Shown here piece by piece: positions 1 to 64,000 of a stretch of 64,000 nucleotides of DNA; position 1 is the stretch's first letter, and each line of letters starts with the position of its first letter. The translations under genes were made by a program, and so were the position numbers. The stretch covers positions 14,756,001 through 14,820,000 of the forward strand of contig NC_091973.1 of the NCBI RefSeq assembly GCF_036711975.1, given 5' to 3'. The DNA is from Onthophagus taurus (lineage: Eukaryota > Arthropoda > Insecta > Coleoptera > Scarabaeidae). Below the pieces are notes generated by a model that ran no database searches, had not been told where the DNA came from, and saw only the letters and a list, made by a program, of their open reading frames with translations.

Positions 1-218
1 AAATTAAAATTAAAGGATTTTGAAAATTAAAAACAAAAAATAAATGCTTAAATTTCTTTCCACAACATGAAGTTACAAAACAAAAGAAAATTCATAAAAC
101 TAAAAAGAGAAAAACAAAGATTAAAGGCGTAAAAATAAAAATTTAAGAGCGATTACCTAAAACGTGTATTCTTCAGCGTGACATGTTGTGGAGAGAAAGA
201 TAAGGAGGAAGTAACAGG

Positions 219-887
219 TTAAATAAAAACATTCAGAAATAAAAATTCACTATAAATGCGAACTTGACAAAAATAAAATTTACTGTGTGACAGGCCAAAC
301 ACGTTGTATGAAGATTCAAAAAAAAACCAAATAAATTTCAAATAAAATCTGTGATTATTGAAATCGGTGATATCATTTAAGATCAAATCAGGGAATGTTT
401 TTTTATACAGGTCGATATACATTTCTTCATAAAAATCCATTAACTTTGATTTTTTCAAATTTTTGATAATATTGATATTGTTAGGGTGTGGAGAATGGTT
501 TTTTGAAATTAAATGTTTGTAAAAAGCTGAATTTTCTTTTTTTATGTGTTCTTTGTACCTTATATTGATGTTGCGTCTTGTTTGTCCGATGTAAAAACAT
601 TCGCATTCGTTACACTTGATTTTATATAGGCCACTTTTTTCTTTTTCCTTAAATCTATGTTTATTATTAATTAAGATTTGACCTATTTTGTTAGAATTTG
701 AAAATGCGGGTGTAATATTAAATTTAGTAAGGTTGTTTTTGAAGACATATTGCAAATTAGGGTGAAAAGGGACTTTTATGTAAGAAGTATTCAACTTAGT
801 AGCTGGAAAAATTAATTGGATTATATTATTGTTATGAAGTTTGTTATAAAAACTCTGTATTTCGTTGATGTTAAAACCGTTCCTCAA
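219..887 (-). pseudogene. PLE C-terminal GIY-YIG endonuclease domain
   Basis: Encodes the endonuclease half of the PLE polyprotein, which nicks target DNA for target-primed reverse transcription. Visible motifs: an N-terminal YKIKC segment, the FYIGQT strand with its tyrosine and the downstream RRNINIRYKEH helix, then a conserved tail ending near FIWFF. A cysteine pair (CNECECF) just before the GIY-YIG core is typical of PLE endonucleases. A frame continuing upstream to about 1010 links it to the RT, but a one-base shift near 1005 separates it from the RT ORF. It is therefore a fragment, not an independent gene. Confidence 0.85.
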
Positions 888-999
888 ACCAATCTCAGCG
901 ATCCTACGTATTTCTTCTGTAAAGTTAGCTTTATTAAGGGGCGTTCGTACAGCTCGTCTGAAGAAAAAGTTAAACGCCGCACCTTTGTAATTATAATAA

Positions 1000-1551
1000 C
1001 TATAAGTGTTTAGGAATGATACAGTCAGTACTGGTGGGTTTACGAAATATATTAAAATCTATATTGCAGTTATCTTGATTTCTATGTAAGGTTAAATCTA
1101 GAAAATTAAGGCGGCGTTCAACTTCCTTGTCTATAGTAAAATTTAAACAATTAATATTATTAAAAACATTTTCAAGTCCTTTGAGCTTAGCACGATTCCC
1201 CTCATAAACTATGAGAATATCATCGACATATCTGCAACAGAATTTTATGTCTTTAGTGAATAGAACATATTTTTTGGAAAAAAGTTGTTCTAAATTGTTC
1301 ACAAAGATATCCGAAATGATGCCCGATATGGGAGAACCCATGGGTACACCATCTTTCATAGTGTAAAACTTATTATTAAAAGTGAAAAAATTTTGTTTAC
1401 AAACATGATTAAGAACTTTTAAGAGGTTATTTATATCCTGAAAATTAAGTTGATCTAATGATTCTGAAATATTGGTTAAATGTCGTCTGATAATATCAAG
1501 TGAATCGTTAATTGATACGTTTGAGTAGAGATTCCTCACGTCGAAAGATAT
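1000..1551 (-). pseudogene. PLE reverse transcriptase, palm part
   Basis: RT fragment with an SFDVRNLYSNV motif (first catalytic aspartate), a DGVPMGSPIS segment and the YVDD catalytic box, followed by the thumb-like RRLNFLDLTL stretch. It is in frame with the N-terminal RT piece at 1972-2298 once the inserted LTR and one copy of its 4-bp duplication are discounted. The ORF ends prematurely at 1000; the correct frame continues one base away towards the GIY-YIG domain. Confidence 0.9.
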
Positions 1552-1967
1552 TGCCACGAAAAGTTTTAACACCGATATAAAACAATATTTTATCGAGGAT
1601 TATTGTAAGACAATCGCTGGTATGTATTTAGATAATGCTTTATCAACGTCGCGAGGGAACGACGACCTGCCCGATGGCGGGGGGCGCCTCGGAAGAATAC
1701 CAGTGATTGTCCGATAGTTGGGAGTAAGAAGCGGTTAAGTTCGGTGGTAATAAAAAGACTTAAAAGTTATCTGTGAGACCGTTTTTCATTTCCAACCCGA
1801 ATATCTTCCCGACGTCCGGAATACTAAACCTCAGTACGAAACACGGTAAGTACCTTTACTGTTATATTCAGATTAGAAGGGTTAGCTAGCGTTGGTACCT
1901 CCGCAATAAGAATTCAAGCGAGTAGCTAGGAGCAACTACCCCCCTGAACCAAGGGCGAAACGTGACA
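1552..1967. mobile_element. Solo LTR, 416 bp, with ATAT target duplication
   Basis: The plus strand starts TGCCACG and ends CGTGACA, a TG...CA pair with short inverted termini, flanked by ATAT at 1548-1551 and 1968-1971. It interrupts the PLE reverse transcriptase exactly between codons. There is no coding content. A solo LTR left by LTR-LTR recombination of a Gypsy-type element (4-bp duplication) is the simplest reading. The orientation cannot be fixed from the sequence. Confidence 0.8.
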
Positions 1968-1971
1968 ATAT

Positions 1972-2298
1972 TAATTTTGAGGAACTATTTAGTTTAAGAG
2001 TACTTAGTTTATTTATTAGCTGTTCTGAATTTTGAATAGTATACTTAAAAGTATAATGAAAATTTTGATATAAAAATTTTTGAAAACGTTTTGCTATTTT
2101 TTCTGAAGGAGTGTTAGAGTTACTAATAATGGGTCGAATACTAAGGTCTTTTCTGTGTAATTTAATTAAGCTCTTCAAACATGGTATTAACGGGTTCATT
2201 TCGAAAATGTTATTAGTATCAATATTGAACTTGTTTAGACTTAATTTGTGTTTGTTAACTAACTGTTTTAATTTGTTGTTAAATGTAAGGGTTGAAAT
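1972..2298 (-). pseudogene. PLE reverse transcriptase, N-terminal part
   Basis: Contains the PLE RT fingers region (LIKLHRKDLSIRPIISN, then IAKRFQKFLYQ). The last codon before the LTR insertion ends at 1972, and 1551 starts the next codon of the downstream piece, so the insertion left both halves in register. Upstream the frame stays open to about 2299 and then meets the inverted tail, so the protein's N-terminus is absent. Confidence 0.8.
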
Positions 2299-2870
2299 TT
2301 ATTTTTGTTTTTAATTTTCAAAATCCTTTAATTTTAATTTAATTTTTATTTAACATGCGCATGTTACATTTCTGAATAGATTTTTAGTTCAGTTGTTTTG
2401 TTATTTTTCATTTAAAGTTAAAATTTTTTCTTGTTAATTATCATTTTGATTTAATTTTAATTTTTTGTAAATTTTTCAATTTGCTACGTTCTGTTTTTAT
2501 ATCTTTTTCGAAAACTTCTCAAATTTTATATCGTTTAAATCTTCAATATCATTTCATTCATTTTAATCTTAAACCCTTTAATATTCAACTTGTAAAAATT
2601 TTATTTTTTGAAATTTTCCCTTCTTTTTCTCTCTACAACAATTTGTTTTTAACGAAGTTTTTGTTAACATTCCAATGTATGTACATCTTACGCAAGTTTT
2701 GCCACTAAATTTACGACGGTAAATATTTTTATTATAATTTTTCTTTAATTAAGATTTTTATTTTTATAATTTTAATTTACAGTCGTGCCTGAAGACGACT
2801 AATTCGTTCGAGTCGAAACAATATTGTAGCACTGAAACCTAATAAATATTTTTCATCATAACAATTTAAC
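2297..2870 (+). mobile_element. Inverted PLE 3' tail
   Basis: Non-coding, T-rich DNA whose first 45 bases mirror bases 1-45. Its end (2781-2860) resembles the end of the PLE tail at 43066-43140, including a hammerhead-like fold, AATAAA-like sequence and TTCATCATAA. It is therefore a PLE 3' terminal region (pLTR-like) joined head-on to the minus-strand PLE body. Short ORFs here have no family features. Confidence 0.75.
2785..2832 (+). ncRNA. Hammerhead-like ribozyme in PLE tail
   Basis: Type I layout: stem I GTGC (2785-2788) pairs with GCAC (2829-2832); core CTGAAGA (2789-2795); stem II GACT/AGTC (2797-2800 with 2811-2814); GAAA (2815-2818); a short palindromic stem III ACAATATTGT; predicted cleavage after A2828. 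PLEs are known to carry hammerhead motifs (established). One oddity is an extra C (2796) between the CTGANGA box and stem II, which may lower or abolish activity. Confidence 0.65.
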
Positions 2871-2984
2871 ATTTTTCAGTAAAGTGCACGGTGGTGTAGA
2901 CATTTTTTTCTGTTGTTGCAAGTCGAACTGTTGAAGCTGAGTGTAAGTATGCTAAATTGAACCGATTGTGAGATATTAAGCATA

Positions 2985-3335
2985 AATGTATATAAGGTCA
3001 TCAGAAATGTCCTGTAGATACATCTACTCGTTCTCAAAGTCAGGTAGGTTACCAGAGACGTATACAAATTTGAGATAATAACTTTTATTATTTTTTTAGG
3101 AAACATTCAATTTTCTCTTCAAACCTACCATTCCATATCAATTTTTATCATCAAAAGTGAAACCTGGCGTTTCTTGGATAGAACGCGATTTATTAAACAT
3201 ACGCTACAATGAAGGTTATATTGATTATTATCTCAAATTTGATTTGAATACGTCTCTGGTAACCTATTTGACTTTGAGAACGATAGACGCGTCTTCAACA
3301 CATTTCTGATGACTTTGTATTTACCGTGAAACTCC
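2985..3335. repeat. Imperfect foldback element
   Basis: Two arms of about 100 bp (roughly 2990-3090 and 3216-3330) are inverted copies of each other: GGTAGGTTACCAGAGACGT on one side matches ACGTCTCTGGTAACCTAT on the other, and similarity extends to AGGTCATCAGAAATG versus CATTTCTGATGACTT. The spacer is about 125 bp. No coding content; possibly a MITE. Flanks 2875-2985 and 3335-3440 show nothing further, apart from weaker continuation of the symmetry. Confidence 0.7.
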
Positions 3336-3443
3336 ACCACACATTCTAAAATCTTTCAAGGTTTTTCTCGATGGTTAAAATTTGCATATGAAACTCAGTT
3401 CCACTACTACTACTCGCACCGCTCGCTCGCTCACGTTATTAGT

Positions 3444-3760
3444 ATGTCACGGTTAAGTCAATTAGGACAGTATCAATTTTCCCGAAGAAGAAGAACATAT
3501 CCGAATTAGAGGTGGATAAATTGTATGCGATTAAGTCTGCGAAGCGGATTACATCATGCGCATGGTCATCAGTTGTTGTTGATTTGGTGGATGGATTCAC
3601 CGTATTTTTACCGAAACGTATCGCGGTGGTGATTACAAATGGTGAAATTACTGAACCAGGAAGAGGACGTATGAGCTTGATATTCAAAGGATCAAAAGAT
3701 GTTGGAAAAGGGACTCCAGCGCATCTCGTCGACTTCGTAAAAACGTTAGAAAGTAAATAA
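3444..3760 (+). pseudogene. Relic of small Polinton terminal-type protein
   Basis: Starts at ATG 3444 with MSRLSQLGQ, then shifts frame near 3480 and continues to 3760. It matches the intact 101-residue protein at 60846-61151 (minus strand): both have the MSRLSQLGQ start, a SVV...L...GF...LP.RIA core, a KG.KD.GK segment and an L.DFVK.LE end. A third, degenerate copy lies at about 59686-59890. The function is unknown; a small beta-rich nucleic-acid-binding fold is only a guess. Here it marks the end of a lost Polinton-like element whose body would lie to the left. Confidence 0.65.
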
Positions 3761-4345
3761 ATGTAAATGTTCTTATCGACTTTGTAAAATGCTAATAAAA
3801 TGTTAATAAAATGAGTTTTCTTGCCTGATGGGTGTCGCTCATCAGGTAACATGCCCCCCGACTAGGTGACGCCACTCTCGGTGACCGCCGCCAGGTACAG
3901 AAACCTCTTGGGTTACCAACCACTAGGTGGCGCAAGTCACCAGATAAATTTTAAGCTGCGCCATCTCTCGCTCATCAGGTAAACCAACCCCCGTGTGTGT
4001 CGACATCGTAAAAACGTTAGAAAGTAAATAAATGTAAATGTTCTTATCGACTTTGTAAAATGCTAATAAAATGTGTTTTCTTGCCTGATGGGTGTCGCTC
4101 ATCAGGTAACATGATCCCCGGTTATTTGACGCCACTCTCGGTGACCGCCGCCAGGTACAGAAACGTCTTGGGTTACCAACCACTAGGTGGCACAATAAAA
4201 AAAGTCACCAGTTAAATTTGCCAGATGAGCGAGAGATGGTGCCTGATGGGTGTCGCTCATCAGGTAACGCCCCCCTACCCAACTATACCCCGCTAGGTGA
4301 TACAACTCTCGGTGACCGCAGGCACCAACCGCTAGGTGGTGCTTT
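3729..4345. repeat. Direct repeat cluster with recurrent hairpins
   Basis: A unit of about 220 bp starting at the 3' end of the preceding relic gene (GTCGACTTCGTAAAAACG) is repeated with a period of about 271 bp (about 3729 and 4000); a shorter third copy lies at about 4240-4345. Each contains CCTGATG...CATCAGG (7-bp stem) and an ACCAACC(A/G)CTAGGTGG motif. The same CCTAGTGGTTGG motif, reverse-complemented, occurs at about 59240-59260 beside another relic of the same small gene, so these look like element-end repeats. 4345-4507 holds a duplicated AACCGGCATTAATA segment and nothing coding. Confidence 0.75.
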
Positions 4346-4507
4346 AAGTTACACCATGCGCAGGAGCAGCAGGATTCAGAATTAACTTCCGGTCCGGAAC
4401 CGGCATTAATATACCGACAGTCACCAGATCTAGTAACTTTCCCAATGCCAACCTAAATCTAGTTACAAATCCTTAATCCTGGTCCAGAACCGGCATTAAT
4501 ACTCTAC

Positions 4508-5106
4508 TCTCTGATCCTCTAAAAAATTCCATTTTTCTTGAACGAGCGCGGGATATTGAGAACAGTTATAAAGATTTTCAAACAGCTCATAATGTCATTT
4601 TTGGAATCATTGACGAAGCTAACTTTGAGACTCAAGATAAACTTCGAGAAAACGCAGCTACTGTTTACTATACCATTAAAGCCGTCTTTCATCAACGTTC
4701 GCCACCTCCTTCAACAAGTCGGGATGTTTCCTTACCAGAAGCTCCGAAGCTCAATAAAATCTCACTGCCAACTTTTGATGGTAATTACAAGGACTGGCAT
4801 ACGTTTTTTTGACCTGTTCCGGACCCTGGTTCATGAAAACAATTCGTTGTCATAAATTGTCAAGTACCAGTACCTTCTCACCTCTTTAAAGGGAGAACCC
4901 TTTAATCTTTTAAAGGGATTGCCAGTCATAGAGGCTAATTATGAAACGGCTTACAATACTTTAAAGGGAAGATACAATAATAAACGGCATTTAGCCACAT
5001 TGTATTTCTTGGAAATTCTTCATGTAAAACCTTTGAAAGACAAATCTGTAAAGAATTTTCGAGTATTAGTTGACACATTTTTTTCTATTTCTTGCTGTTC
5101 AATTTA
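4508..5106 (+). pseudogene. BEL/Pao gag fragment
   Basis: In the gag frame it reads LERARDIENSYKDF through LPTFDGNYKDWHTFF, the DUF1759-type BEL gag core. It hits TGA at a seven-T run near 4804-4813. The frame that continues the protein (DLFRTLVHENN) is one base further on. A second break near 5085-5100 separates it from the next ORF. Copy 2 shares the first frame break but not the second. Confidence 0.75.
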
Positions 5107-6570
5107 GTGCTTCCAAAATTGACAGACGCAATCAGAACCACCTTCGAAGCAGAACATACTGATACCGACATTCCAACATATGTTCAGCTAATGACCTTTC
5201 TTGAAAAGAGAGCAAAGGCACTAGAATCCGTCTTACTAATGTCGGAGGATAAAGCTTCCCTTATGCGGTTCAAGCTCAACATGCGGGAAAAGGCAGTGAA
5301 TCTGAAACTTGAACATCTTTCAGCAAAGCCGCAATCATCTAAATGTATTTTATGCCCAGAAGTGCATCCCATCTATCGATGCCACGTTTTTAATGGAAAA
5401 TCAGCTATTGAAAAGTTGGCAGTTGCTCGAGAGTACAATTTATGTCGTAACTGCCTTAGTCAAAACCATGCCACACATAATTGCTCATCTAACCGTACCT
5501 GTCGCATTTGCAACCAGCATCATTACTCGTCACTTCATCTTAAAGGTCCAGGCTCTGCAGCTATTCATGTGGGGACTTCCTTACATAAAATGTCTTCTGA
5601 AACACACGACATACCTCACAAAGTTATATTGCCAATAACACCCGTACACATTCAAGATAATTTTGGAATATTACAGAAAGTAAATGCTTTAATTGATTCT
5701 GGAAGTATGTCAAATTTCATATCGAAAAGGCTCTCAAAGAAGTTACACATACCTAGAAAATACACATCTTGTGTAGAGATTCAAGGCCTGAACTCGATGA
5801 CGTCGATTTGTAAAAAGGGATCAATTGATTGTTCCGTTCAACCTATTCATTGTCAACAGCCATCCTTCCAATTCAAAGCTATTATAACCCCAAGTATTTG
5901 CTCCAATCAACCCTCGGCTTCCTCTATTGCTTCCCTGTACTCACATCTTAAACACCTAAACATAAATTCAGATAACAACATTCCTACCATCTCGGTCGAT
6001 CTCTTGCTGGGAGCGGAATTGGTTCCTCAGATATTTACCGAAGGTCGCATTCAGGGCGGATCTCATGAGCCCATCGCTGTCCATACCGTTTTTGGATGGA
6101 TTCTTATGGGAAAGTCTTCTGTTTCCGATCCAACTCACAACTCGACATGTCTGTCAACCACCAATGCCTCTTTGGAAAAGACGATTCACAATTTTTGGGA
6201 ATTGGAATCAGTTCCGAACATAGTCACGTTATCACGTGAAGATGAAATATGCGAAAGACATTTCGTTACAAATTATAAAAGAACTGAAACAGGAAGATTT
6301 ATGGTTTCTTTGCCTTTTAAAAAAAATACTCCACTGTTGGGAAGCTCTTACCAAAATGCATTGAAGCGTTTTATTTCTCTTGAAAAGAGATTGTTGCACA
6401 ATTCAACGTTACGTCTCGAGTATGACAAGTTTATGAAACGTTATCTTCAGCTAAATCATATGTCCCTTATCTCTTCTTCGGATCCTTTACCTTCTGCCAC
6501 TTATTATATCCCGCATCATTGTATTCTCCGTCCCACCACCTCCTCCAACCAAACTGCGAGTGGTTTTTGA
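5092..6570 (+). pseudogene. BEL/Pao zinc knuckle, protease and RT N-terminus
   Basis: A 492-codon frame. Around residues 85-150 lie Cys/His clusters (CILCPEVHPIYRCH, CRNCLSQNHATHNC, CRICNQHHYSSLH). A pepsin-like retroviral protease follows with ALIDSGSMSNFIS (catalytic DSG) and LLLGAELVPQI, then a FGWILMGK segment and the start of the RT (ERHFVTNYKRTETGRFMVSLPF). The C-terminus ends out of frame at 6570; the RT continues in another frame from about 6546. Compared with copy 2 the 6340-6400 stretch retains extra sequence, so copy 2 has a short deletion there. Confidence 0.85.
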
Positions 6571-7926
6571 TGCTTCGGCGACCACATCCAACGGTCAATC
6601 ACTTAATGACACATTGTTGATAGGACCCAAGCTACAGCAAGATATTGTTAAGATCTTATTGTATTTTCGCTGCTTTAATTTTGCGTTCATCTGCGACATA
6701 AAACAGATGTATCAACAGATTTTGATATCACCTGTTGATCGTGAAGCCAACGTATCCTTTCGCGTTTTACCCCGACTGAACAATTCAAGAATACGCATTA
6801 AATACAGTCACGTATGGAATTGCCTCGTCTCCTTTTCTGGCATTACGTACCCTTCTAGAACTCGCCAATCTTCACGCCGATGAATATCCAAGAGCTGCAG
6901 CCGTGTTGAAAAATCACATCTATGTTGATGATATTGTAGCGGGAGCACAGTCGATCGACGAAGTTTTACAACTGCAAGAGAAATTAATTAATTTACTAAA
7001 AAAGGAGGTTTCGAACTTCGAAAATGGGCAAGTAATTGTACCAACCTATTACAAGCAGTATCGGAAACACATTTACAGAAGCCAATATCGATGGAGGCCA
7101 GTGAACTCAACTAGGTCAAAGTTTTGGGTGTGCAGTGGAATCCAACCATGGATCAATTCAATTATTCCGACTCTTCCCGTCCAAATCACTGCTCTAAACA
7201 TTCAATCCTTTCGGAGATTGCCCGGATTTATGATCCATCCAAAGGTGTTTATGTAACAGCTATAGCAGCTGAAAATTTCCTGGGATGAACCTCCTCCACT
7301 TCATATAACTGAAAATTGGGTAACTTTTCAAAGTAATCTTCCATTATTATCAGAATGGAACTTACCTCGCTTAATGATCCCTCTTGAATCCCAGTCTATT
7401 CAACTTCACTTGTTCTGTGATGTATCCCAACAAGGGTATTGCGCAGTAGCGTATTTACGCTCTCAAACTACTAACACTATCCAAACGTCTTTTGTATATG
7501 CCAAATCTCGTGTCGCACCTTTAAAAACAATTTCCATTACTCGTCTCGAGTTGTGTGGTGTAGTTCTTCTTGTCGATCTGTTGCAGAATCTTAAAGAAAT
7601 CTTGTCTCTCCTCACATATCTTGAATCCATCACTGCATGGTCTGATTCACAAGTGACTTTAGCATGGATTGCATCCTCACCAAGCCGATGGAAAGTTTTC
7701 ATTGCAAATCGTGTGTCCCATATACAAAACATTCTTTCTTCAAAGTCTTGGAGATACATTCCCTCTTCTGACAATCCCGTGGACTGTGGTTCAAGAGGAC
7801 TATTCCCTAAACAATTAATTTCTGCCGAACTATGGTGGAAGGGTCCCCCTTGGCTCGAAAAATCACCAGACTATTGTCCCTCACTCGACAAAGTTCCAGA
7901 AACAACAGAAATCAAGTGTGAACAAC
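6546..7926 (+). pseudogene. BEL/Pao RT and RNase H, fragmented
   Basis: Successive frames give RVVFDASATTSNG, FICDIKQMYQQI (first RT aspartate), then after a shift HIYVDDIVAG (YVDD box), and after further shifts an RNase H-like part beginning IQLHLFCDVSQQGYCAV and ITAWSDSQVTLAW. At least four frame breaks lie between 6546 and 7374. The ORF at 7374-7931 runs into the Polinton end; its last codons are Polinton sequence. Confidence 0.85.
7921..7926. repeat. Left target-site duplication of Polinton element 1
   Basis: AACAAC, repeated at 21066-21071. The empty site is visible in BEL copy 2 (GAACAACAATC). Six-base duplications are the Polinton norm. Confidence 0.95.
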
Positions 7927-8341
7927 AGTAGTATAAGAAGGAGAGTTCTGGAGCAGGATTATCCAATATTTTGCGCTCTGTGATTGGTTGAAATGCCAAT
8001 ATGGCGGTCAAAAATTTAGTAACTTTTAGGGATTTTCATTTTACATGTTGGCAATGAATCTCAATTATGTTGGTACTACTGAGGGTGGATGGAATGTAAA
8101 TTTTTTTAATATAAATAAAAGTAGGGTGACCGTCAATATATAAAAATTACGATTAATGATTCGTGCTACAATTAGGACTAAGCGTGTGAAAATGAAAGGA
8201 GAATTAAAAAAAAAAAAACAACAAACGTTACAGTGAACTTGTATTTTAACGGTGAGTAATATACATTGAAATGAAGTGTGTTAAATTTAAAGAAGATTTA
8301 GATGTGTATTATATTGATGAAGACCAATATAGCAAAAATGC
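7927..8341 (+). repeat. Left terminal inverted repeat of element 1
   Basis: Matches the reverse complement of 20652-21065 with few mismatches. It includes an AT-rich ATATATAAAA stretch, an oligo-A run near 8210 and the first 24 codons of a small ORF. Just inside it, 8343-8410 repeats part of the TIR (GTGACCGTCAATA versus GTGAACGTCAATA, then ATTAATGA), a local direct duplication. Confidence 0.93.
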
Positions 8342-8360
8342 ACTCGGTGAACGTCAATAA
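8271..8360 (+). pseudogene. Truncated left-TIR copy of the 64-residue TIR gene
   Basis: ATG at 8271 opens MKCVKFKEDLDVYYIDEDQY, matching the start of the right-TIR gene (20528-20722, minus). The match stops where the TIR ends (8341), and the frame closes at 8360 after 29 residues. The gene therefore spans the inner TIR border and only the right copy is full length. Confidence 0.7.
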
Positions 8361-8552
8361 AAAAATAAGATTAATGACTCGTGCTCCAATTAGGAATAGG
8401 TGTGTAAATAGTTAAGTGAATGGTATACATAAAAATAATTTTCGCTCTGCGTATTGGTGAGAGAGACAGTATATAACGTATATAAAGGTGAATGTAAATG
8501 TTGTAACGAGAACCAATCGATTAACAGATAGCTCCATATTAAACTTTTAGAA

Positions 8553-9221
8553 ATGGTTAAGACATTGTTTACGTTATCATTAATAAAGGTTTGTATGAGT
8601 TGTGAAAAAAGATATTATTTAGGTAAGTACAGAAAATTACTCCCTAAAAGTGTATATAATAAAGTATGGGTTAGTTGGTTTAAGGTTTGGAAAATCTACA
8701 TGTTTTATGATAATTGTTTAGATTTAGATATAGAAGCTTATTTAGAAAATGTTTATAATTTTGAATCGTTATGCTTATCAAGAGATAGAGAATATTTAAG
8801 ATATTTTTTATTAGCATTAGATGTAGTTGGAAATAGTGGTGATAGACTTGAGAAAGAGAACTTTATAAACAGATACCTGTCAAATGCTTCTTCCATTTTA
8901 AGAATTTCTATTCACACTCCAGACGGTGCTTTATGTTTAGCTTGTTTTGAAAAGATTAATAGGTTTAGATTGAGAAGCAATTTAAAAAAGTACATAAAAA
9001 AATGGAAGTATAGATATTACGAATTATCATTTGATAATTTATTCAACTGTATAGAAGATAAAGCATCATTTTTCAACCCTTGCTTTATAGCGTTATTTAG
9101 ATTTAAGGATAATTATGATATGGAACATTTTTTTGAATTATATTCCTCATTTTCAGACTTAGAATGGAATACTAGTGATAGTGATTATGGTAATGATAAT
9201 ATAATAGAAGATTTATGGTAA
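8553..9221 (+). CDS. Hypothetical protein, 222 residues
   Basis: Intact frame from an ATG with good context (AGAAATGG) near the left end of element 1, transcribed rightwards and convergent with the integrase (9279). I do not recognise it. It is rich in aromatic and basic residues, has two CxxC pairs (CMSC near residue 14, CLAC near residue 130) that could bind zinc, and an acidic tail. AATAAATAAATA just after the stop can serve as a polyadenylation signal. An element-specific accessory gene. Confidence 0.6.
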   Translation: MVKTLFTLSLIKVCMSCEKRYYLGKYRKLLPKSVYNKVWVSWFKVWKIYMFYDNCLDLDIEAYLENVYNFESLCLSRDREYLRYFLLALDVVGNSGDRLEKENFINRYLSNASSILRISIHTPDGALCLACFEKINRFRLRSNLKKYIKKWKYRYYELSFDNLFNCIEDKASFFNPCFIALFRFKDNYDMEHFFELYSSFSDLEWNTSDSDYGNDNIIEDLW

Positions 9222-9278
9222 ATAAATAAATATTAATATTAAGTAGTTGTTTTATTTAAAAAAAAATATATATAATTA

Positions 9279-10211
9279 TTATACAAAATCTGATTTTTTA
9301 ATCCAACTTCTTTCATCCATTCCAAACCACTTAACGTACATTCGATTTCCTTTTCGTTTCAATACTTTTTCAATTAACTGTATGTCAGGATAGTGTGTAC
9401 GTTGTAGTTCTTCACTATAGAAAGCACCTTTAATATCTTCACCTTTCAAGTCCTGTAATAAATACGATACTGGATTGGTGTACTGAATCTTAACAATTTT
9501 AAAAACTTCATTACTCCAGTTAGGAGTGTACCCTTTGGCAAATATTCCACGATGTTTAGAAATTCTTACAAAATCATTTAAGTGAAACTTTTGTTTTTTT
9601 AATGCGATTGTTTTCATTCGATTATAGACAGTATCCAGTAATCTTTTTTCAGTATTATTATTATTATTCACTTCTATCGGTTTCATACCTATAGTTGAAT
9701 GTTTATGTGAATTGTATATTAATAGTATCTGTGGTAATAACTTTAACCATTTAAAAGATCCTTGAATGCTAAATTCTTTCCACATTAAACCTTTTAAAGT
9801 TCTATTCAAACGTTCAACAACAGATGCTTTCAATGAGCTAAACGTCGAGTAATGATTAATTTTTAACTTACTCATAAGCAAGCTAAATTCTTTGTTATAA
9901 AACTCTTTTCCTAGATCAGTTTGAAGATTTTTTGGTACATATCGGTTCTTTAGAATACTTTTCATTGCTTTAGTAACATCTTTACCCGATTTAGTTTTTA
10001 CAGGAACAGCCCATGCATATTTACTAAAGACATCAATTACAACGAGTATATAACGATAACCATTGTTTTGTCGTGCATAAGGTATCATCTCTACTAAATC
10101 AGCCTGGTATAAATCATTTATCCCTTTAACAATTACATGTCGCCTTTTGAAATGTATTCGAGCAGGTTTATGAAGTTCTTCAACTATTTTTCTTTTAACA
10201 TCACTGGACAT
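9279..10211 (-). CDS. Polinton integrase (rve family)
   Basis: A 310-residue retroviral-type integrase that would join element ends to host DNA and make the 6-bp duplication. Residues about 15-30 carry the Polinton-typical LHKPARIHFKRRHVIVKG. The DDE core is visible: DLYQADLVEM (D), then LQTDLGKEFYN (D), then ASVVERLNRTLKG (E). The C-terminal region (about 215-310) has HLNDFVRISKHRGIFAKGYTP and a chromodomain-like YVKWFGMDERSW segment. Its start overlaps the 3' end of the upstream ORF (10184-10552) by 28 nt. The frame is uninterrupted. GC and codon use resemble its neighbours. Confidence 0.95.
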   Translation of the reverse strand: MSSDVKRKIVEELHKPARIHFKRRHVIVKGINDLYQADLVEMIPYARQNNGYRYILVVIDVFSKYAWAVPVKTKSGKDVTKAMKSILKNRYVPKNLQTDLGKEFYNKEFSLLMSKLKINHYSTFSSLKASVVERLNRTLKGLMWKEFSIQGSFKWLKLLPQILLIYNSHKHSTIGMKPIEVNNNNNTEKRLLDTVYNRMKTIALKKQKFHLNDFVRISKHRGIFAKGYTPNWSNEVFKIVKIQYTNPVSYLLQDLKGEDIKGAFYSEELQRTHYPDIQLIEKVLKRKGNRMYVKWFGMDERSWIKKSDFV

Positions 10212-10552
10212 TTTACAATGATTTCAACAAACAACTTATTAATCCCCCCTGTAACAGTAGATGGAACGAATCGTAATCTATCACCTTTTTTCAATGGAAT
10301 ACCCTCAAAAGAGTTTTGATATTTCACATTGTTTACTTTAAGAATTGTACTCAATGGTGAAATAGTCATAGAATGAATTACACCTGATTTGATAGGAAAA
10401 GTATAATATAATTTCTCATTACTGAGTGCGTAATTATTTGGAACTTTATTTCCAGTCAAAGTAATATTAAAGTAATAATAATAGTTTTCTTCAATTGAAG
10501 AGGACAGAACAGAAGAAGAAGAAATATAATGTCCGAACTTGTGAATAGTCAT
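10184..10552 (-). CDS. Small beta-rich Polinton protein, unknown
   Basis: About 122 residues from the first ATG (10552); the frame is open back to 10588 without an ATG. No recognised domain. It begins with a Ser-rich stretch (HYISSSSVLSSSIEE), then alternating hydrophobic strands (YYYYFNITLTGN, GVIHSMTISPLSTILKV) and ends VEIIVKCPVMLKEK. Its place between the 245-residue protein and the integrase and the strand-like pattern would fit a small virion or spike protein, but this is inference. Confidence 0.5.
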   Translation of the reverse strand: MTIHKFGHYISSSSVLSSSIEENYYYYFNITLTGNKVPNNYALSNEKLYYTFPIKSGVIHSMTISPLSTILKVNNVKYQNSFEGIPLKKGDRLRFVPSTVTGGINKLFVEIIVKCPVMLKEK

Positions 10553-10580
10553 AATAAAAATGATATAATGTACTACAGGT

Positions 10581-11309
10581 TTATACAATTATACGAGCTT
10601 CACGTAACTCTTCTATAATACTATTAATTTCATTACCATGTGATGTGTTACCGGCAAGCTGAGAGGCTATTAAAAGTTTTAATCTATCTACTAATTCATT
10701 AGGATCATCCCAATAAATGAAATTTGACCGTTGATTATTGTACTGCTGCTGCATGAGACCTTCTCCAGTTCTCAGACGAACAGGAACGCTTTTCACTCTA
10801 CTACGTCGTACAATTGATTCCGTTGCATTTAAAACAGGTGCAATTATTTGACGATACTTGTCCGACTTATCACCTATAATTTGTTTGCTTTTATCTTGAT
10901 TTTTGTTTAATGCTGCTGTTGTTTTAAGTATTTCAACGTAATTCTTTTGATCGTCACTAGTAAAATTTTCTGGTTCCCTCTTGAAGATTAACTCATACAG
11001 ACCTTTCGTACCCTTATAAGTTTTATTTGCAATGGTTATATCATTAGTTTTACTACTAAAGGATATTTCACTATCTCCAATGGAATACTTATCAGTTAAA
11101 ATGTCAACACGAACCCCCTTGTTGCTAGAATCAAATTCATTGTTATCATCTCTTACATAGCCCTCAATGTAAGATCTTGTTAGAGGTGCAAATTGTTCCA
11201 AGTACAATACAAATAATTCTTCAGGAATATTCACAGTTTCTGGTAATGAAGATACATCTACTGCTGCTGCTGCAGTTTGTGATGGTTGCGATGGTTGTAC
11301 GATACCCAT
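10581..11309 (-). CDS. Conserved Polinton protein (DUF8207-like)
   Basis: About 242 residues. Its ATG (11309) overlaps the stop of the upstream ORF as TGATG. Features: an Ala/Gln-rich N-terminus, an extended middle, a basic segment RRSRVKSVPVR, and a C-terminal block YWDDPNELVDRLKLLIASQ...HGNEINSIIEELREA. I associate that block with a recurrent arthropod Maverick family (DUF8207, from memory, not searched). The role is unknown; position in the virion block suggests a structural or assembly protein. The end overlaps the open frame of the next ORF by 8 nt. Confidence 0.65.
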   Translation of the reverse strand: MGIVQPSQPSQTAAAAVDVSSLPETVNIPEELFVLYLEQFAPLTRSYIEGYVRDDNNEFDSSNKGVRVDILTDKYSIGDSEISFSSKTNDITIANKTYKGTKGLYELIFKREPENFTSDDQKNYVEILKTTAALNKNQDKSKQIIGDKSDKYRQIIAPVLNATESIVRRSRVKSVPVRLRTGEGLMQQQYNNQRSNFIYWDDPNELVDRLKLLIASQLAGNTSHGNEINSIIEELREARIIV

Positions 11310-11716
11310 CACCACCACAACGGTGATGGGTATGTTGCAAAAACATCATCATCGCTTAATATTGATATTGTTGGTGATTGAGGCGCTTGTTGTTGTTGTT
11401 GTTGGTTAAGTTCTGATAGACGTGATGCTTGTACTGCTTTTGATACTCTTTTTCTTCTTTTTGCAGGTATTACTGTTTTAAATTCTTCTTCTTCTTTAAC
11501 TTTATCGGATTTAAGCTCTTCATCCTCCTCCTCCTTCTTAACTTTAATAGGATGTTTAATTGAGGAAATTATTTTTTGTAAAGGTGTTGTTACTACTTTA
11601 TATTGTTCTTGAAGTAAATGTTCAGATCTATGTTTCATTGCTTTTAATTTATCTAATTTCTTTTTCACATTTTCTCTAGTTTTAATAAGCTTTCGTGTTA
11701 ATTGTTTTGAGTCCAT
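11309..11716 (-). CDS. Coiled-coil, charged Polinton protein
   Basis: 135 residues: an N-terminal coiled coil (TRKLIKTRENVKKKLDKLKA), an acidic/lysine-rich middle, a basic AKRRKRVSK patch (possible nuclear signal), a Gln run (QQQQQQ) and a Ser/Asp tail. It matches the 127-residue protein at 58697-59080 in position and layout (LIxxRExVxxKxxxLK..., then A...PLQ.I). Probably a virion or scaffold protein encoded next to the ATPase/PLA2 group; function inferred from position only. Confidence 0.6.
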   Translation of the reverse strand: MDSKQLTRKLIKTRENVKKKLDKLKAMKHRSEHLLQEQYKVVTTPLQKIISSIKHPIKVKKEEEDEELKSDKVKEEEEFKTVIPAKRRKRVSKAVQASRLSELNQQQQQQAPQSPTISILSDDDVFATYPSPLWW

Positions 11717-11844
11717 CTTTTCTTTACAATGAATGAATGCTTAATGACTAAAATTTGTATCTACTATTGGAACTGTTTTTTAACATATAAATTTTAAAAG
11801 ATCGGTTTTTAAATGATCTGTTTTATCAGATCAGCCAGCCGTTC

Positions 11845-12192
11845 TTATCGGTTGTAACACCGATACTTTTTTTTCGGATTCTTTAAACCGAAACCCAATT
11901 TTCGTTTTACTTTCATTGCGTTAGTAACAAACCATGCGTTAGCTTTTTCACCAAAAGATGAATCTTTCGCTAATACTCTTTTCCATGCTTCTTCGGCTAA
12001 TACTTTATCTGCTTTATGTCGATTGTGTAAATCTGTGTATTGTGTATATGCTAAATCATGACGTTTACATGCTCTATCAAGCTTATTAATACCAGGATCT
12101 CCACGTGCTAATCGTTTCATGAGATTTGTCCCAGGTCCACAAAACTGATAGCCGGGCAAATGCAGCTCTCCACCTGTTCGTATCACTAACAT
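11845..12192 (-). CDS. Phospholipase A2 domain protein (parvovirus VP1u type)
   Basis: About 115 residues from ATG 12192; the frame is open to 12219, where it overlaps the ATPase stop. The calcium-loop motif ELHLPGYQFCGPGTNL and the catalytic HD in LDRACKRHDLAYTQY are both present, with a helix DRACK...HRKADKVLAEEAWKR as in PLA2 of parvovirus VP1 and adintovirus-like elements. The likely role is breaching a membrane during virion entry. Unlike element 2, no pX-like C-terminal part follows; that part lies separately at 12990-13378 on the other strand. Confidence 0.85.
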   Translation of the reverse strand: MLVIRTGGELHLPGYQFCGPGTNLMKRLARGDPGINKLDRACKRHDLAYTQYTDLHNRHKADKVLAEEAWKRVLAKDSSFGEKANAWFVTNAMKVKRKLGFGLKNPKKKYRCYNR

Positions 12193-12215
12193 GACTGATA
12201 TAGAAACATACACAA

Positions 12216-12908
12216 TCACAATTTTATATAGTAATGAAATCCATTACGATATCTACCATCATTCATATCGTCCTCCTTATTGATTACAAAAAATCCGAAT
12301 CTATCTTTCCAACACATTGCACACATTTTCTTAAAAACATTGAATTTCATATCGGTTGTTACGTGATCATTATAAATATGTCTTAAATTTAGGTCATCTT
12401 GTTTGAAAAGTATTAAAAAGTTTGCATTATCACGTATTAAATGTTTTGGAATATGTGTGTAACTCTGACATAAATAAAAACTATCTATTGCCTTATGTCG
12501 TCCCATACAGAAATAATCACGAATAATTGACTGTTTATCGCATGCTACATCATCAAATATAAAAACTGAATCTTCATTTGCTTTAGAGGGATGCATTATG
12601 TCATCACTACTGCTATACTCATAATATCCTAAACCTTTTATAGGCTGCAGCAATTTTCTCAAATATTCATATTTGTTTTGATACAATGACTTTGAATACA
12701 CATACACATTTTTAAATGATATTCCATTAGGATCCTGTAATAAACTAATTATCAGATTTGTTTTACCAGAGTTAGAAGGTCCGGATATTATGCAACGTAG
12801 ATTATTTGGAAATAAATAACTATGCTTTCTGTTTTGAGGTGATTGATTGTTAAATTGTATTGTTACATCATCAACATCTAATGTGTAAGGCTGTTTTATC
12901 ACTTTCAT
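12216..12908 (-). CDS. FtsK/HerA-type packaging ATPase
   Basis: 230 residues, intact. Walker A GPSNSGKT (about residues 43-50), Walker B VFIFDDV (about 115-121), a SLYQNKYEYLRKL segment, a sensor-like YLCQSYTHIPK and a C-terminal MCWKDRFGFFVINKE...GRYRNGFHYYIKL. This is the A32-like genome-packaging ATPase of Polintons. ATG at 12908 is the first codon of the leftward block. The homologue at 58011-58700 lacks part of the C-terminus. Confidence 0.93.
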   Translation of the reverse strand: MKVIKQPYTLDVDDVTIQFNNQSPQNRKHSYLFPNNLRCIISGPSNSGKTNLIISLLQDPNGISFKNVYVYSKSLYQNKYEYLRKLLQPIKGLGYYEYSSSDDIMHPSKANEDSVFIFDDVACDKQSIIRDYFCMGRHKAIDSFYLCQSYTHIPKHLIRDNANFLILFKQDDLNLRHIYNDHVTTDMKFNVFKKMCAMCWKDRFGFFVINKEDDMNDGRYRNGFHYYIKL

Positions 12909-12989
12909 GTTTATAGTATAACTGACTTTTATATAATTTTGAAATTGAATATATAATGCTCATTTGTATGTTTACCATTGAAGTGTTAA
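12909..12989. promoter_or_regulatory. Divergent spacer between the two gene blocks of element 1
   Basis: About 80 bp of AT-rich DNA between the ATPase ATG (leftward) and the pX-like relic (rightward), with TATAGTATAACTG and TTTTATATAATTTTG. It is the only place from which both blocks diverge, so promoter function is likely, but no element is decisive. Confidence 0.35.
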
Positions 12990-13378
12990 AAATGCTAAAA
13001 TAAAATTAAAAGAGTCAAGCACTAATGATTTGAAATCTGCTACAAAGTTAGCTTTACGTGCCGTAAAAGGTATTGCCAAAAAGAAACTTCGTTCTAGAGT
13101 TATTACAGTTCCAAAAAGCGGTGGTATACTTCCGCCTATTGCAATTTTTGCTGGATTAAGTGAATTAGGAGCTCTAGCAGGTGGCACTGCTTCCGTTGTA
13201 AGTCAATAACGCGAAGCAAGCACAAGCGGCACTCAAGGAAAGCCAAAGACATAATTAGACAATGGAATCAATAGCTTTAGGTAAAGGTCTGTATTTAAAA
13301 CCATATAAAAAAGGATTAGGTGTTTTTTTAAAGAAACGCAAAAAAAAAACATACAACAACAACAACAGAAAGCGCTAA
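12990..13378 (+). pseudogene. Adenovirus pX-like membrane-active segment, broken
   Basis: Matches the C-terminal part of the element 2 PLA2 protein (50732-51649): a basic stretch, VPKSGGILPPIAIFAG (the GG-hydrophobic motif typical of pX precursors), an Ala/Gly-rich helix, then GLYLKPYKKGLGVF. No ATG precedes it. A frame change near 13208 and a TAG near 13256 break it. It lies just upstream of and one frame apart from the protease (pX frame 2, protease frame 1), as in element 2. It appears to have been separated from its PLA2 partner. Confidence 0.75.
13324..13330 (+). promoter_or_regulatory. Candidate -1 frameshift site T_TTT_TTA
   Basis: The heptamer is in register with the pX-like frame (codons TTT TTA at 13325-13330). 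A -1 slip enters the protease frame with no stop before the ALTNLD protease start; the pX frame stops at 13376-13378. An A run at 13340-13349 (A_AAA_AAA in register) is a second possible slip site. Element 2 has A_AAA_AAC at the equivalent position. Confidence 0.55.
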
Positions 13379-13728
13379 CAAACCTTGACTTGATACGTTA
13401 TGTAAAAATGTTGGGGTTACCAGAGTTTCGAGGGATATTCATGCAAGATAAATTACCTCTGCGTATTAATAATAATGAAAGAGGTATTATTAACTTGGAT
13501 AGTGTGAAAGGACCTGGCACTCATTGGACAGCCTATATTAAGAAAGGAAATATAATTAATTATTTTGATAGTTTTGGTAATTTACAACCAAGTAAAAAAA
13601 TTGTAAACTATTTTAAGAGTGCTGGAAATAATGTAATTATTAAATACAATCACAATCAATATCAAACCTACAACACAAGTAATTGTGGTTATTTATGTTT
13701 AAATTTCTTATCATCAAACACATTATAG
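13372..13728 (+). CDS. Adenain-like cysteine protease
   Basis: Maturation protease. Visible: ALTNLDLIRYVKMLG, FRGIFMQDKLP, then catalytic-site candidates GTHWTAY (His), YFDSFGNLQPS (Asp) and NTSNCGYLCLNFL (Cys). About 118 residues, small as usual for Polinton adenain homologues. The conserved part begins before the first ATG of the frame (13390), so translation probably starts upstream: the frame is open back through an oligo-A and CAA run to the slippery heptamer at 13324. Followed closely by the minor capsid gene (13745). Confidence 0.88.
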   Translation, partial: ALTNLDLIRYVKMLGLPEFRGIFMQDKLPLRINNNERGIINLDSVKGPGTHWTAYIKKGNIINYFDSFGNLQPSKKIVNYFKSAGNNVIIKYNHNQYQTYNTSNCGYLCLNFLSSNTL

Positions 13729-13744
13729 CTCTAACACTTAAAGC

Positions 13745-14455
13745 ATGTGGACGTTCGATTTAGTAGGAAAAACATCTGTTCTAACAGCAAATTACCACCC
13801 CACAATAGAACTGAATCCTAATTATCAATATGAACTGGCACTTGTAAGCTTTGATGGGTACAACTCAATTCCAAATATAGATGAAACAAATAATTGCTTA
13901 AAAATAGATAATGTGTTGATATCAATACCAACAGGATCTTATGAATTAAAACACATTTCGAATGCCATTAATGAACAACTAAAGAAGAATAATATTGAAG
14001 ATACAAATTTTAGTATAGAGGCAAATGAAGATACATTACAAGCAGTGGTTACATGTGCTAAAATAGTTGATTTTAATGTAGACAATTCTATGTCAACAAT
14101 ACTAGGTTTTAATAAATCAGATGTGTTAGATCCGAACAAATCTCCACATAATAGTCAAAATATTGTAGATATATTTAAAATAAATTCTATACAAATACAA
14201 TGCAACATAACACATGGAGCTTATCATAATGACGTACCTGCACACACCATCTACTCATTTTTCCCTACAGTACCTAAAGGTTATAAGATATCGGAAACTC
14301 CTCACAATTTAATATATATGCCTCTGAATACACAAATAATTGATAATATTACTCTTAAAATAGTTGACCAGAATGGATTGTTGGTCAATTTCAGAGGAGA
14401 AGTCATTAAGGTAAGACTACATTTAAAACCCTCTAGTTATTACAATGGTTCTTAA
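13745..14455 (+). CDS. Penton-like minor capsid protein
   Basis: 236 residues, intact, opening MWTFDLVGKTSVL. It aligns over its full length with 52057-52788 of element 2: NYQYELALVSFDGYNS near residues 28-43, LGFNKSDVL near 125, and a C-terminal HTIYSFFPTVPKGYKI...ITLKIVDQNG block. Beta-strand-rich; by position (protease-penton-major capsid) it is the Polinton minor capsid protein forming the vertices. The ATG of the next small ORF lies inside its last codons (14445). Confidence 0.85.
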   Translation: MWTFDLVGKTSVLTANYHPTIELNPNYQYELALVSFDGYNSIPNIDETNNCLKIDNVLISIPTGSYELKHISNAINEQLKKNNIEDTNFSIEANEDTLQAVVTCAKIVDFNVDNSMSTILGFNKSDVLDPNKSPHNSQNIVDIFKINSIQIQCNITHGAYHNDVPAHTIYSFFPTVPKGYKISETPHNLIYMPLNTQIIDNITLKIVDQNGLLVNFRGEVIKVRLHLKPSSYYNGS

Positions 14456-14579
14456 GGTTAAGCGTAATATAAATGCTACAACTACATCTAATATTTTTAA
14501 TCATCTTCAAACTGTGAAACATCTAACACCTCAAAACAAACAATTTTTTCTGTCATTAGGATTTAAATTAATAAAATAA
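14445..14579 (+). CDS. Small basic protein conserved upstream of MCP
   Basis: 44 residues, overlapping the minor capsid gene by 11 nt. Its end (KHLTPQNKQFFLSLGFKLIK) matches the end of the element 2 protein at 52812-53003 (HRLSPVNRRYLVQLGYEVLK) in position, frame length and pattern H-L-S/T-P-x-N-x-x-(F/Y)-(F/L)-x-x-L-G-(F/Y). Conservation between divergent elements supports a real gene. Function unknown; a small virion protein is possible. Confidence 0.6.
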   Translation: MVLKVKRNINATTTSNIFNHLQTVKHLTPQNKQFFLSLGFKLIK

Positions 14580-14592
14580 TAATAATAATAAT

Positions 14593-15798
14593 ATGAGCAT
14601 CTTAAGCGTTTCGGACAAGCTTGAATTTGATAATTCACTTGTGAGGCTTCAGTATCATAATCATTTACCTTACTCATCAAATTCGTTTAACAATAGTGAT
14701 GAAATACGTATTGCAATCCAACAACAGGACATTTACACATTACCAAGCCAATCGTTTATTTACGTACAAGGGAAACTATTGAAAGGTGATGGAACCGTTG
14801 ATAAAGATGCAAAATTAACAGTAAATCCAGTCGCTCATATGTTTAGTGAAATACGATTTGAATGTGGAGGTAATGTAATTGATAGAGTTAGAAATCCAGG
14901 AATAGCTAGCACATTAAAAAATCTTTGTTCGTTAACAAGGTCTGAATACTATCATTCTTCTAACGCTGGTTTTGAATATTTAAACATTAAGATAAATGAA
15001 ACTACAGGTGATTTTGATTTTTGTGTTCCCTTGAAATACTTTCTTGGTTTTGCTGAAGACTATAATAAAATCCTGATAAATCTACGTCAAGAATTGGTGT
15101 TAGTACGCAGTAATTCAGATAATAATGTCATTGAATGTCCTACACCTAATATGAAGATTATTATTAATAAAATTGTGTGGAAGGTACCACACGTGTCGGT
15201 GGCTGATGTAGAACGATTGAAACTTTTAGAGCATATAGAACAAGGAATTGAATTATATATGGGATTTCGTTCATTTGATTTACATGAGTATCCATCATTA
15301 CCAAAAAGTAAACAGCACTCATGGACAATTAAAACATCTACACAATTGGAAAAACCTCGTTACTTAATATTAGGATTTCAAACCAATAGAAAAGATGAGT
15401 TTCAAAAGTTTCAGCATCTCTATTTGATCATTGTAATTTAACAGATATGAAAGTGTTCTTAAATAGTGAAAAATATCCCTATGAACCATTACATTTAAAT
15501 TTTAAAACTGGTCAAATTGCAGTTTTATATGAAATGTGTTGTAACTTTGCAAAGTCCTATTACGATCGAGAGCTTGCAGAACCAATGTTTAACAGAGACA
15601 CATTTTTAGCAAATACACCGATTATTGTTATTGATTGTTCACGACAAAATGATATTTTAAATGTTGGAACCGTTGATATTCGCATTGAATTTTAAACGAG
15701 CGAAGATATACCTAATAATACTACCCTTTACTGTTTAATCTTGCATGATCGTGTTTTCAAATATGTTCCTCTAACTGGTATGATTAATCAAATATAGA
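14593..15798 (+). pseudogene. Major capsid protein (double jelly-roll), broken
   Basis: The first 282 codons (to 15441) match element 2's capsid protein at 53003-54262: MSILSVSDKLEFDNSLVRLQYH..., EIRIAIQQQDIYTLPS, RSFDLHEYPSLP, LILGFQTNRKDEF. A frameshift lies near 15410-15440; the second part (15447-15692) has MKVFLNSEKYPYE and ends at an in-frame TAA (15693-15695) after DIRIEF. The conserved tail (LILHDRVFKYVPLTGMINQI) continues in the same frame to 15798. Two lesions therefore inactivate this virion gene. Confidence 0.9.
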
Positions 15799-15885
15799 TT
15801 TACACTTTTACTGTAACATTCAAACATGATCGCGTGCTAAAATATGATCGACTACCTTTAACGGGAATGATTCGTTCTCTGTGTG
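15741..15885 (+). repeat. Diverged duplication of the capsid C-terminal coding segment
   Basis: The end of the capsid frame (HDRVFKYVPLTGMI, within 15741-15796) is repeated about 83 bp downstream (HDRVLKYDRLPLTGMI, 15824-15885). The two DNA copies differ at many positions, so this is not a recent slip; it may be recombination between related elements. Confidence 0.6.
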
Positions 15886-15916
15886 TCAGTTGTGAAGTAA
15901 CATCTCAGCAGTTAGG

Positions 15917-16435
15917 ATGTGGATTCTTGATGTGCAAGGTTTTCAATTAAAATATAGCAGTGAATTTATCTGTAAAGAACTTGCGCTAATGAACGTTCGT
16001 GATTGTTGTTGCAAAGTCCACGCTATTTTTAAATTTGGTATAAATTTAAGTGAATTCAAAGATGAACAACAGAAACATCTTCGTTATACTACCAATTTTA
16101 TTCATGGTCATAATTGGAATGATGGTGAAATTCCATATACTGATTTAAACAAAATTTTACACGAAAGCGGACTTCATGAAAAATCTTATATACTAGTGAA
16201 AGGATTACAAAAGCAACAGTGGTTACAGCAGCTACTGCCAAATTTTGAAAATATTAAAAATATAGAAGAAATAGGATACACATCATCGATTAAAGGAAGT
16301 TGTTGTGATGCCAATCACTGTCATAACCATTACAATAATAATTTAAACTGTGCTCTTCAGAATGTACACTTGCTACAAAAGTGGATTAACTTGAATAGTG
16401 TTACTTCTGAATGGTTTGATTATCATCAAGCCTGA
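15917..16435 (+). CDS. Conserved 'DVQGF' protein, unknown function
   Basis: 172 residues, intact. All three Polinton-like elements here carry this family just downstream of the capsid gene: D-(V/I)-QGF near the start, a KEL segment, an HNWNDG-type centre, a VKG...K..FL block, and a Cys/His tail (CCDANHCHNH...C, then NVHLLQKW). Spaced acidic residues and the Cys/His tail would fit an RNase H-like nuclease with a zinc site, but I cannot establish that. See also 54336-54815 and 62371-62883. Confidence 0.65.
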   Translation: MWILDVQGFQLKYSSEFICKELALMNVRDCCCKVHAIFKFGINLSEFKDEQQKHLRYTTNFIHGHNWNDGEIPYTDLNKILHESGLHEKSYILVKGLQKQQWLQQLLPNFENIKNIEEIGYTSSIKGSCCDANHCHNHYNNNLNCALQNVHLLQKWINLNSVTSEWFDYHQA

Positions 16436-16546
16436 TCTTTGGTGTTCTAACATAATTTCTCAAACTATATATTAACAAAATTATTTGTAAAATTAGGATC
16501 TGACTTTGGTTTTTATTATTTTATAGAAATAAACAGATATCTCTCC

Positions 16547-19500
16547 ATGAAGAATTTCAATACAAAATTTAAAGTAATTACGTCTATAACCTTCGAGGAA
16601 ATTTACGATAAGATGATTAGAGATATTATAAAACAGAGTGAGGATTTCCAGGAGCAAGGGTCTGGATGGGCTTTCTTCTCCGTATCACACCTTTTGCTTA
16701 ACGTTAACAAATTCCAACCAATACCTGGATCATCATATATTCGTTTACCTTCGGAAATTATTAATAAAAAAGCCTGTATCAATATAAAGAATAATGATAA
16801 CGCTTGTTTTGCATGGTGTTTGACGGCGGCTCTTCATCCCGCTCAAATAAGTAAGGTTCGTACTTCAAGCTATCCTCATTACTCTCAAGTGCTAAATTTA
16901 GAAGGTATAACGTTTCCCGTTCATTTAAAAGATATATCCAAAATAGAAACTTTAAATAATTTAAGTATTAACGTTTACGAATTAACTTAAATTTTTGGTT
17001 TTTGATTCCATTAATTATACCTACAATGTGGAAGGACCCATTCATTTTACTAAAAATAGACGAGATACACATGTGAATTTATTATATTTATTTAATAATG
17101 GAATAGGGCATTTTGTTTTAATCAAAAATTTTTTCACGACTTATTTCTAAACATATAGCAAATCATAACGGCTCAATACGTCTTTGCGACGGGTGTTTAA
17201 CTCGGTTTTCATCTGCCGACAAATTATCTAGACATCAACAATACGATTGCAACCATATAACGACCATTTTACCATCGAAGATTTAAAATCAATACCCAAT
17301 TTTATGGGAAATTTAATGCCGGAAAATATTTTGGAATTTAATAATTATAAAAATACTCAAATGGTTCCATTTGTTATTTACGCTGATTTTGAATCAATTT
17401 TAAAACCAATCGAGCATTGTGAACCCGATTTCTCCAAGTCTTTTACAGAAAAAGTTGACATACATCAACCATACAGTTTTGCATACTATATCGTTTCTAC
17501 TGTAGATGAAACTTGTTGTAAATTTGAAACCTATACCGGCCTCGACTGTCCCAAAGTTTTCATTTTAAAATTAATGGAAGATGTTAGATATATTTATCAC
17601 AAATATATAAAATATGTAAAACCCATGACCCCCTTAACTGTTGAAGAACAAGTTGCATTTGAAGCAACAAACATTTGTCACATCTGTAAAACACCTTTTG
17701 GAGAAGATGTAGTTAAGGTGCATGATCATTGTCATATAACTGGTAAATATAGGGGCCCAGCCCATGTTGTATGTAATCTTAACTTTAAAATTCCCAAATT
17801 TATCCCTGTATTCCTACATAATTTCAGCTGTTATGATGCACATTTATTTGTTAAAGAGATGGCTGACATTGATGATGTCAATGGTATTGATGTTTTACCT
17901 AATAATAAAGAAAAATATATAAGTTTCAGTAAAAGCGTGCTAGTTGATCAGATACAGAATCAATCCCGTTTTGAAAATCGGTTCATGAAATTACGTTTTT
18001 TGGATTCATTTCGATTTATGGCATCCTCACTCGATTCATTGTCGAGTAATCTTGTAGAGGAGGATTTCGTCCATGTACGAAAATTTTTCCCATGTAATAA
18101 GCAATTTCAATTATTAAAGAGAAAGGGTATATTTCCCTATGGCTATATAGATTCACTTGAAAAATTAAGTGAAACATCATTACCACAAAAATCCGGGTTT
18201 TTTAACAAATTAAGTTTTGAAAATATAACTGATAAAGATTATTTACACGCTCAAACAGTTTGGCAAACATTTCAGTGTCAAAATTTAAAAGATTACTCTG
18301 ACCTATACCTCAAGACCGATGTTCTTTTGTTAGCAGATGTTTTTGAAAAATTTAGACGCGTTTGTTTTGAAACTTATGGATTGGACCCAGCACATTATTA
18401 CACCACACCAGGACTCACTTGGGATGCAATGTTAAAATTTACAAAAATTAAACTTGAATTATTGACTGATGTAGATCAAGTCCATTTCATTAAAAAAGGC
18501 ATTCGTGGGGGTATTTCGCAGTGCTCATTACGTCATGCTAAAGCTAATAATAAATATATGGATAATTATGACTCCAATTCTCCTTCGAAATTTCTAATGT
18601 ATTGGGACGCTAACAATTTGTATGGTTGGGCAATGTCACAACCGATGCCCTATGGAGACTTTAAATGGTTAGATGATACTGAAATTCAAAATTTTAATTT
18701 TAATCATGTATCCGATGAAGCTGATTATGGTTACATTTTGGATGTTGATATTGAATATCCTCATTATTTACACGATATACACAATGATCTACCTTTTCTC
18801 GCAGAAAACATATGTCCTCCCAACAGCAGTAACAGTGAGAGCGAGAAAAGATTAATTCCAAATTTATTTAACAAGAAAAATTATATTGTTCATTATAGAA
18901 ATTTAAAGCATGCTGTAGCTCACGGTCTCAAAGTTATGAAAGTAAATAGAGTTTTATCCTTTAAACAATCTGCGTAGTTGAAACCTTATATTGATATGAA
19001 CACAAAATTACGTCAATCCGCTAAAAATGATTTTGAAAGAGACTTTTTTAAACTAATGAATAATTCGGTATTTGGAAAGACGATGGAAAACGTGGATAAA
19101 ACAGTTGATGTTCAGTTAATTACAAGTTGGGATGACATTTGCGGAAAAGGTAGGTCAAAACCCGGAGCTCGCAGTCTAATCGCTAAGTTAAATTTTAAAA
19201 ATATTAAGATTTTTACTGAAACATTTTCGGCAATTCAAATGGAGCGACTTCGTGTTGTTTACAACAAACCTATATACGTTGGTTTTACAGTTTTAGAAAT
19301 TTCAAAATTGTTAATGTATGAATTCTATTATAATTTTTTAAAACCTAAATATAATGAAGCAATTCGATTGTGTTATATGGATACGGACAGCTTCACTGTA
19401 CATATTAACACCGATGACCTATATGAAGATATTAAAATAAATTTAGATAAATTTGACACCTCGAATTACCATCTGGATAATCAATTTAAGATCCCGCTCA

Positions 19501-19840
19501 AAAATAAAGCCGTATTAGGTCTTATGAAAGATGAGAATTGCGGTAGAAGTATGACGGACTTTATAGGGTTACGATCGAAAATGTATGCAAATCGTGTTAT
19601 TGATGGTCGTGTTACGAAAAAAGCTAAAGGTGTAAAAAAAGCTGTTGTGAAACATAAAATTAAATTTGAAAATTATTTCGATTGTTTAACTTTGAAAAAC
19701 ACTATGTTTGCAAAACAAATTTTATTTAGAAGTTGTAATCACACCGTATACACGGTATTACACACGGTAGTGTAGTTTGTTTATAATTCAAAGTGATTTC
19801 TATAGAAAGTTGGAGCATACCTACTTCTATCATTTAAGAA
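16547..19840 (+). pseudogene. Protein-primed DNA polymerase B, broken
   Basis: Replication polymerase of the element. N-terminal part 16547-16990 (CFAWCLTAALHP region), then frame changes near 16990, 17145 and 17250. The main frame (17247-18977) has Exo I YADFES, a treble-clef endonuclease VII-like Cys/His insertion (CHICKTPF...DHCHITGKYRG...CN), Exo II FSCYDAH, Exo III YLKTDVLLLADV, and Pol A DANNLYGWAM. A TAG at 18976-18978 interrupts it; the same frame resumes with Pol B MNNSVFGKTME and Pol C YMDTDS. The C-terminus degrades after KMYANRV near 19700. Confidence 0.93.
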
Positions 19841-20494
19841 ACTTTATCAAAGAAAATAATCTTGATGGTGTTAATACCATATTGCAAAAAAATAATTATC
19901 CCAAACCAGATTTTAACATATCGAAATCTACACCTAGCTTCTGTTGAAATTTTAGAAGTAATTCTTAATGAAAAACTCAATTTTGATCATGTTGTTGAGC
20001 AATCATTAGAATCGCTTAATTGTTACGAGCGAAACAACAACAATGAATTGAAGGTTAAAGATCTAGAATCACTGACTAGTAACGTAAGTATTAAATTTAC
20101 TGATGAAATGTATAAAAAATATTTATTAACTAATTTATTCGCTGATAACGAAGGAATTGTTTCTATTAATAATCTTATATGTAAATACCGTAATTTACGT
20201 TATTATTGTGATAAATTGATTTGCGATGCATTGTATTGTGCAGACAATGAATTTGTAAAAAGATGTATACAAGTTTTCAAAGCACTCAACTATGAATTTA
20301 ACTTTGAGCCACTGTCGCGAATATCACACCAGAATATAATGGCATGGTTAATAAACAACATGAGAAATGGAGCTAAAGGGAAACCAGTTGGATGGCAATC
20401 CGGTCCTGATTCGGCACATTGGCCCTCTACAAACACACAAGATTATGTAGATGTTTTAAACCTAATAGAACCATACATAAGATTACATATTTAA
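19841..20494 (+). pseudogene. Hypothetical protein after PolB, possibly ankyrin-like N-terminus
   Basis: The frame from 19841 (FIKENNLDGVNTILQKNNYP, ankyrin-like) breaks near 19935 and continues as the 19862-20494 frame (helical, VEILEVILNEKLNFDHVVEQ ... NIMAWLINNMRNGAKG ... LNLIEPYIRLHI). I do not recognise a family. Last gene of the rightward block; AATAAATAATATATTAAATA follows the stop. Confidence 0.45.
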
Positions 20495-20527
20495 ATAAAT
20501 AATATATTAAATACCATTTAAAGTGTT

Positions 20528-20722
20528 TTATTTATTTAACTTCTCATTTTTCTTACGTAATATTTCATACAATAATTTTTCAGTTTCTTCAATACGTCTC
20601 TTAAAACGATGCCTATCTGCAGCTGCTTGCAACCATTCCGATCCGTTTCTAGCATTTTTGCTATATTCGTCTTCATCAATATAATACACATCTAAATCTT
20701 CTTTAAATTTAACACGCTTCAT
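20528..20722 (-). CDS. 64-residue protein spanning the right TIR border
   Basis: MKRVKFKEDLDVYYIDEDEY..., a charged helical protein (RHRFKRRIEETEKLLYEIL). Its ATG lies in the right TIR and its 3' half in unique DNA. The left TIR carries a truncated copy (8271-8360). Convergent with the preceding gene. Function unknown. Confidence 0.6.
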   Translation of the reverse strand: MKRVKFKEDLDVYYIDEDEYSKNARNGSEWLQAAADRHRFKRRIEETEKLLYEILRKKNEKLNK

Positions 20723-21065
20723 TTCAATGTATATTACTCACCTTTAAAATACAAGTTCACTGTAACGTTTGTTGTTTTTTTTTTTTAATTCTCCTTTCAC
20801 TTTCACACACTTAGTCCTAATTGTAGCACGAATCATTAATTGTAATTTTTATATATTGACGGTCACCCTACTTTTATTTATATTAAAAAAATTTGCATTC
20901 CCTCCACCCTCAGTAGTACCAACATAATTGAGATTCATTGCCAACATGTAAAATGAAAATCCCTAAAAGTTACTAAATTTTTGACCGCCATATTGGCATT
21001 TCAACCAATCACAGAGCGCAAAATATGGGATAATCCTGCTCCAGAACTCTCCTTCTTATACTACT
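20652..21065 (-). repeat. Right terminal inverted repeat of element 1
   Basis: Inverted copy of 7927-8341 ending CTTATACTACT, followed by the AACAAC duplication (21066-21071) and resumed BEL sequence. Confidence 0.93.
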
Positions 21066-21958
21066 AACAACAATCAAACTTCGTTCAAACTATTGAAATT
21101 AATAGACGTGTAATAGACATTCTTTTAACTAAATTTCCATCTCTGACCAAAATACAGCGTATTTTGGCATATGTCCAAAGATTTACCACTCAAAGTAAAA
21201 AAAAGAGATATGTTACTATAAACTTATCTTTATTTGAAATCCAACGGGCATTAACCACTATTCTCCGTCATGTACAAAACCAACATTTTTCTTCGTTGTT
21301 TGCCTCCATAAAAAAGAATCAGCTACCCCCTAAAACTTTTCGAAAGTTAGCTCCATTCCTTGATAGAGAGGGTTTAATTAGGGTTGAGGGACGTTTAAAA
21401 CACGCAGTGATCCCATTCGATCATAAACATCCAGTGTTATTACCGAAAAATAGTCGTGTAAGTGAACTTCTGGTGGAAGAAATACACCGAAAACATCTTC
21501 ATCCCGGTCAACGTACATTACAATCTCTTGTGATGCATCAATATTGGATCCTCGGATCAAGAAGTCTGATTGTTTTCGATGCAAGCCTAAGTCATATGCT
21601 CCCTGGATGGCCGATCTTCCTAGTTTTCGGGTGCAGTAAAGGCGTTTTCCACGGTGGCTGTGGATTTTGCTGGACCCATTTACACTACGATAAGTCGGTG
21701 CCGAGGAGCCCGTTCGGTGAAATCATATATTTCTGTGTTTGTTTGTGCTTCCACCAAGGCTATTCATTTGGGATTGGTTTCAGATCTCTTCACAGATGCC
21801 TTCATAGCTGCGTTGCGGTGATTCATTTCCCGGAGAGGTCGATGTTCATTAATTCTTTCGGACCAAGGAACCAATTTCGTGAGAGCCTACAATAAATTAC
21901 AACAAATGGCTCAAGATGCCAGCGAAAAATTAGAGCTACGATGGCAATTTCACCCTCC
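21066..21958 (+). pseudogene. BEL/Pao copy 1, integrase part (3'-truncated)
   Basis: Continuation of the BEL copy interrupted at 7926. It holds the zinc-binding part (LPKNSRVSELLVEEIHRKHLHPGQ, H...H then W) and, after frame breaks near 21560 and beyond, pieces of the integrase core (VDFAGPI-type, SDQGTNF-type). Similarity to copy 2 ends at TTTCACCCTCC (about 21958), so the integrase end, DUF5641 part and 3' LTR are absent. It is followed by unrelated A/T-rich DNA. Confidence 0.85.
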
Positions 21959-23340
21959 TTGATATTATAAAAAAAAAGAAAAGGTTTAATGTTCCAATGA
22001 TTAATTAATTTAAAGATTTTCTTAAGGAAAATCAAAAAAATAAAAAAAAACATATAAGATACAAATTCTTCAATGACCAAAATAATTGTATGTTGTTCTA
22101 TCTGACCTTTACTCCAAGTCTTGATCACCGGCCCGATTAGAAAATAAATCCTCAGCAACAAATTCTGGTGACTCAGGAAAGGTAAGGTAATGTTCTTTGT
22201 TTTGTTCCAAAAAAAAGTAATTAGAATCCTTAGGATGTAATGGAAATTATACCCTTGGACAATGGTTCCAAAATACCAATAAAAAAAAGTTGTTCCAATA
22301 AGAGATGCCAAAAGTTGCTCCCCTCAATAAAAACCTGCATATAGAAATTAAAAAATTAAACGTGGAAATATTAGATTTAAGAATTTTTGTTTGTAGGATA
22401 GTTTTTCTTTTTAAGTAGTTAGTAATTTTTTTTTAAGTAATTAGAAATTTTTTTTTTAAAGTAGAAAAAATTTTTTTTTTAAAGTAGTTAGAAAAATTTT
22501 TTTTAAAAGTTGTTAGATTTTTTTTTGAAAGATAGATTTAGTAGATTGTTAGTTTAAGAATCAAAAGAAAAATATAAAAAGGTGAACGAATATGCCAAAA
22601 ACTAATTAATAAAGACCTTACAAAAATGCTTACCTCTGATGTTCGAGGTTTAACCAGAGGACAGAAGAAAATATAATGAAATACGTTAAAATCCGGAATC
22701 TCCGTACAATTTGGTAAAAGAAAAACACTTTTCCAAAACTTTATTTCGAGTAATGAATCCCACAAATATGGATTAGAAACAAAATTTTACACCAAAACCA
22801 AAAATGGCAAACCAACCAAAATTTCTTTAACACTCGAGAACACGTATTGCTCTGGTAATATAGTGAGAAAGAGAGAGCCCAAGAAGAAACTTGAACGGTC
22901 TTTTATACCCAAAAATCGAAAATATCAAAAAAATTATGTCTGCGCAAGATAACATCATGAATTTACGACACCCTCTCCAAAGTAAAAAGAGAATTTTAAA
23001 GTGATAGGAGTTAAAAGGGAAAAAAAAAGGAATACTCAGAATATGTTGCTGAAAGAGAAAACAATAAAATGTTATAAACAAACAAAATGTAAACAAAGTA
23101 AATAAAAATAATAATAAGTTTCCGAATGTATGCAACTCATAACCCATTACACATAAACAAGTCACCCACACATAACATAAAAATTTCGGAATGTAACACA
23201 GTTTTTTAAGCTAGGAGGTATTATTTTTTCCTGCGTGCCCTCTTGGAAATACATTTTCTCCAGATTTTCTGAAACAACATAAACATAAATTAAAATACAT
23301 TTGCGGTTATTAAAAATACATGTATCATATTTTCAGCCAA
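21959..23340. other. Non-coding, T-rich repeats and an LTR-like stretch
   Basis: No supportable gene. 22390-22530 holds several imperfect copies of a T-run plus AAGTAGTTAG unit. On the minus strand, 22889-22909 has GGGTATAAAAGACCG followed by a CTCTCTTTCTCACT tract and TGGTTGGTTTGCCA, a layout like an LTR promoter with a downstream primer-binding site. The other LTR end is not identifiable. Confidence 0.4.
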
Positions 23341-24460
23341 TGTATATTATTTTGCTATAGATAATAATGCATGATAGTTACCTCTTGTATCCCTCCAAAA
23401 TACTAGATATCTCGATGAATTTGTTACTACACCCGTAAGTATTTTTCCAGGGGGCGCTCTACAACTTCCCCCATTAAAGCTGTCAAATAGCTGACCAAAA
23501 AATTTTAAAATAACAGCGGTGTCTTGTGTATATTTAGCCATTATCATTGTACCGGTTATGTCAGTGGCATCTAAAAACAGATACATATTATAAGAACTAT
23601 AAAGTTATATCATTTTTTTGTTACAAGAAACATGTACTTACTTGATTTTGCCATGTATGAAATGGCAGCTGCTGTGGTGTGGCTAAATATTTGGGCTGCA
23701 CAAGACACCTTCATTTTATTTATTTTAATGTGGTGGTGATTGATTTTTGGCAATAGACGAAATTTCCCATTACCACAATCTATTTCATACGCCTTAACAA
23801 TATCATCCTATTTTGCGACTATAATTCACCCATCTATCTCCCAACAAATATTTCTCTTTAAAAAATTATTTCTTATACCTTTGAGAAGATGGGGAGTATC
23901 ATAAAGAGGCACAATTTCGGAATTGTTAACAATAATACTACTTTTCGGTGGCACATTATTTTCAATGCATCTTTTTCGGCTCTCCTGGATGAGACTTAAT
24001 AATTAAAAGAGAATGCGTGATTGAGATAAATAATTATATAAAATGTAATAATTATTACCTTCTATTACTGTTCTGTTTGTGGATGCTTGATCGCACACAG
24101 TTATATACAACAGTTAAGTTGGCCTTTTCCAATTCAACAATAATTTTTTTATAAGTACTTTTAATAGTGGACTTGTTGTAGGGCCCTTACAAAAGTGGCA
24201 TGAAACAGTTTGTTTCCATTTTTGGGCTACTCCTCGTATCATAAAAACCAACGCATGATCAACTATGATGTCATTCTCCAAACCATAAATTTGATCGCAG
24301 TATTTGTTGTATTCCAAATGTGGATTTAATGCTACTTCATCGAACGTTAAAACATATAATCTTTCTTTTGTTTATATAACTCATGTTTATATAACTCGAG
24401 GCACATTAATTTCTCGTCGTCAGAGTATCGCCGTCCTCTAGATTTTACCACATTAGACTT
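23340..24460 (-). pseudogene. P-like (THAP9-type) transposase relic
   Basis: Minus-strand fragments: NPHLEYNKYCDQIYGLEND...MIRGVAQKWKQTVS (about 24114-24330), then YDTPHLLKGIRNNF (about 23860-23930, second catalytic aspartate), KMKVSCAAQIFSHTTAAA (about 23670-23730), and FFGQLFDSFNGGS (about 23430-23530). Order and motifs follow P-element transposases and the element at 25181-28062, but the sequence is clearly a different family. Frameshifts and missing parts make it dead. 24460-24765 shows nothing clear. Confidence 0.75.
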
Positions 24461-25110
24461 TAATTGCGATTAACAGAAGTTGATAGCTTCATTCCGCAAG
24501 CCGCAATTCTTCAGTTGCCACTGTGTCCTCGCTAATGTTAATCTCTTCTTTAGGGAATTAGTTCGTTTTTTATAAAGAACGGCTTTCTTTTGAAGGTATG
24601 TTGATTTCTTATAAAAATGTTTTGCTTTCGGAGATAATTGATCTGATTATCAAATTTAATTAATTTTTATCAATAAATATTCGTAAAAGGGGTGATTCAA
24701 CCGTAGTGTGTCAAACGAAAGTCCTATATAGAATAACTGCTCTCACTAGATTTATCGTCACATACTGTGTGCGCAGGCAAGAAGCCAGACAACAACTTTA
24801 AATAAAGGGCTGATTCGTAGATTCGTGATAAAAATGTACTAAAGGCACAGAATATACAGAATACAAACTCTCGGTCGGCATCTTAGATTTTTTTTAGTTC
24901 ACCCAACGTGTCCTTGAAGTCGTCGTCTCGGTATAGAATGTTGGAGACAGGGCCGCACTAACACATAATTTACTGAAAGTTCGTCATAGTAAAAATCAAG
25001 AATATTTGATGTAATAATAATTTGAAAAAATAAAAAAAAAGTAAACAAAGAGTGGTTATTAGAAGCTGTTTATTAGGAAAATCAAAAAAATATATTTAAA
25101 AAAGGAGATA

Positions 25111-25153
25111 ATTTGTGTAGAAAGTTTATTATAAATAAACTTTCTACACAAAT
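25111..25153. repeat. Perfect 20-bp palindrome near the P-element end
   Basis: ATTTGTGTAGAAAGTTTATT (25111-25130), a 3-nt loop, then its exact reverse complement (25134-25153). It lies just 3' of the transposase C-terminal exon. It could act as a terminator or hairpin or as an internal inverted repeat. Confidence 0.85.
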
Positions 25154-25180
25154 ATAAACATAATTATAATAAACATTTAA

Positions 25181-28062
25181 TTATTGCTGTTGCCAGACAA
25201 TAATTTTTTTATTGACATTACAATTTTTAAAATTTCTATTTATATATTTTAAAGTATAAAATACTTTTACTCTAGTGTACAACTTAATAAAGTAATAATA
25301 TGGAAAATATTGGCAGGGATGTTTATATGTACAATTTTCATTGAATACTTTAACAAAATTTAATAAAATATTAGGTTGAACTGCAAAGCTTACAAACTTA
25401 TTTTTGAATAATGCGTCTAATGATGCAATATAATAGATAAAATTATTATGGGGCATTTGCAAATTCCCGAAGGTTTTCATCTCTTTTGTTTCATATGCCT
25501 TAAAATAACAAAACATAGATCGTCGTCGAGTATTTGCATACTCTATGCATATTGAACAAGTAAACATTTTTTTATAAGATAGCCGCCTATATATTTGACA
25601 AAGTTTTTGGCTAAAATATCGCTTGTCTGATAGTCTTTGACCGTAATGTTGTCAGTTTTCATCGTAGTCTCCTTCACAATCTTCTGCGCCGGAATTTAAT
25701 AATTTTACGCAAATAAGTTTGTTGAAGGATCGCTGAAATTGTATACTTGTAGGGTTGGTACAGTTGCCATTTTGTTGGCGTACCGACCCAAAAAAATTTT
25801 CCAGTGCGTCCTGGTTTACCCTCCTAGTAGATAAGTATTCCAAATTTGAATTTGATTTTAGCAATTCCCATAAATGCAATAACCCATTAATTGTAATTCT
25901 AAAACAATTAACAAATTTTATTTTGTCTGTCCTATCACCAATAGAATCAAACATTCTGATCTTTTTGAAGAAATTGTCGCAATCTTTTAAAAAGTCTGTT
26001 TGGTAATCCAAACCTTTGTAACATCTGTTGTATTCCTTACTCATTTGTGTTGCGGACGAATTTAAAATATCAAATAACTTGTCCATTCTTGTTACAAATT
26101 CTGATGTGGCAACTGCCTTTGTTGGTAAAAGCCCAAATCTGATATACAAATTAAGGCCGGCGGCAACTGTTGCGCTAAACACCTGTGAGGCAAACTTCAC
26201 TTTCATCTTCTCAAAGTTATTTGGGAAGATGTGTGATTGCGTTAATTTAGGTGCAGCCCTGGTTGAGTATCCTTTATCATGATTATAAAAAGCAACAATA
26301 TGTTCCCACAAAACTTCATTCGAATCGTATATAAATTTATATTTAATCAGATTGTTTCTGGTCGCCTTTAATAAGTGTGGGGTATCAAACATATAAATTA
26401 TCTTGTCTGTGTCAACAAAAAAAAAAGGTTTTTCTATGCAAACTCCCAAAGCGAGCAGCTTGTAAATTGTTCGAGCCCATATCACTCACTACTACGCAAA
26501 CTTTAATGTTGATCAATTATAATTTTTTTATTGCATCAACAATTAATTCTTTTAATAATTGTCCTGGACAACCTATTGTGAAAAAATGATAGGAAATTGG
26601 TTGGCTCCATTTAGAATTAATTCCTCTTATCATAAATGCCAATGCACTTAGTGTGGGTTTAAACGCGCTTTCTTCGGATCGTCCATCTTCTTCCAATCCA
26701 ATTATTTTATCTTTGCCTATCGCGTAGAATAAATTTGGTTTGATGGCCATTTCGTCCACACATAAAACACAAAGCCTATTGTCAGCTTTAAAATTCTTCA
26801 CTTTTTCTTGTAAGACTTTAAAAAATTCTTCGTTGTTAAATCCTGGGTTTAATTTCACATGTTGAACAAGTTTTAACAATGTTACCCCAGACGGTAAGCA
26901 CAATTTCTTTCGCAAATTAAACTTATAAACTTTCGGATTTGCGAAGTATAGCGAAAGTGCCTGTTTTTTAAATTGCAACGAATATCTTCTTCCCTGGGAC
27001 TTCTCTTGTGATTGGATGACTTGTACATTAATAAAGTTTGAAAGTTCTTTCGATTTACAAAATTTTGAAGTACAGCTTAAGTACTGTTCTAAATTGATGT
27101 TTTCAGCAACGTTTTCTTTAAATGAATTTAATTGTTTTTGAAGCTTCCTATTTTCTTGTTTTAAATTATATATTTGATTGCGTTGCTTTGGCGAAATTAA
27201 CGCTTCATCTACCGATTCATCATCTAATTCCGGTATTTCAATTTCTACAGGAGTGGAATAAATAGAGCTGCTACTATAATAACTGGTATCTAAAAAAACA
27301 AAATATAAAATTACATTTATTTTTTTTATATGTTTATATTTACCGGAATTAAGCTGGTAATCATTTTCTTCCATTGAAATAGAATCTTGATTATCAAGAG
27401 TCAAGAGATTACTGTTTGAAGGGGTTCTATTAATAATAATTGGCTGTGTAATATCTGTACACATTTCGTTTTCTGTGTTTAAATCATTAGTGGTAACTGT
27501 AAATAAGAAATTGTATTGTATGAGCCTTAATAAACACTCCACACACAGTCACTTATGGAAGCAGAAAGCAATAAATAATTAAATATTTAAAATTACCTTT
27601 CGCATGGCAAGCTTTGAGGATAGGCATAGGACGATTTTTAAATGTAAACAAAGAATAATTATGTTCAGACATCACCGACGAACTCTCCAGTGAAGAGAAT
27701 ATGGTTGGTATTGCACTTGTTTGCAACCTGTTTCTAATATCATTAAGAAACATCTTACTTTCGAAATGTGCACCACACAACCTATAACCAATATGTAATG
27801 CTTCAAAATTTTGAAGTAAATCTTCTCTTCCACATGCAATGGCCCAAGCAGTAGCTGTAGAATGAAATTTTTTGTTTGTTATATTCTATTAATTATTTGC
27901 CATTTTGGTCAATCTTAATAAATTATTAATGAACTTTGTTGATTGATTATATTACCTTGTCACATCCTTTGGGAATCGGAAGAAACTTTCTTTGGAGATA
28001 TATTGTTTATTGTTGCAATTCATTGCCGCACACACAACCCCTGCTTTCTTTCTTTTATCCAT
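25181..28062 (-). pseudogene. P-like THAP transposase, multi-exon, broken
   Basis: Start ATG at 28062. The first exon gives the THAP N-terminus (with a frame slip; SFFRFPKDVTR), then after an intron WAIACGREDLL...RLCGAHFESKMF (27597-27860), completing the C2CH zinc module. Later exons encode a coiled coil (RNQIYNLKQENRKLQKQL), LCVDEMAIKPNLFY (first Asp), a TAA at about 26517 inside the IKKL...VVVSDMGSNN region, then after a frameshift YMFDTPHLLKATRNNL (second Asp) and NQDALENFFGSVRQQ (Glu), and a C-terminal part 25181-25567 in another frame. At least three lesions. Confidence 0.88.
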
Positions 28063-28317
28063 GCCTGCAACCTACTTGAAAATATTTTTTTAAGCATTAA
28101 ATTATATAGGTATATCCTACTTTGCCTATAATATCCTCTCTATATACGTTTTATAATTATAAAACTAAACAAAAAGATCCAACGGGGTCCTATAAATTAT
28201 TATTAATATAATTATTATAACTTTTCTGTATACAAATAACAAAGATATTAACAATAATAAAATTTACCGTAAATAATAAATCAAACAAGTCACTTAACAC
28301 TAACAAATTGTCTTTAA

Positions 28318-30667
28318 CCTTCCGGAAGTCTGGTCAGTCAAACGGACAAGTTCAGTCTGTTGGGGTATGTCAGACCCCAATAGTTTTATAGAGCCTAGGT
28401 TGGAAATGCACACAGTATAATCAATAAACTTGAAATAAAATATCTTAAATTTATAGAATACATTTATTATTATTTTATTCTTAACAGTTAACAGTCAAAA
28501 ATAGCTACAAACTTATATTTGATACTTTTCTTTCTAAACTAATCAAAAATTATCAAAATAAACGTTTGAACCACTTACACTTCTTCGTAATCATCATAAT
28601 TATTATTAATACATTCATTGCAAAGAAAATTTGCGTGTGATAAGCAAATGGTTTTTTTACAGATTTTGCAAAAATATTGTGATTTTCTATCTGAATTGCG
28701 TGAACAAAATTCACATCGTCTTCTTTTTGGTGTTACATTTTGATTAGTTCCTGAATTTCCAGATTGCTGGGAGCGAAGATCTTTGGGAAGCTTATTATTT
28801 TTGAGACGACGTGCCTGGTGTTCTGCAATTAGTTCCTTGCCCAAGTTTTTCAAAAAGTGTCGCCTGGTGGTGGTATAATCATTTGTATTATTTCTGTAGA
28901 CAATTTCACTATTTACGCCAGCAGTATTGAGAATCGAATAAAATATTGTTAGTGGCAATCGCCGTGAATTTCTTGAAACGTCATAGGAAGCTGAAAGCTT
29001 ATCCAGTGTGTCAACACCTCCTTTAGTCAAGTTGTAAAATGTTACAATATCAGGCTTCTCTTGATGTCGAGTTGATTCATCAATTTTATCGTCATGATGG
29101 AGCGAAGACCACATTAAAACGTTCTTATTCTTTTTTCCCATGTACGATACCATAGTGATTTGTTTTTGAAATCCAAACATACTTGATGGCAATGGTCTTC
29201 CTTGTGTGGATACCAAAGGTTTTGGCAATTCTTTTTTATTTTTTCTAACAGTGCCAACAGCTGTTAAACGATGTTCTGTTAGTAATCGTTGAATCAGGCT
29301 GTAACTGGTAAACCAGTTATCAAATGTAATATATCTCCCAGTTCTTGTTACTGGTTCTATCAATCGAAGCACAATATCTTCTGGTTTATTGCTTTTTCTA
29401 AAAGGTCCTTCAGGTTGCAAACCCACATAAACCTCTAAATTTACAGTATAGAAACACCTTGCATCAGTTAGAGCAAACATTTTTATGCCGTATTTTGAGG
29501 GTTTGCTGGGGATAAACTGACGGAATGGACAGTTTCCCCAAAAAGCTATCAATTGTTCATCGACGGTAAGGTACATGCTAGGTGAATAAATCTGTTTGCA
29601 ATTCAGAACAAATGCATCAAAAATTGTCCTAATCGGTGCAAGTTTATCGAGTGCCACTCTCTCAATACGAGTTTCCAAACTGTCAAAGCGCAAGCAACAG
29701 AAAAGAAAATTGAAACGTTGTAGGGTCATAGTTTTTCTGAATATCAGAACTCCTGTATCGTCAGTTGCCCATAAATCCTTTACATTTTGACGTCCAGATT
29801 TGTAGTAGCCTCCTAAATAGAGAAGACCAAATAAAGCTAGCAATTCCGTCTTGTCTGTTTGTTTTACTTTATATTGATCTTTTTGTCCATAAGTAGACGA
29901 CCTCATCAAAATTCTTTCGTTTGTGTTATTCAAAATTACTTCTAACATTTCATCAGTGAAGAAATATTTCCAGCATTCTAACGCCGTTTTACCATCTCTA
30001 TATCCTCTTCTAACGACGGGTAATTGCGTGACAATATTTTCTGATCTTGTTCTGACATTTGGCCGAGGTGGATGTTTGAACCATTTTGTTGTACCGTCCT
30101 TCCCCAAATAAAATAAACCTGTCCTGATCTGGTTATTATCATTATCATCTATGTCTTTTTCATCGTCGCTGATGTCTTGTTCAGTATCGCTGTTATGATC
30201 ACTTTCATTCAAGTTGTCTATTTCACCTTCATCACTTGAAATTTCATCGTAATCACCAATTTCAGACTGCACATCTTCCCACAAGGCAAGAAGTCTAGCT
30301 TGCTCCCGTTCAAAATCTCCCATTTTGATAACGATGCAATTCTGATAATAAAATATGTAAATAAGTTTAATTAAATCACACTATTTTGTCGTAAAATTTG
30401 TTTTATAACAACTAAAAAAAATAACATACCGTCAACTCACTTCTAACGTATTAAGTCTGATGGGGTCTGAGAAGCCCGATGATCAATTAGGTTATGATTT
30501 GAAGCACTTCTAGTACAGGGAGGCATAAACTACACTGGACTGCAGGTAGAATGACTCATTAGATGCAGCTAGCATGGATGCCAGCTTGTGCCATGCGATT
30601 GGTTTTCACGATGCAACACATTTAACATACCTCTGGGCCTGTAAGACCCCACCAGACTTCCGGAAGG
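28318..30667 (-). mobile_element. Intact piggyBac transposon, 2,350 bp
   Basis: Terminal inverted repeats CCTTCCGGAAGTCTGGT (28318) and its complement ending CCGGAAGG (30667), flanked by TTAA on both sides (28314-28317, 30668-30671). It carries one full-length transposase and is inserted in the 5' part of the P-like element. The TIR itself contains the palindrome TTCCGGAA. Confidence 0.96.
28575..30323 (-). CDS. piggyBac transposase, intact
   Basis: 582 residues, uninterrupted, start MGDFEREQ. An acidic N-terminus (about residues 25-65), then the DDE_Tnp_1_7 core with the catalytic aspartates visible in YLTVDEQLIAF, YITFDNWFTS and GGVDTLDKL. The C-terminal Cys-rich zinc domain is complete (CEFCSRNSDRKSQYFC, CKKTICLSH, CNEC). 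Length matches active family members. AATAAA-type signals follow. With intact TIRs and TTAA sites this may be a recently active or active copy; activity is inference. Confidence 0.97.
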   Translation of the reverse strand: MGDFEREQARLLALWEDVQSEIGDYDEISSDEGEIDNLNESDHNSDTEQDISDDEKDIDDNDNNQIRTGLFYLGKDGTTKWFKHPPRPNVRTRSENIVTQLPVVRRGYRDGKTALECWKYFFTDEMLEVILNNTNERILMRSSTYGQKDQYKVKQTDKTELLALFGLLYLGGYYKSGRQNVKDLWATDDTGVLIFRKTMTLQRFNFLFCCLRFDSLETRIERVALDKLAPIRTIFDAFVLNCKQIYSPSMYLTVDEQLIAFWGNCPFRQFIPSKPSKYGIKMFALTDARCFYTVNLEVYVGLQPEGPFRKSNKPEDIVLRLIEPVTRTGRYITFDNWFTSYSLIQRLLTEHRLTAVGTVRKNKKELPKPLVSTQGRPLPSSMFGFQKQITMVSYMGKKNKNVLMWSSLHHDDKIDESTRHQEKPDIVTFYNLTKGGVDTLDKLSASYDVSRNSRRLPLTIFYSILNTAGVNSEIVYRNNTNDYTTTRRHFLKNLGKELIAEHQARRLKNNKLPKDLRSQQSGNSGTNQNVTPKRRRCEFCSRNSDRKSQYFCKICKKTICLSHANFLCNECINNNYDDYEEV

Positions 30668-31006
30668 TTAAATGTCCAAAAATAAAAAATAACCACTAAC
30701 TTCTTTCAAAAACTCAAAACACAAGAAAATAACTTAAACACGCACTAAACACAAACGAATAAGCTATACCAGCAATATGGCGGACCACGATGCGCAGCGG
30801 CGAATGCGCGACTAAGGCTACGAAGGCGAGTTTTTCTTCTGATTGTGATATTCTGTGCTAAAGGTTAATAATAGATCGGTGTGAAATTAATTGTATTATT
30901 ATATTGTTCCCCCTTTTTATACAAAAAAAACTTACGATTTTATCGGAATTACACTAACTCGTGGTCGATTGTTCACGATCTCGAACAGAAGTAGGGTTGC
31001 CATATT

Positions 31007-32585
31007 TCCAGTGTAGTAAACCAGGACACCTACAATAGGTGTATGAGAAAAAGGTGGGGAACGACTAACGTAGTCCAGTTTACGCCCAAAGAATGATTTT
31101 TCATTTTTAAATTATAAAATACGGGTTTAAGCATTTTGACCAAACTATGAACATTATTTTTTTAACAACTATTTTATAAACAATGTTTACTTGGTAAAAG
31201 GAACGAAAATTTAAATTAACAACGAAATCAAGTTTTTTATTACTTACTACTTTTTATTACAATCAATAGAACTAAAAAAACACTCCAGTCTGAGATTATT
31301 CTGGAGACTCCAGAATAACTCTTTAACATATCCTAAAACTAAAAGTATGTAAGCGTATTTGTAGCTATCTGAAATTAAAGTGGACTGTTTGAAAAAAGTT
31401 AAAACCACTCATATTTCTCGGAGGATTTGGCAGCTTTGAGAAGGTCTTGTTGGCCTTGAACGTAGCTATGAAACTCGATACAAGTTTTATTAAAATTATA
31501 TTGGCAGATCAAAATATTTTGAACAATTTCAATTTCAACTGAGAGCCGGTTGCGTTCGTCAGTCCACTGGTTTGACATCATAGAAAACACTCTTTCCACG
31601 TTCGCATTGTGAGCTGGTATTGAAAAAACATATTCACACATTTTCAAAAAGTGGGAGTATTGGCTTTTGTCCGTAGTATTGAAATACTTGACCCACTATT
31701 CACTTGAGCTTAAATCCTTCCAGTTACTTTCTTCTTTGTCTTGCTTGTCTTTTAACAGTGTGATATTGTTTTTAAGACAAGAAAATTGGTCGAAAACTTC
31801 ACTTTCTGGGAAGGATATTTTCTTGCCGGTAAAGTAAGCAAGGGTGTTTTCGATTTGTTTCCATTCAGGAACTGTGTCCAATGTGGTCCATTCAAATGTG
31901 GCCAAGTGCTGGAGGGACTCACTCCATTTTCTCAAATTTCATTCTTCTACGAACTTATCTCTGACAGTTTTATCTTCTTTGTCTGCGATTTGTTTAGTTT
32001 TCAGGCCAATGAACGGGGATTCTTCTCGTTCCTTCACACTCTTCAAAGTCTCGTCCAATATCAATTTGACTTCAATCACAGAAATTTTTGAAGACTCAAT
32101 TCTCTTTATTTTTCGGTGGAAAAATGATAGCTGGTTGTGAAGGAACCAGAGATAGGCCTCACTCAGTGAGTTTGAGAAAAAATCTACAAGCAATTTTGGA
32201 GACTTTTCCTGGCTTAGAAAATATGATTTTAAAGCTTCCCATAGGTTTAATATACGCTCAACAGCAGGCATGAGTGATACCCATCTTGTCCTTGAGTGGT
32301 ACAGTAACTGTTTGTAAGTTATGCCAACAAACTCACAGAAACTTTTAAGTTCTTCTGTTCTTATGGTATAGATTGAGAAATAGTTGAACAGTTTGACAAC
32401 TATTGTTTCAACATCAACAGCAAGGACATCAGCTGCACAAGAAACTGTATTGTGCAATATGTGTGCAGGACACCCAATTCCTTCTAGCTCTTTTTTCAAA
32501 ACATCTTCCAGTTTGTGGAAAATGTTGTTCACTCCTCTGCGGTTCACCCCTCCGAAATTAGTATTTGTGTTATCACCACAAAACT
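31007..32585 (-). pseudogene. hAT transposase C-terminal fragment
   Basis: Reads GDNTNTNFGGVNRRGVNNIF from about 32585, CPAHILHNTVSCAAD, SRTRWVSLMPAVERIL (31939-32547), then after stops KWSESLQHLATFEW (31696-31935) and the dimerisation region IPAHNANVERVFSMMSNQWTDERNRLS (31399-31647). TAGGGTTGCC at 31007 resembles a hAT terminus. The N-terminal half is missing and its 5' side abuts BEL integrase directly, so insertion was accompanied by deletion or recombination. Confidence 0.82.
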
Positions 32586-32589
32586 TGCT

Positions 32590-34860
32590 TCAGCGAGTCC
32601 ATTAAAATGTGGCGCTCCAGGAGGGTGAAATTGCCATCGTAGCTCTAATTTTTCGCTGGCATCTTGAGCCATTTGTTGTAATTTATTGTAGGCTCCCACA
32701 AAATTGGTTCCTTGGTCTGAAAGGATTAATGAACATCGACCTCTCCGGGAGATGAATCGCCGCAACGCAGCTATGAAGGCATCTGTGGAAAGATCTGAAA
32801 CCAATTCCAAATGAGTAGCCTTGGTGGAAGCACAAACATACACAGAAATATAAGATTTCGCCGAACGGGCTCCTCGGCACCGACTTATCGTAGCGTAAAT
32901 GGGTCCAGCAAAATCCACAGTCACCGTGGAAAACACCTTTACTGCTGCCACCCGAAAACTAGGAAGATCGGCCATCCAAGGAGCATATGACTTAGGCTTA
33001 CATCGAAAACACCGAATACATCTGGAGATTACTTGGTAAATCAGACTTCTTGATCCGAGGATCCATTATTGATGCATCACAAGAGATTGTAATGTACGTT
33101 GACCGGGATGAAGATGTTTTCGGTGTATTTCTTCCACCAGAAGTTCACTTACACGACTATTTTTCGGTAATAACACTGGATGTTTATGATCGAATGGGAT
33201 CACTGCGTGTTTTAAACGTCCCTCAACCCTAATTAAACCCTCTCTATCAAGGAATGGAGCTGACTTTCGAAAAGGTTTAGGGGGTAGCTGATTTTTTTTT
33301 ATGGAGGCAAACGAAGAAAAATGTTGGTTTTGTACATGACGGAGAATAGTTGTTAATGCCCGTTGGATTTCAAATAAAGATTTTACTTTGAGTAGTAAAT
33401 CTTTGAACATATGCCAAAATACGCTGTATTTTGGTCAGAGATGAAAATTTAGTTAAAAGAATGTCTATTACATGTCTATTAATTTCAATAGTTTGAACGA
33501 AGTTTGATTGTTGTTCACACGTGATTTCTGTTGTTTCTGGAATTTTGTCGAGTGAGGGCCAATAGTCTGGTGATTTTTCGAGCCAAGTCCGAAGCCATCC
33601 ACTATGGTGGAAGGGTCCCCCTTCCACCATAGTTCGGCAGAAATTAATTGTTTAGGGAATAGTCCTCTTGAACCACAGTCCGCGAGATTGTCAGAAGAGG
33701 GAATGGCCAAGACTTTGAAGAAAGAATGTTTTGTATATGGGACACACGATTTGCAATGAAAACTTTCCATCGGCTTGGTGAGGATGCAACCCATGCCAAA
33801 GTCATTTGTGAATCAGACCATGTAGTGATGGATTCAAGATTTGTGAGGGGAGACAAGATTTCTTTAAGATTCTACAACAGATCGACAAGAAGAACTGCAC
33901 CACACAACTCGAGACGAGGAATGGAAATTGTTTTTAAAGGTGCGACACGAGATTTGGCATATACAAAAGACGTTTGGATAGTGTTAGGAGTTTGACAGCG
34001 TAAATACGCTACTGCGCTGCGCAATACCCTTGTTGGTATGCATCACAGAACAAGTGAAGTTGAATAGACTGGGCTTGAAGAGGGATCATTAAGCGAGGTA
34101 AGTTCCATTCTGATAATAATGGAAGATTACTTTTAAAAGTTACCCAATTTTCAGTTATATGAAATGGAGGAGGTTCATCAAAGGAAATTTTCAGCTGCCA
34201 TAAACACCTTTGCTTTGAATGTGCAAGGAGTTAGGAAACCTAATGGATCATAAATACGGGCAATCTCCGAAAGGATTAAATATTTAGAAGAGTGATTTGG
34301 ACGGGAAGAGTAGACCCAAAACTTTGACGTAGTTGAGTTCACTGGCCTCCATCGATATTGGCTTCTGTAAATGTGTCTGATACTGCTTGTAATAGGTTGG
34401 TACAATTACTTGCCCATTTAATTAATTCATCTTGCAGTTGTAAAACTTCGTCGATCGACTGTGCTCTCGCTACAATATCATCAACATAGATGTGATTTTT
34501 CAACACGGCTGCAACTCTTGGATATTCATCGGCGTGAAGATTGGCGAGTTCTAGAAGGGTACGTAATGCCAGAAAAGGAGACGACGCTATTCCATACGTG
34601 ACTGTATTTAATGCGTATTCTTGAATTGGTTCACTCGGGTAAAACGCCAAAGGATACGTTGGTTTCACGGTCAACAGGTGATATCAAAATCTGTCGATAC
34701 ATATGTTTTATGTCGCAGATGAACGCAAAATTAAAACAGCGAAAAGACAATAAGATCTTAACAATATCTTGCTGTAGCTTGGGTCCTATCAACAATGTGT
34801 CATTAAGTGATTGACCGTTGGATGTGGTCGCCGAAGCATCAAAAACCACTCGCAGTTTGG
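32590..34860 (-). pseudogene. BEL/Pao copy 2: RT, RNase H and integrase, fragmented
   Basis: From right to left: RVVFDASATTSNG (34860), FICDIKHMYRQI, HIYVDDIVARAQS (YVDD), RNase H-like ITTWSDSQMTLAW (about 33800), the zinc-binding LLVEEIHRKHLHPGQ (about 33100), and integrase core VTVDFAGPIYATI and LILSDQGTNFVGAY (32544-32975), ending HPPGAPHFNGLAEAS where the hAT begins. Frames change about eight times; a small duplicated GGAAGGGTCCCCCTTCC palindrome lies near 33605-33625. Nearly the same fragmentation as copy 1 at several points. Confidence 0.88.
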
Positions 34861-36939
34861 TTGGAGGAGGTGGTGGGACGGAGAATACAATGATGCGGGA
34901 TATAATAAGTGGCAGAAGGTAAAGGATCCGAAGAAGAGATAAGGGACATATGATTTAGCTGAAGATAACGTTTCATAAACTTGTCATACTCGAGACGTAA
35001 CGTTGAATTGTGCAACAATCTCAGTGGAGTATTTTTTTTAAAAGGCAAAGAAACCATAAATCTTCCTGTTTCAGTTCTTTTATAATTTGTAACGAAATGT
35101 CTTTCGCATATTTCATCTTCACGTGATAACGTGACTATGTTCGGAACTGATTCCAATTCCCAAAAATTGTGAATCGTCTTTTCCAAAGAGGCATTGGTGG
35201 TTGACAGACATGTCGAGTTGTGAGTTGGATCGGAAACAGAAGACTTTCCCATAAGAATCCATCAAAAAACGGAATTGACAGCGATGGGCTCATGAGATCC
35301 GCCCTGAATGCGACCTTCGGTAAATATCTGAGGAACCAATTCCGCTCACAGCAAGAGATCGACCGAGATGGTAGGAATGTTGTTATCTGAATTTATGTTT
35401 AGGTGTTTAAGATCTGAGTACAGGGAAGCAATAGAACAAGCTGAGGGTTGATTGGAGCAAATACTTCTGGTTATAATAGCTTTGAATTGGAAGGATGGCT
35501 GTTGACAATGAATAGGTTGAACGGAACAATCAATTGATCCCTTTTTACAGATCGACGTCATCGAGTTCAGTCCTTGAGTCTCTACACAAGATGTGTATTT
35601 TCTAGGTATGTGTAACTTTTTTGAGAGCCTTTCCGATATGAAATTTGACATACTTCCAGAGTCAATTAAAGCATTTACTTTATGTAATATTCCAAAAATA
35701 TCTTGAATGTGTACGGGTGTTATTGGCAATATAACTTTGTGAGGTATGTCGTGTGTTTCAGAAGACATTTTATGTAAGGAAGTCCCCACATGAATAGCTG
35801 CAGAGCCTGGACCCTTAAGATGAAGTGACGAGTAATGATGCTGGTTGCAAATGCGACAGGTACGGTTAGATGAGCAATTATGTGTGGCATGGTTTTGACT
35901 AAGGCAGTTACGACATAAATTGTACTCTCGAGCAACTGCCAACTTTTCAATAGCTGATTTTCCATTAAAAACGTGGCATCGATAGATGGGATGCACTTCT
36001 GGGCATAAAATACATTTAGATGATTGCGGTTTTGCTGAAAGATGTTCAAGTTTCAGATTCACTGCCTTTTCGCGCATGTTGAGCTTGAACCGCATAAGGG
36101 AAGTTTTATCCCCCGACATTAGTAAGACGGATTCTTGTGCCTCTGCTCTCTTTTCAAGAAAGGTCATTAGCTGAACATATGTTGGAATGTCAGTATCAGT
36201 ATGTTCTGCTTCGAAGGTGGTTCTGATTGCGTCTGTCAATTTTGGAAGCACTAAATTGAACAGCAAGAAATAGAAAAAAAATGTGTCAATTAATGCTCGA
36301 AAATTCTTTACAGATTCGTCTTTCAAAGGTTTTACATGAAGAATTTCCAAGAAATACAATGTGGCTAAATGCCGTTTATTATTGTATCTTCCCTTTAAAG
36401 TATTGTAAGCCGTTTCATAATTATCCTCTATGACTGGCAATCCCTTTAAAAGATTAAAGGGTTCTCCTTTTAAAGAGGTGAGAAGGTGCTGGTACTTGAC
36501 AATGGATGACAACGAATTGTTTTCATGATCCAGGGTCTGGAACAGGTCAAAAAAACGTATGCCAGTCCTTGTAATTACCATCAAAAGTCGGCAATGATAT
36601 TTTATTGAGCTTCGGAGCTTCTGGTAAGGAAACATCCCGACTTGTGGAAGGAGGTGGCGAACGTTGATGAAAGACGGATTTAATGGTATAGTAAACAGTA
36701 GCTGCGTTTTCTCGAACTTTATCGTGAGTCTCAAAGTCAGCTTCGTCAATGATTCCAATAATGGCATTATGAGCTGTTTGAAAATCTTTATAACTGTTCT
36801 CAATATCCCGCGCTCGTTCAAGAAAAATGGAATTTTTTAGAGGATCAGAGGGATCTTGACTGAGAGCTAGGCATTCTTGTAAGTGATTAGAGCCGCTAGT
36901 ACGGCGTAAGGTGAGTCTTGTAAGCTTTTCGGTGCTCAT
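34839..36939 (-). pseudogene. BEL/Pao copy 2: gag and protease
   Basis: Gag starts at ATG 36939 (MSTEKLTRLTLRR) after a TATATATATTTTT-containing leader. The DUF1759-type core ends at a seven-T run (HTFF then TGA, near 36550); the frame resumes one base on as DLFQTLDHENN and runs to 35346 through three Cys/His clusters and the ALIDSGSMSNFIS protease. Downstream (34839-35252) is the link to the RT. Relative to copy 1 there is a short deletion near 35020 and a changed stop near 35346. Confidence 0.87.
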
Positions 36940-37798
36940 GGTGAGGTAAAAGAAAGTAATATATATATTTTTTTTAGATAGAAAATTAGGAAGATAAATT
37001 TTAATTATCAACGAGTCGCAATTTGAGGGATAAGAGTGAGAAATAATTCTCGAGTACGAAACGGACAATTTTAAATTTAACAAGGTGAAGAATTAAACAA
37101 AGGCGTATTATTAGAAATACTTCGTTTAAATTGGTAATGACGATTTAGGCTGAATTCGACCAATAAGGGTAGGCACACACGGTCGATTTTTAGGCGGCCG
37201 ATAGTTTAGTCGATGAACATAAATGCATTAAGGTTAATGTAGTTGCACACATAACACAACTGCAGATCAACTCGATTTTTTAATCAAAAGGAGTCGATGT
37301 GCACTTATGATTAAAAAGTTGTGCAACTATCGTACAACTGCGATAATGCCACAGCTTCGTATTGAAGCGCACACACAGTCGATAGTTTAGTTGAGGTCCT
37401 TAGGAACTTAGGTTGCGCGCGCAACCTCAAGTTTACTGAGAGTTCAAGTGTCTTCTCTAGTATAACATAAATCAAGTTTCCCTCAATTATTTTATGATAA
37501 ATGAATTTATATCAAAAATTAAGTTAAACTATTTTCCGTTTTACTACCACAGTTAATTATATATTACAATAAATATATTAAAGTAATTCAATTACATTAT
37601 TTTAAAAATTTGAATTATTTCCCGGTATTATTTGCCGCCAATGACGTAATGCATTGCATATAAACCTAGACAACCTGTTACAGACCTTGAACTCGTATAT
37701 ACAAACCTTGAACTCTATCACATCATGTGATTCATGTGTTTCTGTTGGAAGTTGGAATAGGTAGTACATCAATCTTTTTCGAGTGTCATTAGCAGCTA

Positions 37799-39742
37799 TG
37801 GAGCCACTAATAATTAATGATATGAAAAGGTTTATCGAAATGGTAGAAGCGCGTCCGGCGTTATATATGAAAAATTTAAAAGATTATGCCGATGTAAACG
37901 TGAAAAGAAAGTTATGGCAAGAAATTTGTATGGAAATAATTCCTAATTGGGGAGAACTATCCTCCGAAAATAAAATAAAATCCGGTAAGTACATTGTTTG
38001 TTTAATATTTTATTGTTGATTTTTATATTTAATAACAGAAACTAAAACAAATTAAAAATGCAAACGATTGGTTCATTGTTTTTATTAAATTTTATTGTAT
38101 TGCCAAGGAACTGAGCCTTGTGGCGAAACAAAATATGACGTCAAATATTTTCTGACATTTGCTCCATTTGTTAAATTTCTTCCCCGTGTTTCATCATTTG
38201 TTGTAAAGTTTTCAAGTGAATGTTCATAAAGGGTGTCTGTGAAATGAACTCCGTCTCTAATCCGGACGTAGTTATGCAAAATACTTTAATTTTACGAACA
38301 TTAAAATCAATGTTTAGGTCTAGAGGACGATGAAATATTCGCCATTTATTTGTTAATGTTCCAAACGTACATTCGACTAATCGCCTAGCTCTTGAATGTC
38401 TGTAGTTGAAAATCGTCTTATTATTTTCCAAATTTCTTTTTGCATAAGGGCGTAGAATGTGTTCTGATAAACCAAATGCTTCATTACCTACGACGTAAAA
38501 AGGCAAAATTCCACCAAGATCATCATTAGACAATTGTCGTCCTTTGGGTATTTTAGTTGATTTTTTTGAAGTTGTTTGCCAATCATAGAGTCCTTAAAAA
38601 TTTGTGAATCACTGGAGCTTCCATAAGCCCCAACATCAATAAATATAAATTTGTAATCAGCGTCAGTCCAAGCCATGACAACGCATGAGAAAAACTTTTT
38701 ATAATTATAGAATGCAGATCCAGAAGAAGCTGGGCAAATCATTCGGGCGTGTTTACCATCTACAGCACCGATTACGTTGGGAAATTGTGTACGGCGATAA
38801 AATTCATCAGCAACACTTATCCAATCGTCAGTAGTTTTTTGAGGCATAAACAGTGGTTGTAAATTGTTCCATATTTCTTCGCATGTCTTGCGTATAATGC
38901 CACTGATAGTAGAAGGGGCTATCAAATATTGAAATGAAAGTGCTTTAAAACTGGATCCTGTTGCTAAGTACCTGAAAAAAATATATTAATTAGACAAACT
39001 TCGTGAGGTTCCATTCTCAAAGCACTGTAAAATTCACAAATACATATACATAGTTTTATTATAAGATTTCCTAAAGTAGTAATAAATTTTAATTATAAAT
39101 TCATATGTTTAGGTTAAAATGTTCAACAAAAGTGGTTGAATCTGCGAACCTGCTTCTGCAGAGAGCTAAAGACTTCCGGGCAATCGGCGTCTAAACGGAG
39201 AAAATATATATATTTCGAAAAATTAATGTTTCTGTTGCCCACTATTGAACAAAGGCCCACTGAAAGCAATATACCACAAGAGGAAACGGCTGAGGTGGAA
39301 GATCATAATTAATTAGGACGCCTACTAGCTCGACAAAGAAAAAACGACGAATCCAGGACGGAGACACAGGAAATTCGGCTTTTGAGCAAGAGATACTAAA
39401 GGCCCTCCAGCAGGAAACAGATGAAGATACCCATTTTGCTCTGTCGTTAGTTCCCCAATTACGGTCTCTGTCAGAGGACGAAAAATTTGAGGGAAGAATT
39501 GATATATTAAAAATTTTCCAGCAAATGAAACGAAGGCGATCACAAAGCTTTCGATCCACAATTGCACCACAACTGCCACATGCCTCCGCAATACATCTAT
39601 CATATGGTGGTTCGTATCCAGAACCACAGCAATCTGGATTTTCCATAATTCCGTCGCCAGCACACACCGACGATACGATACAATCGTATGTATCTCTATT
39701 TACTACAGGCTCCTCTGCATCTGAAGAATTGTTGGAATTGTA
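37799..39742 (+). pseudogene. MADF/BESS accessory protein of Harbinger, two exons
   Basis: Exon 1 (37799-37983): MEPLIINDMKRFIEMVEARPALY...LWQEICMEI, the MADF (Myb/SANT-like) N-terminus, followed by donor GTAAGT. Exon 2 (about 39143-39742): WLNLRTCFCRELK...SKRRKYIYFEKLMFLLP completes MADF, and HFALSLVPQLRSLSEDEKFEGRIDILKIF is a BESS motif. A stop (HN then TAA, near 39310) and a frame change separate the two parts, and the exon junction phases do not match as read, so this copy is decayed. The protein normally helps the transposase bind DNA. Confidence 0.75.
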
Positions 39743-40271
39743 AATCTGCATTGAGTGACTGACATTCAAATTTTTTGTTGTTCAATGTTAGGAACAACAA
39801 AAAATTTGAACATACTATGTTTATGCTTTAAACTGTCGAAATACAAAATATATTAAAATAAATCATAACATAAAATCCATATATTTTTATAACTTACCTT
39901 AATGTAACACTCAATCTTTCTTCTGGGGATATGGCTAGACGTTTGTTAGTATTTTCGTTAGAAATAGAAACAGCAATCAACTTCAATAACTCGTTGAAAC
40001 TGGTCACACTCATTCTATAGTACATGAAAAACTTATCGAGATGTTGTAGAAGTTTTGTGTGGAGCGTGTGGAAAATTCCCTTTCTAAGCCGATCACAATA
40101 TATAGGATGAGTCCAATACCGCCGTCTAATGGTTTTTTTCAATTTCTTTTTTTTTATGTATAATAACGCAAGTAATAATGCACCACTTGCGAGAATATAA
40201 AATAACAATTTTGTCGCAGAAAGGAATTTAATATAAATACAAGTTGTTTCGAAATCGATATGTGTGTGCAT
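38085..40271 (-). pseudogene. Harbinger DDE transposase, two exons
   Basis: Exon 1 (40271-39898) has the helical N-terminus (YYRMSVTSFNELLKLI ... ISPEERLSVTLR) and donor GTAAGTT; exon 2 begins at 38971 after TTTTTTCAG and continues in phase (RYLATGSSFKALSFQYLIAPSTISGIIRKT). Catalytic region: GAVDGKHARM (Asp), FIDVGAYGSSSDSQIF (Asp), and after a frameshift near 38510-38533 RRLVECTFGTLTNKW (Glu). One more break near 38280 precedes the end. Nuclease of the PIF/Harbinger (DDE_Tnp_4) family, inactivated. Confidence 0.88.
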
Positions 40272-40607
40272 ACAACGCGATTTATGAACAACTAAACAGT
40301 TTAGTCGATTATAAATTGATAATGCATCGCGATTTCAAGCCAATCCAACTAAAATGTTTCGTCGATGAACAATCGACCGTGTGTGCCTACCCTAAGGTAA
40401 GAATCAGAATTTGAACATAAAAAGTGATGCTAAAAATAGCTTGATCCAGTTTTAGGTACCAGATGTTCGAAACGTCGAACGTGGAGGATCGAAAAAACGT
40501 GGATAAAATTAATGAGAAATGGGGTAAAATGACGGCGTAACGACGCAAAACTAACAAATAAGCAAAAAAAATGATATTTGAGAATAAGATCCGGCTCGAA
40601 GGACCAA

Positions 40608-40887
40608 TGTTTGCGCAGGCAAGAAGCCAGACAACAACTTTAAATAAAGGGCTGATTCGTGATAAAAATGGTTAATAATAGATCGGTGTGAATATAAATG
40701 TAAGATTATATTGTTCCCCTTTTTATACAAAAAACTTACGATTTTTATTGGAATTTTACTAATACTCGTGGTCGGTTGTTCGCGATCTCGAACAGAAGAG
40801 AAGGATCTCTCTTTCGATGAAATTCAACTTGCGAGCGAATCGGGCGCACATGCGCATCTCGGTCCGTCCTTTTAGCGTGGATTAAAC
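40608..40887 (-). repeat. 5' LTR of BEL copy 2
   Basis: Plus-strand text starts TGTTTGCGCAGGCAAG and shares most of its length with 24766-24838 plus 30865-31006. On the minus strand it has a TATAAAAAGGGG promoter box and a CATCGAAAGAGAG tract. The inner edge (40608) abuts the primer-binding-site-like sequence; the outer edge, near 40887, is an estimate. Confidence 0.7.
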
Positions 40888-42265
40888 AAACAGTTTCAAG
40901 GAATAATAAATTTTGAGCAAAATAACCTTACTTTAACTAACGATATTAAATCAATAACTTTACCTTTAAGTGCACCATCTCAACATACCGTTTCAGTGTC
41001 TGTGAGATGTGACGGTATTTATTATTTTTCAACAACATTTAAAGATGATTATGTAATTCAAGCGCAAGAAATTTGTGAAGGTGTATTTGTAGTTGGAGCT
41101 ATTGTTAAGTCAGATAGTACGGCTAGGATACCTATAAAAATTTTAAAAACCCGAAATGAGACTGTAGAAATAGTAAATTTCTTACCAACACTAGAAAAAT
41201 TAAAAGAATACGATATATGTTCCCTCAAAGATAATGACAATTCCGTTGATCGTGTAAAAGAATTACTTAATATATTAAATTTAGATTATGTTAATAAAGA
41301 AGAACAAATCTCCATAGAAAATATTTGTGTGACGTTTAATGACATTTTTATATGCCAGGTGACAAATTAACAACTACAAATTTATATAAACAAACAATAA
41401 TGCTCAAAGACAATGTTCAAAACCGACAAGTTATTCAAAACCGTATCGACTCCCTCATTCTCAAAAAGGTGAAATAGAACGTCAAATTAAAGCAATGACT
41501 GAAAATGACATTATAGAGGAAGCACAGAGCGAGTGGTCATCTCCGATACTATTAGTACCAAAAAAAATCTAATAGTAACACACACGAGAATTGGAGAATT
41601 GTTTCCAGTTTCCATTACCTAACATTACAGATATATTTGATTCATTAGCTGGCACAATTTACTTTTCTCATTTAGACCTAAGTCATGGATACTATCAATT
41701 AAAAATAGAACCAGTATGTAGAAAATACACAGCTTTTAGTACAAATAAAGGTCAATATCAGATGAAACGCCTTCCCATGGGTCTTAAAACAAGTCCTCAT
41801 GCTTTTTCACGTTTAATGACAGTTGCCTTATCAGGTTTAGCGTATAATTTTGCCTTATATATTTAGATGATTTAGTAGTATTTGGTAGAAATTTACAAGA
41901 TCATAACAAAAATTTAATCAAAGTATTTAATAGATTACGTAAAGTAAATTTAAAACAACCCAGTAAAGTGTACTTTTCTAAAAAAGGAATTATTGTATTT
42001 AGAACACATAATTACAGATTATGGTATTCAGTCAAATCCCGAAAAGATTCAAATTTTAAAAGATTATCCTTTACCAAAAAATAATGATGAAGTAAAACGT
42101 TTCATAGCATTCGCAAATTATTACAGGAAATATATTCTCATATTTGCCGAAAAAGCAATTCCACTTAATAAATTATGTAGAAGAAATGCAGTATTTAATT
42201 GGTCAAACTCATGTCAAAAGTCATTTGAATTTTTTAAACAAACACTAACCCAACCTCCAATTTTA

Positions 42266-43162
42266 ATAATGAAAAGGCAGGGTGGTTATGATGAAGAATA
42301 ATTTACTGAATTCGGTGCTACATATGTTTCGATTTTTCAAAACCTATATAATAAAACTTATCCCAACTTGTTATTAAATGACATAACTAATTGTAACTCT
42401 AATAGATATTTTTTGAAGTTCATTTAAATATCTAAAATATACCTTTAAAATTCTGTATATGACTTTTGGTTTTTAGTTTTCTTATTTTTATTATGTTTAC
42501 AACCAGATTTGATTTTCTGAAAGTTTTGACCTTTAACCTGTTACCTCCTATCTGTCTCTCTGCAACATGCTGTCTTGAAGAATGGACGTTTTTCTGGTAA
42601 TTCATTTTTCTTTTTCGTTTTTAATTTTTCTTATTTTAATCTAAATCTGTTTTTTCAGTTTTGGAATTTCTTTTTGTTTTTTGCGTTTTTGCCTTTTTGG
42701 CTTGCATGTTGAAAAGAGATAGAATTCATTATTGATTTTTTAATTTAGTTTTATTTTATTTATTTGAAGGGATTTCACGTTTTATTATTGATTTGATTTA
42801 AGCTTGTATTTTTCACTTTCATTTAAGATTGTTTTTGTTCTCCTATTCATTCTTATTTTTAGTCTTTATATTAACTTTAACTTTCAACTTGCTCGCTAAA
42901 CAGATGTAATGAAAAATAATTTTTTATGACAACCCTTTTTGATTCTTCACCTGCAAAATGCTACCCCAAACTTACGACAGTAGTTATTTTATTTTATTTT
43001 TATTTATTTTTGTTTTTGGTATACAGCCATTTAGTTATTTTTATATTTTTATTTTTATTAATTACAGTCGTGCCTGATGACGATTTTTAAAAAATCGAAA
43101 CATATGTAGCACTGAATTCAATAAATTATTCTTCATCATAACCACCCTGCCTTTTAATTATT
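42266..43162 (+). mobile_element. PLE 3' end inserted in Gypsy RNase H region
   Basis: Contains the last 25 or so codons of a PLE endonuclease (NKTYPNLLLNDITN...FLKFI), similar to the end of 219-887, a long T-rich 3' UTR and a hammerhead-like fold. About 40 bp at the left (42266-42305) is repeated inverted at the right (43122-43162). It splits the Gypsy connection/RNase H frame. Confidence 0.8.
43070..43112 (+). ncRNA. Hammerhead-like ribozyme, second copy
   Basis: GTGC (43070-43073) pairs with GCAC (43109-43112); core CTGATGA (43074-43080); stem II GATTTTT/AAAAATC (82-88 with 90-96); GAAA (43097-43100); palindromic stem III ACATATGT; predicted cleavage after A43108. As in the copy at 2785, one extra C (43081) follows the core box. 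Compensatory differences in stems II and III between the two copies keep the fold. Confidence 0.68.
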
Positions 43163-44924
43163 CAATCCAATTTTAAGTTATCCAGATTTCTCAGAGGAAA
43201 ACCAATTTATTTTGCAAACCGATGCTTCTGGAATAGCGATAGATGCAGTGTTATCAAATAAAGATGATAGGCCAGTAGCTTATGCTAGCCGCTCATTAAA
43301 CTCGGCAGAAATTAATTATCCTACAATAGAAAAGGACCATAGTATGGGCAATTAAACACTTTCGACCATATCTTTACGGAAGACATTTCAAAATTCTAAC
43401 CGACCATAAACTATTAATTTATTTGTTTAATATTTCCGATCCTACTAGTCGATTAACAAAATTTATATTATGTCTAGAAGAGTATGATTTCGTAGTTGAA
43501 TTCATAAAAGGTAAAGGAAACGTTACGGCGGACGCGTTGTGTCGGATTCTGACATCAACTCAACTAAAAGAAATGAATGAAAACATAATTTCAGTAATGA
43601 CTAGAGCACAAATAAGAAAAGAGCAAGAAGTGGATAGAGAATTATTAGCAAATAATGATCAAAATATTTCTCGCGTTCGGCTTGATCACCCGAAAGTCGT
43701 AGAGGTATTGAAAAAAGATGCGGAAGGTATAGAATTATTGAAATTAGGTAACAAAGATAAGAAATCGTTAAATGAGATAAACTAAAAAAATTTTTTATGT
43801 ACCATCAAAATCTGTTATATTTTAAAATTCTGCAAGCGATAAATAAGAACTCCAATTGAGATATGAAAAAGATTATTTTAAACGATTTTCACTTATTACC
43901 AAGTAGTGGTCATGAAGGTGTTAAAAGAATGGTAAATAACATTAAAAAATATTACTATTGGTACGGAATTAATAAAGATGTTTATAACTTTGTGAGAAAG
44001 TGTGACTCATGTCAAAAACAAAAGCATTGTAAATACGTTAAGGAACCCATGGTAATCACAACTACTGCTACAGCAGCATTTCAAACAATTTACCTAGACG
44101 TTGTAGGTCCATTAAACAAGATGATAATGGGAATTCCTAGATCTTAACATTGCAATGCGAACTGACAAAATATACAGAGGCATACCCAGTCAAAACAAAA
44201 GATTCTGTTACAATAGCTAGAGCATTTGTTGACAACTTTGTATTGAGATACGGCATTCCTAATGAAATTGCAACCGATAGAGGCACTAAATTTATTTCAT
44301 CTACTTTCAATGAAATATGTAAACTACTTAAAGTCAAACAACTTCAATCCACCGCTTATCATCATGAAAGTATAGGTTGGTTAGAAAACTCACATAAGTC
44401 CTCAGGTGCTTATCTTAGAATCCAAACAGATAATTGTAGTGATAGATAGAGCGATTGGATACCATATTGGTCATTCTCTTACAACACAACTGTTCACACC
44501 GAAACATTGTATAGGCCATTTGAATTGGTATTCGGAAGAGTTTGTAACATTCCATCTAATATATTAACGAGTATTGACCCAGTTTATAATTTCAGTGATT
44601 ATCCATCCGAACTAAGATACAGGTTACAAAAATCTCAGTTAGATGCACACGATTTAGTTCTTTTAAAAAACGAAGTAGGCGGTATAAGTTAAGTAGTTTA
44701 TATAAGGGTCTGTTCGTAGTTGTAGAAGATTTATCTCCTAATGTAAAAATAGTTAAGAATGGGTTAGAAATAATTGTGCATAAGAATCGCACTAAACCTT
44801 TTTATAAAAAATAAAAAAAAATTTTTAATAATTTTAAATAAATAGAATATTCATTTTAATGTATATTTTTATAGGGTTGTTTCTTTAGATGGAGTGGATT
44901 ATCGTATTAAGTGGGGATATTAGA

Positions 44925-45061
44925 ATTAGATATTAGTTAGCGTTAAGTGATAACAGATAGAATATGTAATACAGTCGACCTATGCAGTTGAATAAACTAT
45001 TATGTGGAACACCATAATATAAGTATATCGGTATTTTAATATAAGGAGACTCAACCTTTAC
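44925..45061 (+). repeat. Probable Gypsy LTR followed by primer-binding-like site
   Basis: After the polypurine AAGTGGGGA (about 44917-44925) there is a short AT-rich segment ending CCTTTACA, directly followed by TGGCGATCCTGCAAACC (45062), which looks like a Gypsy primer-binding site. An LTR flanked by a polypurine tract on its left and a binding site on its right implies two Gypsy copies sharing an LTR. Left boundary approximate. Confidence 0.5.
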
Positions 45062-45640
45062 ATGGCGATCCTGCAAACCGAGCGAATGGAAAATAGAAGA
45101 AAAATATAAATTAAAAAAAAAAATATCCTTGAAGATATATTATATAAAACACCATCAGGAAATTATAAGAATAAAAAGAAGATGAGGTATAATCAATCAA
45201 AAGTTATCCTCTTTTGATTGATTATACTCCATCTTTGAAGAATTAAGAAATTAATCAATCAATCAGCAGCAGGGAATGCAGTAACCAACAATTGGACATA
45301 TTCAGATTTAGTTTTGATAATAGGGTCAGTTGTTTTAGCTTTATTTTTAATATATTTTGTAGTGCGAAAAATTAAAACTTATATCTAAAAAATAATGCGT
45401 CAGGAAATTACTCGCCACGAACTTGCGAAATCCCAAAGTGAAATGGTTTAAGTACGTCAGGTGAAGAACCGCAGTAAAATTGATGACTAATAAATAAAAC
45501 CAAACTTCAAATTGACTCCAATGCATACGCAAATAAAAAATTAAATAAAATAAGTAATTAAGTAAGGTAACAAATAAATAACAAAAATAATAATAATAAT
45601 ATAAATCTATAAGTCCTGAAATTTCTATTGATTTTGACAT
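45062..45640 (+). other. Leader of a second Gypsy copy, with hairpin and membrane-helix ORF
   Basis: Contains a near-perfect hairpin (arms 45179-45203 and 45211-45235) and an open frame with one transmembrane helix (NNWTYSDLVLIIGSVVLALF, then IYFVVRKIKTYI, about 45270-45387), then MRQEITRHELAKSQSEMV followed by a stop. This is the pattern of the gag leader of some insect Gypsy elements, recognised from memory only. The copy is cut off near 45640; 45640-45775 is AT-rich with no gene. Confidence 0.4.
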
Positions 45641-45777
45641 AGTGATCAAGAATCATCTTAATTATAATGAAATAATTAATTCATTTTTTAAATAAAAACA
45701 ATAATATTATAAATTCTAACAAATATAAAAATGATTACTCAGAAATGGAAATTAATTAAATCTATAAGAAAAAAAAA

Positions 45778-46540
45778 ATGAATGATAATAACGCCATTTT
45801 TGTCAAAGCAGATAAGGGAGCATGTTTTGTGATTCTCTCTAAACTTGCTAATTTTCGTTTTCTTTTTAATAGAGTGCTTAATTACCCCCTTTCTGAAAAT
45901 AATAAAACAAGCGAAATTAACTACATACACAATTTAGCTCATAACAATAATTTTCCTAAACATATCATTGACAAACTTTTTTATAAAATTCAATAACAAG
46001 ATGACCCCCTTTACAGCATAAATAAAGTTAATAAAATTTATAAAAACTTACAAAATTACAAAATTTAAACCTATAACTTATAATCATGTTACATCCCGTG
46101 CTCAACATATTTTTTCAAAATTTAACATTTCTCTTGCTTATTCTAATAATAATGCCATTTTGAAGCTTCTTTCTAATTATAACCCTAAAAATTCTGATAT
46201 ATTAAAAGAGAGCGGAGTGTATTCAATTTGATGTTCCAATTGCGAAGCCATATATGTTGGTGAGACAGGATCCGCACTTGGGGCCCGTGTTCGCGAGCAT
46301 GAATAAGGTGAATTCCAATATTTATAAACACCATATTGAAACTGGGCATAATATTAATTATAAAGGTATAAAACTTTTGCACAAATGTAATAAAAGTCAG
46401 AAACTGGATCTTCTTGAAATTTTTGAAATTGTTAAACATAAAAATAATAATGAATGTATACTTTTGAATGATCAGCTTCAATTAATACAGAAACCTATTG
46501 TTGTTTTTTTGAAAGATTTTAAACTCAAATGTTGATTATT
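45778..46540 (+). pseudogene. Internally deleted PLE, third piece
   Basis: 45778-45996 gives FVKADKGACFVILSK, the PLE RT N-terminal motif. After a large deletion, from about 46200 the frames give SGVYSI, CSNCEAIYVGETGSALGARVREHE (GIY-YIG core with its Cys pair) and the endonuclease tail to 46535. TGA and TAA codons interrupt it. 46540-46740 looks like its 3' UTR. Confidence 0.78.
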
Positions 46541-46740
46541 TTTTGAATTTCCCTCCATCGCGAACACGTTTCCCCAACCTGTTGTTTTATTCTGTATGGT
46601 CGGTTCAGTCTCTTCTTGTTCCTCCACCGCATCGCTGCGGGACTTCTAACAAAATTCTTTCAAAATTTATTTATCTTTTTCGGTCATTTATTTGGTTAAA
46701 AGTCTCGCAGCCAGTTTTTGTATTTTTTGTACACTGCTTT

Positions 46741-47442
46741 CACCACAGATAATGGACAATACCAATGAACAAGATTACCTATGGGATTAAAAATAAGCCT
46801 AAATGCATTTTCTAGAGCAATGACGTTAGCAATATCAGGGTTAAATTATGAAAGTTGTTTTGTTTATTTAGACGATTTAATTGTTTTTGGAAATAGCTTA
46901 ATTCAACACAGTAAAAATTTAGTTAAAGTTTTGAATAGGTTAAGGAAATTTGAAACTAAATCCTCACTAATACGAATTTTTAATGAAACAAATTTTGTAC
47001 TTAGGTCATATTATATCATCTGAAGGAATTCTTCCCGATCCAGAAAATTATGTTAAATTATCCCACACCCAAAGATCCTAATGAAACAAAAAGGTTTGTC
47101 GCGTCTGCAAACTATTATCCTAAATTATCGAAAAAAGGAGTCAAATTTATATGGACTGAACAATGTCAGAAATCATTTGAAACATTAAAACAAATTTTAG
47201 TAAAACACCCAATCCTTCAGTATTCTGATGTTTCAGATAAAAATCCATTAATCCTTCTTAAGATTAATGAACGGTTCGGAAGTTGCTTTAGGTGCAGTGC
47301 TTCTAACAAAAAAGATGAGTTCGGCATAAAGAGGGTCGAATCCAAGCCTGGCTCGATCTTTCATCGTGATTTTCACGGTTTAGCAGTTAATTTCGTAAAT
47401 TTGAAATTTCTACCTCACAGTATCCATTTCAGTGACTTGTAG
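46741..47442 (+). pseudogene. Second Gypsy RT/RNase H fragment
   Basis: RLPMGLKISLNAFSRAMTLAISG and FVYLDDLIVFGNSLIQH (YLDD box intact), then after a frame break YPTPKDPNETKRFVASANYYP and WTEQCQKSFETLKQIL. It resembles but is not a copy of the Gypsy at 41750-42290. Truncated at both sides. Confidence 0.8.
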
Positions 47443-47609
47443 CTATAATTTTTGATGGTCCAGTTTGGGATATATCTAATTTTGAAGTGAAATAATTAAA
47501 TCTCTTCATCATACATGGCTATAAGGCCGATATTGCAGGAGTTTGTGTAAATACACGTGAATTCGTGCGGGTCTAGAACCGGTAAGGTAACTTGATTTTC
47601 CTTCTTACA

Positions 47610-48521
47610 ATGGAAAATCTAGACGATTTAAAGTTTATTCAACTTAAAAACATTCATCATAATTTGGGTGCAGACTCTTCCGGTAATAAACATGAATTGA
47701 TTAGTAAACTTAAGAATGTTTTAAATAATTTAAATAATATAGATAAAACTACAATTCCTGTTTCTGACGATGACCTTGACGGTTCGTTTAACAGTTGTAC
47801 TAGCGTCGAGACTATTATCGAATCTAAACCTAAACACGTAAAATTAAAAAAAGTACGGAATTGACCAGTTGGAGAAAGATATTAGATATTTAAAGATTAG
47901 ATTAACTAAGTCATTAAAGTCGCGATCAAAAAAGTGCCTTAAAAAATCCGATTTGGTGACAGACGTGCTAAATAAGAAATCATTGACACTGGAAACTGAC
48001 AATGAGAAATCATTGGAATTGCCTCCTACGGCTGCAACTTCTGTTCCTGTTGTACATGCGGAGGGACCGAATCTTGCGGGTCTTACCCCTAAGACGAAGG
48101 TGTTAATACTGGGCGACAGCCACGCGCTTAGTGGTAGTGATTATCTGCGTAATTACTTCCTGGCACGTTTGAGATTCTTACTATATGTAAACCGAATGCT
48201 TATCTTGACGAAGTTGTTAAGGATATTAAATTATTATGTGCTAATTTTACTAAATCTGATTTTGTGATCTTATTTGGAGGTTGCAATAACGCGTTGAGTA
48301 ATTGTAAGATTACAAATGATGTACTAAAAAAAGTTAGATCTGTCAGTAGTATAACTAATGTTATTTTCATGTCTGTTCCTTTCTGGAACCAGAAACCACA
48401 ATTTGATAATTATATTTACAAAATTAATCGAGATATATATCCTCTCATATACAGGAGTAGTATAGATTCGCCGATTCAAGAACCTCCTCCTCGAACCTGC
48501 GTTCTAGGAGGAGGTTCTTGA
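47610..48521 (+). pseudogene. SAP-domain plus SGNH-hydrolase-like ORF, frameshifted
   Basis: From ATG 47610: a SAP-like helix pair (FIQLKNIHHNLGADSSGNKHELISKL), an acidic linker, a stop near 47864, then VLILGDSHALSG (SGNH block I) and, after another frame change, VILFGGCNNAL and SVPFWNQKP. Such DNA-binding plus SGNH combinations occur in insect retroelement ORFs; the parent element is not identifiable. The frame ends in the hairpin repeat at 48470. Confidence 0.55.
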
Positions 48522-49040
48522 ATCGGCAAATTTTTTGGGGGTCAGAGGAGGTTCGATGAGGAGAGGAGGTTCTTGAATCGGCGATTCTTTTGAGGGTCGG
48601 AGGAGGTCAATTAACTTGAGAAGGTCATGTTATTTTGACGAAATTATTAAAAATTTATCTTTATTAAAAATGTATCTTTATTTAGGTTATGTTATTAAAA
48701 ATTTATCTTTATATGTAACCTGTTTACCTAGATGAAAACAATTACTATGTTTATCCTTCGACGCTTCTCAATGAACTGTTAATGTTTTCGATATATCTCT
48801 TAACTTATTGTACACAAAGGTATACGGTTTTGGGACATGTAGGTATACAAACAAGTGAGTCATAACTTACCTGCGAGATATTTTTTATTTTATTATGTAA
48901 AGGTGTACAGGTATTTAAGAATATGCGAGGAGTTTCTTGAATCGGCAAATTTTTTGGGAGGACAGGTTTGAGGAGGTCAACTAACTTGTTAGTAGTAGAT
49001 GAGTCATGATCCACCTGCGAGATATTTTTTAAGAGCTTCT
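48470..49040. repeat. Hairpin and dispersed repeats left of element 2
   Basis: A perfect 22-bp inverted repeat (48470-48491 and 48506-48527; GCCGATTCAAGAACC...) opens a series of AGGAGGTTCTTGAATCGGC copies (48506, 48564, about 48926). A second pair of direct repeats carries ACCTGCGAGATATTTTTTA (about 48868 and 49011). No gene. They may be the eroded end of element 2. 48600-48840 holds further short repeats (AAAAATTTATCTTTAT). Confidence 0.75.
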
Positions 49041-49165
49041 TAATAAATTTGTCATGCGTTTTGTCTGACGTCTCACGATATAATGACATGTTAGAACATG
49101 TATAATAGATATATTCGGTAATGATGTGAAATATTACTCCCCCCACCAGCAACCTTATGTATTGC

Positions 49166-49173
49166 TATAAATA
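49166..49173 (+). promoter_or_regulatory. TATA box of the first gene of element 2
   Basis: TATAAATA, about 135 bp upstream of the predicted exon 1 end. It is followed by a spacing suitable for initiation near the CGCAGAGTGTTGTGCTTCAG region (about 49196-49216). A GTAAGG and two TATTTAG/CATTTAG(T)ACA repeats further on could be alternative splice sites in the leader. Confidence 0.55.
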
Positions 49174-49300
49174 CAAACGTTGGTCGAAGTTGTACCGCAG
49201 AGTGTTGTGCTTCAGAGTAAGGTTTTTGTGTATTTAGTACATATTAAAAATATCGTGTAGATTTTTGGTGCATTTAGTACAGAGGATTTTTAACGTAACG

Positions 49301-50265
49301 AGTAAGTAATTCAAATGTAATACAAGTAGATAATGTACTAATGTAAACAATAATATTGATGTTTAGTGGCAACCAGACCGAACCCCAAATGTCCAACTAA
49401 GAGAGCTGCTGTAAATTCATTTGAAAAGGGTGAAAATAAAAAACCTGCCCGAAACATCAAAATGGAGGGTAATTGTAATGAGACAACTGCAACAAATGTG
49501 TCGCTAGGAAGTGATAATCAAAGAAAAAAGGATGTGGTATTCGATGGAATTAATTTGTTGGCTTCCGACTTAGCGGAGTACGTATTTCCTAGCAATCAAC
49601 AACATTATGTAGAAAATTGTGGAAAGTTACCTTTCACAAGTAACGTAGTATTAAATGAAGCAGTGAAAAATAATCTCCAAAAAGGTAATCAAGCGCCATT
49701 ATTCTCCGAGAGTACATATTATTTAAATAAAAGTCGAACGAAATGGATATCGGTTGGCATGTCTGCCAATCTACATTTTGATCCGGTTATAAGATTAATG
49801 GGAAAAGGACAATGCATAACTTTTACCGAAGACGAATGGAAAAATGTGATTAATAGCAGACAATTGATTATGAATAGCTTTGTTGGTGATTTATCGACAC
49901 CACCACATTTCGTTGTAAGCGGCGTGACCTGCAGCAGCCAATGGATAGAAAATGTACGAAAAGTGTTGAAAATGGAAAGGGGGTCAGAAATATTTTACCT
50001 GGCTTACGACTCGTTACACGAATTGTGGAAACTTAGCGATTTAGTTTCGAGTAGGGTAGAAGTATTAAAGTGTATGGAATATAAAAATTATTACGATAGC
50101 GTGATCGATGTGGTATCAACAATGCAAGGTGATATAAAATCGAATATATTGGTTGCTTCAAACGGTGCACCAAGTGAACATTTGTGCGTAACTAAAGAAC
50201 TGCTCGTATACGGTATGGATAAGATATTACTGGATTTAGATTTGCACGCATTAATGAAGATGTGA
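49301..50265 (+). CDS. Hypothetical protein; start codon formed by splicing; PC4-like candidate
   Basis: The frame has no ATG at its 5' end, but a predicted 65-nt intron (GTAAGT at 49302, TTTAG at 49366) joins A49301 to TG at 49367, giving AACG-ATG-GCA. The product is about 300 residues. A segment WISVGMSANLHFDPVIRLMG...ITFTEDEWKNVIN resembles the 213-residue protein of element 3 (61579-62220: VGISVARGF...HILSFLREDWEQLIN). This strand-strand-helix pattern recalls PC4-like single-strand DNA-binding proteins, which is only a suggestion. Confidence 0.6.
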
Positions 50266-50275
50266 AGTGAATAAA

Positions 50276-50500
50276 ATGGAAAAAAAAGTGACGTTTTGCG
50301 AATCGAAAAATAGAGTGTACCGAATGCACACTTGGACGTTTGCTTACAGACAATCAAGGATAAGTGACTGGGAAGAAAAGATGTTGGACGGAATTAGATT
50401 TAAGACTAGGATAAGAAACGTAAATAAGTTATTAGAAAAATATTTAGATGTAGATTATAGATTAAATATATATCAAGAACGTTTTAGCATTGTAGAGTAA
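50276..50500 (+). CDS. Small hypothetical protein, 74 residues
   Basis: ATG 50276 (MEKKVTFCESKNRVYRMHTW...), charged, ends NIYQERFSIVE. It starts 8 nt after the stop of the preceding gene. Function unknown. Downstream 50571-50600 is an AAT microsatellite and 50640-50670 an ATTTAAAAGGAATAAAAG stretch that could be the promoter of the PLA2 gene. Confidence 0.5.
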   Translation: MEKKVTFCESKNRVYRMHTWTFAYRQSRISDWEEKMLDGIRFKTRIRNVNKLLEKYLDVDYRLNIYQERFSIVE

Positions 50501-50731
50501 TCGAAATGTTTTTAACTGAGTAACGATTAATTTTTAGGATAGGTATTAGTAGATTTAAGTGTAGCTGAATAATAATAATAATAATAATAATATTAATAGA
50601 TTTAAGTATAAATTAAGAGCAAAACTGTTTTTGTAAAATATTTAAAAGGAATAAAAGCTTAAAGCACAACAGCAGAGCTTCATTTCTAGTTTTTAACTGT
50701 GAAGAAAAGGAAGAAGGAGTGAAATTATAAA

Positions 50732-51649
50732 ATGAATTTGTTAGAACCTAATCGTAACAGTTATCGTTTGACAGGCAAACGAATTGGTCGAGGATTTTTT
50801 AACAAGTTGATAGATAAACTTCCGATAGAACTTCATTTGCCAGGATATAATTTTTGTGGACCGGGTACCAAGTTGGAAAAGAGATTATCGAGAGGAGATC
50901 GAGGCGTGAATCCATTAGACGAAGCGTGTAAGAAACACGATATAGCATATACGGTCAGTTCAAATTTAAAATTTAGACACGACGCAGACAGAGCATTATA
51001 TAAAGCAGCGAAAGAACGAATACGAAATAAAGAGTCTACTCTTGGAGAAAAAGTGGCATCGTCCGCAGTTGCCGCCTTAATGAAAGCAAAAGTAGCGGTC
51101 GGTATGGGCGTAGGTAGAAAAAGAAATCGTACGGGTCGACGACCTTTAAAAAAAGTCCGAACGCGTGTAAAGCGTGGTGGAGCTATATCTTTTGTAGATG
51201 CACTTCGATTCGCTCGCAACGCAATATCGAGATCAGGTGCTAAGAATTTGTTGACAAACGTTAAAGCGGCGTACGGAGCTTTGAAAAAGATAAGAAAAAG
51301 AATTTCCGAACCTAGAGGTCGAGTTATTCGAATTCCGAAAACGGGAGGATTTTTACCTTTAATTCCCCTGTTCGCAGCTTTAGGTGCCCTAGGTAGTATC
51401 GGCGGTGGTGCTGCCGCTATTGCAAGAACTATAAACAACGCGAAAACAGCTAGAGAGCAATTAGATGAAGAACGAAGACATAACAAGGCTATGGAAGCAA
51501 AGGCCGTAGGTAGCGGATTTTATATAAAACCATATAAGAAAGGTTGCGGTTTGTTTATTGAAGGAAAGGGGAATAATGTTGGCGGCACAGGTTACTTCAA
51601 TAAGCCCTATAAGAAAGGTTGCGGTATAACCACTAGTTCAAAAAACTAG
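50732..51649 (+). CDS. PLA2 - pX-like fusion protein
   Basis: 305 residues, intact. N-terminal PLA2 domain: LHLPGYNFCGPGTKL calcium loop and LDEACKKHDIAYT catalytic HD (residues about 33-75), then a very basic linker (GRKRNRTGRRPLKKVRTRVKR), a helical part, and a pX-like segment IPKTGGFLPLIPLFAALGAL with Gly/Ala-rich continuation. Two KPYKKGCG repeats close the protein. I-E-G-K-G near the end fits the adenain cleavage pattern. It ends AAA AAC TAG, which forms the slippery site. Role inferred: membrane penetration and genome condensation. Confidence 0.9.
   Translation: MNLLEPNRNSYRLTGKRIGRGFFNKLIDKLPIELHLPGYNFCGPGTKLEKRLSRGDRGVNPLDEACKKHDIAYTVSSNLKFRHDADRALYKAAKERIRNKESTLGEKVASSAVAALMKAKVAVGMGVGRKRNRTGRRPLKKVRTRVKRGGAISFVDALRFARNAISRSGAKNLLTNVKAAYGALKKIRKRISEPRGRVIRIPKTGGFLPLIPLFAALGALGSIGGGAAAIARTINNAKTAREQLDEERRHNKAMEAKAVGSGFYIKPYKKGCGLFIEGKGNNVGGTGYFNKPYKKGCGITTSSKN
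51640..51646 (+). promoter_or_regulatory. -1 ribosomal frameshift site A_AAA_AAC
   Basis: The heptamer is exactly in register with the PLA2-pX frame (codons AAA 51641-51643, AAC 51644-51646) and followed at once by its TAG stop (51647-51649). A -1 slip continues CTA GTT CGA... into the protease frame, which has a stop just upstream (TAG 51634-51636) and no ATG before its conserved core. A possible stem-loop (CTCG.CGT ... ACG.CGAG, about 51659-51684) lies 12 nt downstream. Confidence 0.72.
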
Positions 51650-52026
51650 TTCGAATACCTCGTCGTGCGTTAACTAACGTCGAGTTGGAAAAGTTTGCGA
51701 AAGTACTAAAAATTCCACATTTTCGGGGTATATTTATGAGAGACAATCTCCCGAGTAAGATTAAAAAGAAGGAAAGAGGTATTGTTAACTTGGATAACTT
51801 GAAAGGACGAGGGACTCATTGGGTCGCCTATAAGAAAGACGACAAGGACATATACTATTTCGACAGTTACGGTGATTTAAGACCGCCATTAGAAATTGAA
51901 CAATATTTGCTGTCAGACGGTAGGGGTGGTCAAGTAAAGTATAATTACTGTCGATATCAAAGAGAAATAGATCAAAATTGCGGACAGTTGTGTCTGAAGT
52001 TTCTAAGTAATAAAAGAACCTATTAG
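51646..52026 (+). CDS. Adenain-like protease, expressed by predicted frameshift
   Basis: About 126 residues. Conserved RRALTNVELEKFAKVLK, FRGIFMRDNLP, GTHWVAY (His), YYFDSYGDLRPP (Asp) and DQNCGQLCLKFLS (Cys). The first in-frame ATG is within FRGIFMRD, after conserved sequence, so independent initiation would remove part of the enzyme. Co-translation as a PLA2-pX-protease fusion by -1 frameshift is the best reading. The minor capsid gene follows 30 nt later. Confidence 0.9.
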   Translation, partial: LVRIPRRALTNVELEKFAKVLKIPHFRGIFMRDNLPSKIKKKERGIVNLDNLKGRGTHWVAYKKDDKDIYYFDSYGDLRPPLEIEQYLLSDGRGGQVKYNYCRYQREIDQNCGQLCLKFLSNKRTY

Positions 52027-52056
52027 AGTCTAGAGACGTTTAGACGTTCAGAAGTA

Positions 52057-52788
52057 ATGGAGAAAGAAGCAATACACACGACATATACATTTACGTTGAC
52101 TGGAAAGTCATCTGAATTGACTTGTAATTTTAATCCTCCGATCTATTTGAACGAATTTGGTAGTTACGAGTTGGCTCTTTTGAATTTCGAAACGTTTAAT
52201 AGTTTAGCAAACGTTAATAAAAACAACAACGTAATCCAATACGAAGATAAGACAGGACATTTTAAAAACAATATAATAGTACCTGTTGGAACGTACGATA
52301 TTGATGATATTGCCGAGTTCGTGAATGAACAGCTAGACAAAAGACACGCTAAAAGTGTCGTAATAAGGATTAAGGGGAATAATAACACACAACATTCTTT
52401 AATAAAAAGTACCCGTCGAATTAATTTTGCATGCGATAATTCTATAGGGCCGTTACTTGGCTTCAAGCCTCAAATATTACCTAGAGATACGGAAGTGGAA
52501 TCCGATTTCGTAGTAAACATAAATAAAACGAACGCCTTACAAATTTATTGTAATTTAGTGACGGGATCGTATAATAACGGAGTTCCCGTGCACGTTTTAT
52601 ATCATTTTTTTCCAAACGTTCCGGCAGGTTTTAAAATAATCGAATCACCACAACTACCTATTTATTTACCGGTTTTAACGAACGTGATTAGTAGCTTAAC
52701 AGTACGTATACTTGATCAGGACGGAAACTTGGTAGACTTCAGAGAAGAAGAAATAACAGTGAGAGTTCACCTGAGATCGATAAATTGA
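52057..52788 (+). CDS. Penton-like minor capsid protein
   Basis: 243 residues, intact; homologue of 13745-14455. Shared blocks: SYELALLNFETFNS, LGFKPQIL, VHVLYHFFPNVPAGFKI, LTVRILDQDGNLVDFR. Beta-rich; by order and conservation the vertex capsid protein. Between protease and major capsid gene as in element 1. Confidence 0.86.
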   Translation: MEKEAIHTTYTFTLTGKSSELTCNFNPPIYLNEFGSYELALLNFETFNSLANVNKNNNVIQYEDKTGHFKNNIIVPVGTYDIDDIAEFVNEQLDKRHAKSVVIRIKGNNNTQHSLIKSTRRINFACDNSIGPLLGFKPQILPRDTEVESDFVVNINKTNALQIYCNLVTGSYNNGVPVHVLYHFFPNVPAGFKIIESPQLPIYLPVLTNVISSLTVRILDQDGNLVDFREEEITVRVHLRSIN

Positions 52789-52811
52789 ATTATTTAAATT
52801 TGACTAACGTT

Positions 52812-53003
52812 ATGACAGTGTTATATCAAAACAAAAGAATGCGGTGGTCAAGAAGAGACAGAGCGAGAAAATTGTTTAATGGAGAAAACTATAAAGCGCG
52901 CGTCATCAGTCAACGTAGCGGCAGTAGAAGACGATCCATTCATCGATTATCACCAGTCAATCGAAGGTATTTAGTTCAGTTAGGATACGAAGTGTTAAAG
53001 TAA
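52812..53003 (+). CDS. Small basic protein conserved upstream of MCP
   Basis: 63 residues from ATG 52812 (frame open from 52785). Arg-rich (RMRWSRRDRARK, SGSRRRSIHRLSP) with the conserved end PVNRRYLVQLGYEVLK, matching element 1's 14445-14579. Its TAA overlaps the capsid ATG as TAATG (53001-53005), suggesting coupled translation or reinitiation from one mRNA. A small DNA-binding virion protein would fit the charge. Confidence 0.65.
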   Translation: MTVLYQNKRMRWSRRDRARKLFNGENYKARVISQRSGSRRRSIHRLSPVNRRYLVQLGYEVLK

Positions 53004-54262
53004 TGGACATTTTAAAAGTAACGGATAAGATAAAAACAGATCACTCTATCGTAAGTTATGAATTCCATTCGCATCAACCGTTTGGATCGACCACGTTCGA
53101 TAACAATGACGAAATTAGAATTTCAATTCCGGAAATAGATAATTATACTTTACCGAGCGAGAGTTATCTATACGTCGAGGGTAGCGTTCGTAAGTTAGCC
53201 GCGGACGGAAGTATAACAAAAGATGCCAGCGCAACGGGGCAATTGGTTAACAATCCCGTTGCATTTATGTTTAGCGATATTCGATATCTTATTAACGGAG
53301 TACATGTTGATGGTGTGCGGAACGTCGGTGTAAGCTCATGCATGAAGGGTTATTTCTCATCTACACAGAACGAGGTGGTGAAATTAGCGAACGCCGGTTG
53401 GCACATAAAACCTTGGAAAGATGATATAGCGGGTGTTTCAAAGGCTTTAGATAAAAATGGAAATTTCGGTCTTAGCGTTCCGCTAAAATCGTTGCTAGGA
53501 TTCGCAGAAGATTTCAGAAAGATCATGATGAACGTTCGACAGGAACTTGTGCTAATTCGCGGACACGATGATACGGACGTCATCTTTCAACCAGCAGCCG
53601 CTCCGAACGACGAAAAATTGAAATTGATCATTAATAAAATTATATGGAGAGTTCCTCACGTGGCGGTGGGATTACGCGAACAGTTGGCATTAACAAAACT
53701 ATCAGAAAGAAACGTAGACATTCACGTTCCTTTTCGATCGTGGGAAATACACGAGTACCCTCAATTACCTCAAACTACGAAGCAATCTTGGTCCGTCAAA
53801 ACTGCTCCACAATTGGAAACGCCTAGATTTATAATCTTCGGATTTCAAACAAATCGAAAGGGTATATTTAAAGGAAACATGGCATTATTTGATAATATAA
53901 ACTTAACGAACGTAACGGTTTTCTTGAATGGAGAACGTTTTCCGTACGATAATTTGAATGTGGATTTTGATAACAATCACTATGCGATTTTGTATGATAT
54001 GTATTCAAGATTTCAGCAAGCATACTACTATCAAGAAAGCGAACCTTTGTTTTCACCGGAAGAATTTAAAACTTACGCGCCGTTAATTGGAATCGATTGC
54101 ACGTATCAACAGGAAGCAATACATAAAAGCGGAGTAGAAATAAAAATCGAGTATTCAACGAAAAATCCAATTCCGGAAGGTACGACAGCTTACGCATTAA
54201 TTCTGCATGACAGAGCATTTGTGTATTCGCCTCTTACGAAAATGGTTAAGCAATTAATATAG
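53003..54262 (+). CDS. Major capsid protein (double jelly-roll), intact
   Basis: 419 residues, uninterrupted: MDILKVTDKIKTDHS, FDNNDEIRISIPEIDNYTLPS, FMFSDIRYLINGVHVDGVRN, SVPLKSLLGFAEDFRKIMM, FRSWEIHEYPQLP, IFGFQTNRKGIF, VFLNGERFPYDN, LHDRAFVYSPLTKMV. Same family as 14593-15798 and 62901-64000. Assembles the virion shell of Polinton/adintovirus-like elements. The start overlaps the preceding stop. Confidence 0.92.
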   Translation: MDILKVTDKIKTDHSIVSYEFHSHQPFGSTTFDNNDEIRISIPEIDNYTLPSESYLYVEGSVRKLAADGSITKDASATGQLVNNPVAFMFSDIRYLINGVHVDGVRNVGVSSCMKGYFSSTQNEVVKLANAGWHIKPWKDDIAGVSKALDKNGNFGLSVPLKSLLGFAEDFRKIMMNVRQELVLIRGHDDTDVIFQPAAAPNDEKLKLIINKIIWRVPHVAVGLREQLALTKLSERNVDIHVPFRSWEIHEYPQLPQTTKQSWSVKTAPQLETPRFIIFGFQTNRKGIFKGNMALFDNINLTNVTVFLNGERFPYDNLNVDFDNNHYAILYDMYSRFQQAYYYQESEPLFSPEEFKTYAPLIGIDCTYQQEAIHKSGVEIKIEYSTKNPIPEGTTAYALILHDRAFVYSPLTKMVKQLI

Positions 54263-54335
54263 TGGTACTGTTGAAGCAACGTCATTTAGTGTATCTCTAA
54301 ACATCGAAGGAAACGTTTGCATATAGTGGTATATT

Positions 54336-54815
54336 ATGGATATTATGGTTTTTCAAAGGGATTTTATTATTTTGGACATTCAAGGTTTCACGATAAACGA
54401 TGAAGAATTTATCCCAAAGGAACTGGCTTCTTACGACAGTAATCATTGTATAAGTCATTACGTGTTTCAACCTAGTCGAAGCTTTTCTTCACTATCTACC
54501 AAATTTCGCAATACGGCGAATTGGTTAATGAGTCATCATCATTGTATTGATTGGAACGACGGGTTTGTTCCTGCGTCTCGTTTCGATGAGATCGTTTATT
54601 ATTTGTGTCGTTCGACAAAAGTAGCGTACGTAAAAGGACGTGAGAAAGCTACATTTTTAAGAAGAATTTTAACAATACCGGTAAAAGAATTGCCGGAAAA
54701 TGAATGCAAATTGGAGGTTGGTGCGCCGATGTGTCCCTATCATAAAAAGAGACCAAGTATGTGCTCCTTATCGAATGTTTTTTATTTATTTTCATACGTA
54801 TTCAGACATCTATAA
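54336..54815 (+). CDS. Conserved 'DIQGF' protein
   Basis: 159 residues; homologue of 15917-16435 and 62371-62883 at the same position after the capsid gene. Visible: IILDIQGFTI, FIPKELAS, HHHCIDWNDGFVP, AYVKGREKATFLRRIL, and a CPYHKKRPSMCSLSNVFYL tail. Function unknown; see element 1 entry for the nuclease hypothesis. Confidence 0.7.
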   Translation: MDIMVFQRDFIILDIQGFTINDEEFIPKELASYDSNHCISHYVFQPSRSFSSLSTKFRNTANWLMSHHHCIDWNDGFVPASRFDEIVYYLCRSTKVAYVKGREKATFLRRILTIPVKELPENECKLEVGAPMCPYHKKRPSMCSLSNVFYLFSYVFRHL

Positions 54816-54871
54816 CTATATGTAAACGAATTGAGAAAGGCAGACGGGTAGTAGCGGTAGAGCAGTTCAAG

Positions 54872-55204
54872 ATGGAACGTCTTTGGCGGTTAGTTACCAG
54901 ATTGGGACTTTCAACTTTTATAATTAATAAAGTGTGGGATATTATGGAAAGATACGAATCTGATTTATCTTTTGCGAATATTAAAAACTACGAATTATGT
55001 TATTTACCAATCGATTATTATATCAATAAAGTAAAGCCATTAGATTTGGCGGCGGTTTGGTTTAAATTACCGTTGAAGTATAGAAACGATGAGCGATTAC
55101 AAAGCAAGCTGCCCTGTTTTGAACATTATAATTTGCCTCATTGGGAAACGCATATTGATGGTCCACCATCGGCAAGAAAGGATTGTTCTTTATGTATGGT
55201 TTAG
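54872..55204 (+). CDS. Hypothetical protein, 110 residues
   Basis: MERLWRLVTRLGLST..., ending KDCSLCMV (CxxC). The frame is open upstream to 54761 but the ATG at 54872 follows a plausible leader. Not recognised. AATAATAATAAAAGATTG after the stop gives polyadenylation signals. Confidence 0.5.
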   Translation: MERLWRLVTRLGLSTFIINKVWDIMERYESDLSFANIKNYELCYLPIDYYINKVKPLDLAAVWFKLPLKYRNDERLQSKLPCFEHYNLPHWETHIDGPPSARKDCSLCMV

Positions 55205-55679
55205 TATATAAACATTGTCAGTTATAGATTGTAAATTAATAATAATAAAAGATTGTAAAAAGTGTAAAAAGTTGTTTTAATTTAAAAGAAAAAAATAGTT
55301 AATCTAAATGAATACATGGTATGTATACATTGGGTTGGGTTGGTATGACTTGGGTTGTACATTGAAAAGGAAGAAAGAAAGGGGAAAAAAGGAAGAAAAA
55401 AGGAAGAAAAAAAAAAAAAAAAAAAAAAAAAAGAAAAGAAAAAGGGAAAAGGATTGTTTATTGAAGCTCCTCCTATGCTCCTCCCATGCTCCTCCTCAGG
55501 CTCCTCCCAAAGTGGAGATGGAAGAGTGGGGATGGGAGTGGGGGAAATCTAAAAATCCCCCCCCCCCCCGGTTGCCAGGAAAGTAGAGCCAGAAAAAAAG
55601 TACCCCCACTCTAACTCCGCCCATTCCCCACTCCTCCCCCTTGTCACGCCCCACCCCACGCCCCCCTTCATTACTCTAG
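55205..55679. repeat. Low-complexity spacer
   Basis: An A/G tract (55366-55460) with a run of A's, repeated CTCCTCC(C/T)ATG units, a C12-13 run (about 55558-55570) and C-rich DNA. ORFs here are tract artefacts. It separates the virion block from the next promoter. Confidence 0.85.
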
Positions 55680-56453
55680 TATAAGAAGGCACCTCCCAGC
55701 CTTTGAAAGTCTTCAGTTCTTCAGTTTTTTGGTAAGTACAACCTTCTTTATTATCATGTTTATATAACGTTCATTTTCTCTCCATCACTACAGCTCTTTC
55801 TACAACTTTCTCTTTTTTGGTGAGTAAAACTATATTTGTTTTGCATGTTTATATAATATTTAAAATTGTTTTTTCCACTCCTAGACATCCTTGCTCATTC
55901 AGCTTTCTCTTTTTTTGCTGTGTTTTATTTGGTAAGTAACCTTTTTTACTTTGCTTATATAATATGTAAAATATTCTTGTTTTGTTTCATCATAACAGTT
56001 CTTTCTACTTTGTTTTTGTGAGTACAACTTGTTTATTTGTTTGTTATGTTAAATTGTTATTTTTATTTTTTCAATTCCTACAGGACCTTACTACTGATCA
56101 CTTCCATTTTGTGTTTGATCAGTTCGATCAGTTTTGATAACTTCGTTATCTCGGCGACTTTTTTTCTGGTAAGCCTTATAGCCTTCTTTTCCTTTGCATA
56201 TATTGTTGCTAATCTGTTTTTTTTTCATTCCTATAGCTCCTTCTATTTTAAATCTTAATTTTTGTTGGTAAGCATAACTTTATTATTCGAACGTTTGTAT
56301 CATAATATCTACAATAATTTTTTATCATTCACATCCTATCATTCAGCACCCACTGCAATTAGATTTTAACGTTCTTTTCATCAAGCGATGTAAGTATACA
56401 TGATTTTTTATTAAAATAAAATAAATTAATGTATGAATCTTTTTTTTATCAAG
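55680..56453 (+). promoter_or_regulatory. TATA promoter and seven-intron 5' leader
   Basis: TATAAG (55680-55685) precedes a predicted start near CTTCAGTTC. Then seven GT-AG introns follow one another: 55732-55793, 55820-55884, 55932-55998, 56018-56083, 56169-56236, 56268-56346, 56390-56453, all 62-79 nt, leaving untranslated exons of 26, 47, 19, 85, 31 and 43 nt. Donors GTAAGT/GTGAGT/GTAAGC and pyrimidine-rich acceptors are strong. The last acceptor directly precedes ATG 56454. Introns 1-3 share a TTTATATAA/TTATATAAT block, so they probably arose by tandem duplication. Confidence 0.65.
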
Positions 56454-57434
56454 ATGTCTCAAGACGGTTTTAGTCAAATTGATTTAACTGCTCCCGGTTT
56501 CGCCAGCAGCCAGGAGTCATTCCTGTTAAACAGTTTTGACATAAACCTGTTGAACATATCGACTGTTGAGAAGGCGCTGGATCCAAACGTGCAACCTAAT
56601 GAGCAGCCGATGGATCCTAACGTAGAATCTAATGCGCAGCAAGATCCGTCGCTTCTGAACGTCGCAGGTTCCGCGAATGTCGACGATAAAAATGTGAAAC
56701 GCCTTTCACTTCGTCGGAATTCGGGGAACCGTGAACATTGGAAGAAGGCTGCAGGTGTGTGGGTACCGTCAGAAAAGTATAGAGAGGAAAGAAGGGAGGC
56801 ACGTGCTCGTTCGCGACGTAGCCAACGCAAGTATGTGTCAGTTGAACAAGCGACCCCGTCGAAGGTTGAAATGACACAGTCGAAAGTGGTTACCGAGAAC
56901 GAGTCCGATAAATCCGACGACTCTCTTGCTTTAATGGCGGTATCACAACACTGTAGTAACCGGAAGTATCTTAAAGCTACTAAGGCTTCTTTTTCTTCTT
57001 CTAAAGCTTCATTGGCTCCCGTTACTAACTCAAATATCCCTAACACCGAAATTCCTTCGTTAAGCCCGAAAGTACACATCTTAAGGGTTGACAATATTCC
57101 TGCTAATATTCCTGCTACTTCAGATATTTCCGATGTGTCTGCCAGCCTTTTTTCAAACGCAATGTGTACAGCAGTAGAAACAACCAAAGGGGAGATTTTG
57201 GCCGAAATTAATAATTTGTATCAAAATTTTTATAAAGACCTTCATGCAAAGGTTCTTCAATTGCAGACCTCTTTGAGAGAACTTTCACAGTTTAGAGAAG
57301 GGCTGGCATCGAGCTGTAACAACCCTTTAACAATATCGCTCGACATCACCATAGCATCATTAACCTGTGAAATTAAAAAGGCTGAATGTATTTTATCTAG
57401 TTTCACTACTAATAGCGTAAACTTCCCTTCCTAG
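56454..57434 (+). CDS. Hypothetical protein after the intron-rich leader, 326 residues
   Basis: Start MSQDGFSQIDLTAPGF directly after the last predicted acceptor; an in-frame ATG at 56433 would lie in the intron. Regions: an Asn/Pro repeat (DPNVQPNEQPMDPNVESN), basic RRNSGNREHWKK and RSRRSQRK, Ser-rich middle, C-terminal coiled coil (EINNLYQNFYKDLHAKVLQL). No family recognised. A virion-associated or fibre-like protein is possible. An antisense ORF of similar length is judged a shadow. Confidence 0.6.
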   Translation: MSQDGFSQIDLTAPGFASSQESFLLNSFDINLLNISTVEKALDPNVQPNEQPMDPNVESNAQQDPSLLNVAGSANVDDKNVKRLSLRRNSGNREHWKKAAGVWVPSEKYREERREARARSRRSQRKYVSVEQATPSKVEMTQSKVVTENESDKSDDSLALMAVSQHCSNRKYLKATKASFSSSKASLAPVTNSNIPNTEIPSLSPKVHILRVDNIPANIPATSDISDVSASLFSNAMCTAVETTKGEILAEINNLYQNFYKDLHAKVLQLQTSLRELSQFREGLASSCNNPLTISLDITIASLTCEIKKAECILSSFTTNSVNFPS

Positions 57435-57441
57435 CTTAAAG

Positions 57442-57796
57442 ATGACTAATAATATGGATAATATGAGAGTTAATCATATGCTAAGACTATGTGAAGTGGA
57501 GCAGAAAGTTGCCTCGTTGGAGGTAAAATTAGATGCTATATTTAAGTTGGTACGTTATACTTATAATACTTTTTTCCATGTCATTAATTTTATCTTCTCA
57601 GCTGCAGAGTGTGTCAGAATCGGCTGTGGTGAGGGGTGAAATGCATGTGCAAAACATGCACATTAACCGTTGCACATGTGTTAGTTCACCGACTCCGGCA
57701 CCGACTCCGGCAACGACTCCGACAACTACTCCGGCACCAGCAGCACCACCACCTCCTTACCAAAGATATCAAGAAGAGGAGGAGGAGGAGTGGTAA
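57442..57796 (+). CDS. Two-exon coiled-coil protein with PPxY motif
   Basis: Exon 1 57442-57549 (coiled coil MLRLCEVEQKVASLEVKLDA), intron 57550-57601 (52 nt, GTACGT...TTCTCAG, phase 0), exon 2 to 57796. Exon 2 has HVQNMHINRCTC, a Thr/Pro/Ala repeat (TPAPTPATTPTTTPAPA), then PPPPYQRYQEEEEEEW. PPPPY is a PPxY late-domain-type motif, which recruits Nedd4-like ligases in several viral proteins. Starts 7 nt after the preceding gene. Without splicing the frame stops at GCGEG. Confidence 0.6.
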
Positions 57797-57819
57797 CTAC
57801 TCCTTCTCTTCTTTTATTT

Positions 57820-57906
57820 ATTAAGTTAATATTAAGTTAATTATTAAGTTAATTATTAAGTTAATTATTAAGTTAATTATTAAGTTAATTATTAAGTTAA
57901 TTATTA
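57820..57906. repeat. Tandem TTAAGTTAATTA repeats
   Basis: Six to seven head-to-tail 12-bp units ahead of the ATPase gene, followed by TATCTATATAAAG (about 57930), a likely TATA box. Confidence 0.85.
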
Positions 57907-58010
57907 TTTTATACTTCCAATATACTCAATATATCTATATAAAGTTACTTTTGCTATATTTTCATTCAGTCTTATCCTGTTAATGTTATAATTCATTTAG
58001 TACGAGAATC

Positions 58011-58700
58011 ATGATCGACGAGAAATTAAAATGTCTACCGCAACTTCTAACACTGCCTATAGTAAATTTTAGTAATGGTTCGGTCGAAGAACACTTTACA
58101 AGACACAGCAATTTATTTGGTGGAAAATGTAAGCGAGGTTTAATTGTAGGACCCTCTGGTGTCGGAAAAACAAATGCTATGTTATCGCTTTTACTTGCAC
58201 GTAATGGCCTCCGCTTCCTAAACTTATACTTATGCTCCAATTCGTTATACCAAAATAAGTACGATTTTTTAAGACGTTTAATTGAACCTATAAAAGATTG
58301 CGGTTACTATGAATTTTCTAATATAGACGAGTTCATTCGACCGGAAGATGCGAAAGAATATTCGGTAGTCGTATTTGACGATGTTTCCTGTACAGGTCAA
58401 AATGTCATTAAGGAATTTTTTTCGTATGGTCGACATAAAAACATTGATTGTTTTCTAATTTGTCAAAGTTATAGTGCAATTCCAAAACAATTAGTTCGCG
58501 ATAATTGTAAGTTTTTGGTGTTATTTAAACAAGACTTAACAAATTTAAAACACGTATTTGAAGATCACATAATGAGCGATATGGAGATTGTAGTGTATCT
58601 AAGGGACGTTACCGTAAGGGTTTTGATAAATTCATTGAAGTTTAAAACTAACGACTTCAGCTGTACAGTTCGTAGTAACTTCACATACATCATACAATGA
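58011..58700 (+). pseudogene. Packaging ATPase with C-terminal deletion
   Basis: Homologue of 12216-12908: Walker A GPSGVGKT, SLYQNKYDFLRRL, Walker B VVVFDDV, LICQSYSAIPKQL, LVLFKQDLTNLKHVF. After HIMSDME the frame is wrong: the conserved end (GRYRKGF..FIEV) is present but out of frame at about 58607-58640, and the CW...GF.VI block between is missing. An internal deletion of some 50-90 bp therefore removed part of the C-terminus and changed the frame. Overlaps the next ORF by 4 nt. Confidence 0.85.
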
Positions 58701-59080
58701 ACAAGACGATAGCTGCAGAACTTATCGCGGCACGAGAAGTCGTGAGAGACAAAATTCGTTCTTTAAAAGAAGACTTAGAGGAGTCAAGGATTCGGTCGGA
58801 AACCGCATATGCACCCATCGCAAGACCCTTACAGGATATTGTCGCAAAACTTGACACTGCGCCTTTACTATCCATTCCAAAACGAAGTTTATCTCCAAAA
58901 GAAGAAAAATTGATATCTAAGATACAACGCTACTCGCCGGATATTTCTGACGTACCAGCTAAAACCGAGACCGAATATTTTATTCGAAAACCGAAAGTTC
59001 CATTAAAAGAACAACGACGAAAATTTGCTACATCGACTCCTGAAAAAAGGTTGGTATCTTCTCCCACGTCAGTAGTATAG
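58697..59080 (+). CDS. Coiled-coil protein (homologue of 11309-11716)
   Basis: 127 residues: LIAAREVVRDKIRSLKEDLEES, then PIARPLQDIVAKLD, Ser/Pro and Lys/Arg-rich tail. It follows the ATPase, as its homologue does in element 1 (there separated by PLA2). The stop lies at the edge of a foldback element (59079), so the C-terminus may have been replaced. DUF8207-like and integrase genes do not follow. Confidence 0.6.
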   Translation: MNKTIAAELIAAREVVRDKIRSLKEDLEESRIRSETAYAPIARPLQDIVAKLDTAPLLSIPKRSLSPKEEKLISKIQRYSPDISDVPAKTETEYFIRKPKVPLKEQRRKFATSTPEKRLVSSPTSVV

Positions 59081-59455
59081 AAACGCCGATTCTAGATAGG
59101 AAGTTGCTCCTCCGCTCCTCCGTGACGTCATCAGCCCAATGTAAAAGGATAGGGAAGGGTACCAACCTAAGGCGGAGGAGAAAAAAAAATAGGTTGGTAT
59201 TGGAAAAGTAACCAGATCTGGTGACTTTTAAAAAAAAGTAACGCGCCACCTAGTGGTTGGTAGTTGAACTAAACCATTACCGACAAGGTAGACTGCTACT
59301 TGTTTTTTTAAAAGTCACCATATCTAGCTACCAACCTATTTTTTCCCCCAAGCCTTTGGTTGACACCCCTCCCCCCCTATCCTTTTACATCGGGCGGATG
59401 ACGTCACGAAGGAGCGGAGGAGCAACAACTTCCTGTCTAGAATCGGCGTTTCTGA
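59079..59455. repeat. Foldback/MITE-like element
   Basis: Arms of about 120 bp (59079-59196; 59331-59455) are inverted: GAAACGCCGATTCTAGA at the left and TCTAGAATCGGCGTTTC at the right, both including AGGAAGTTG(C/T)TCCTCCGCTCC and TGACGTCA. The spacer has GCGCCACCTAGTGGTTGG, shared with 3840-4345, and an inner symmetry CCAGATCTGGTGACTTTT / AAAAGTCACCATATC. No target duplication identified. Confidence 0.8.
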
Positions 59456-59685
59456 AAGATGGCGCGTTGAACGCATAAAGGCGCGCCTCACAACTCTTGA
59501 ATGCGCGTGCGCAGGAACTTGGGAATATTCCGGAAAATAATAATAACACAATTTAACACAATTTAATTCCCCCCCCCCCCAATCAACCCAATAAAAGTAT
59601 TAATAAACATTTCTATAATAATAAACATTACATAATAAATAGTTACAAAAAAATAATAAAAACCTTAATGTTATGGTACTTTTTT

Positions 59686-59890
59686 TACAAATTCAATTAT
59701 ATGAGCGGGCTTCGGTTTACCACCATCCTTTATTATTATACACGATACATTGATCTTGTAACTCCAAAAAATTTCTTGATCGGTAGGTAAAAAAGAAACG
59801 TTGAGAAGCAAGCCCGCTTCTAACTCCACCACAACGGAAGGTGACGACCATGCGCAGCTCGTAAGACGTTTTCCATTAACAATAAATATG
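59686..59890 (-). pseudogene. Degenerate copy of the small terminal-type gene
   Basis: Minus strand reads KRLTSCAWSSPSVVVELEAG..., then KDGGKPKPAHIIEFVKKVP, paralleling 3444-3760 and 60846-61151. The middle is disturbed and there is no start. It marks another element end, transcribed leftwards with the repeat cluster 3' of it, the mirror of the arrangement at 3444-4345. 59456-59686 contains a C10 run and nothing coding. Confidence 0.6.
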
Positions 59891-59897
59891 GTAAAAG

Positions 59898-60123
59898 GGG
59901 TAAATCCAACTCAACTTCGAATAAATTTTTTCTTTGGTTTAAACTCACAAAGACTGAAAAAAAAACACAGAGACGACTATGAGACATTGCGCGCGGTTTA
60001 CGTTTGACGGGTAAATCCAACTCAACTTCGAATAAATTTTTTCTTTGGTTTAAACTCACAGAGACCGAAAAAAAGAAAAACACAGAGACGACTACGAGAC
60101 ATTGCGCGCGGTTTACGTTTGAC
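59898..60123. repeat. Tandem duplication, about 111 bp x 2
   Basis: TAAATCCAACTCAACTTCG at 59901 recurs at 60012, and both units end GCGCGCGGTTTACGTTTGAC. A few substitutions and a short insertion separate them. No coding content. 60124-60430 is non-coding with two GCCGG(C/G)G-containing repeats (CTCGCCGG...GTGTCAA). Confidence 0.88.
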
Positions 60124-60433
60124 ACGTTCGGTTTCTAAAGTAAAACTGATTATGAGTTACGCGATACAATGCTTTCCTCGCCGGGGCGGAAGTGTCAACT
60201 TACGACAATCGGCGCGGCGCATCACCAAGTAAAGTGCAATGCACCTCGCCGGCGGGAGTGTCAAGTTACAATCAATGCTGAGCAATGGAATAATTGACCT
60301 AAATGAAATGCTATACATATATATAATTAATATTAAGAAAGTAAAAAAAAATAATACAAATTATAAAATTTTTTAATGCGTTTTCATTAACAAAAATGAT
60401 GTAAGTGAAAAAAAATACATTTAAATAAAAGAA

Positions 60434-60730
60434 GGAAAAGGTTTCGGCGGCTCAGTGGTGATGTAAATTAACGAACTATATAATACAGACTTATTTAATT
60501 TAATTTTACGCGAATTGAACCGATAGCTGCAAGGTGAAATATAAATACTTTAAAGACAATAAACCACTGAACCACCGAAACCTTTTCAATTTAATATTAA
60601 AAGCCTAGCAGTTGAACGGAAATACAAACAAAAAAGATGCGTGTTTAAGAAATATATAAAACTTACTTATTTAATTGAATTTAAGCGGATTGAATTGATG
60701 GCTGTCAGGTGAAATAGAAACAACAAAATG
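60434..60730. repeat. Inverted and direct repeats near the end of element 3
   Basis: AAAAGGTTTCGGCGGCTCAG (about 60434) is inverted as CTGAACCACCGAAACCTTTT (about 60565-60586). Inside and downstream, ACTTATTTAATT...CGAATTGAACCGATAGCTG is repeated at about 60663 as ACTTATTTAATTGAATTT...GATTGAATTGATGGCTG. No gene. Confidence 0.75.
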
Positions 60731-60845
60731 ATGTGTTTAAGAAATACATTTGTTATTATTTAATTTTTAAGAATATATAATTTTTATAATACAATTACAT
60801 TTATATTAATACAGATGAACATCAGGGTCATCGGTCGGAAAGTTT

Positions 60846-61151
60846 TTACGTTTCAAGCTTCTTGACGAAATCCAATAAATATACAGGGTGTGTTTTACCA
60901 ATGTCTTTTGCACCCTTATAAATTATAGACATTTTGCTAAGTTCCATAATTTCTTCGTCGGTAATATCTTCTGCGATGCGTCTTGGTAAATAAATTACGA
61001 ATCCAGCCTCCAGTTCAAGTACCACGGACGGCCAAGAACACTTTTTAAGCTGTTTCCCACACTTAATCGGGTATGGAGTGTCTGTTTGAAGCGCAGAAAT
61101 TGATTTTTTCGGTGGGAAATTGCACTGACCCAATTGACTTAGACGAGACAT
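60846..61151 (-). CDS. Small Polinton terminal-type protein, intact
   Basis: 101 residues, MSRLSQLGQCNFPPKK..., core SVVLELEAGFVIYLPRRIAE, ITDEEIMELSKM, IIYKGAKDIGKTHPVYLLDFVKKLE. It is the leftmost gene of element 3 and the only intact copy of three in the window. I recognise the pattern as a recurrent small protein of arthropod Polinton-like elements; a beta-barrel nucleic-acid-binding role is a guess. Two perfect heat-shock elements lie about 130-220 bp upstream of its ATG. Confidence 0.7.
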   Translation of the reverse strand: MSRLSQLGQCNFPPKKSISALQTDTPYPIKCGKQLKKCSWPSVVLELEAGFVIYLPRRIAEDITDEEIMELSKMSIIYKGAKDIGKTHPVYLLDFVKKLET

Positions 61152-61272
61152 GATTTGTTTCGTAGATTAATAATAATAAAACGTAACCTGTTAGCTTGGA
61201 AATAGCTGTCATACTAAATAAATTATTTAGAACATGTAATTATATGTATGAAAATAATGGGGGTGGGGAAAT

Positions 61273-61436
61273 GTGTAATAGAAGTTTCTAGAAGGATGAT
61301 GCAATTCGCACGTCAGGTGTTATTGTTATCTAAAATGCAAATCAAGCAGTTTTTGTGTAATAGAAGTTTCTAGAAGGATGATGCAATTCGCACGCAGGTG
61401 TTATTGTTATCTAAAATGCAAATTAAGCAGTTTTTA
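61273..61436 (-). promoter_or_regulatory. 82-bp tandem repeat with perfect heat-shock elements
   Basis: Two units (61273-61354, 61355-61436), nearly identical, each with AGAAGTTTCTAGAAG, a perfect nGAAnnTTCnnGAAn trimer (GAA at 61281/61363, TTC at 61286/61368, GAA at 61291/61373). They lie upstream of the leftward gene at 61151. HSF binding is inferred from the consensus. Confidence 0.75.
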
Positions 61437-61578
61437 TTATTAAATCACCAAAGTTATGTAAAGTTCATTGAACCTCACCAACACTTGTTTCAACATGTTT
61501 AAACTTGTTTAAATTAAAATAAATATAATTTTTTAACGCAAGTATTCGTCAACATTCTTAATAGTAGTAAGTTTAAAC

Positions 61579-62220
61579 TCATGAAATCATATCAATATAT
61601 TCCATTAAGTAATAATTTATTTCAGATAAATTTTGCAAGCAAAATTCTCGAATTAATTTTAACTTATCCTTCGAAAATTTAGTGTTCATAATAAAATCAA
61701 TGTAATCATTAAAATGCAAATTGTCTAATACTTTTAATTTGTATGAAATTAAAAATTCCTTAGATAAAATGTCTTGAACTTCCATCAAGGTTAATATAAT
61801 CGGAATAAAAAAATTATTTTCAGGGTCCATATCTTCATATGTGATGCACACACAATTCTCAACGTCTGCAGTAACTCTAAGAATTCCATCCGCTAACGGT
61901 ATAATTTGGTCAGAAAAGTTCATTTTAAAACGAATGATTTTAAATACATTAATCAATTGTTCCCAATCTTCACGTAGAAAAGAGAGTATATGTGATTTCG
62001 ATTCTACATCATTCCAAGATTTAAAAATCAATTTCACACATGTTATAAAACCTCTCGCCACACTAATACCAACTTTTATGTTAAATCTATCGATCGAATA
62101 TAAGGTTTCACCAATAAATTTATTTTCTTTCTCTATATCATCACGAAACTTCTTCCATTGTTTATTAATTGATACCCAGTAAGGGCTTTCAGAAATTTCA
62201 CACCCAGTGTTAACATCCAT
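61579..62220 (-). CDS. Hypothetical protein, 213 residues; PC4-like candidate
   Basis: MDVNTGCEISESPYWVSINKQW..., intact. The block FNIKVGISVARGFITCVKLI...HILSFLREDWEQLINVFKII parallels the element 2 protein at 49301-50265. Rest is helical (LMEVQDILSKEFLISYKLKVL). Possibly a single-strand DNA-binding protein; weak evidence. AT-rich promoter with ATATGATATATCTCACACCC lies upstream. Confidence 0.6.
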   Translation of the reverse strand: MDVNTGCEISESPYWVSINKQWKKFRDDIEKENKFIGETLYSIDRFNIKVGISVARGFITCVKLIFKSWNDVESKSHILSFLREDWEQLINVFKIIRFKMNFSDQIIPLADGILRVTADVENCVCITYEDMDPENNFFIPIILTLMEVQDILSKEFLISYKLKVLDNLHFNDYIDFIMNTKFSKDKLKLIREFCLQNLSEINYYLMEYIDMIS

Positions 62221-62370
62221 ATTTCATCAAATTTAGTTGTAAACTGAATACATTAATTTTTTAATTATATGATATATCTCACACCCCCACCCTCTCCCAA
62301 TAAATTTTACAACTATTATAATAATAAAACTACAATCAATTTTTTATTTAAAAATTATTATATTTACAAC

Positions 62371-62883
62371 TTAAATACAAGTAACATTATTGTGATTATA
62401 TAAAAATTTTTGTAAAATTAATACATTGTTTTGTGAACATACTGCTGGAGAGCCGGTGTGGAACCAACATTGATTGTTGGATGAATTTAATTTAGTCTCA
62501 TCCTCTTCCGCAAATTCTAACGCAATATCCGTTAGTATTGAATTGCTTTTACGTGTTTTCAAAAACTGCTTCTTTTGATTTCCCTTAACAAATATTTGAT
62601 CGTAGGAGGAAATTAAGGTATCAATTACATTTAGACCTTCTGATTGATTTATCCACCCATCGCTATATAGCAACCTGTGATGGTTGCGTTCCAAATATCT
62701 CACTGATCTTCGATCTCGAACGTTTAACTGTTGGAATGGTATACTAGCTTTTAAGTGTAAATGTATTATGTAGTCGGTGGTGATATCCACAAGAGTAAAT
62801 TCTTTAACTTCGAATTTAGAATTGATGTAAAACCCCTGAACGTCTACAACCGCGATTTTGAACTTCATATTGTAAACTAACAT
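62371..62883 (-). CDS. Conserved 'DVQGF' protein of element 3
   Basis: 170 residues (or 165 from the second ATG): IAVVDVQGFYINSKFEVKEF, RNHHRLLYSDGWIN, IFVKGNQKKQFL, and tail CWFHTGSPAVCSQNNVLILQKF. Third member of the family in the window, again directly downstream of the capsid gene (18 nt after its stop), which makes a virion- or replication-linked role likely. Confidence 0.72.
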   Translation of the reverse strand: MLVYNMKFKIAVVDVQGFYINSKFEVKEFTLVDITTDYIIHLHLKASIPFQQLNVRDRRSVRYLERNHHRLLYSDGWINQSEGLNVIDTLISSYDQIFVKGNQKKQFLKTRKSNSILTDIALEFAEEDETKLNSSNNQCWFHTGSPAVCSQNNVLILQKFLYNHNNVTCI

Positions 62884-62900
62884 ATGACCTCATGTGTAAT

Positions 62901-64000
62901 TTAATTTACAATTACAGATACCTCCCCACTCAAAGGTTTGTATGTATACATGGATTCTTGGAGTAGTATACAGTATGCTTTTGTATCAGGCGGAAAATCT
63001 TTACCGCTTTGAATTTCGATACGCACCTCACATGATGCGGATGGGGCGGCTTCTTCATCGTTATTCTTAGTGGTATCCACCACGAATAAAGGTCTTTTTT
63101 TAAAGCTTGCGAAATCCATAATCGGTTGTTTTCGAGATGTTTCCCAAATATATGGTTGAAATTCGGTATACATTTTATAGAGTTCAACATAATTTTCTTT
63201 CGCAAACTCCAAATTCATCGACTCGAATGGATAGCAGTATGAGTTTAGATATACTTTAAGATCTATAATGTTCAAGTGATCGAAAAGTGTACAATCTGAA
63301 TTCGGCTGATCCTTTCGATTGGTTTGGAATGCAACTATAACGTATTGAGGTCTACCTCTGTTAGTTGTTGACGTGACCGACCAAATCTCTTTATTTCCCT
63401 TTCTCATTGAAGGTAGCTCATAAAAAGACCACTTCCGAAACGGTACGGGAATGTTTGCGTTTTTATTTAAACCATCTAACAGCTTCATCTTTATAGATGG
63501 GCTTGGGTACACATGTTTCGCCAACAATGTAACCGTTTTTACAGTAAACTCTGCGGTGCTAGAATCGGCTTTTGATGTAGATTTATAACAATTGGAGTCA
63601 GTACGACTTCTAACAAATCTAAATTTGAAGCGACCTCTCATAACGTGATTATAGTCCCTAAATAATCCGAAAATATGACTTAATGGGATTTGAAACGTGA
63701 AATCCTTGTTCGCACTAACTGTAGGCAAATTTCCTTCGGGTGGCCATTTTAAACCAGCTATTTCTAAAGATTTGCATTCCACTTCGTTTTGTTGAAGTAG
63801 GGTTCGAATCAATGATGTTAAACCGGGTTCACGTACCCGTTCGATTTCAGTACCGTTATGCTCAAATGCGATATACTCAAATAGATATGTTGGTAAGTTG
63901 TGCGTTAGCTGGATAGTATCAGTTGGATCGTTTAATTTTTCTTTGTAATCTCCCTCAATACGTATATAACTTTCGAAGAACGAAAATAAAACATCTTCTT
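62901..64000 (-). CDS. Major capsid protein of element 3, 5' end off window
   Basis: Open from the right edge (SFFESYIRIEGDYKEK, EYIAFEHNGTEIERVREPGL...) to the stop at 62901; at least 366 residues. Matches the other two capsid genes: FRKWSFYELPSM, IVAFQTNRKDQ, DLKVYLNSYCYPFES, ILLQESMYTYKPLSGEV. More divergent than the other two are from each other, so a separate lineage. The ATG at 63812 is internal, not the start. Confidence 0.88.
   Translation of the reverse strand, partial: EDVLFSFFESYIRIEGDYKEKLNDPTDTIQLTHNLPTYLFEYIAFEHNGTEIERVREPGLTSLIRTLLQQNEVECKSLEIAGLKWPPEGNLPTVSANKDFTFQIPLSHIFGLFRDYNHVMRGRFKFRFVRSRTDSNCYKSTSKADSSTAEFTVKTVTLLAKHVYPSPSIKMKLLDGLNKNANIPVPFRKWSFYELPSMRKGNKEIWSVTSTTNRGRPQYVIVAFQTNRKDQPNSDCTLFDHLNIIDLKVYLNSYCYPFESMNLEFAKENYVELYKMYTEFQPYIWETSRKQPIMDFASFKKRPLFVVDTTKNNDEEAAPSASCEVRIEIQSGKDFPPDTKAYCILLQESMYTYKPLSGEVSVIVN

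What the first reader, a model, noticed from the sequence alone, without database searches (positions are those of the whole stretch)
51634..52026. Protease of element 2 appears to be made by -1 ribosomal frameshifting from a PLA2-pX ORF
Seen: A_AAA_AAC in register with the PLA2-pX codons, followed at once by TAG; the protease lies in the -1 frame, has a stop just upstream of the heptamer and no ATG before its conserved ALTN core. A stem-loop candidate lies 12 nt on. Known: such heptamers drive -1 frameshifting in retroviruses and coronaviruses. Inference: a PLA2-pX-protease fusion would package the protease with its substrates. I know of no description in Polintons.
Basis: partly seen in the sequence, partly recalled or inferred. 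Interest (0 to 1): 0.9.

Follow-up and report, generated by a model that had tools for sequence, protein, structure and literature searches.

The report
Frameshift-made protease in beetle Polintons
Virus-like Polinton elements in a dung-beetle genome appear to make their capsid-maturation protease only when the ribosome slips back one base at the end of another virion gene, a trick best known from retroviruses and kept across very different elements.

Summary
In the window (probably Onthophagus taurus) the PLA2-pX ORF ends TCA AAA AAC TAG (heptamer 51640-51646). An adenain-like protease (Foldseek best hit: adenovirus proteinase) lies in the -1 frame with no ATG before its core.

The site is conserved. 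Of 12 Polinton lineages read in this genome (7 deep, protease identity 43-58%), 11 carry an in-phase slippery heptamer at the junction: A_AAA_AAC in nine, U_UUU_UUA in two; their representatives have no ATG before the core. The 12th lacks a heptamer but has an ATG overlapping the pX stop. 105 of 119 loci are intact at the junction. Elsewhere in the same ORFs such heptamers occur 27 times in 2,820 codons. Of 240 pX homologues, 179 end within 0-2 residues of Lys-Asn.

Not supported: the stem-loop is no better than shuffles; only lineage E has a strong hairpin. Slippage and packaging are untested; some metagenomic relatives have usable ATGs.

Verdict: conserved -1 frameshifting is the best explanation; a new variant of a known kind. 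A 2024 preprint hints at frameshifted adintovirus Hexon-protease fusions, not this pair.

The parts
50732..51649 (+). PLA2-pX ORF (305 aa; N-terminal phospholipase A2-like domain, C-terminal pX-like and basic region), the zero frame
   Evidence: (Pfam PF08398 E 1.2e-12; Adeno_PX only E 0.09, below its cut-off)
51634..51636 (+). stop codon TAG that closes the -1 frame just upstream of the slippery site
51640..51646 (+). slippery heptamer A_AAA_AAC, in phase with PLA2-pX codons
   Evidence: kept in 67 of 67 and 63 of 63 pattern matches (up to 3 mismatches allowed) of two element families
51647..51649 (+). zero-frame stop TAG directly after the heptamer
51637..52026 (+). adenain-like protease ORF in the -1 frame, no ATG before residue 34; joined to PLA2-pX from codon CTA at 51646 if the ribosome slips (predicted fusion 305 + 126 = 431 aa)
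   Evidence: AlphaFold2 pLDDT 88.1; Foldseek best 1nln_A, E 1.3e-6
51659..51684 (+). weak stem-loop candidate 12 nt after the heptamer; not more stable than chance
13324..13330 (+). element 1 of the window: in-phase heptamer T_TTT_TTA at the homologous place (end of the pX ORF; this copy's pX frame is broken further upstream)
   Evidence: same heptamer in phase in 18 of 19 other C-lineage loci read
13309..13728 (+). element 1 protease ORF, -1 frame relative to the end of its pX ORF, no ATG before the ALTN core

Best explanation
The protease is translated only when a few per cent (rate inferred, not measured) of ribosomes finishing the PLA2-pX ORF slip back one nucleotide on A_AAA_AAC and read on in the -1 frame. 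This yields a PLA2-pX-protease fusion of about 431 aa beside a large excess of PLA2-pX alone. The fusion would bring the maturation protease into the particle in a fixed low ratio, attached to a core protein, and the protease would free itself later. Shown here: the frames, the heptamer, its phase, its conservation with synonymous codons fixed, the absence of an ATG before the core, and the predicted protease fold. Inferred: that slippage occurs, its rate, packaging and self-release.
For: Heptamer in phase and -1 ORF without an ATG before its core in the representatives of 11 of 12 lineages; 105 of 119 loci intact at the junction; 110 of the 115 loci in which the core could be located have no ATG before it. 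Two different heptamers (A_AAA_AAC; U_UUU_UUA in lineages C1 and C2) occupy the same place and phase. The one lineage lacking a heptamer (F, L076, one copy seen) has an ATG with ATGA overlap instead. Codons are fixed where amino acids alone do not require it: in the last 96 codons of 8 A-type lineages, 0 of 11 columns with an invariant amino acid use a single codon, while AAA AAC after an A-ending codon is used 8 of 8 times (S, A, Q, R residues before it); Asn AAC is the rarer codon in these ORFs (39 against 91 AAT). Of 240 pX homologues from two searches, 179 have Lys-Asn within 0-2 residues of their end, and 0 of 179 are preceded by a residue that lacks an A-ending codon (background 20.5%). 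Lineage E has a 15-bp hairpin 9 nt after its heptamer (-19.5 kcal/mol, 1 of 200 shuffles as stable; most stable hairpin of that locus). The first ATG of the window protease (residue 34) would remove helix 14-23 and strand 29-34 of the model.
Against: No transcript, ribosome profile or reporter was available. Outside lineage E no convincing downstream hairpin was found in the other 10 heptamer lineages (B z -3.1 and D5 z -2.1 only over 105 nt, D3 z -2.5 in one of four windows); pseudoknots were not tested. All DNA comes from one genome: scans of viral and prokaryote collections gave no relative with a junction. 5 of 115 loci have a Met in the protease frame before the core: L076 (lineage F), L078 (one C2 copy that also has the heptamer), and L055, L096 and L097, where an indel puts pX in the protease frame. 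In metagenomic relatives some proteases begin at an ATG: in the 7 heptamer pairs the predicted start lies upstream of the heptamer inside pX, and in 9 of 17 pairs no dual coding was found, the predicted ATG lying after the pX stop or the pairing being false. 15 of 240 pX homologues have neither Lys-Asn nor FL near the end.
Confidence: 0.84

Rival explanations
1. The protease is initiated on its own, at a non-AUG codon or by reinitiation after the pX stop (stop-start coupling), and the heptamer is incidental.
For: Lineage F has ATGA overlap of the pX stop with a protease ATG, and one C2 copy (L078) has an ATG before the core. Several metagenomic proteases begin MKLP, MLPR or MFLR just before the core, which suggests that some relatives use an AUG after or over the pX stop.
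Against: Representatives of 11 of 12 lineages have no ATG between the -1 frame stop and the core, yet all 11 carry an in-phase heptamer with fixed codons, which reinitiation does not need.
Confidence: 0.07
2. RNA polymerase slippage on the A6-A7 or T7 run adds a base to some mRNAs, and the protease is read in frame from those.
For: All heptamers lie in homopolymer runs: A6 in lineages A, B, E and G, A7 in the D lineages (longer in L085), T7 in C.
Against: Polymerase slippage needs neither a fixed codon phase nor a fixed base after the run, yet AAC is used in 9 of 9 A-type lineages against 39:91 usage elsewhere, and T_TTT_TTA is in phase too. Runs of 6-7 are short for polymerase II slippage (recalled).
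Confidence: 0.05
3. A spliced mRNA joins the protease to an upstream ATG.
For: None found; it was not tested, and GT and AG dinucleotides are common enough that sequence alone cannot exclude it.
Against: It does not explain the fixed heptamer, its phase, or its replacement by U_UUU_UUA in another lineage.
Confidence: 0.02
4. Chance or decay: the heptamer is an accident of an A-rich gene end and the protease frame is a pseudogene.
For: Some copies are damaged at the junction (14 of 119 loci not fully intact, lineage F counted among them).
Against: Heptamer rate in the overlap against the rest of the ORF; protease open with H61, D76, Q108 and C115 invariant in 53 aligned relatives; 31 loci encode the identical protease.
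Confidence: 0.02

Closest known systems
Retroviral Gag-Pro/Gag-Pol -1 frameshifting (A_AAA_AAC and U_UUU_UUA sites; Gag-Pol about 5% in HIV, PMC8537868, passages seen; site assignments recalled)
   Same: A maturation protease encoded in the -1 frame downstream of a structural protein, joined through a canonical heptamer of the same two types
   Different: A DNA element; an unrelated cysteine protease; no strong downstream structure found except in lineage E; a stop codon 0-1 codons after the heptamer in 8 of 11 heptamer lineages
Adenovirus adenain and its core-protein context (PMC8537868, passages)
   Same: Same predicted protease fold; a core protein gene is closely tied to the protease, and adenain is activated by a peptide from the C-terminus of pre-pVI
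   Different: Adenain is translated from late L3 mRNA together with pre-pVI and hexon (that passage); no frameshift fusion was described in the passages seen
Adintovirus slippery-site predictions, preprint PMC11071296 (passages and section 16 read)
   Same: Predicted -1 slippery sites near the 3' end of virion genes of Polinton relatives, and a similar relationship noted for Hexon-Adenain
   Different: Other genes (Penton, Hexon); single-tool predictions; no heptamer, conservation test or PLA2-pX partner described in the parts read
Sf Maverick 1 and 2 of Spodoptera cells (PMC5803895, passages and part 1 of section 11 read)
   Same: CAP (PLA2 domain) and PRO listed next to each other in its ORF table, PRO with the adenain triad
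   Different: Treated as separate ORFs; no frameshifting of PRO mentioned in the parts read

Membership tests
Programmed -1 ribosomal frameshift site | X_XXY_YYZ heptamer in phase with the upstream frame | tested here: met
Programmed -1 ribosomal frameshift site | Downstream ORF in -1 frame, overlapping, without its own AUG before the conserved core | tested here: met
   representatives of 11 of 12 lineages; the 12th has an ATG and no heptamer. By locus 110 of 115 have no ATG; L078 has both heptamer and ATG
Programmed -1 ribosomal frameshift site | Conservation of heptamer and phase across divergent relatives | tested here: met
   DNA, one genome; proteins, nearly all from elsewhere
Programmed -1 ribosomal frameshift site | Stimulatory RNA structure about 5-9 nt downstream | tested here: inconclusive
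   strong only in lineage E; not above chance in the window element; pseudoknots not tested
Programmed -1 ribosomal frameshift site | Measured production of the trans-frame protein | not testable with these tools
   needs reporter, ribosome profiling or mass spectrometry
Polinton/Maverick element | Double jelly-roll major capsid protein | tested here: met
   window 52928-54262, PF21738 E 9.2e-101
Polinton/Maverick element | A32-like packaging ATPase | tested here: met
   window 57984-58700, PF04665 E 1.3e-8
Polinton/Maverick element | Adenain-like cysteine protease | tested here: met
Polinton/Maverick element | Protein-primed PolB and rve integrase in the same element | tested here: inconclusive
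   not seen beside element 2 within 45-64 kb by tblastn with element 1's proteins; element 1 has rve integrase and long ORFs at 17232-19775 taken as PolB (only an Endonuclease_7 hit). Element 2 may be incomplete or divergent there
Polinton/Maverick element | Long terminal inverted repeats | tested here: inconclusive
   (ungapped repeats of 40 nt or more) found none that bracket element 2 within 45-64 kb; other copies not examined for this

The most novel reading that the evidence does not exclude
A large group of insect Polintons has an ancient Gag-Pro-like expression switch: the capsid-maturation protease is made only as a -1 frameshift extension of the PLA2-pX core protein. The slippery site has been exchanged between A_AAA_AAC and U_UUU_UUA and in places replaced by stop-start coupling, so that the ratio of protease to core protein is what selection keeps.
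Probability: 0.75. Interest if true: 0.86.

Novelty: new variant of a known kind. Interest (0 to 1): 0.8.

Why it matters
Polinton proteases are described as free-standing genes (for example PRO in PMC5803895, parts read), and Polinton particles had not been observed as of PMC8097293 (start of its abstract, seen in a search listing). If the protease is made only as a frameshift fusion, DNA elements have arrived at the same solution as retroviruses for carrying a maturation enzyme into a particle at a fixed low dose. The claim gives a short, safe reporter test, and a sequence signature (pX ending in Lys-Asn or Phe-Leu) with which gene finders could correct protease calls. The conserved heptamer in element families with many near-identical copies also argues that these elements kept making particles until recently (inference).

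Tried and rejected
Stem-loop as a general stimulator: rejected for the window element; kept for lineage E only. External DNA: viral contigs with the protease alignment (17 stretches matched a pattern, 0 relatives) and with the pX alignment (98 stretches, 0 relatives), genome contigs with pX (96 stretches, 15 loci, PLA2-like stretches in bacteria, set aside as not Polintons without further test), phages and plasmids: nothing usable. Element 3 at the right edge of the window (L120) gave no protease hit (E<=1e-3; weak pieces at E 0.005 or worse), not followed. A genome search with the ATPase was run and not used for any claim. Transcriptional slippage, splicing and free initiation were weighed as rivals.

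Rows dropped and limits: L120 and L121-L135 are not among the 119 protease loci. The genome searches print at most about 150 scored matches of 261-269 candidates, so lineages may be missing. The 240 pX homologues include two from this genome (P0121, P0126); P0183 ends in Lys-Asn but was counted as unanchored, so 180 of 240 by eye. P0242 was left out of the FL/Lys-Asn table, and two more with short or unanchored tails were dropped there (237 of 240 used). The FL/Lys-Asn contrast (42 of 57 against 38 of 180, Fisher 1.8e-12) and the chance figures are not corrected for relatedness. The overlap positions used were typed. An earlier count gave the pair counts as 9 and 8; the correct numbers are 8 and 7. 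In one search the alignment program did not line up the terminal Lys-Asn, so the 8-of-8 statement rests.

Literature: 10 of 10 searches used. 'polinton' with 'slippery' gave 1 paper; 'polinton' with 'ribosomal frameshift' 2, one of them with the term in an unrelated virus; 'maverick' with 'ribosomal frameshift' and 'transposon' 0. Of the 41 papers with 'polinton' and 'frameshift' 25 were listed and five of them searched for passages (PMC11071296, PMC8097293, PMC10120064, PMC5803895, PMC12567637). The adintovirus founding paper is not held.

Full report
What is there. The window is G000:C8:14756001-14820000 of a 290.8-Mb genome. A PLA2-pX homologue (P0126) named Onthophagus taurus lies on a contig of 34,988,216 bases, the length of contig C11, so the host is taken to be that dung beetle (inference from length and name). 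Element 2 has a PLA2-pX ORF, an ORF in the -1 frame, a double jelly-roll capsid ORF and an A32-like ATPase. The PLA2-pX ORF ends AGT TCA AAA AAC TAG. The heptamer A_AAA_AAC is 51640-51646, and the -1 ORF opens at 51637 after TAG at 51634-51636.

The downstream ORF is a protease. Pfam gives no family above its cut-off and a PDB sequence search gives nothing credible (best E 0.2). An AlphaFold2 model from 53 aligned relatives has pLDDT 88.1 and pTM 0.85, and Foldseek puts human adenovirus 2 proteinase first (1nln_A, E 1.3e-6, TM 0.69 by query length). H61, D76, Q108 and C115 are invariant in the 53 sequences; that these are catalytic is inferred from the adenain fold. The first ATG of the ORF codes residue 34, behind F29, R30 and G31, invariant in 8 sequences, so starting there would cut away the first helix and strand.

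Conservation in the same genome. Protein searches of the genome with two proteases of the window, one of a fetched locus and one database protein (150 scored matches each, lower bounds) reveal many element lineages. I read 119 protease loci and sorted them by hand into 12 lineages (7 deep: A, B, C, D, E, F, G; protease identities between deep lineages 43-58%) plus one damaged copy, H. Zero-frame codons at the junction of the representatives are: A TCA AAA AAC TAG; B GCA AAA AAC TAA; D1 CAA AAA AAC TTT TAA; D2 CAA AAA AAC TTG TAA; D3 CAA AAA AAC TTG TAG; D4 CAA AAA AAC TTT TAA; D5 CAA AAA AAC TTA TAG; E TCA AAA AAC TCT CGC AGA CGC CCT TAA; G AGA AAA AAC TAA; C1 and C2 GTT TTT TTA followed by 13-16 codons and TAA. 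In all 11 the protease is in the -1 frame. In 105 of 119 loci the heptamer is in phase with both frames open. The 14 others are damaged, indel-shifted or lack a heptamer: A 6 of 66, B 1 of 9, C2 2 of 14, D2 1 of 5, D3 1 of 3, D4 1 of 4, F 1 of 1, H 1 of 1. By letters alone 64 of the 66 A loci keep the stretch. Pattern scans find 67 of 67 family A and 63 of 63 family B junctions with the heptamer unchanged. These copies are young, so this adds little on its own, and a pattern with at most 3 mismatches favours intact ones.

A dichotomy. None of the 11 heptamer representatives has an ATG between the -1 stop and the protease core. Lineage F (L076, a single copy in the lists) has no heptamer and has ATG overlapping the pX stop as ATGA. 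This is what one expects if either device is needed and one suffices. By locus, the core could be located in 115 of 119, and 110 of these have no Met before it. The five are L076; L078, one C2 copy with both heptamer and an ATG; and L055, L096 and L097, whose Met belongs to pX read in the same frame after an indel.

Chance. In the body of the pX ORFs of 12 representatives, in-phase canonical heptamers occur 27 times in 2820 codons; in the overlaps 13 times in 158 positions. In the other two phases the overlaps hold 2 and 8, the latter partly because A runs of seven or more can be read in two phases (my reading). With the body rate, at least 11 of 12 lineages has probability 2.4e-11, and at least 6 of 7 deep lineages 1.4e-5. 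These figures treat lineages as independent, which they are not. A test less open to that is codon choice. In the last 96 codons of eight A-type lineages 0 of 11 columns with an invariant amino acid keep a single codon, whereas AAA AAC after an A-ending codon is kept in 8 of 8, although AAC is the rarer Asn codon (39 against 91) and only 38.9% of codons end in A.

Outside this genome only proteins were available. Of 240 pX homologues (120 best of each of two searches; two of them, P0121 and P0126, are from this genome), 179 have Lys-Asn with 0, 1 or 2 residues before the end. The residue before it always has an A-ending codon (0 of 179 violate; 20.5% of tail residues would). Lys-Asn occurs only 14 times in 7200 positions just upstream. 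45 lack Lys-Asn but have an F-L or F-F pair in the tail (one of these, P0242, is a pX-protease ORF in a single frame and its pair may lie in the protease part), 15 have neither, and 1 (P0183, which does end in Lys-Asn) could not be anchored. Tails of the type G-x-F-L are found in 42 of 57 sequences without Lys-Asn and 38 of 180 with it (Fisher 1.8e-12, not corrected for relatedness), as expected if T_TTT_TTA replaces A_AAA_AAC. Seventeen protease/pX pairs share a contig length; 8 can be encoded by one DNA in the -1 relation over 9-15 codons, and 7 of these force A_AAA_AA[C/T], two of them A_AAA_AAC. The eighth (P0107/P0200) has no A heptamer and begins at its own ATG.

Against the reading. In the 7 heptamer pairs the gene finder placed the protease start at an ATG inside the overlap upstream of the heptamer, so those elements could in principle initiate there; gene finders must choose a start. 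No downstream structure is general: 45-nt windows after the heptamer have z between -6.2 (E) and +1.1, and of the longer windows only B (-2.1 and -3.1), D3 (-2.5), D5 (-2.1) and E go below -2. The window's stem-loop is matched by 88 of 200 shuffles. Lineage E has a 15-bp hairpin after a 9-nt spacer, -19.5 kcal/mol, the most stable in its locus (8 of 1541 windows, all overlapping that hairpin). The adjacent stop codon in A, B and G and the near stop in the D lineages may take the stimulator's role (speculation).

Mechanism. Shown: frames, heptamer, phase, conservation, fixed codons, lack of ATG, predicted protease fold. Inferred: slippage of about 1-10%, a fusion of 431 aa, delivery of protease with PLA2-pX into the particle, and self-release. 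Adenain is activated by a peptide from the C-terminus of a core protein precursor (PMC8537868, passages). Here the protease would be born attached to the C-terminal tail of a core-like protein, so activation in cis is conceivable (speculation). P0242, a metagenomic ORF with pX and protease in one frame, and L055, L096 and L097, genomic copies in which indels put the two in one frame, show that such fusions occur; whether any works is unknown.

Known or new. -1 frameshifting on these two heptamers is a known mechanism, and retroviral Gag-Pro/Gag-Pol is the closest analogue. In the library searched, only PMC11071296 brings 'polinton' and 'slippery' together. It predicts slippery sites in adintovirus Penton and mentions Hexon-Adenain. 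PMC5803895 lists CAP (PLA2) and PRO of Spodoptera Mavericks as separate ORFs. I found no description of the PLA2-pX/protease junction, within the limits of the ten searches listed in Tried and rejected. I therefore rate it a new variant of a known kind.

Noticed in passing
L098-L100, L098:1129-1165: Lineage E has a 15-bp hairpin 9 nt after its A_AAA_AAC site, the most stable hairpin of the locus, while its zero-frame stop lies 5 codons on; lineages with the stop 0-1 codons after the heptamer lack so strong a hairpin.
   Followed up: partly
window 11845-12243 (-) and 13309-13728 (+): In element 1 the PLA2 domain and the pX part are split: PLA2 is on the opposite strand, and the pX part alone precedes the protease and ends in U_UUU_UUA; L078 and L079 show the same arrangement.
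   Followed up: partly
window 44000-61000: Element 2 has capsid, ATPase, protease and PLA2-pX, but no relative of element 1's polymerase or integrase was seen within 45-64 kb (a weak integrase hit at 44117-44527 lies outside), and no long inverted repeats bracket it; the family may be non-autonomous or this copy incomplete.
   Followed up: partly
G000: 31 protease loci encode the identical 129-aa protease, and 59 of 63 family B junctions are identical over 28 bases, which points to recent amplification in this genome.
   Followed up: no
P0242; L055, L096, L097: pX and protease in one reading frame: a 256-aa metagenomic ORF, and genomic copies with indels that put both in one frame.
   Followed up: partly
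P0226: A PLA2-pX protein filed under an Enterobacter cloacae complex genome; most likely insect DNA contaminating a bacterial assembly (guess, not tested).
   Followed up: no
window 60846-64000 (-), L120: A third, more distant Polinton (capsid 26% identical to element 2's over 371 residues) crosses the right edge of the window; its protease was not identified.
   Followed up: partly
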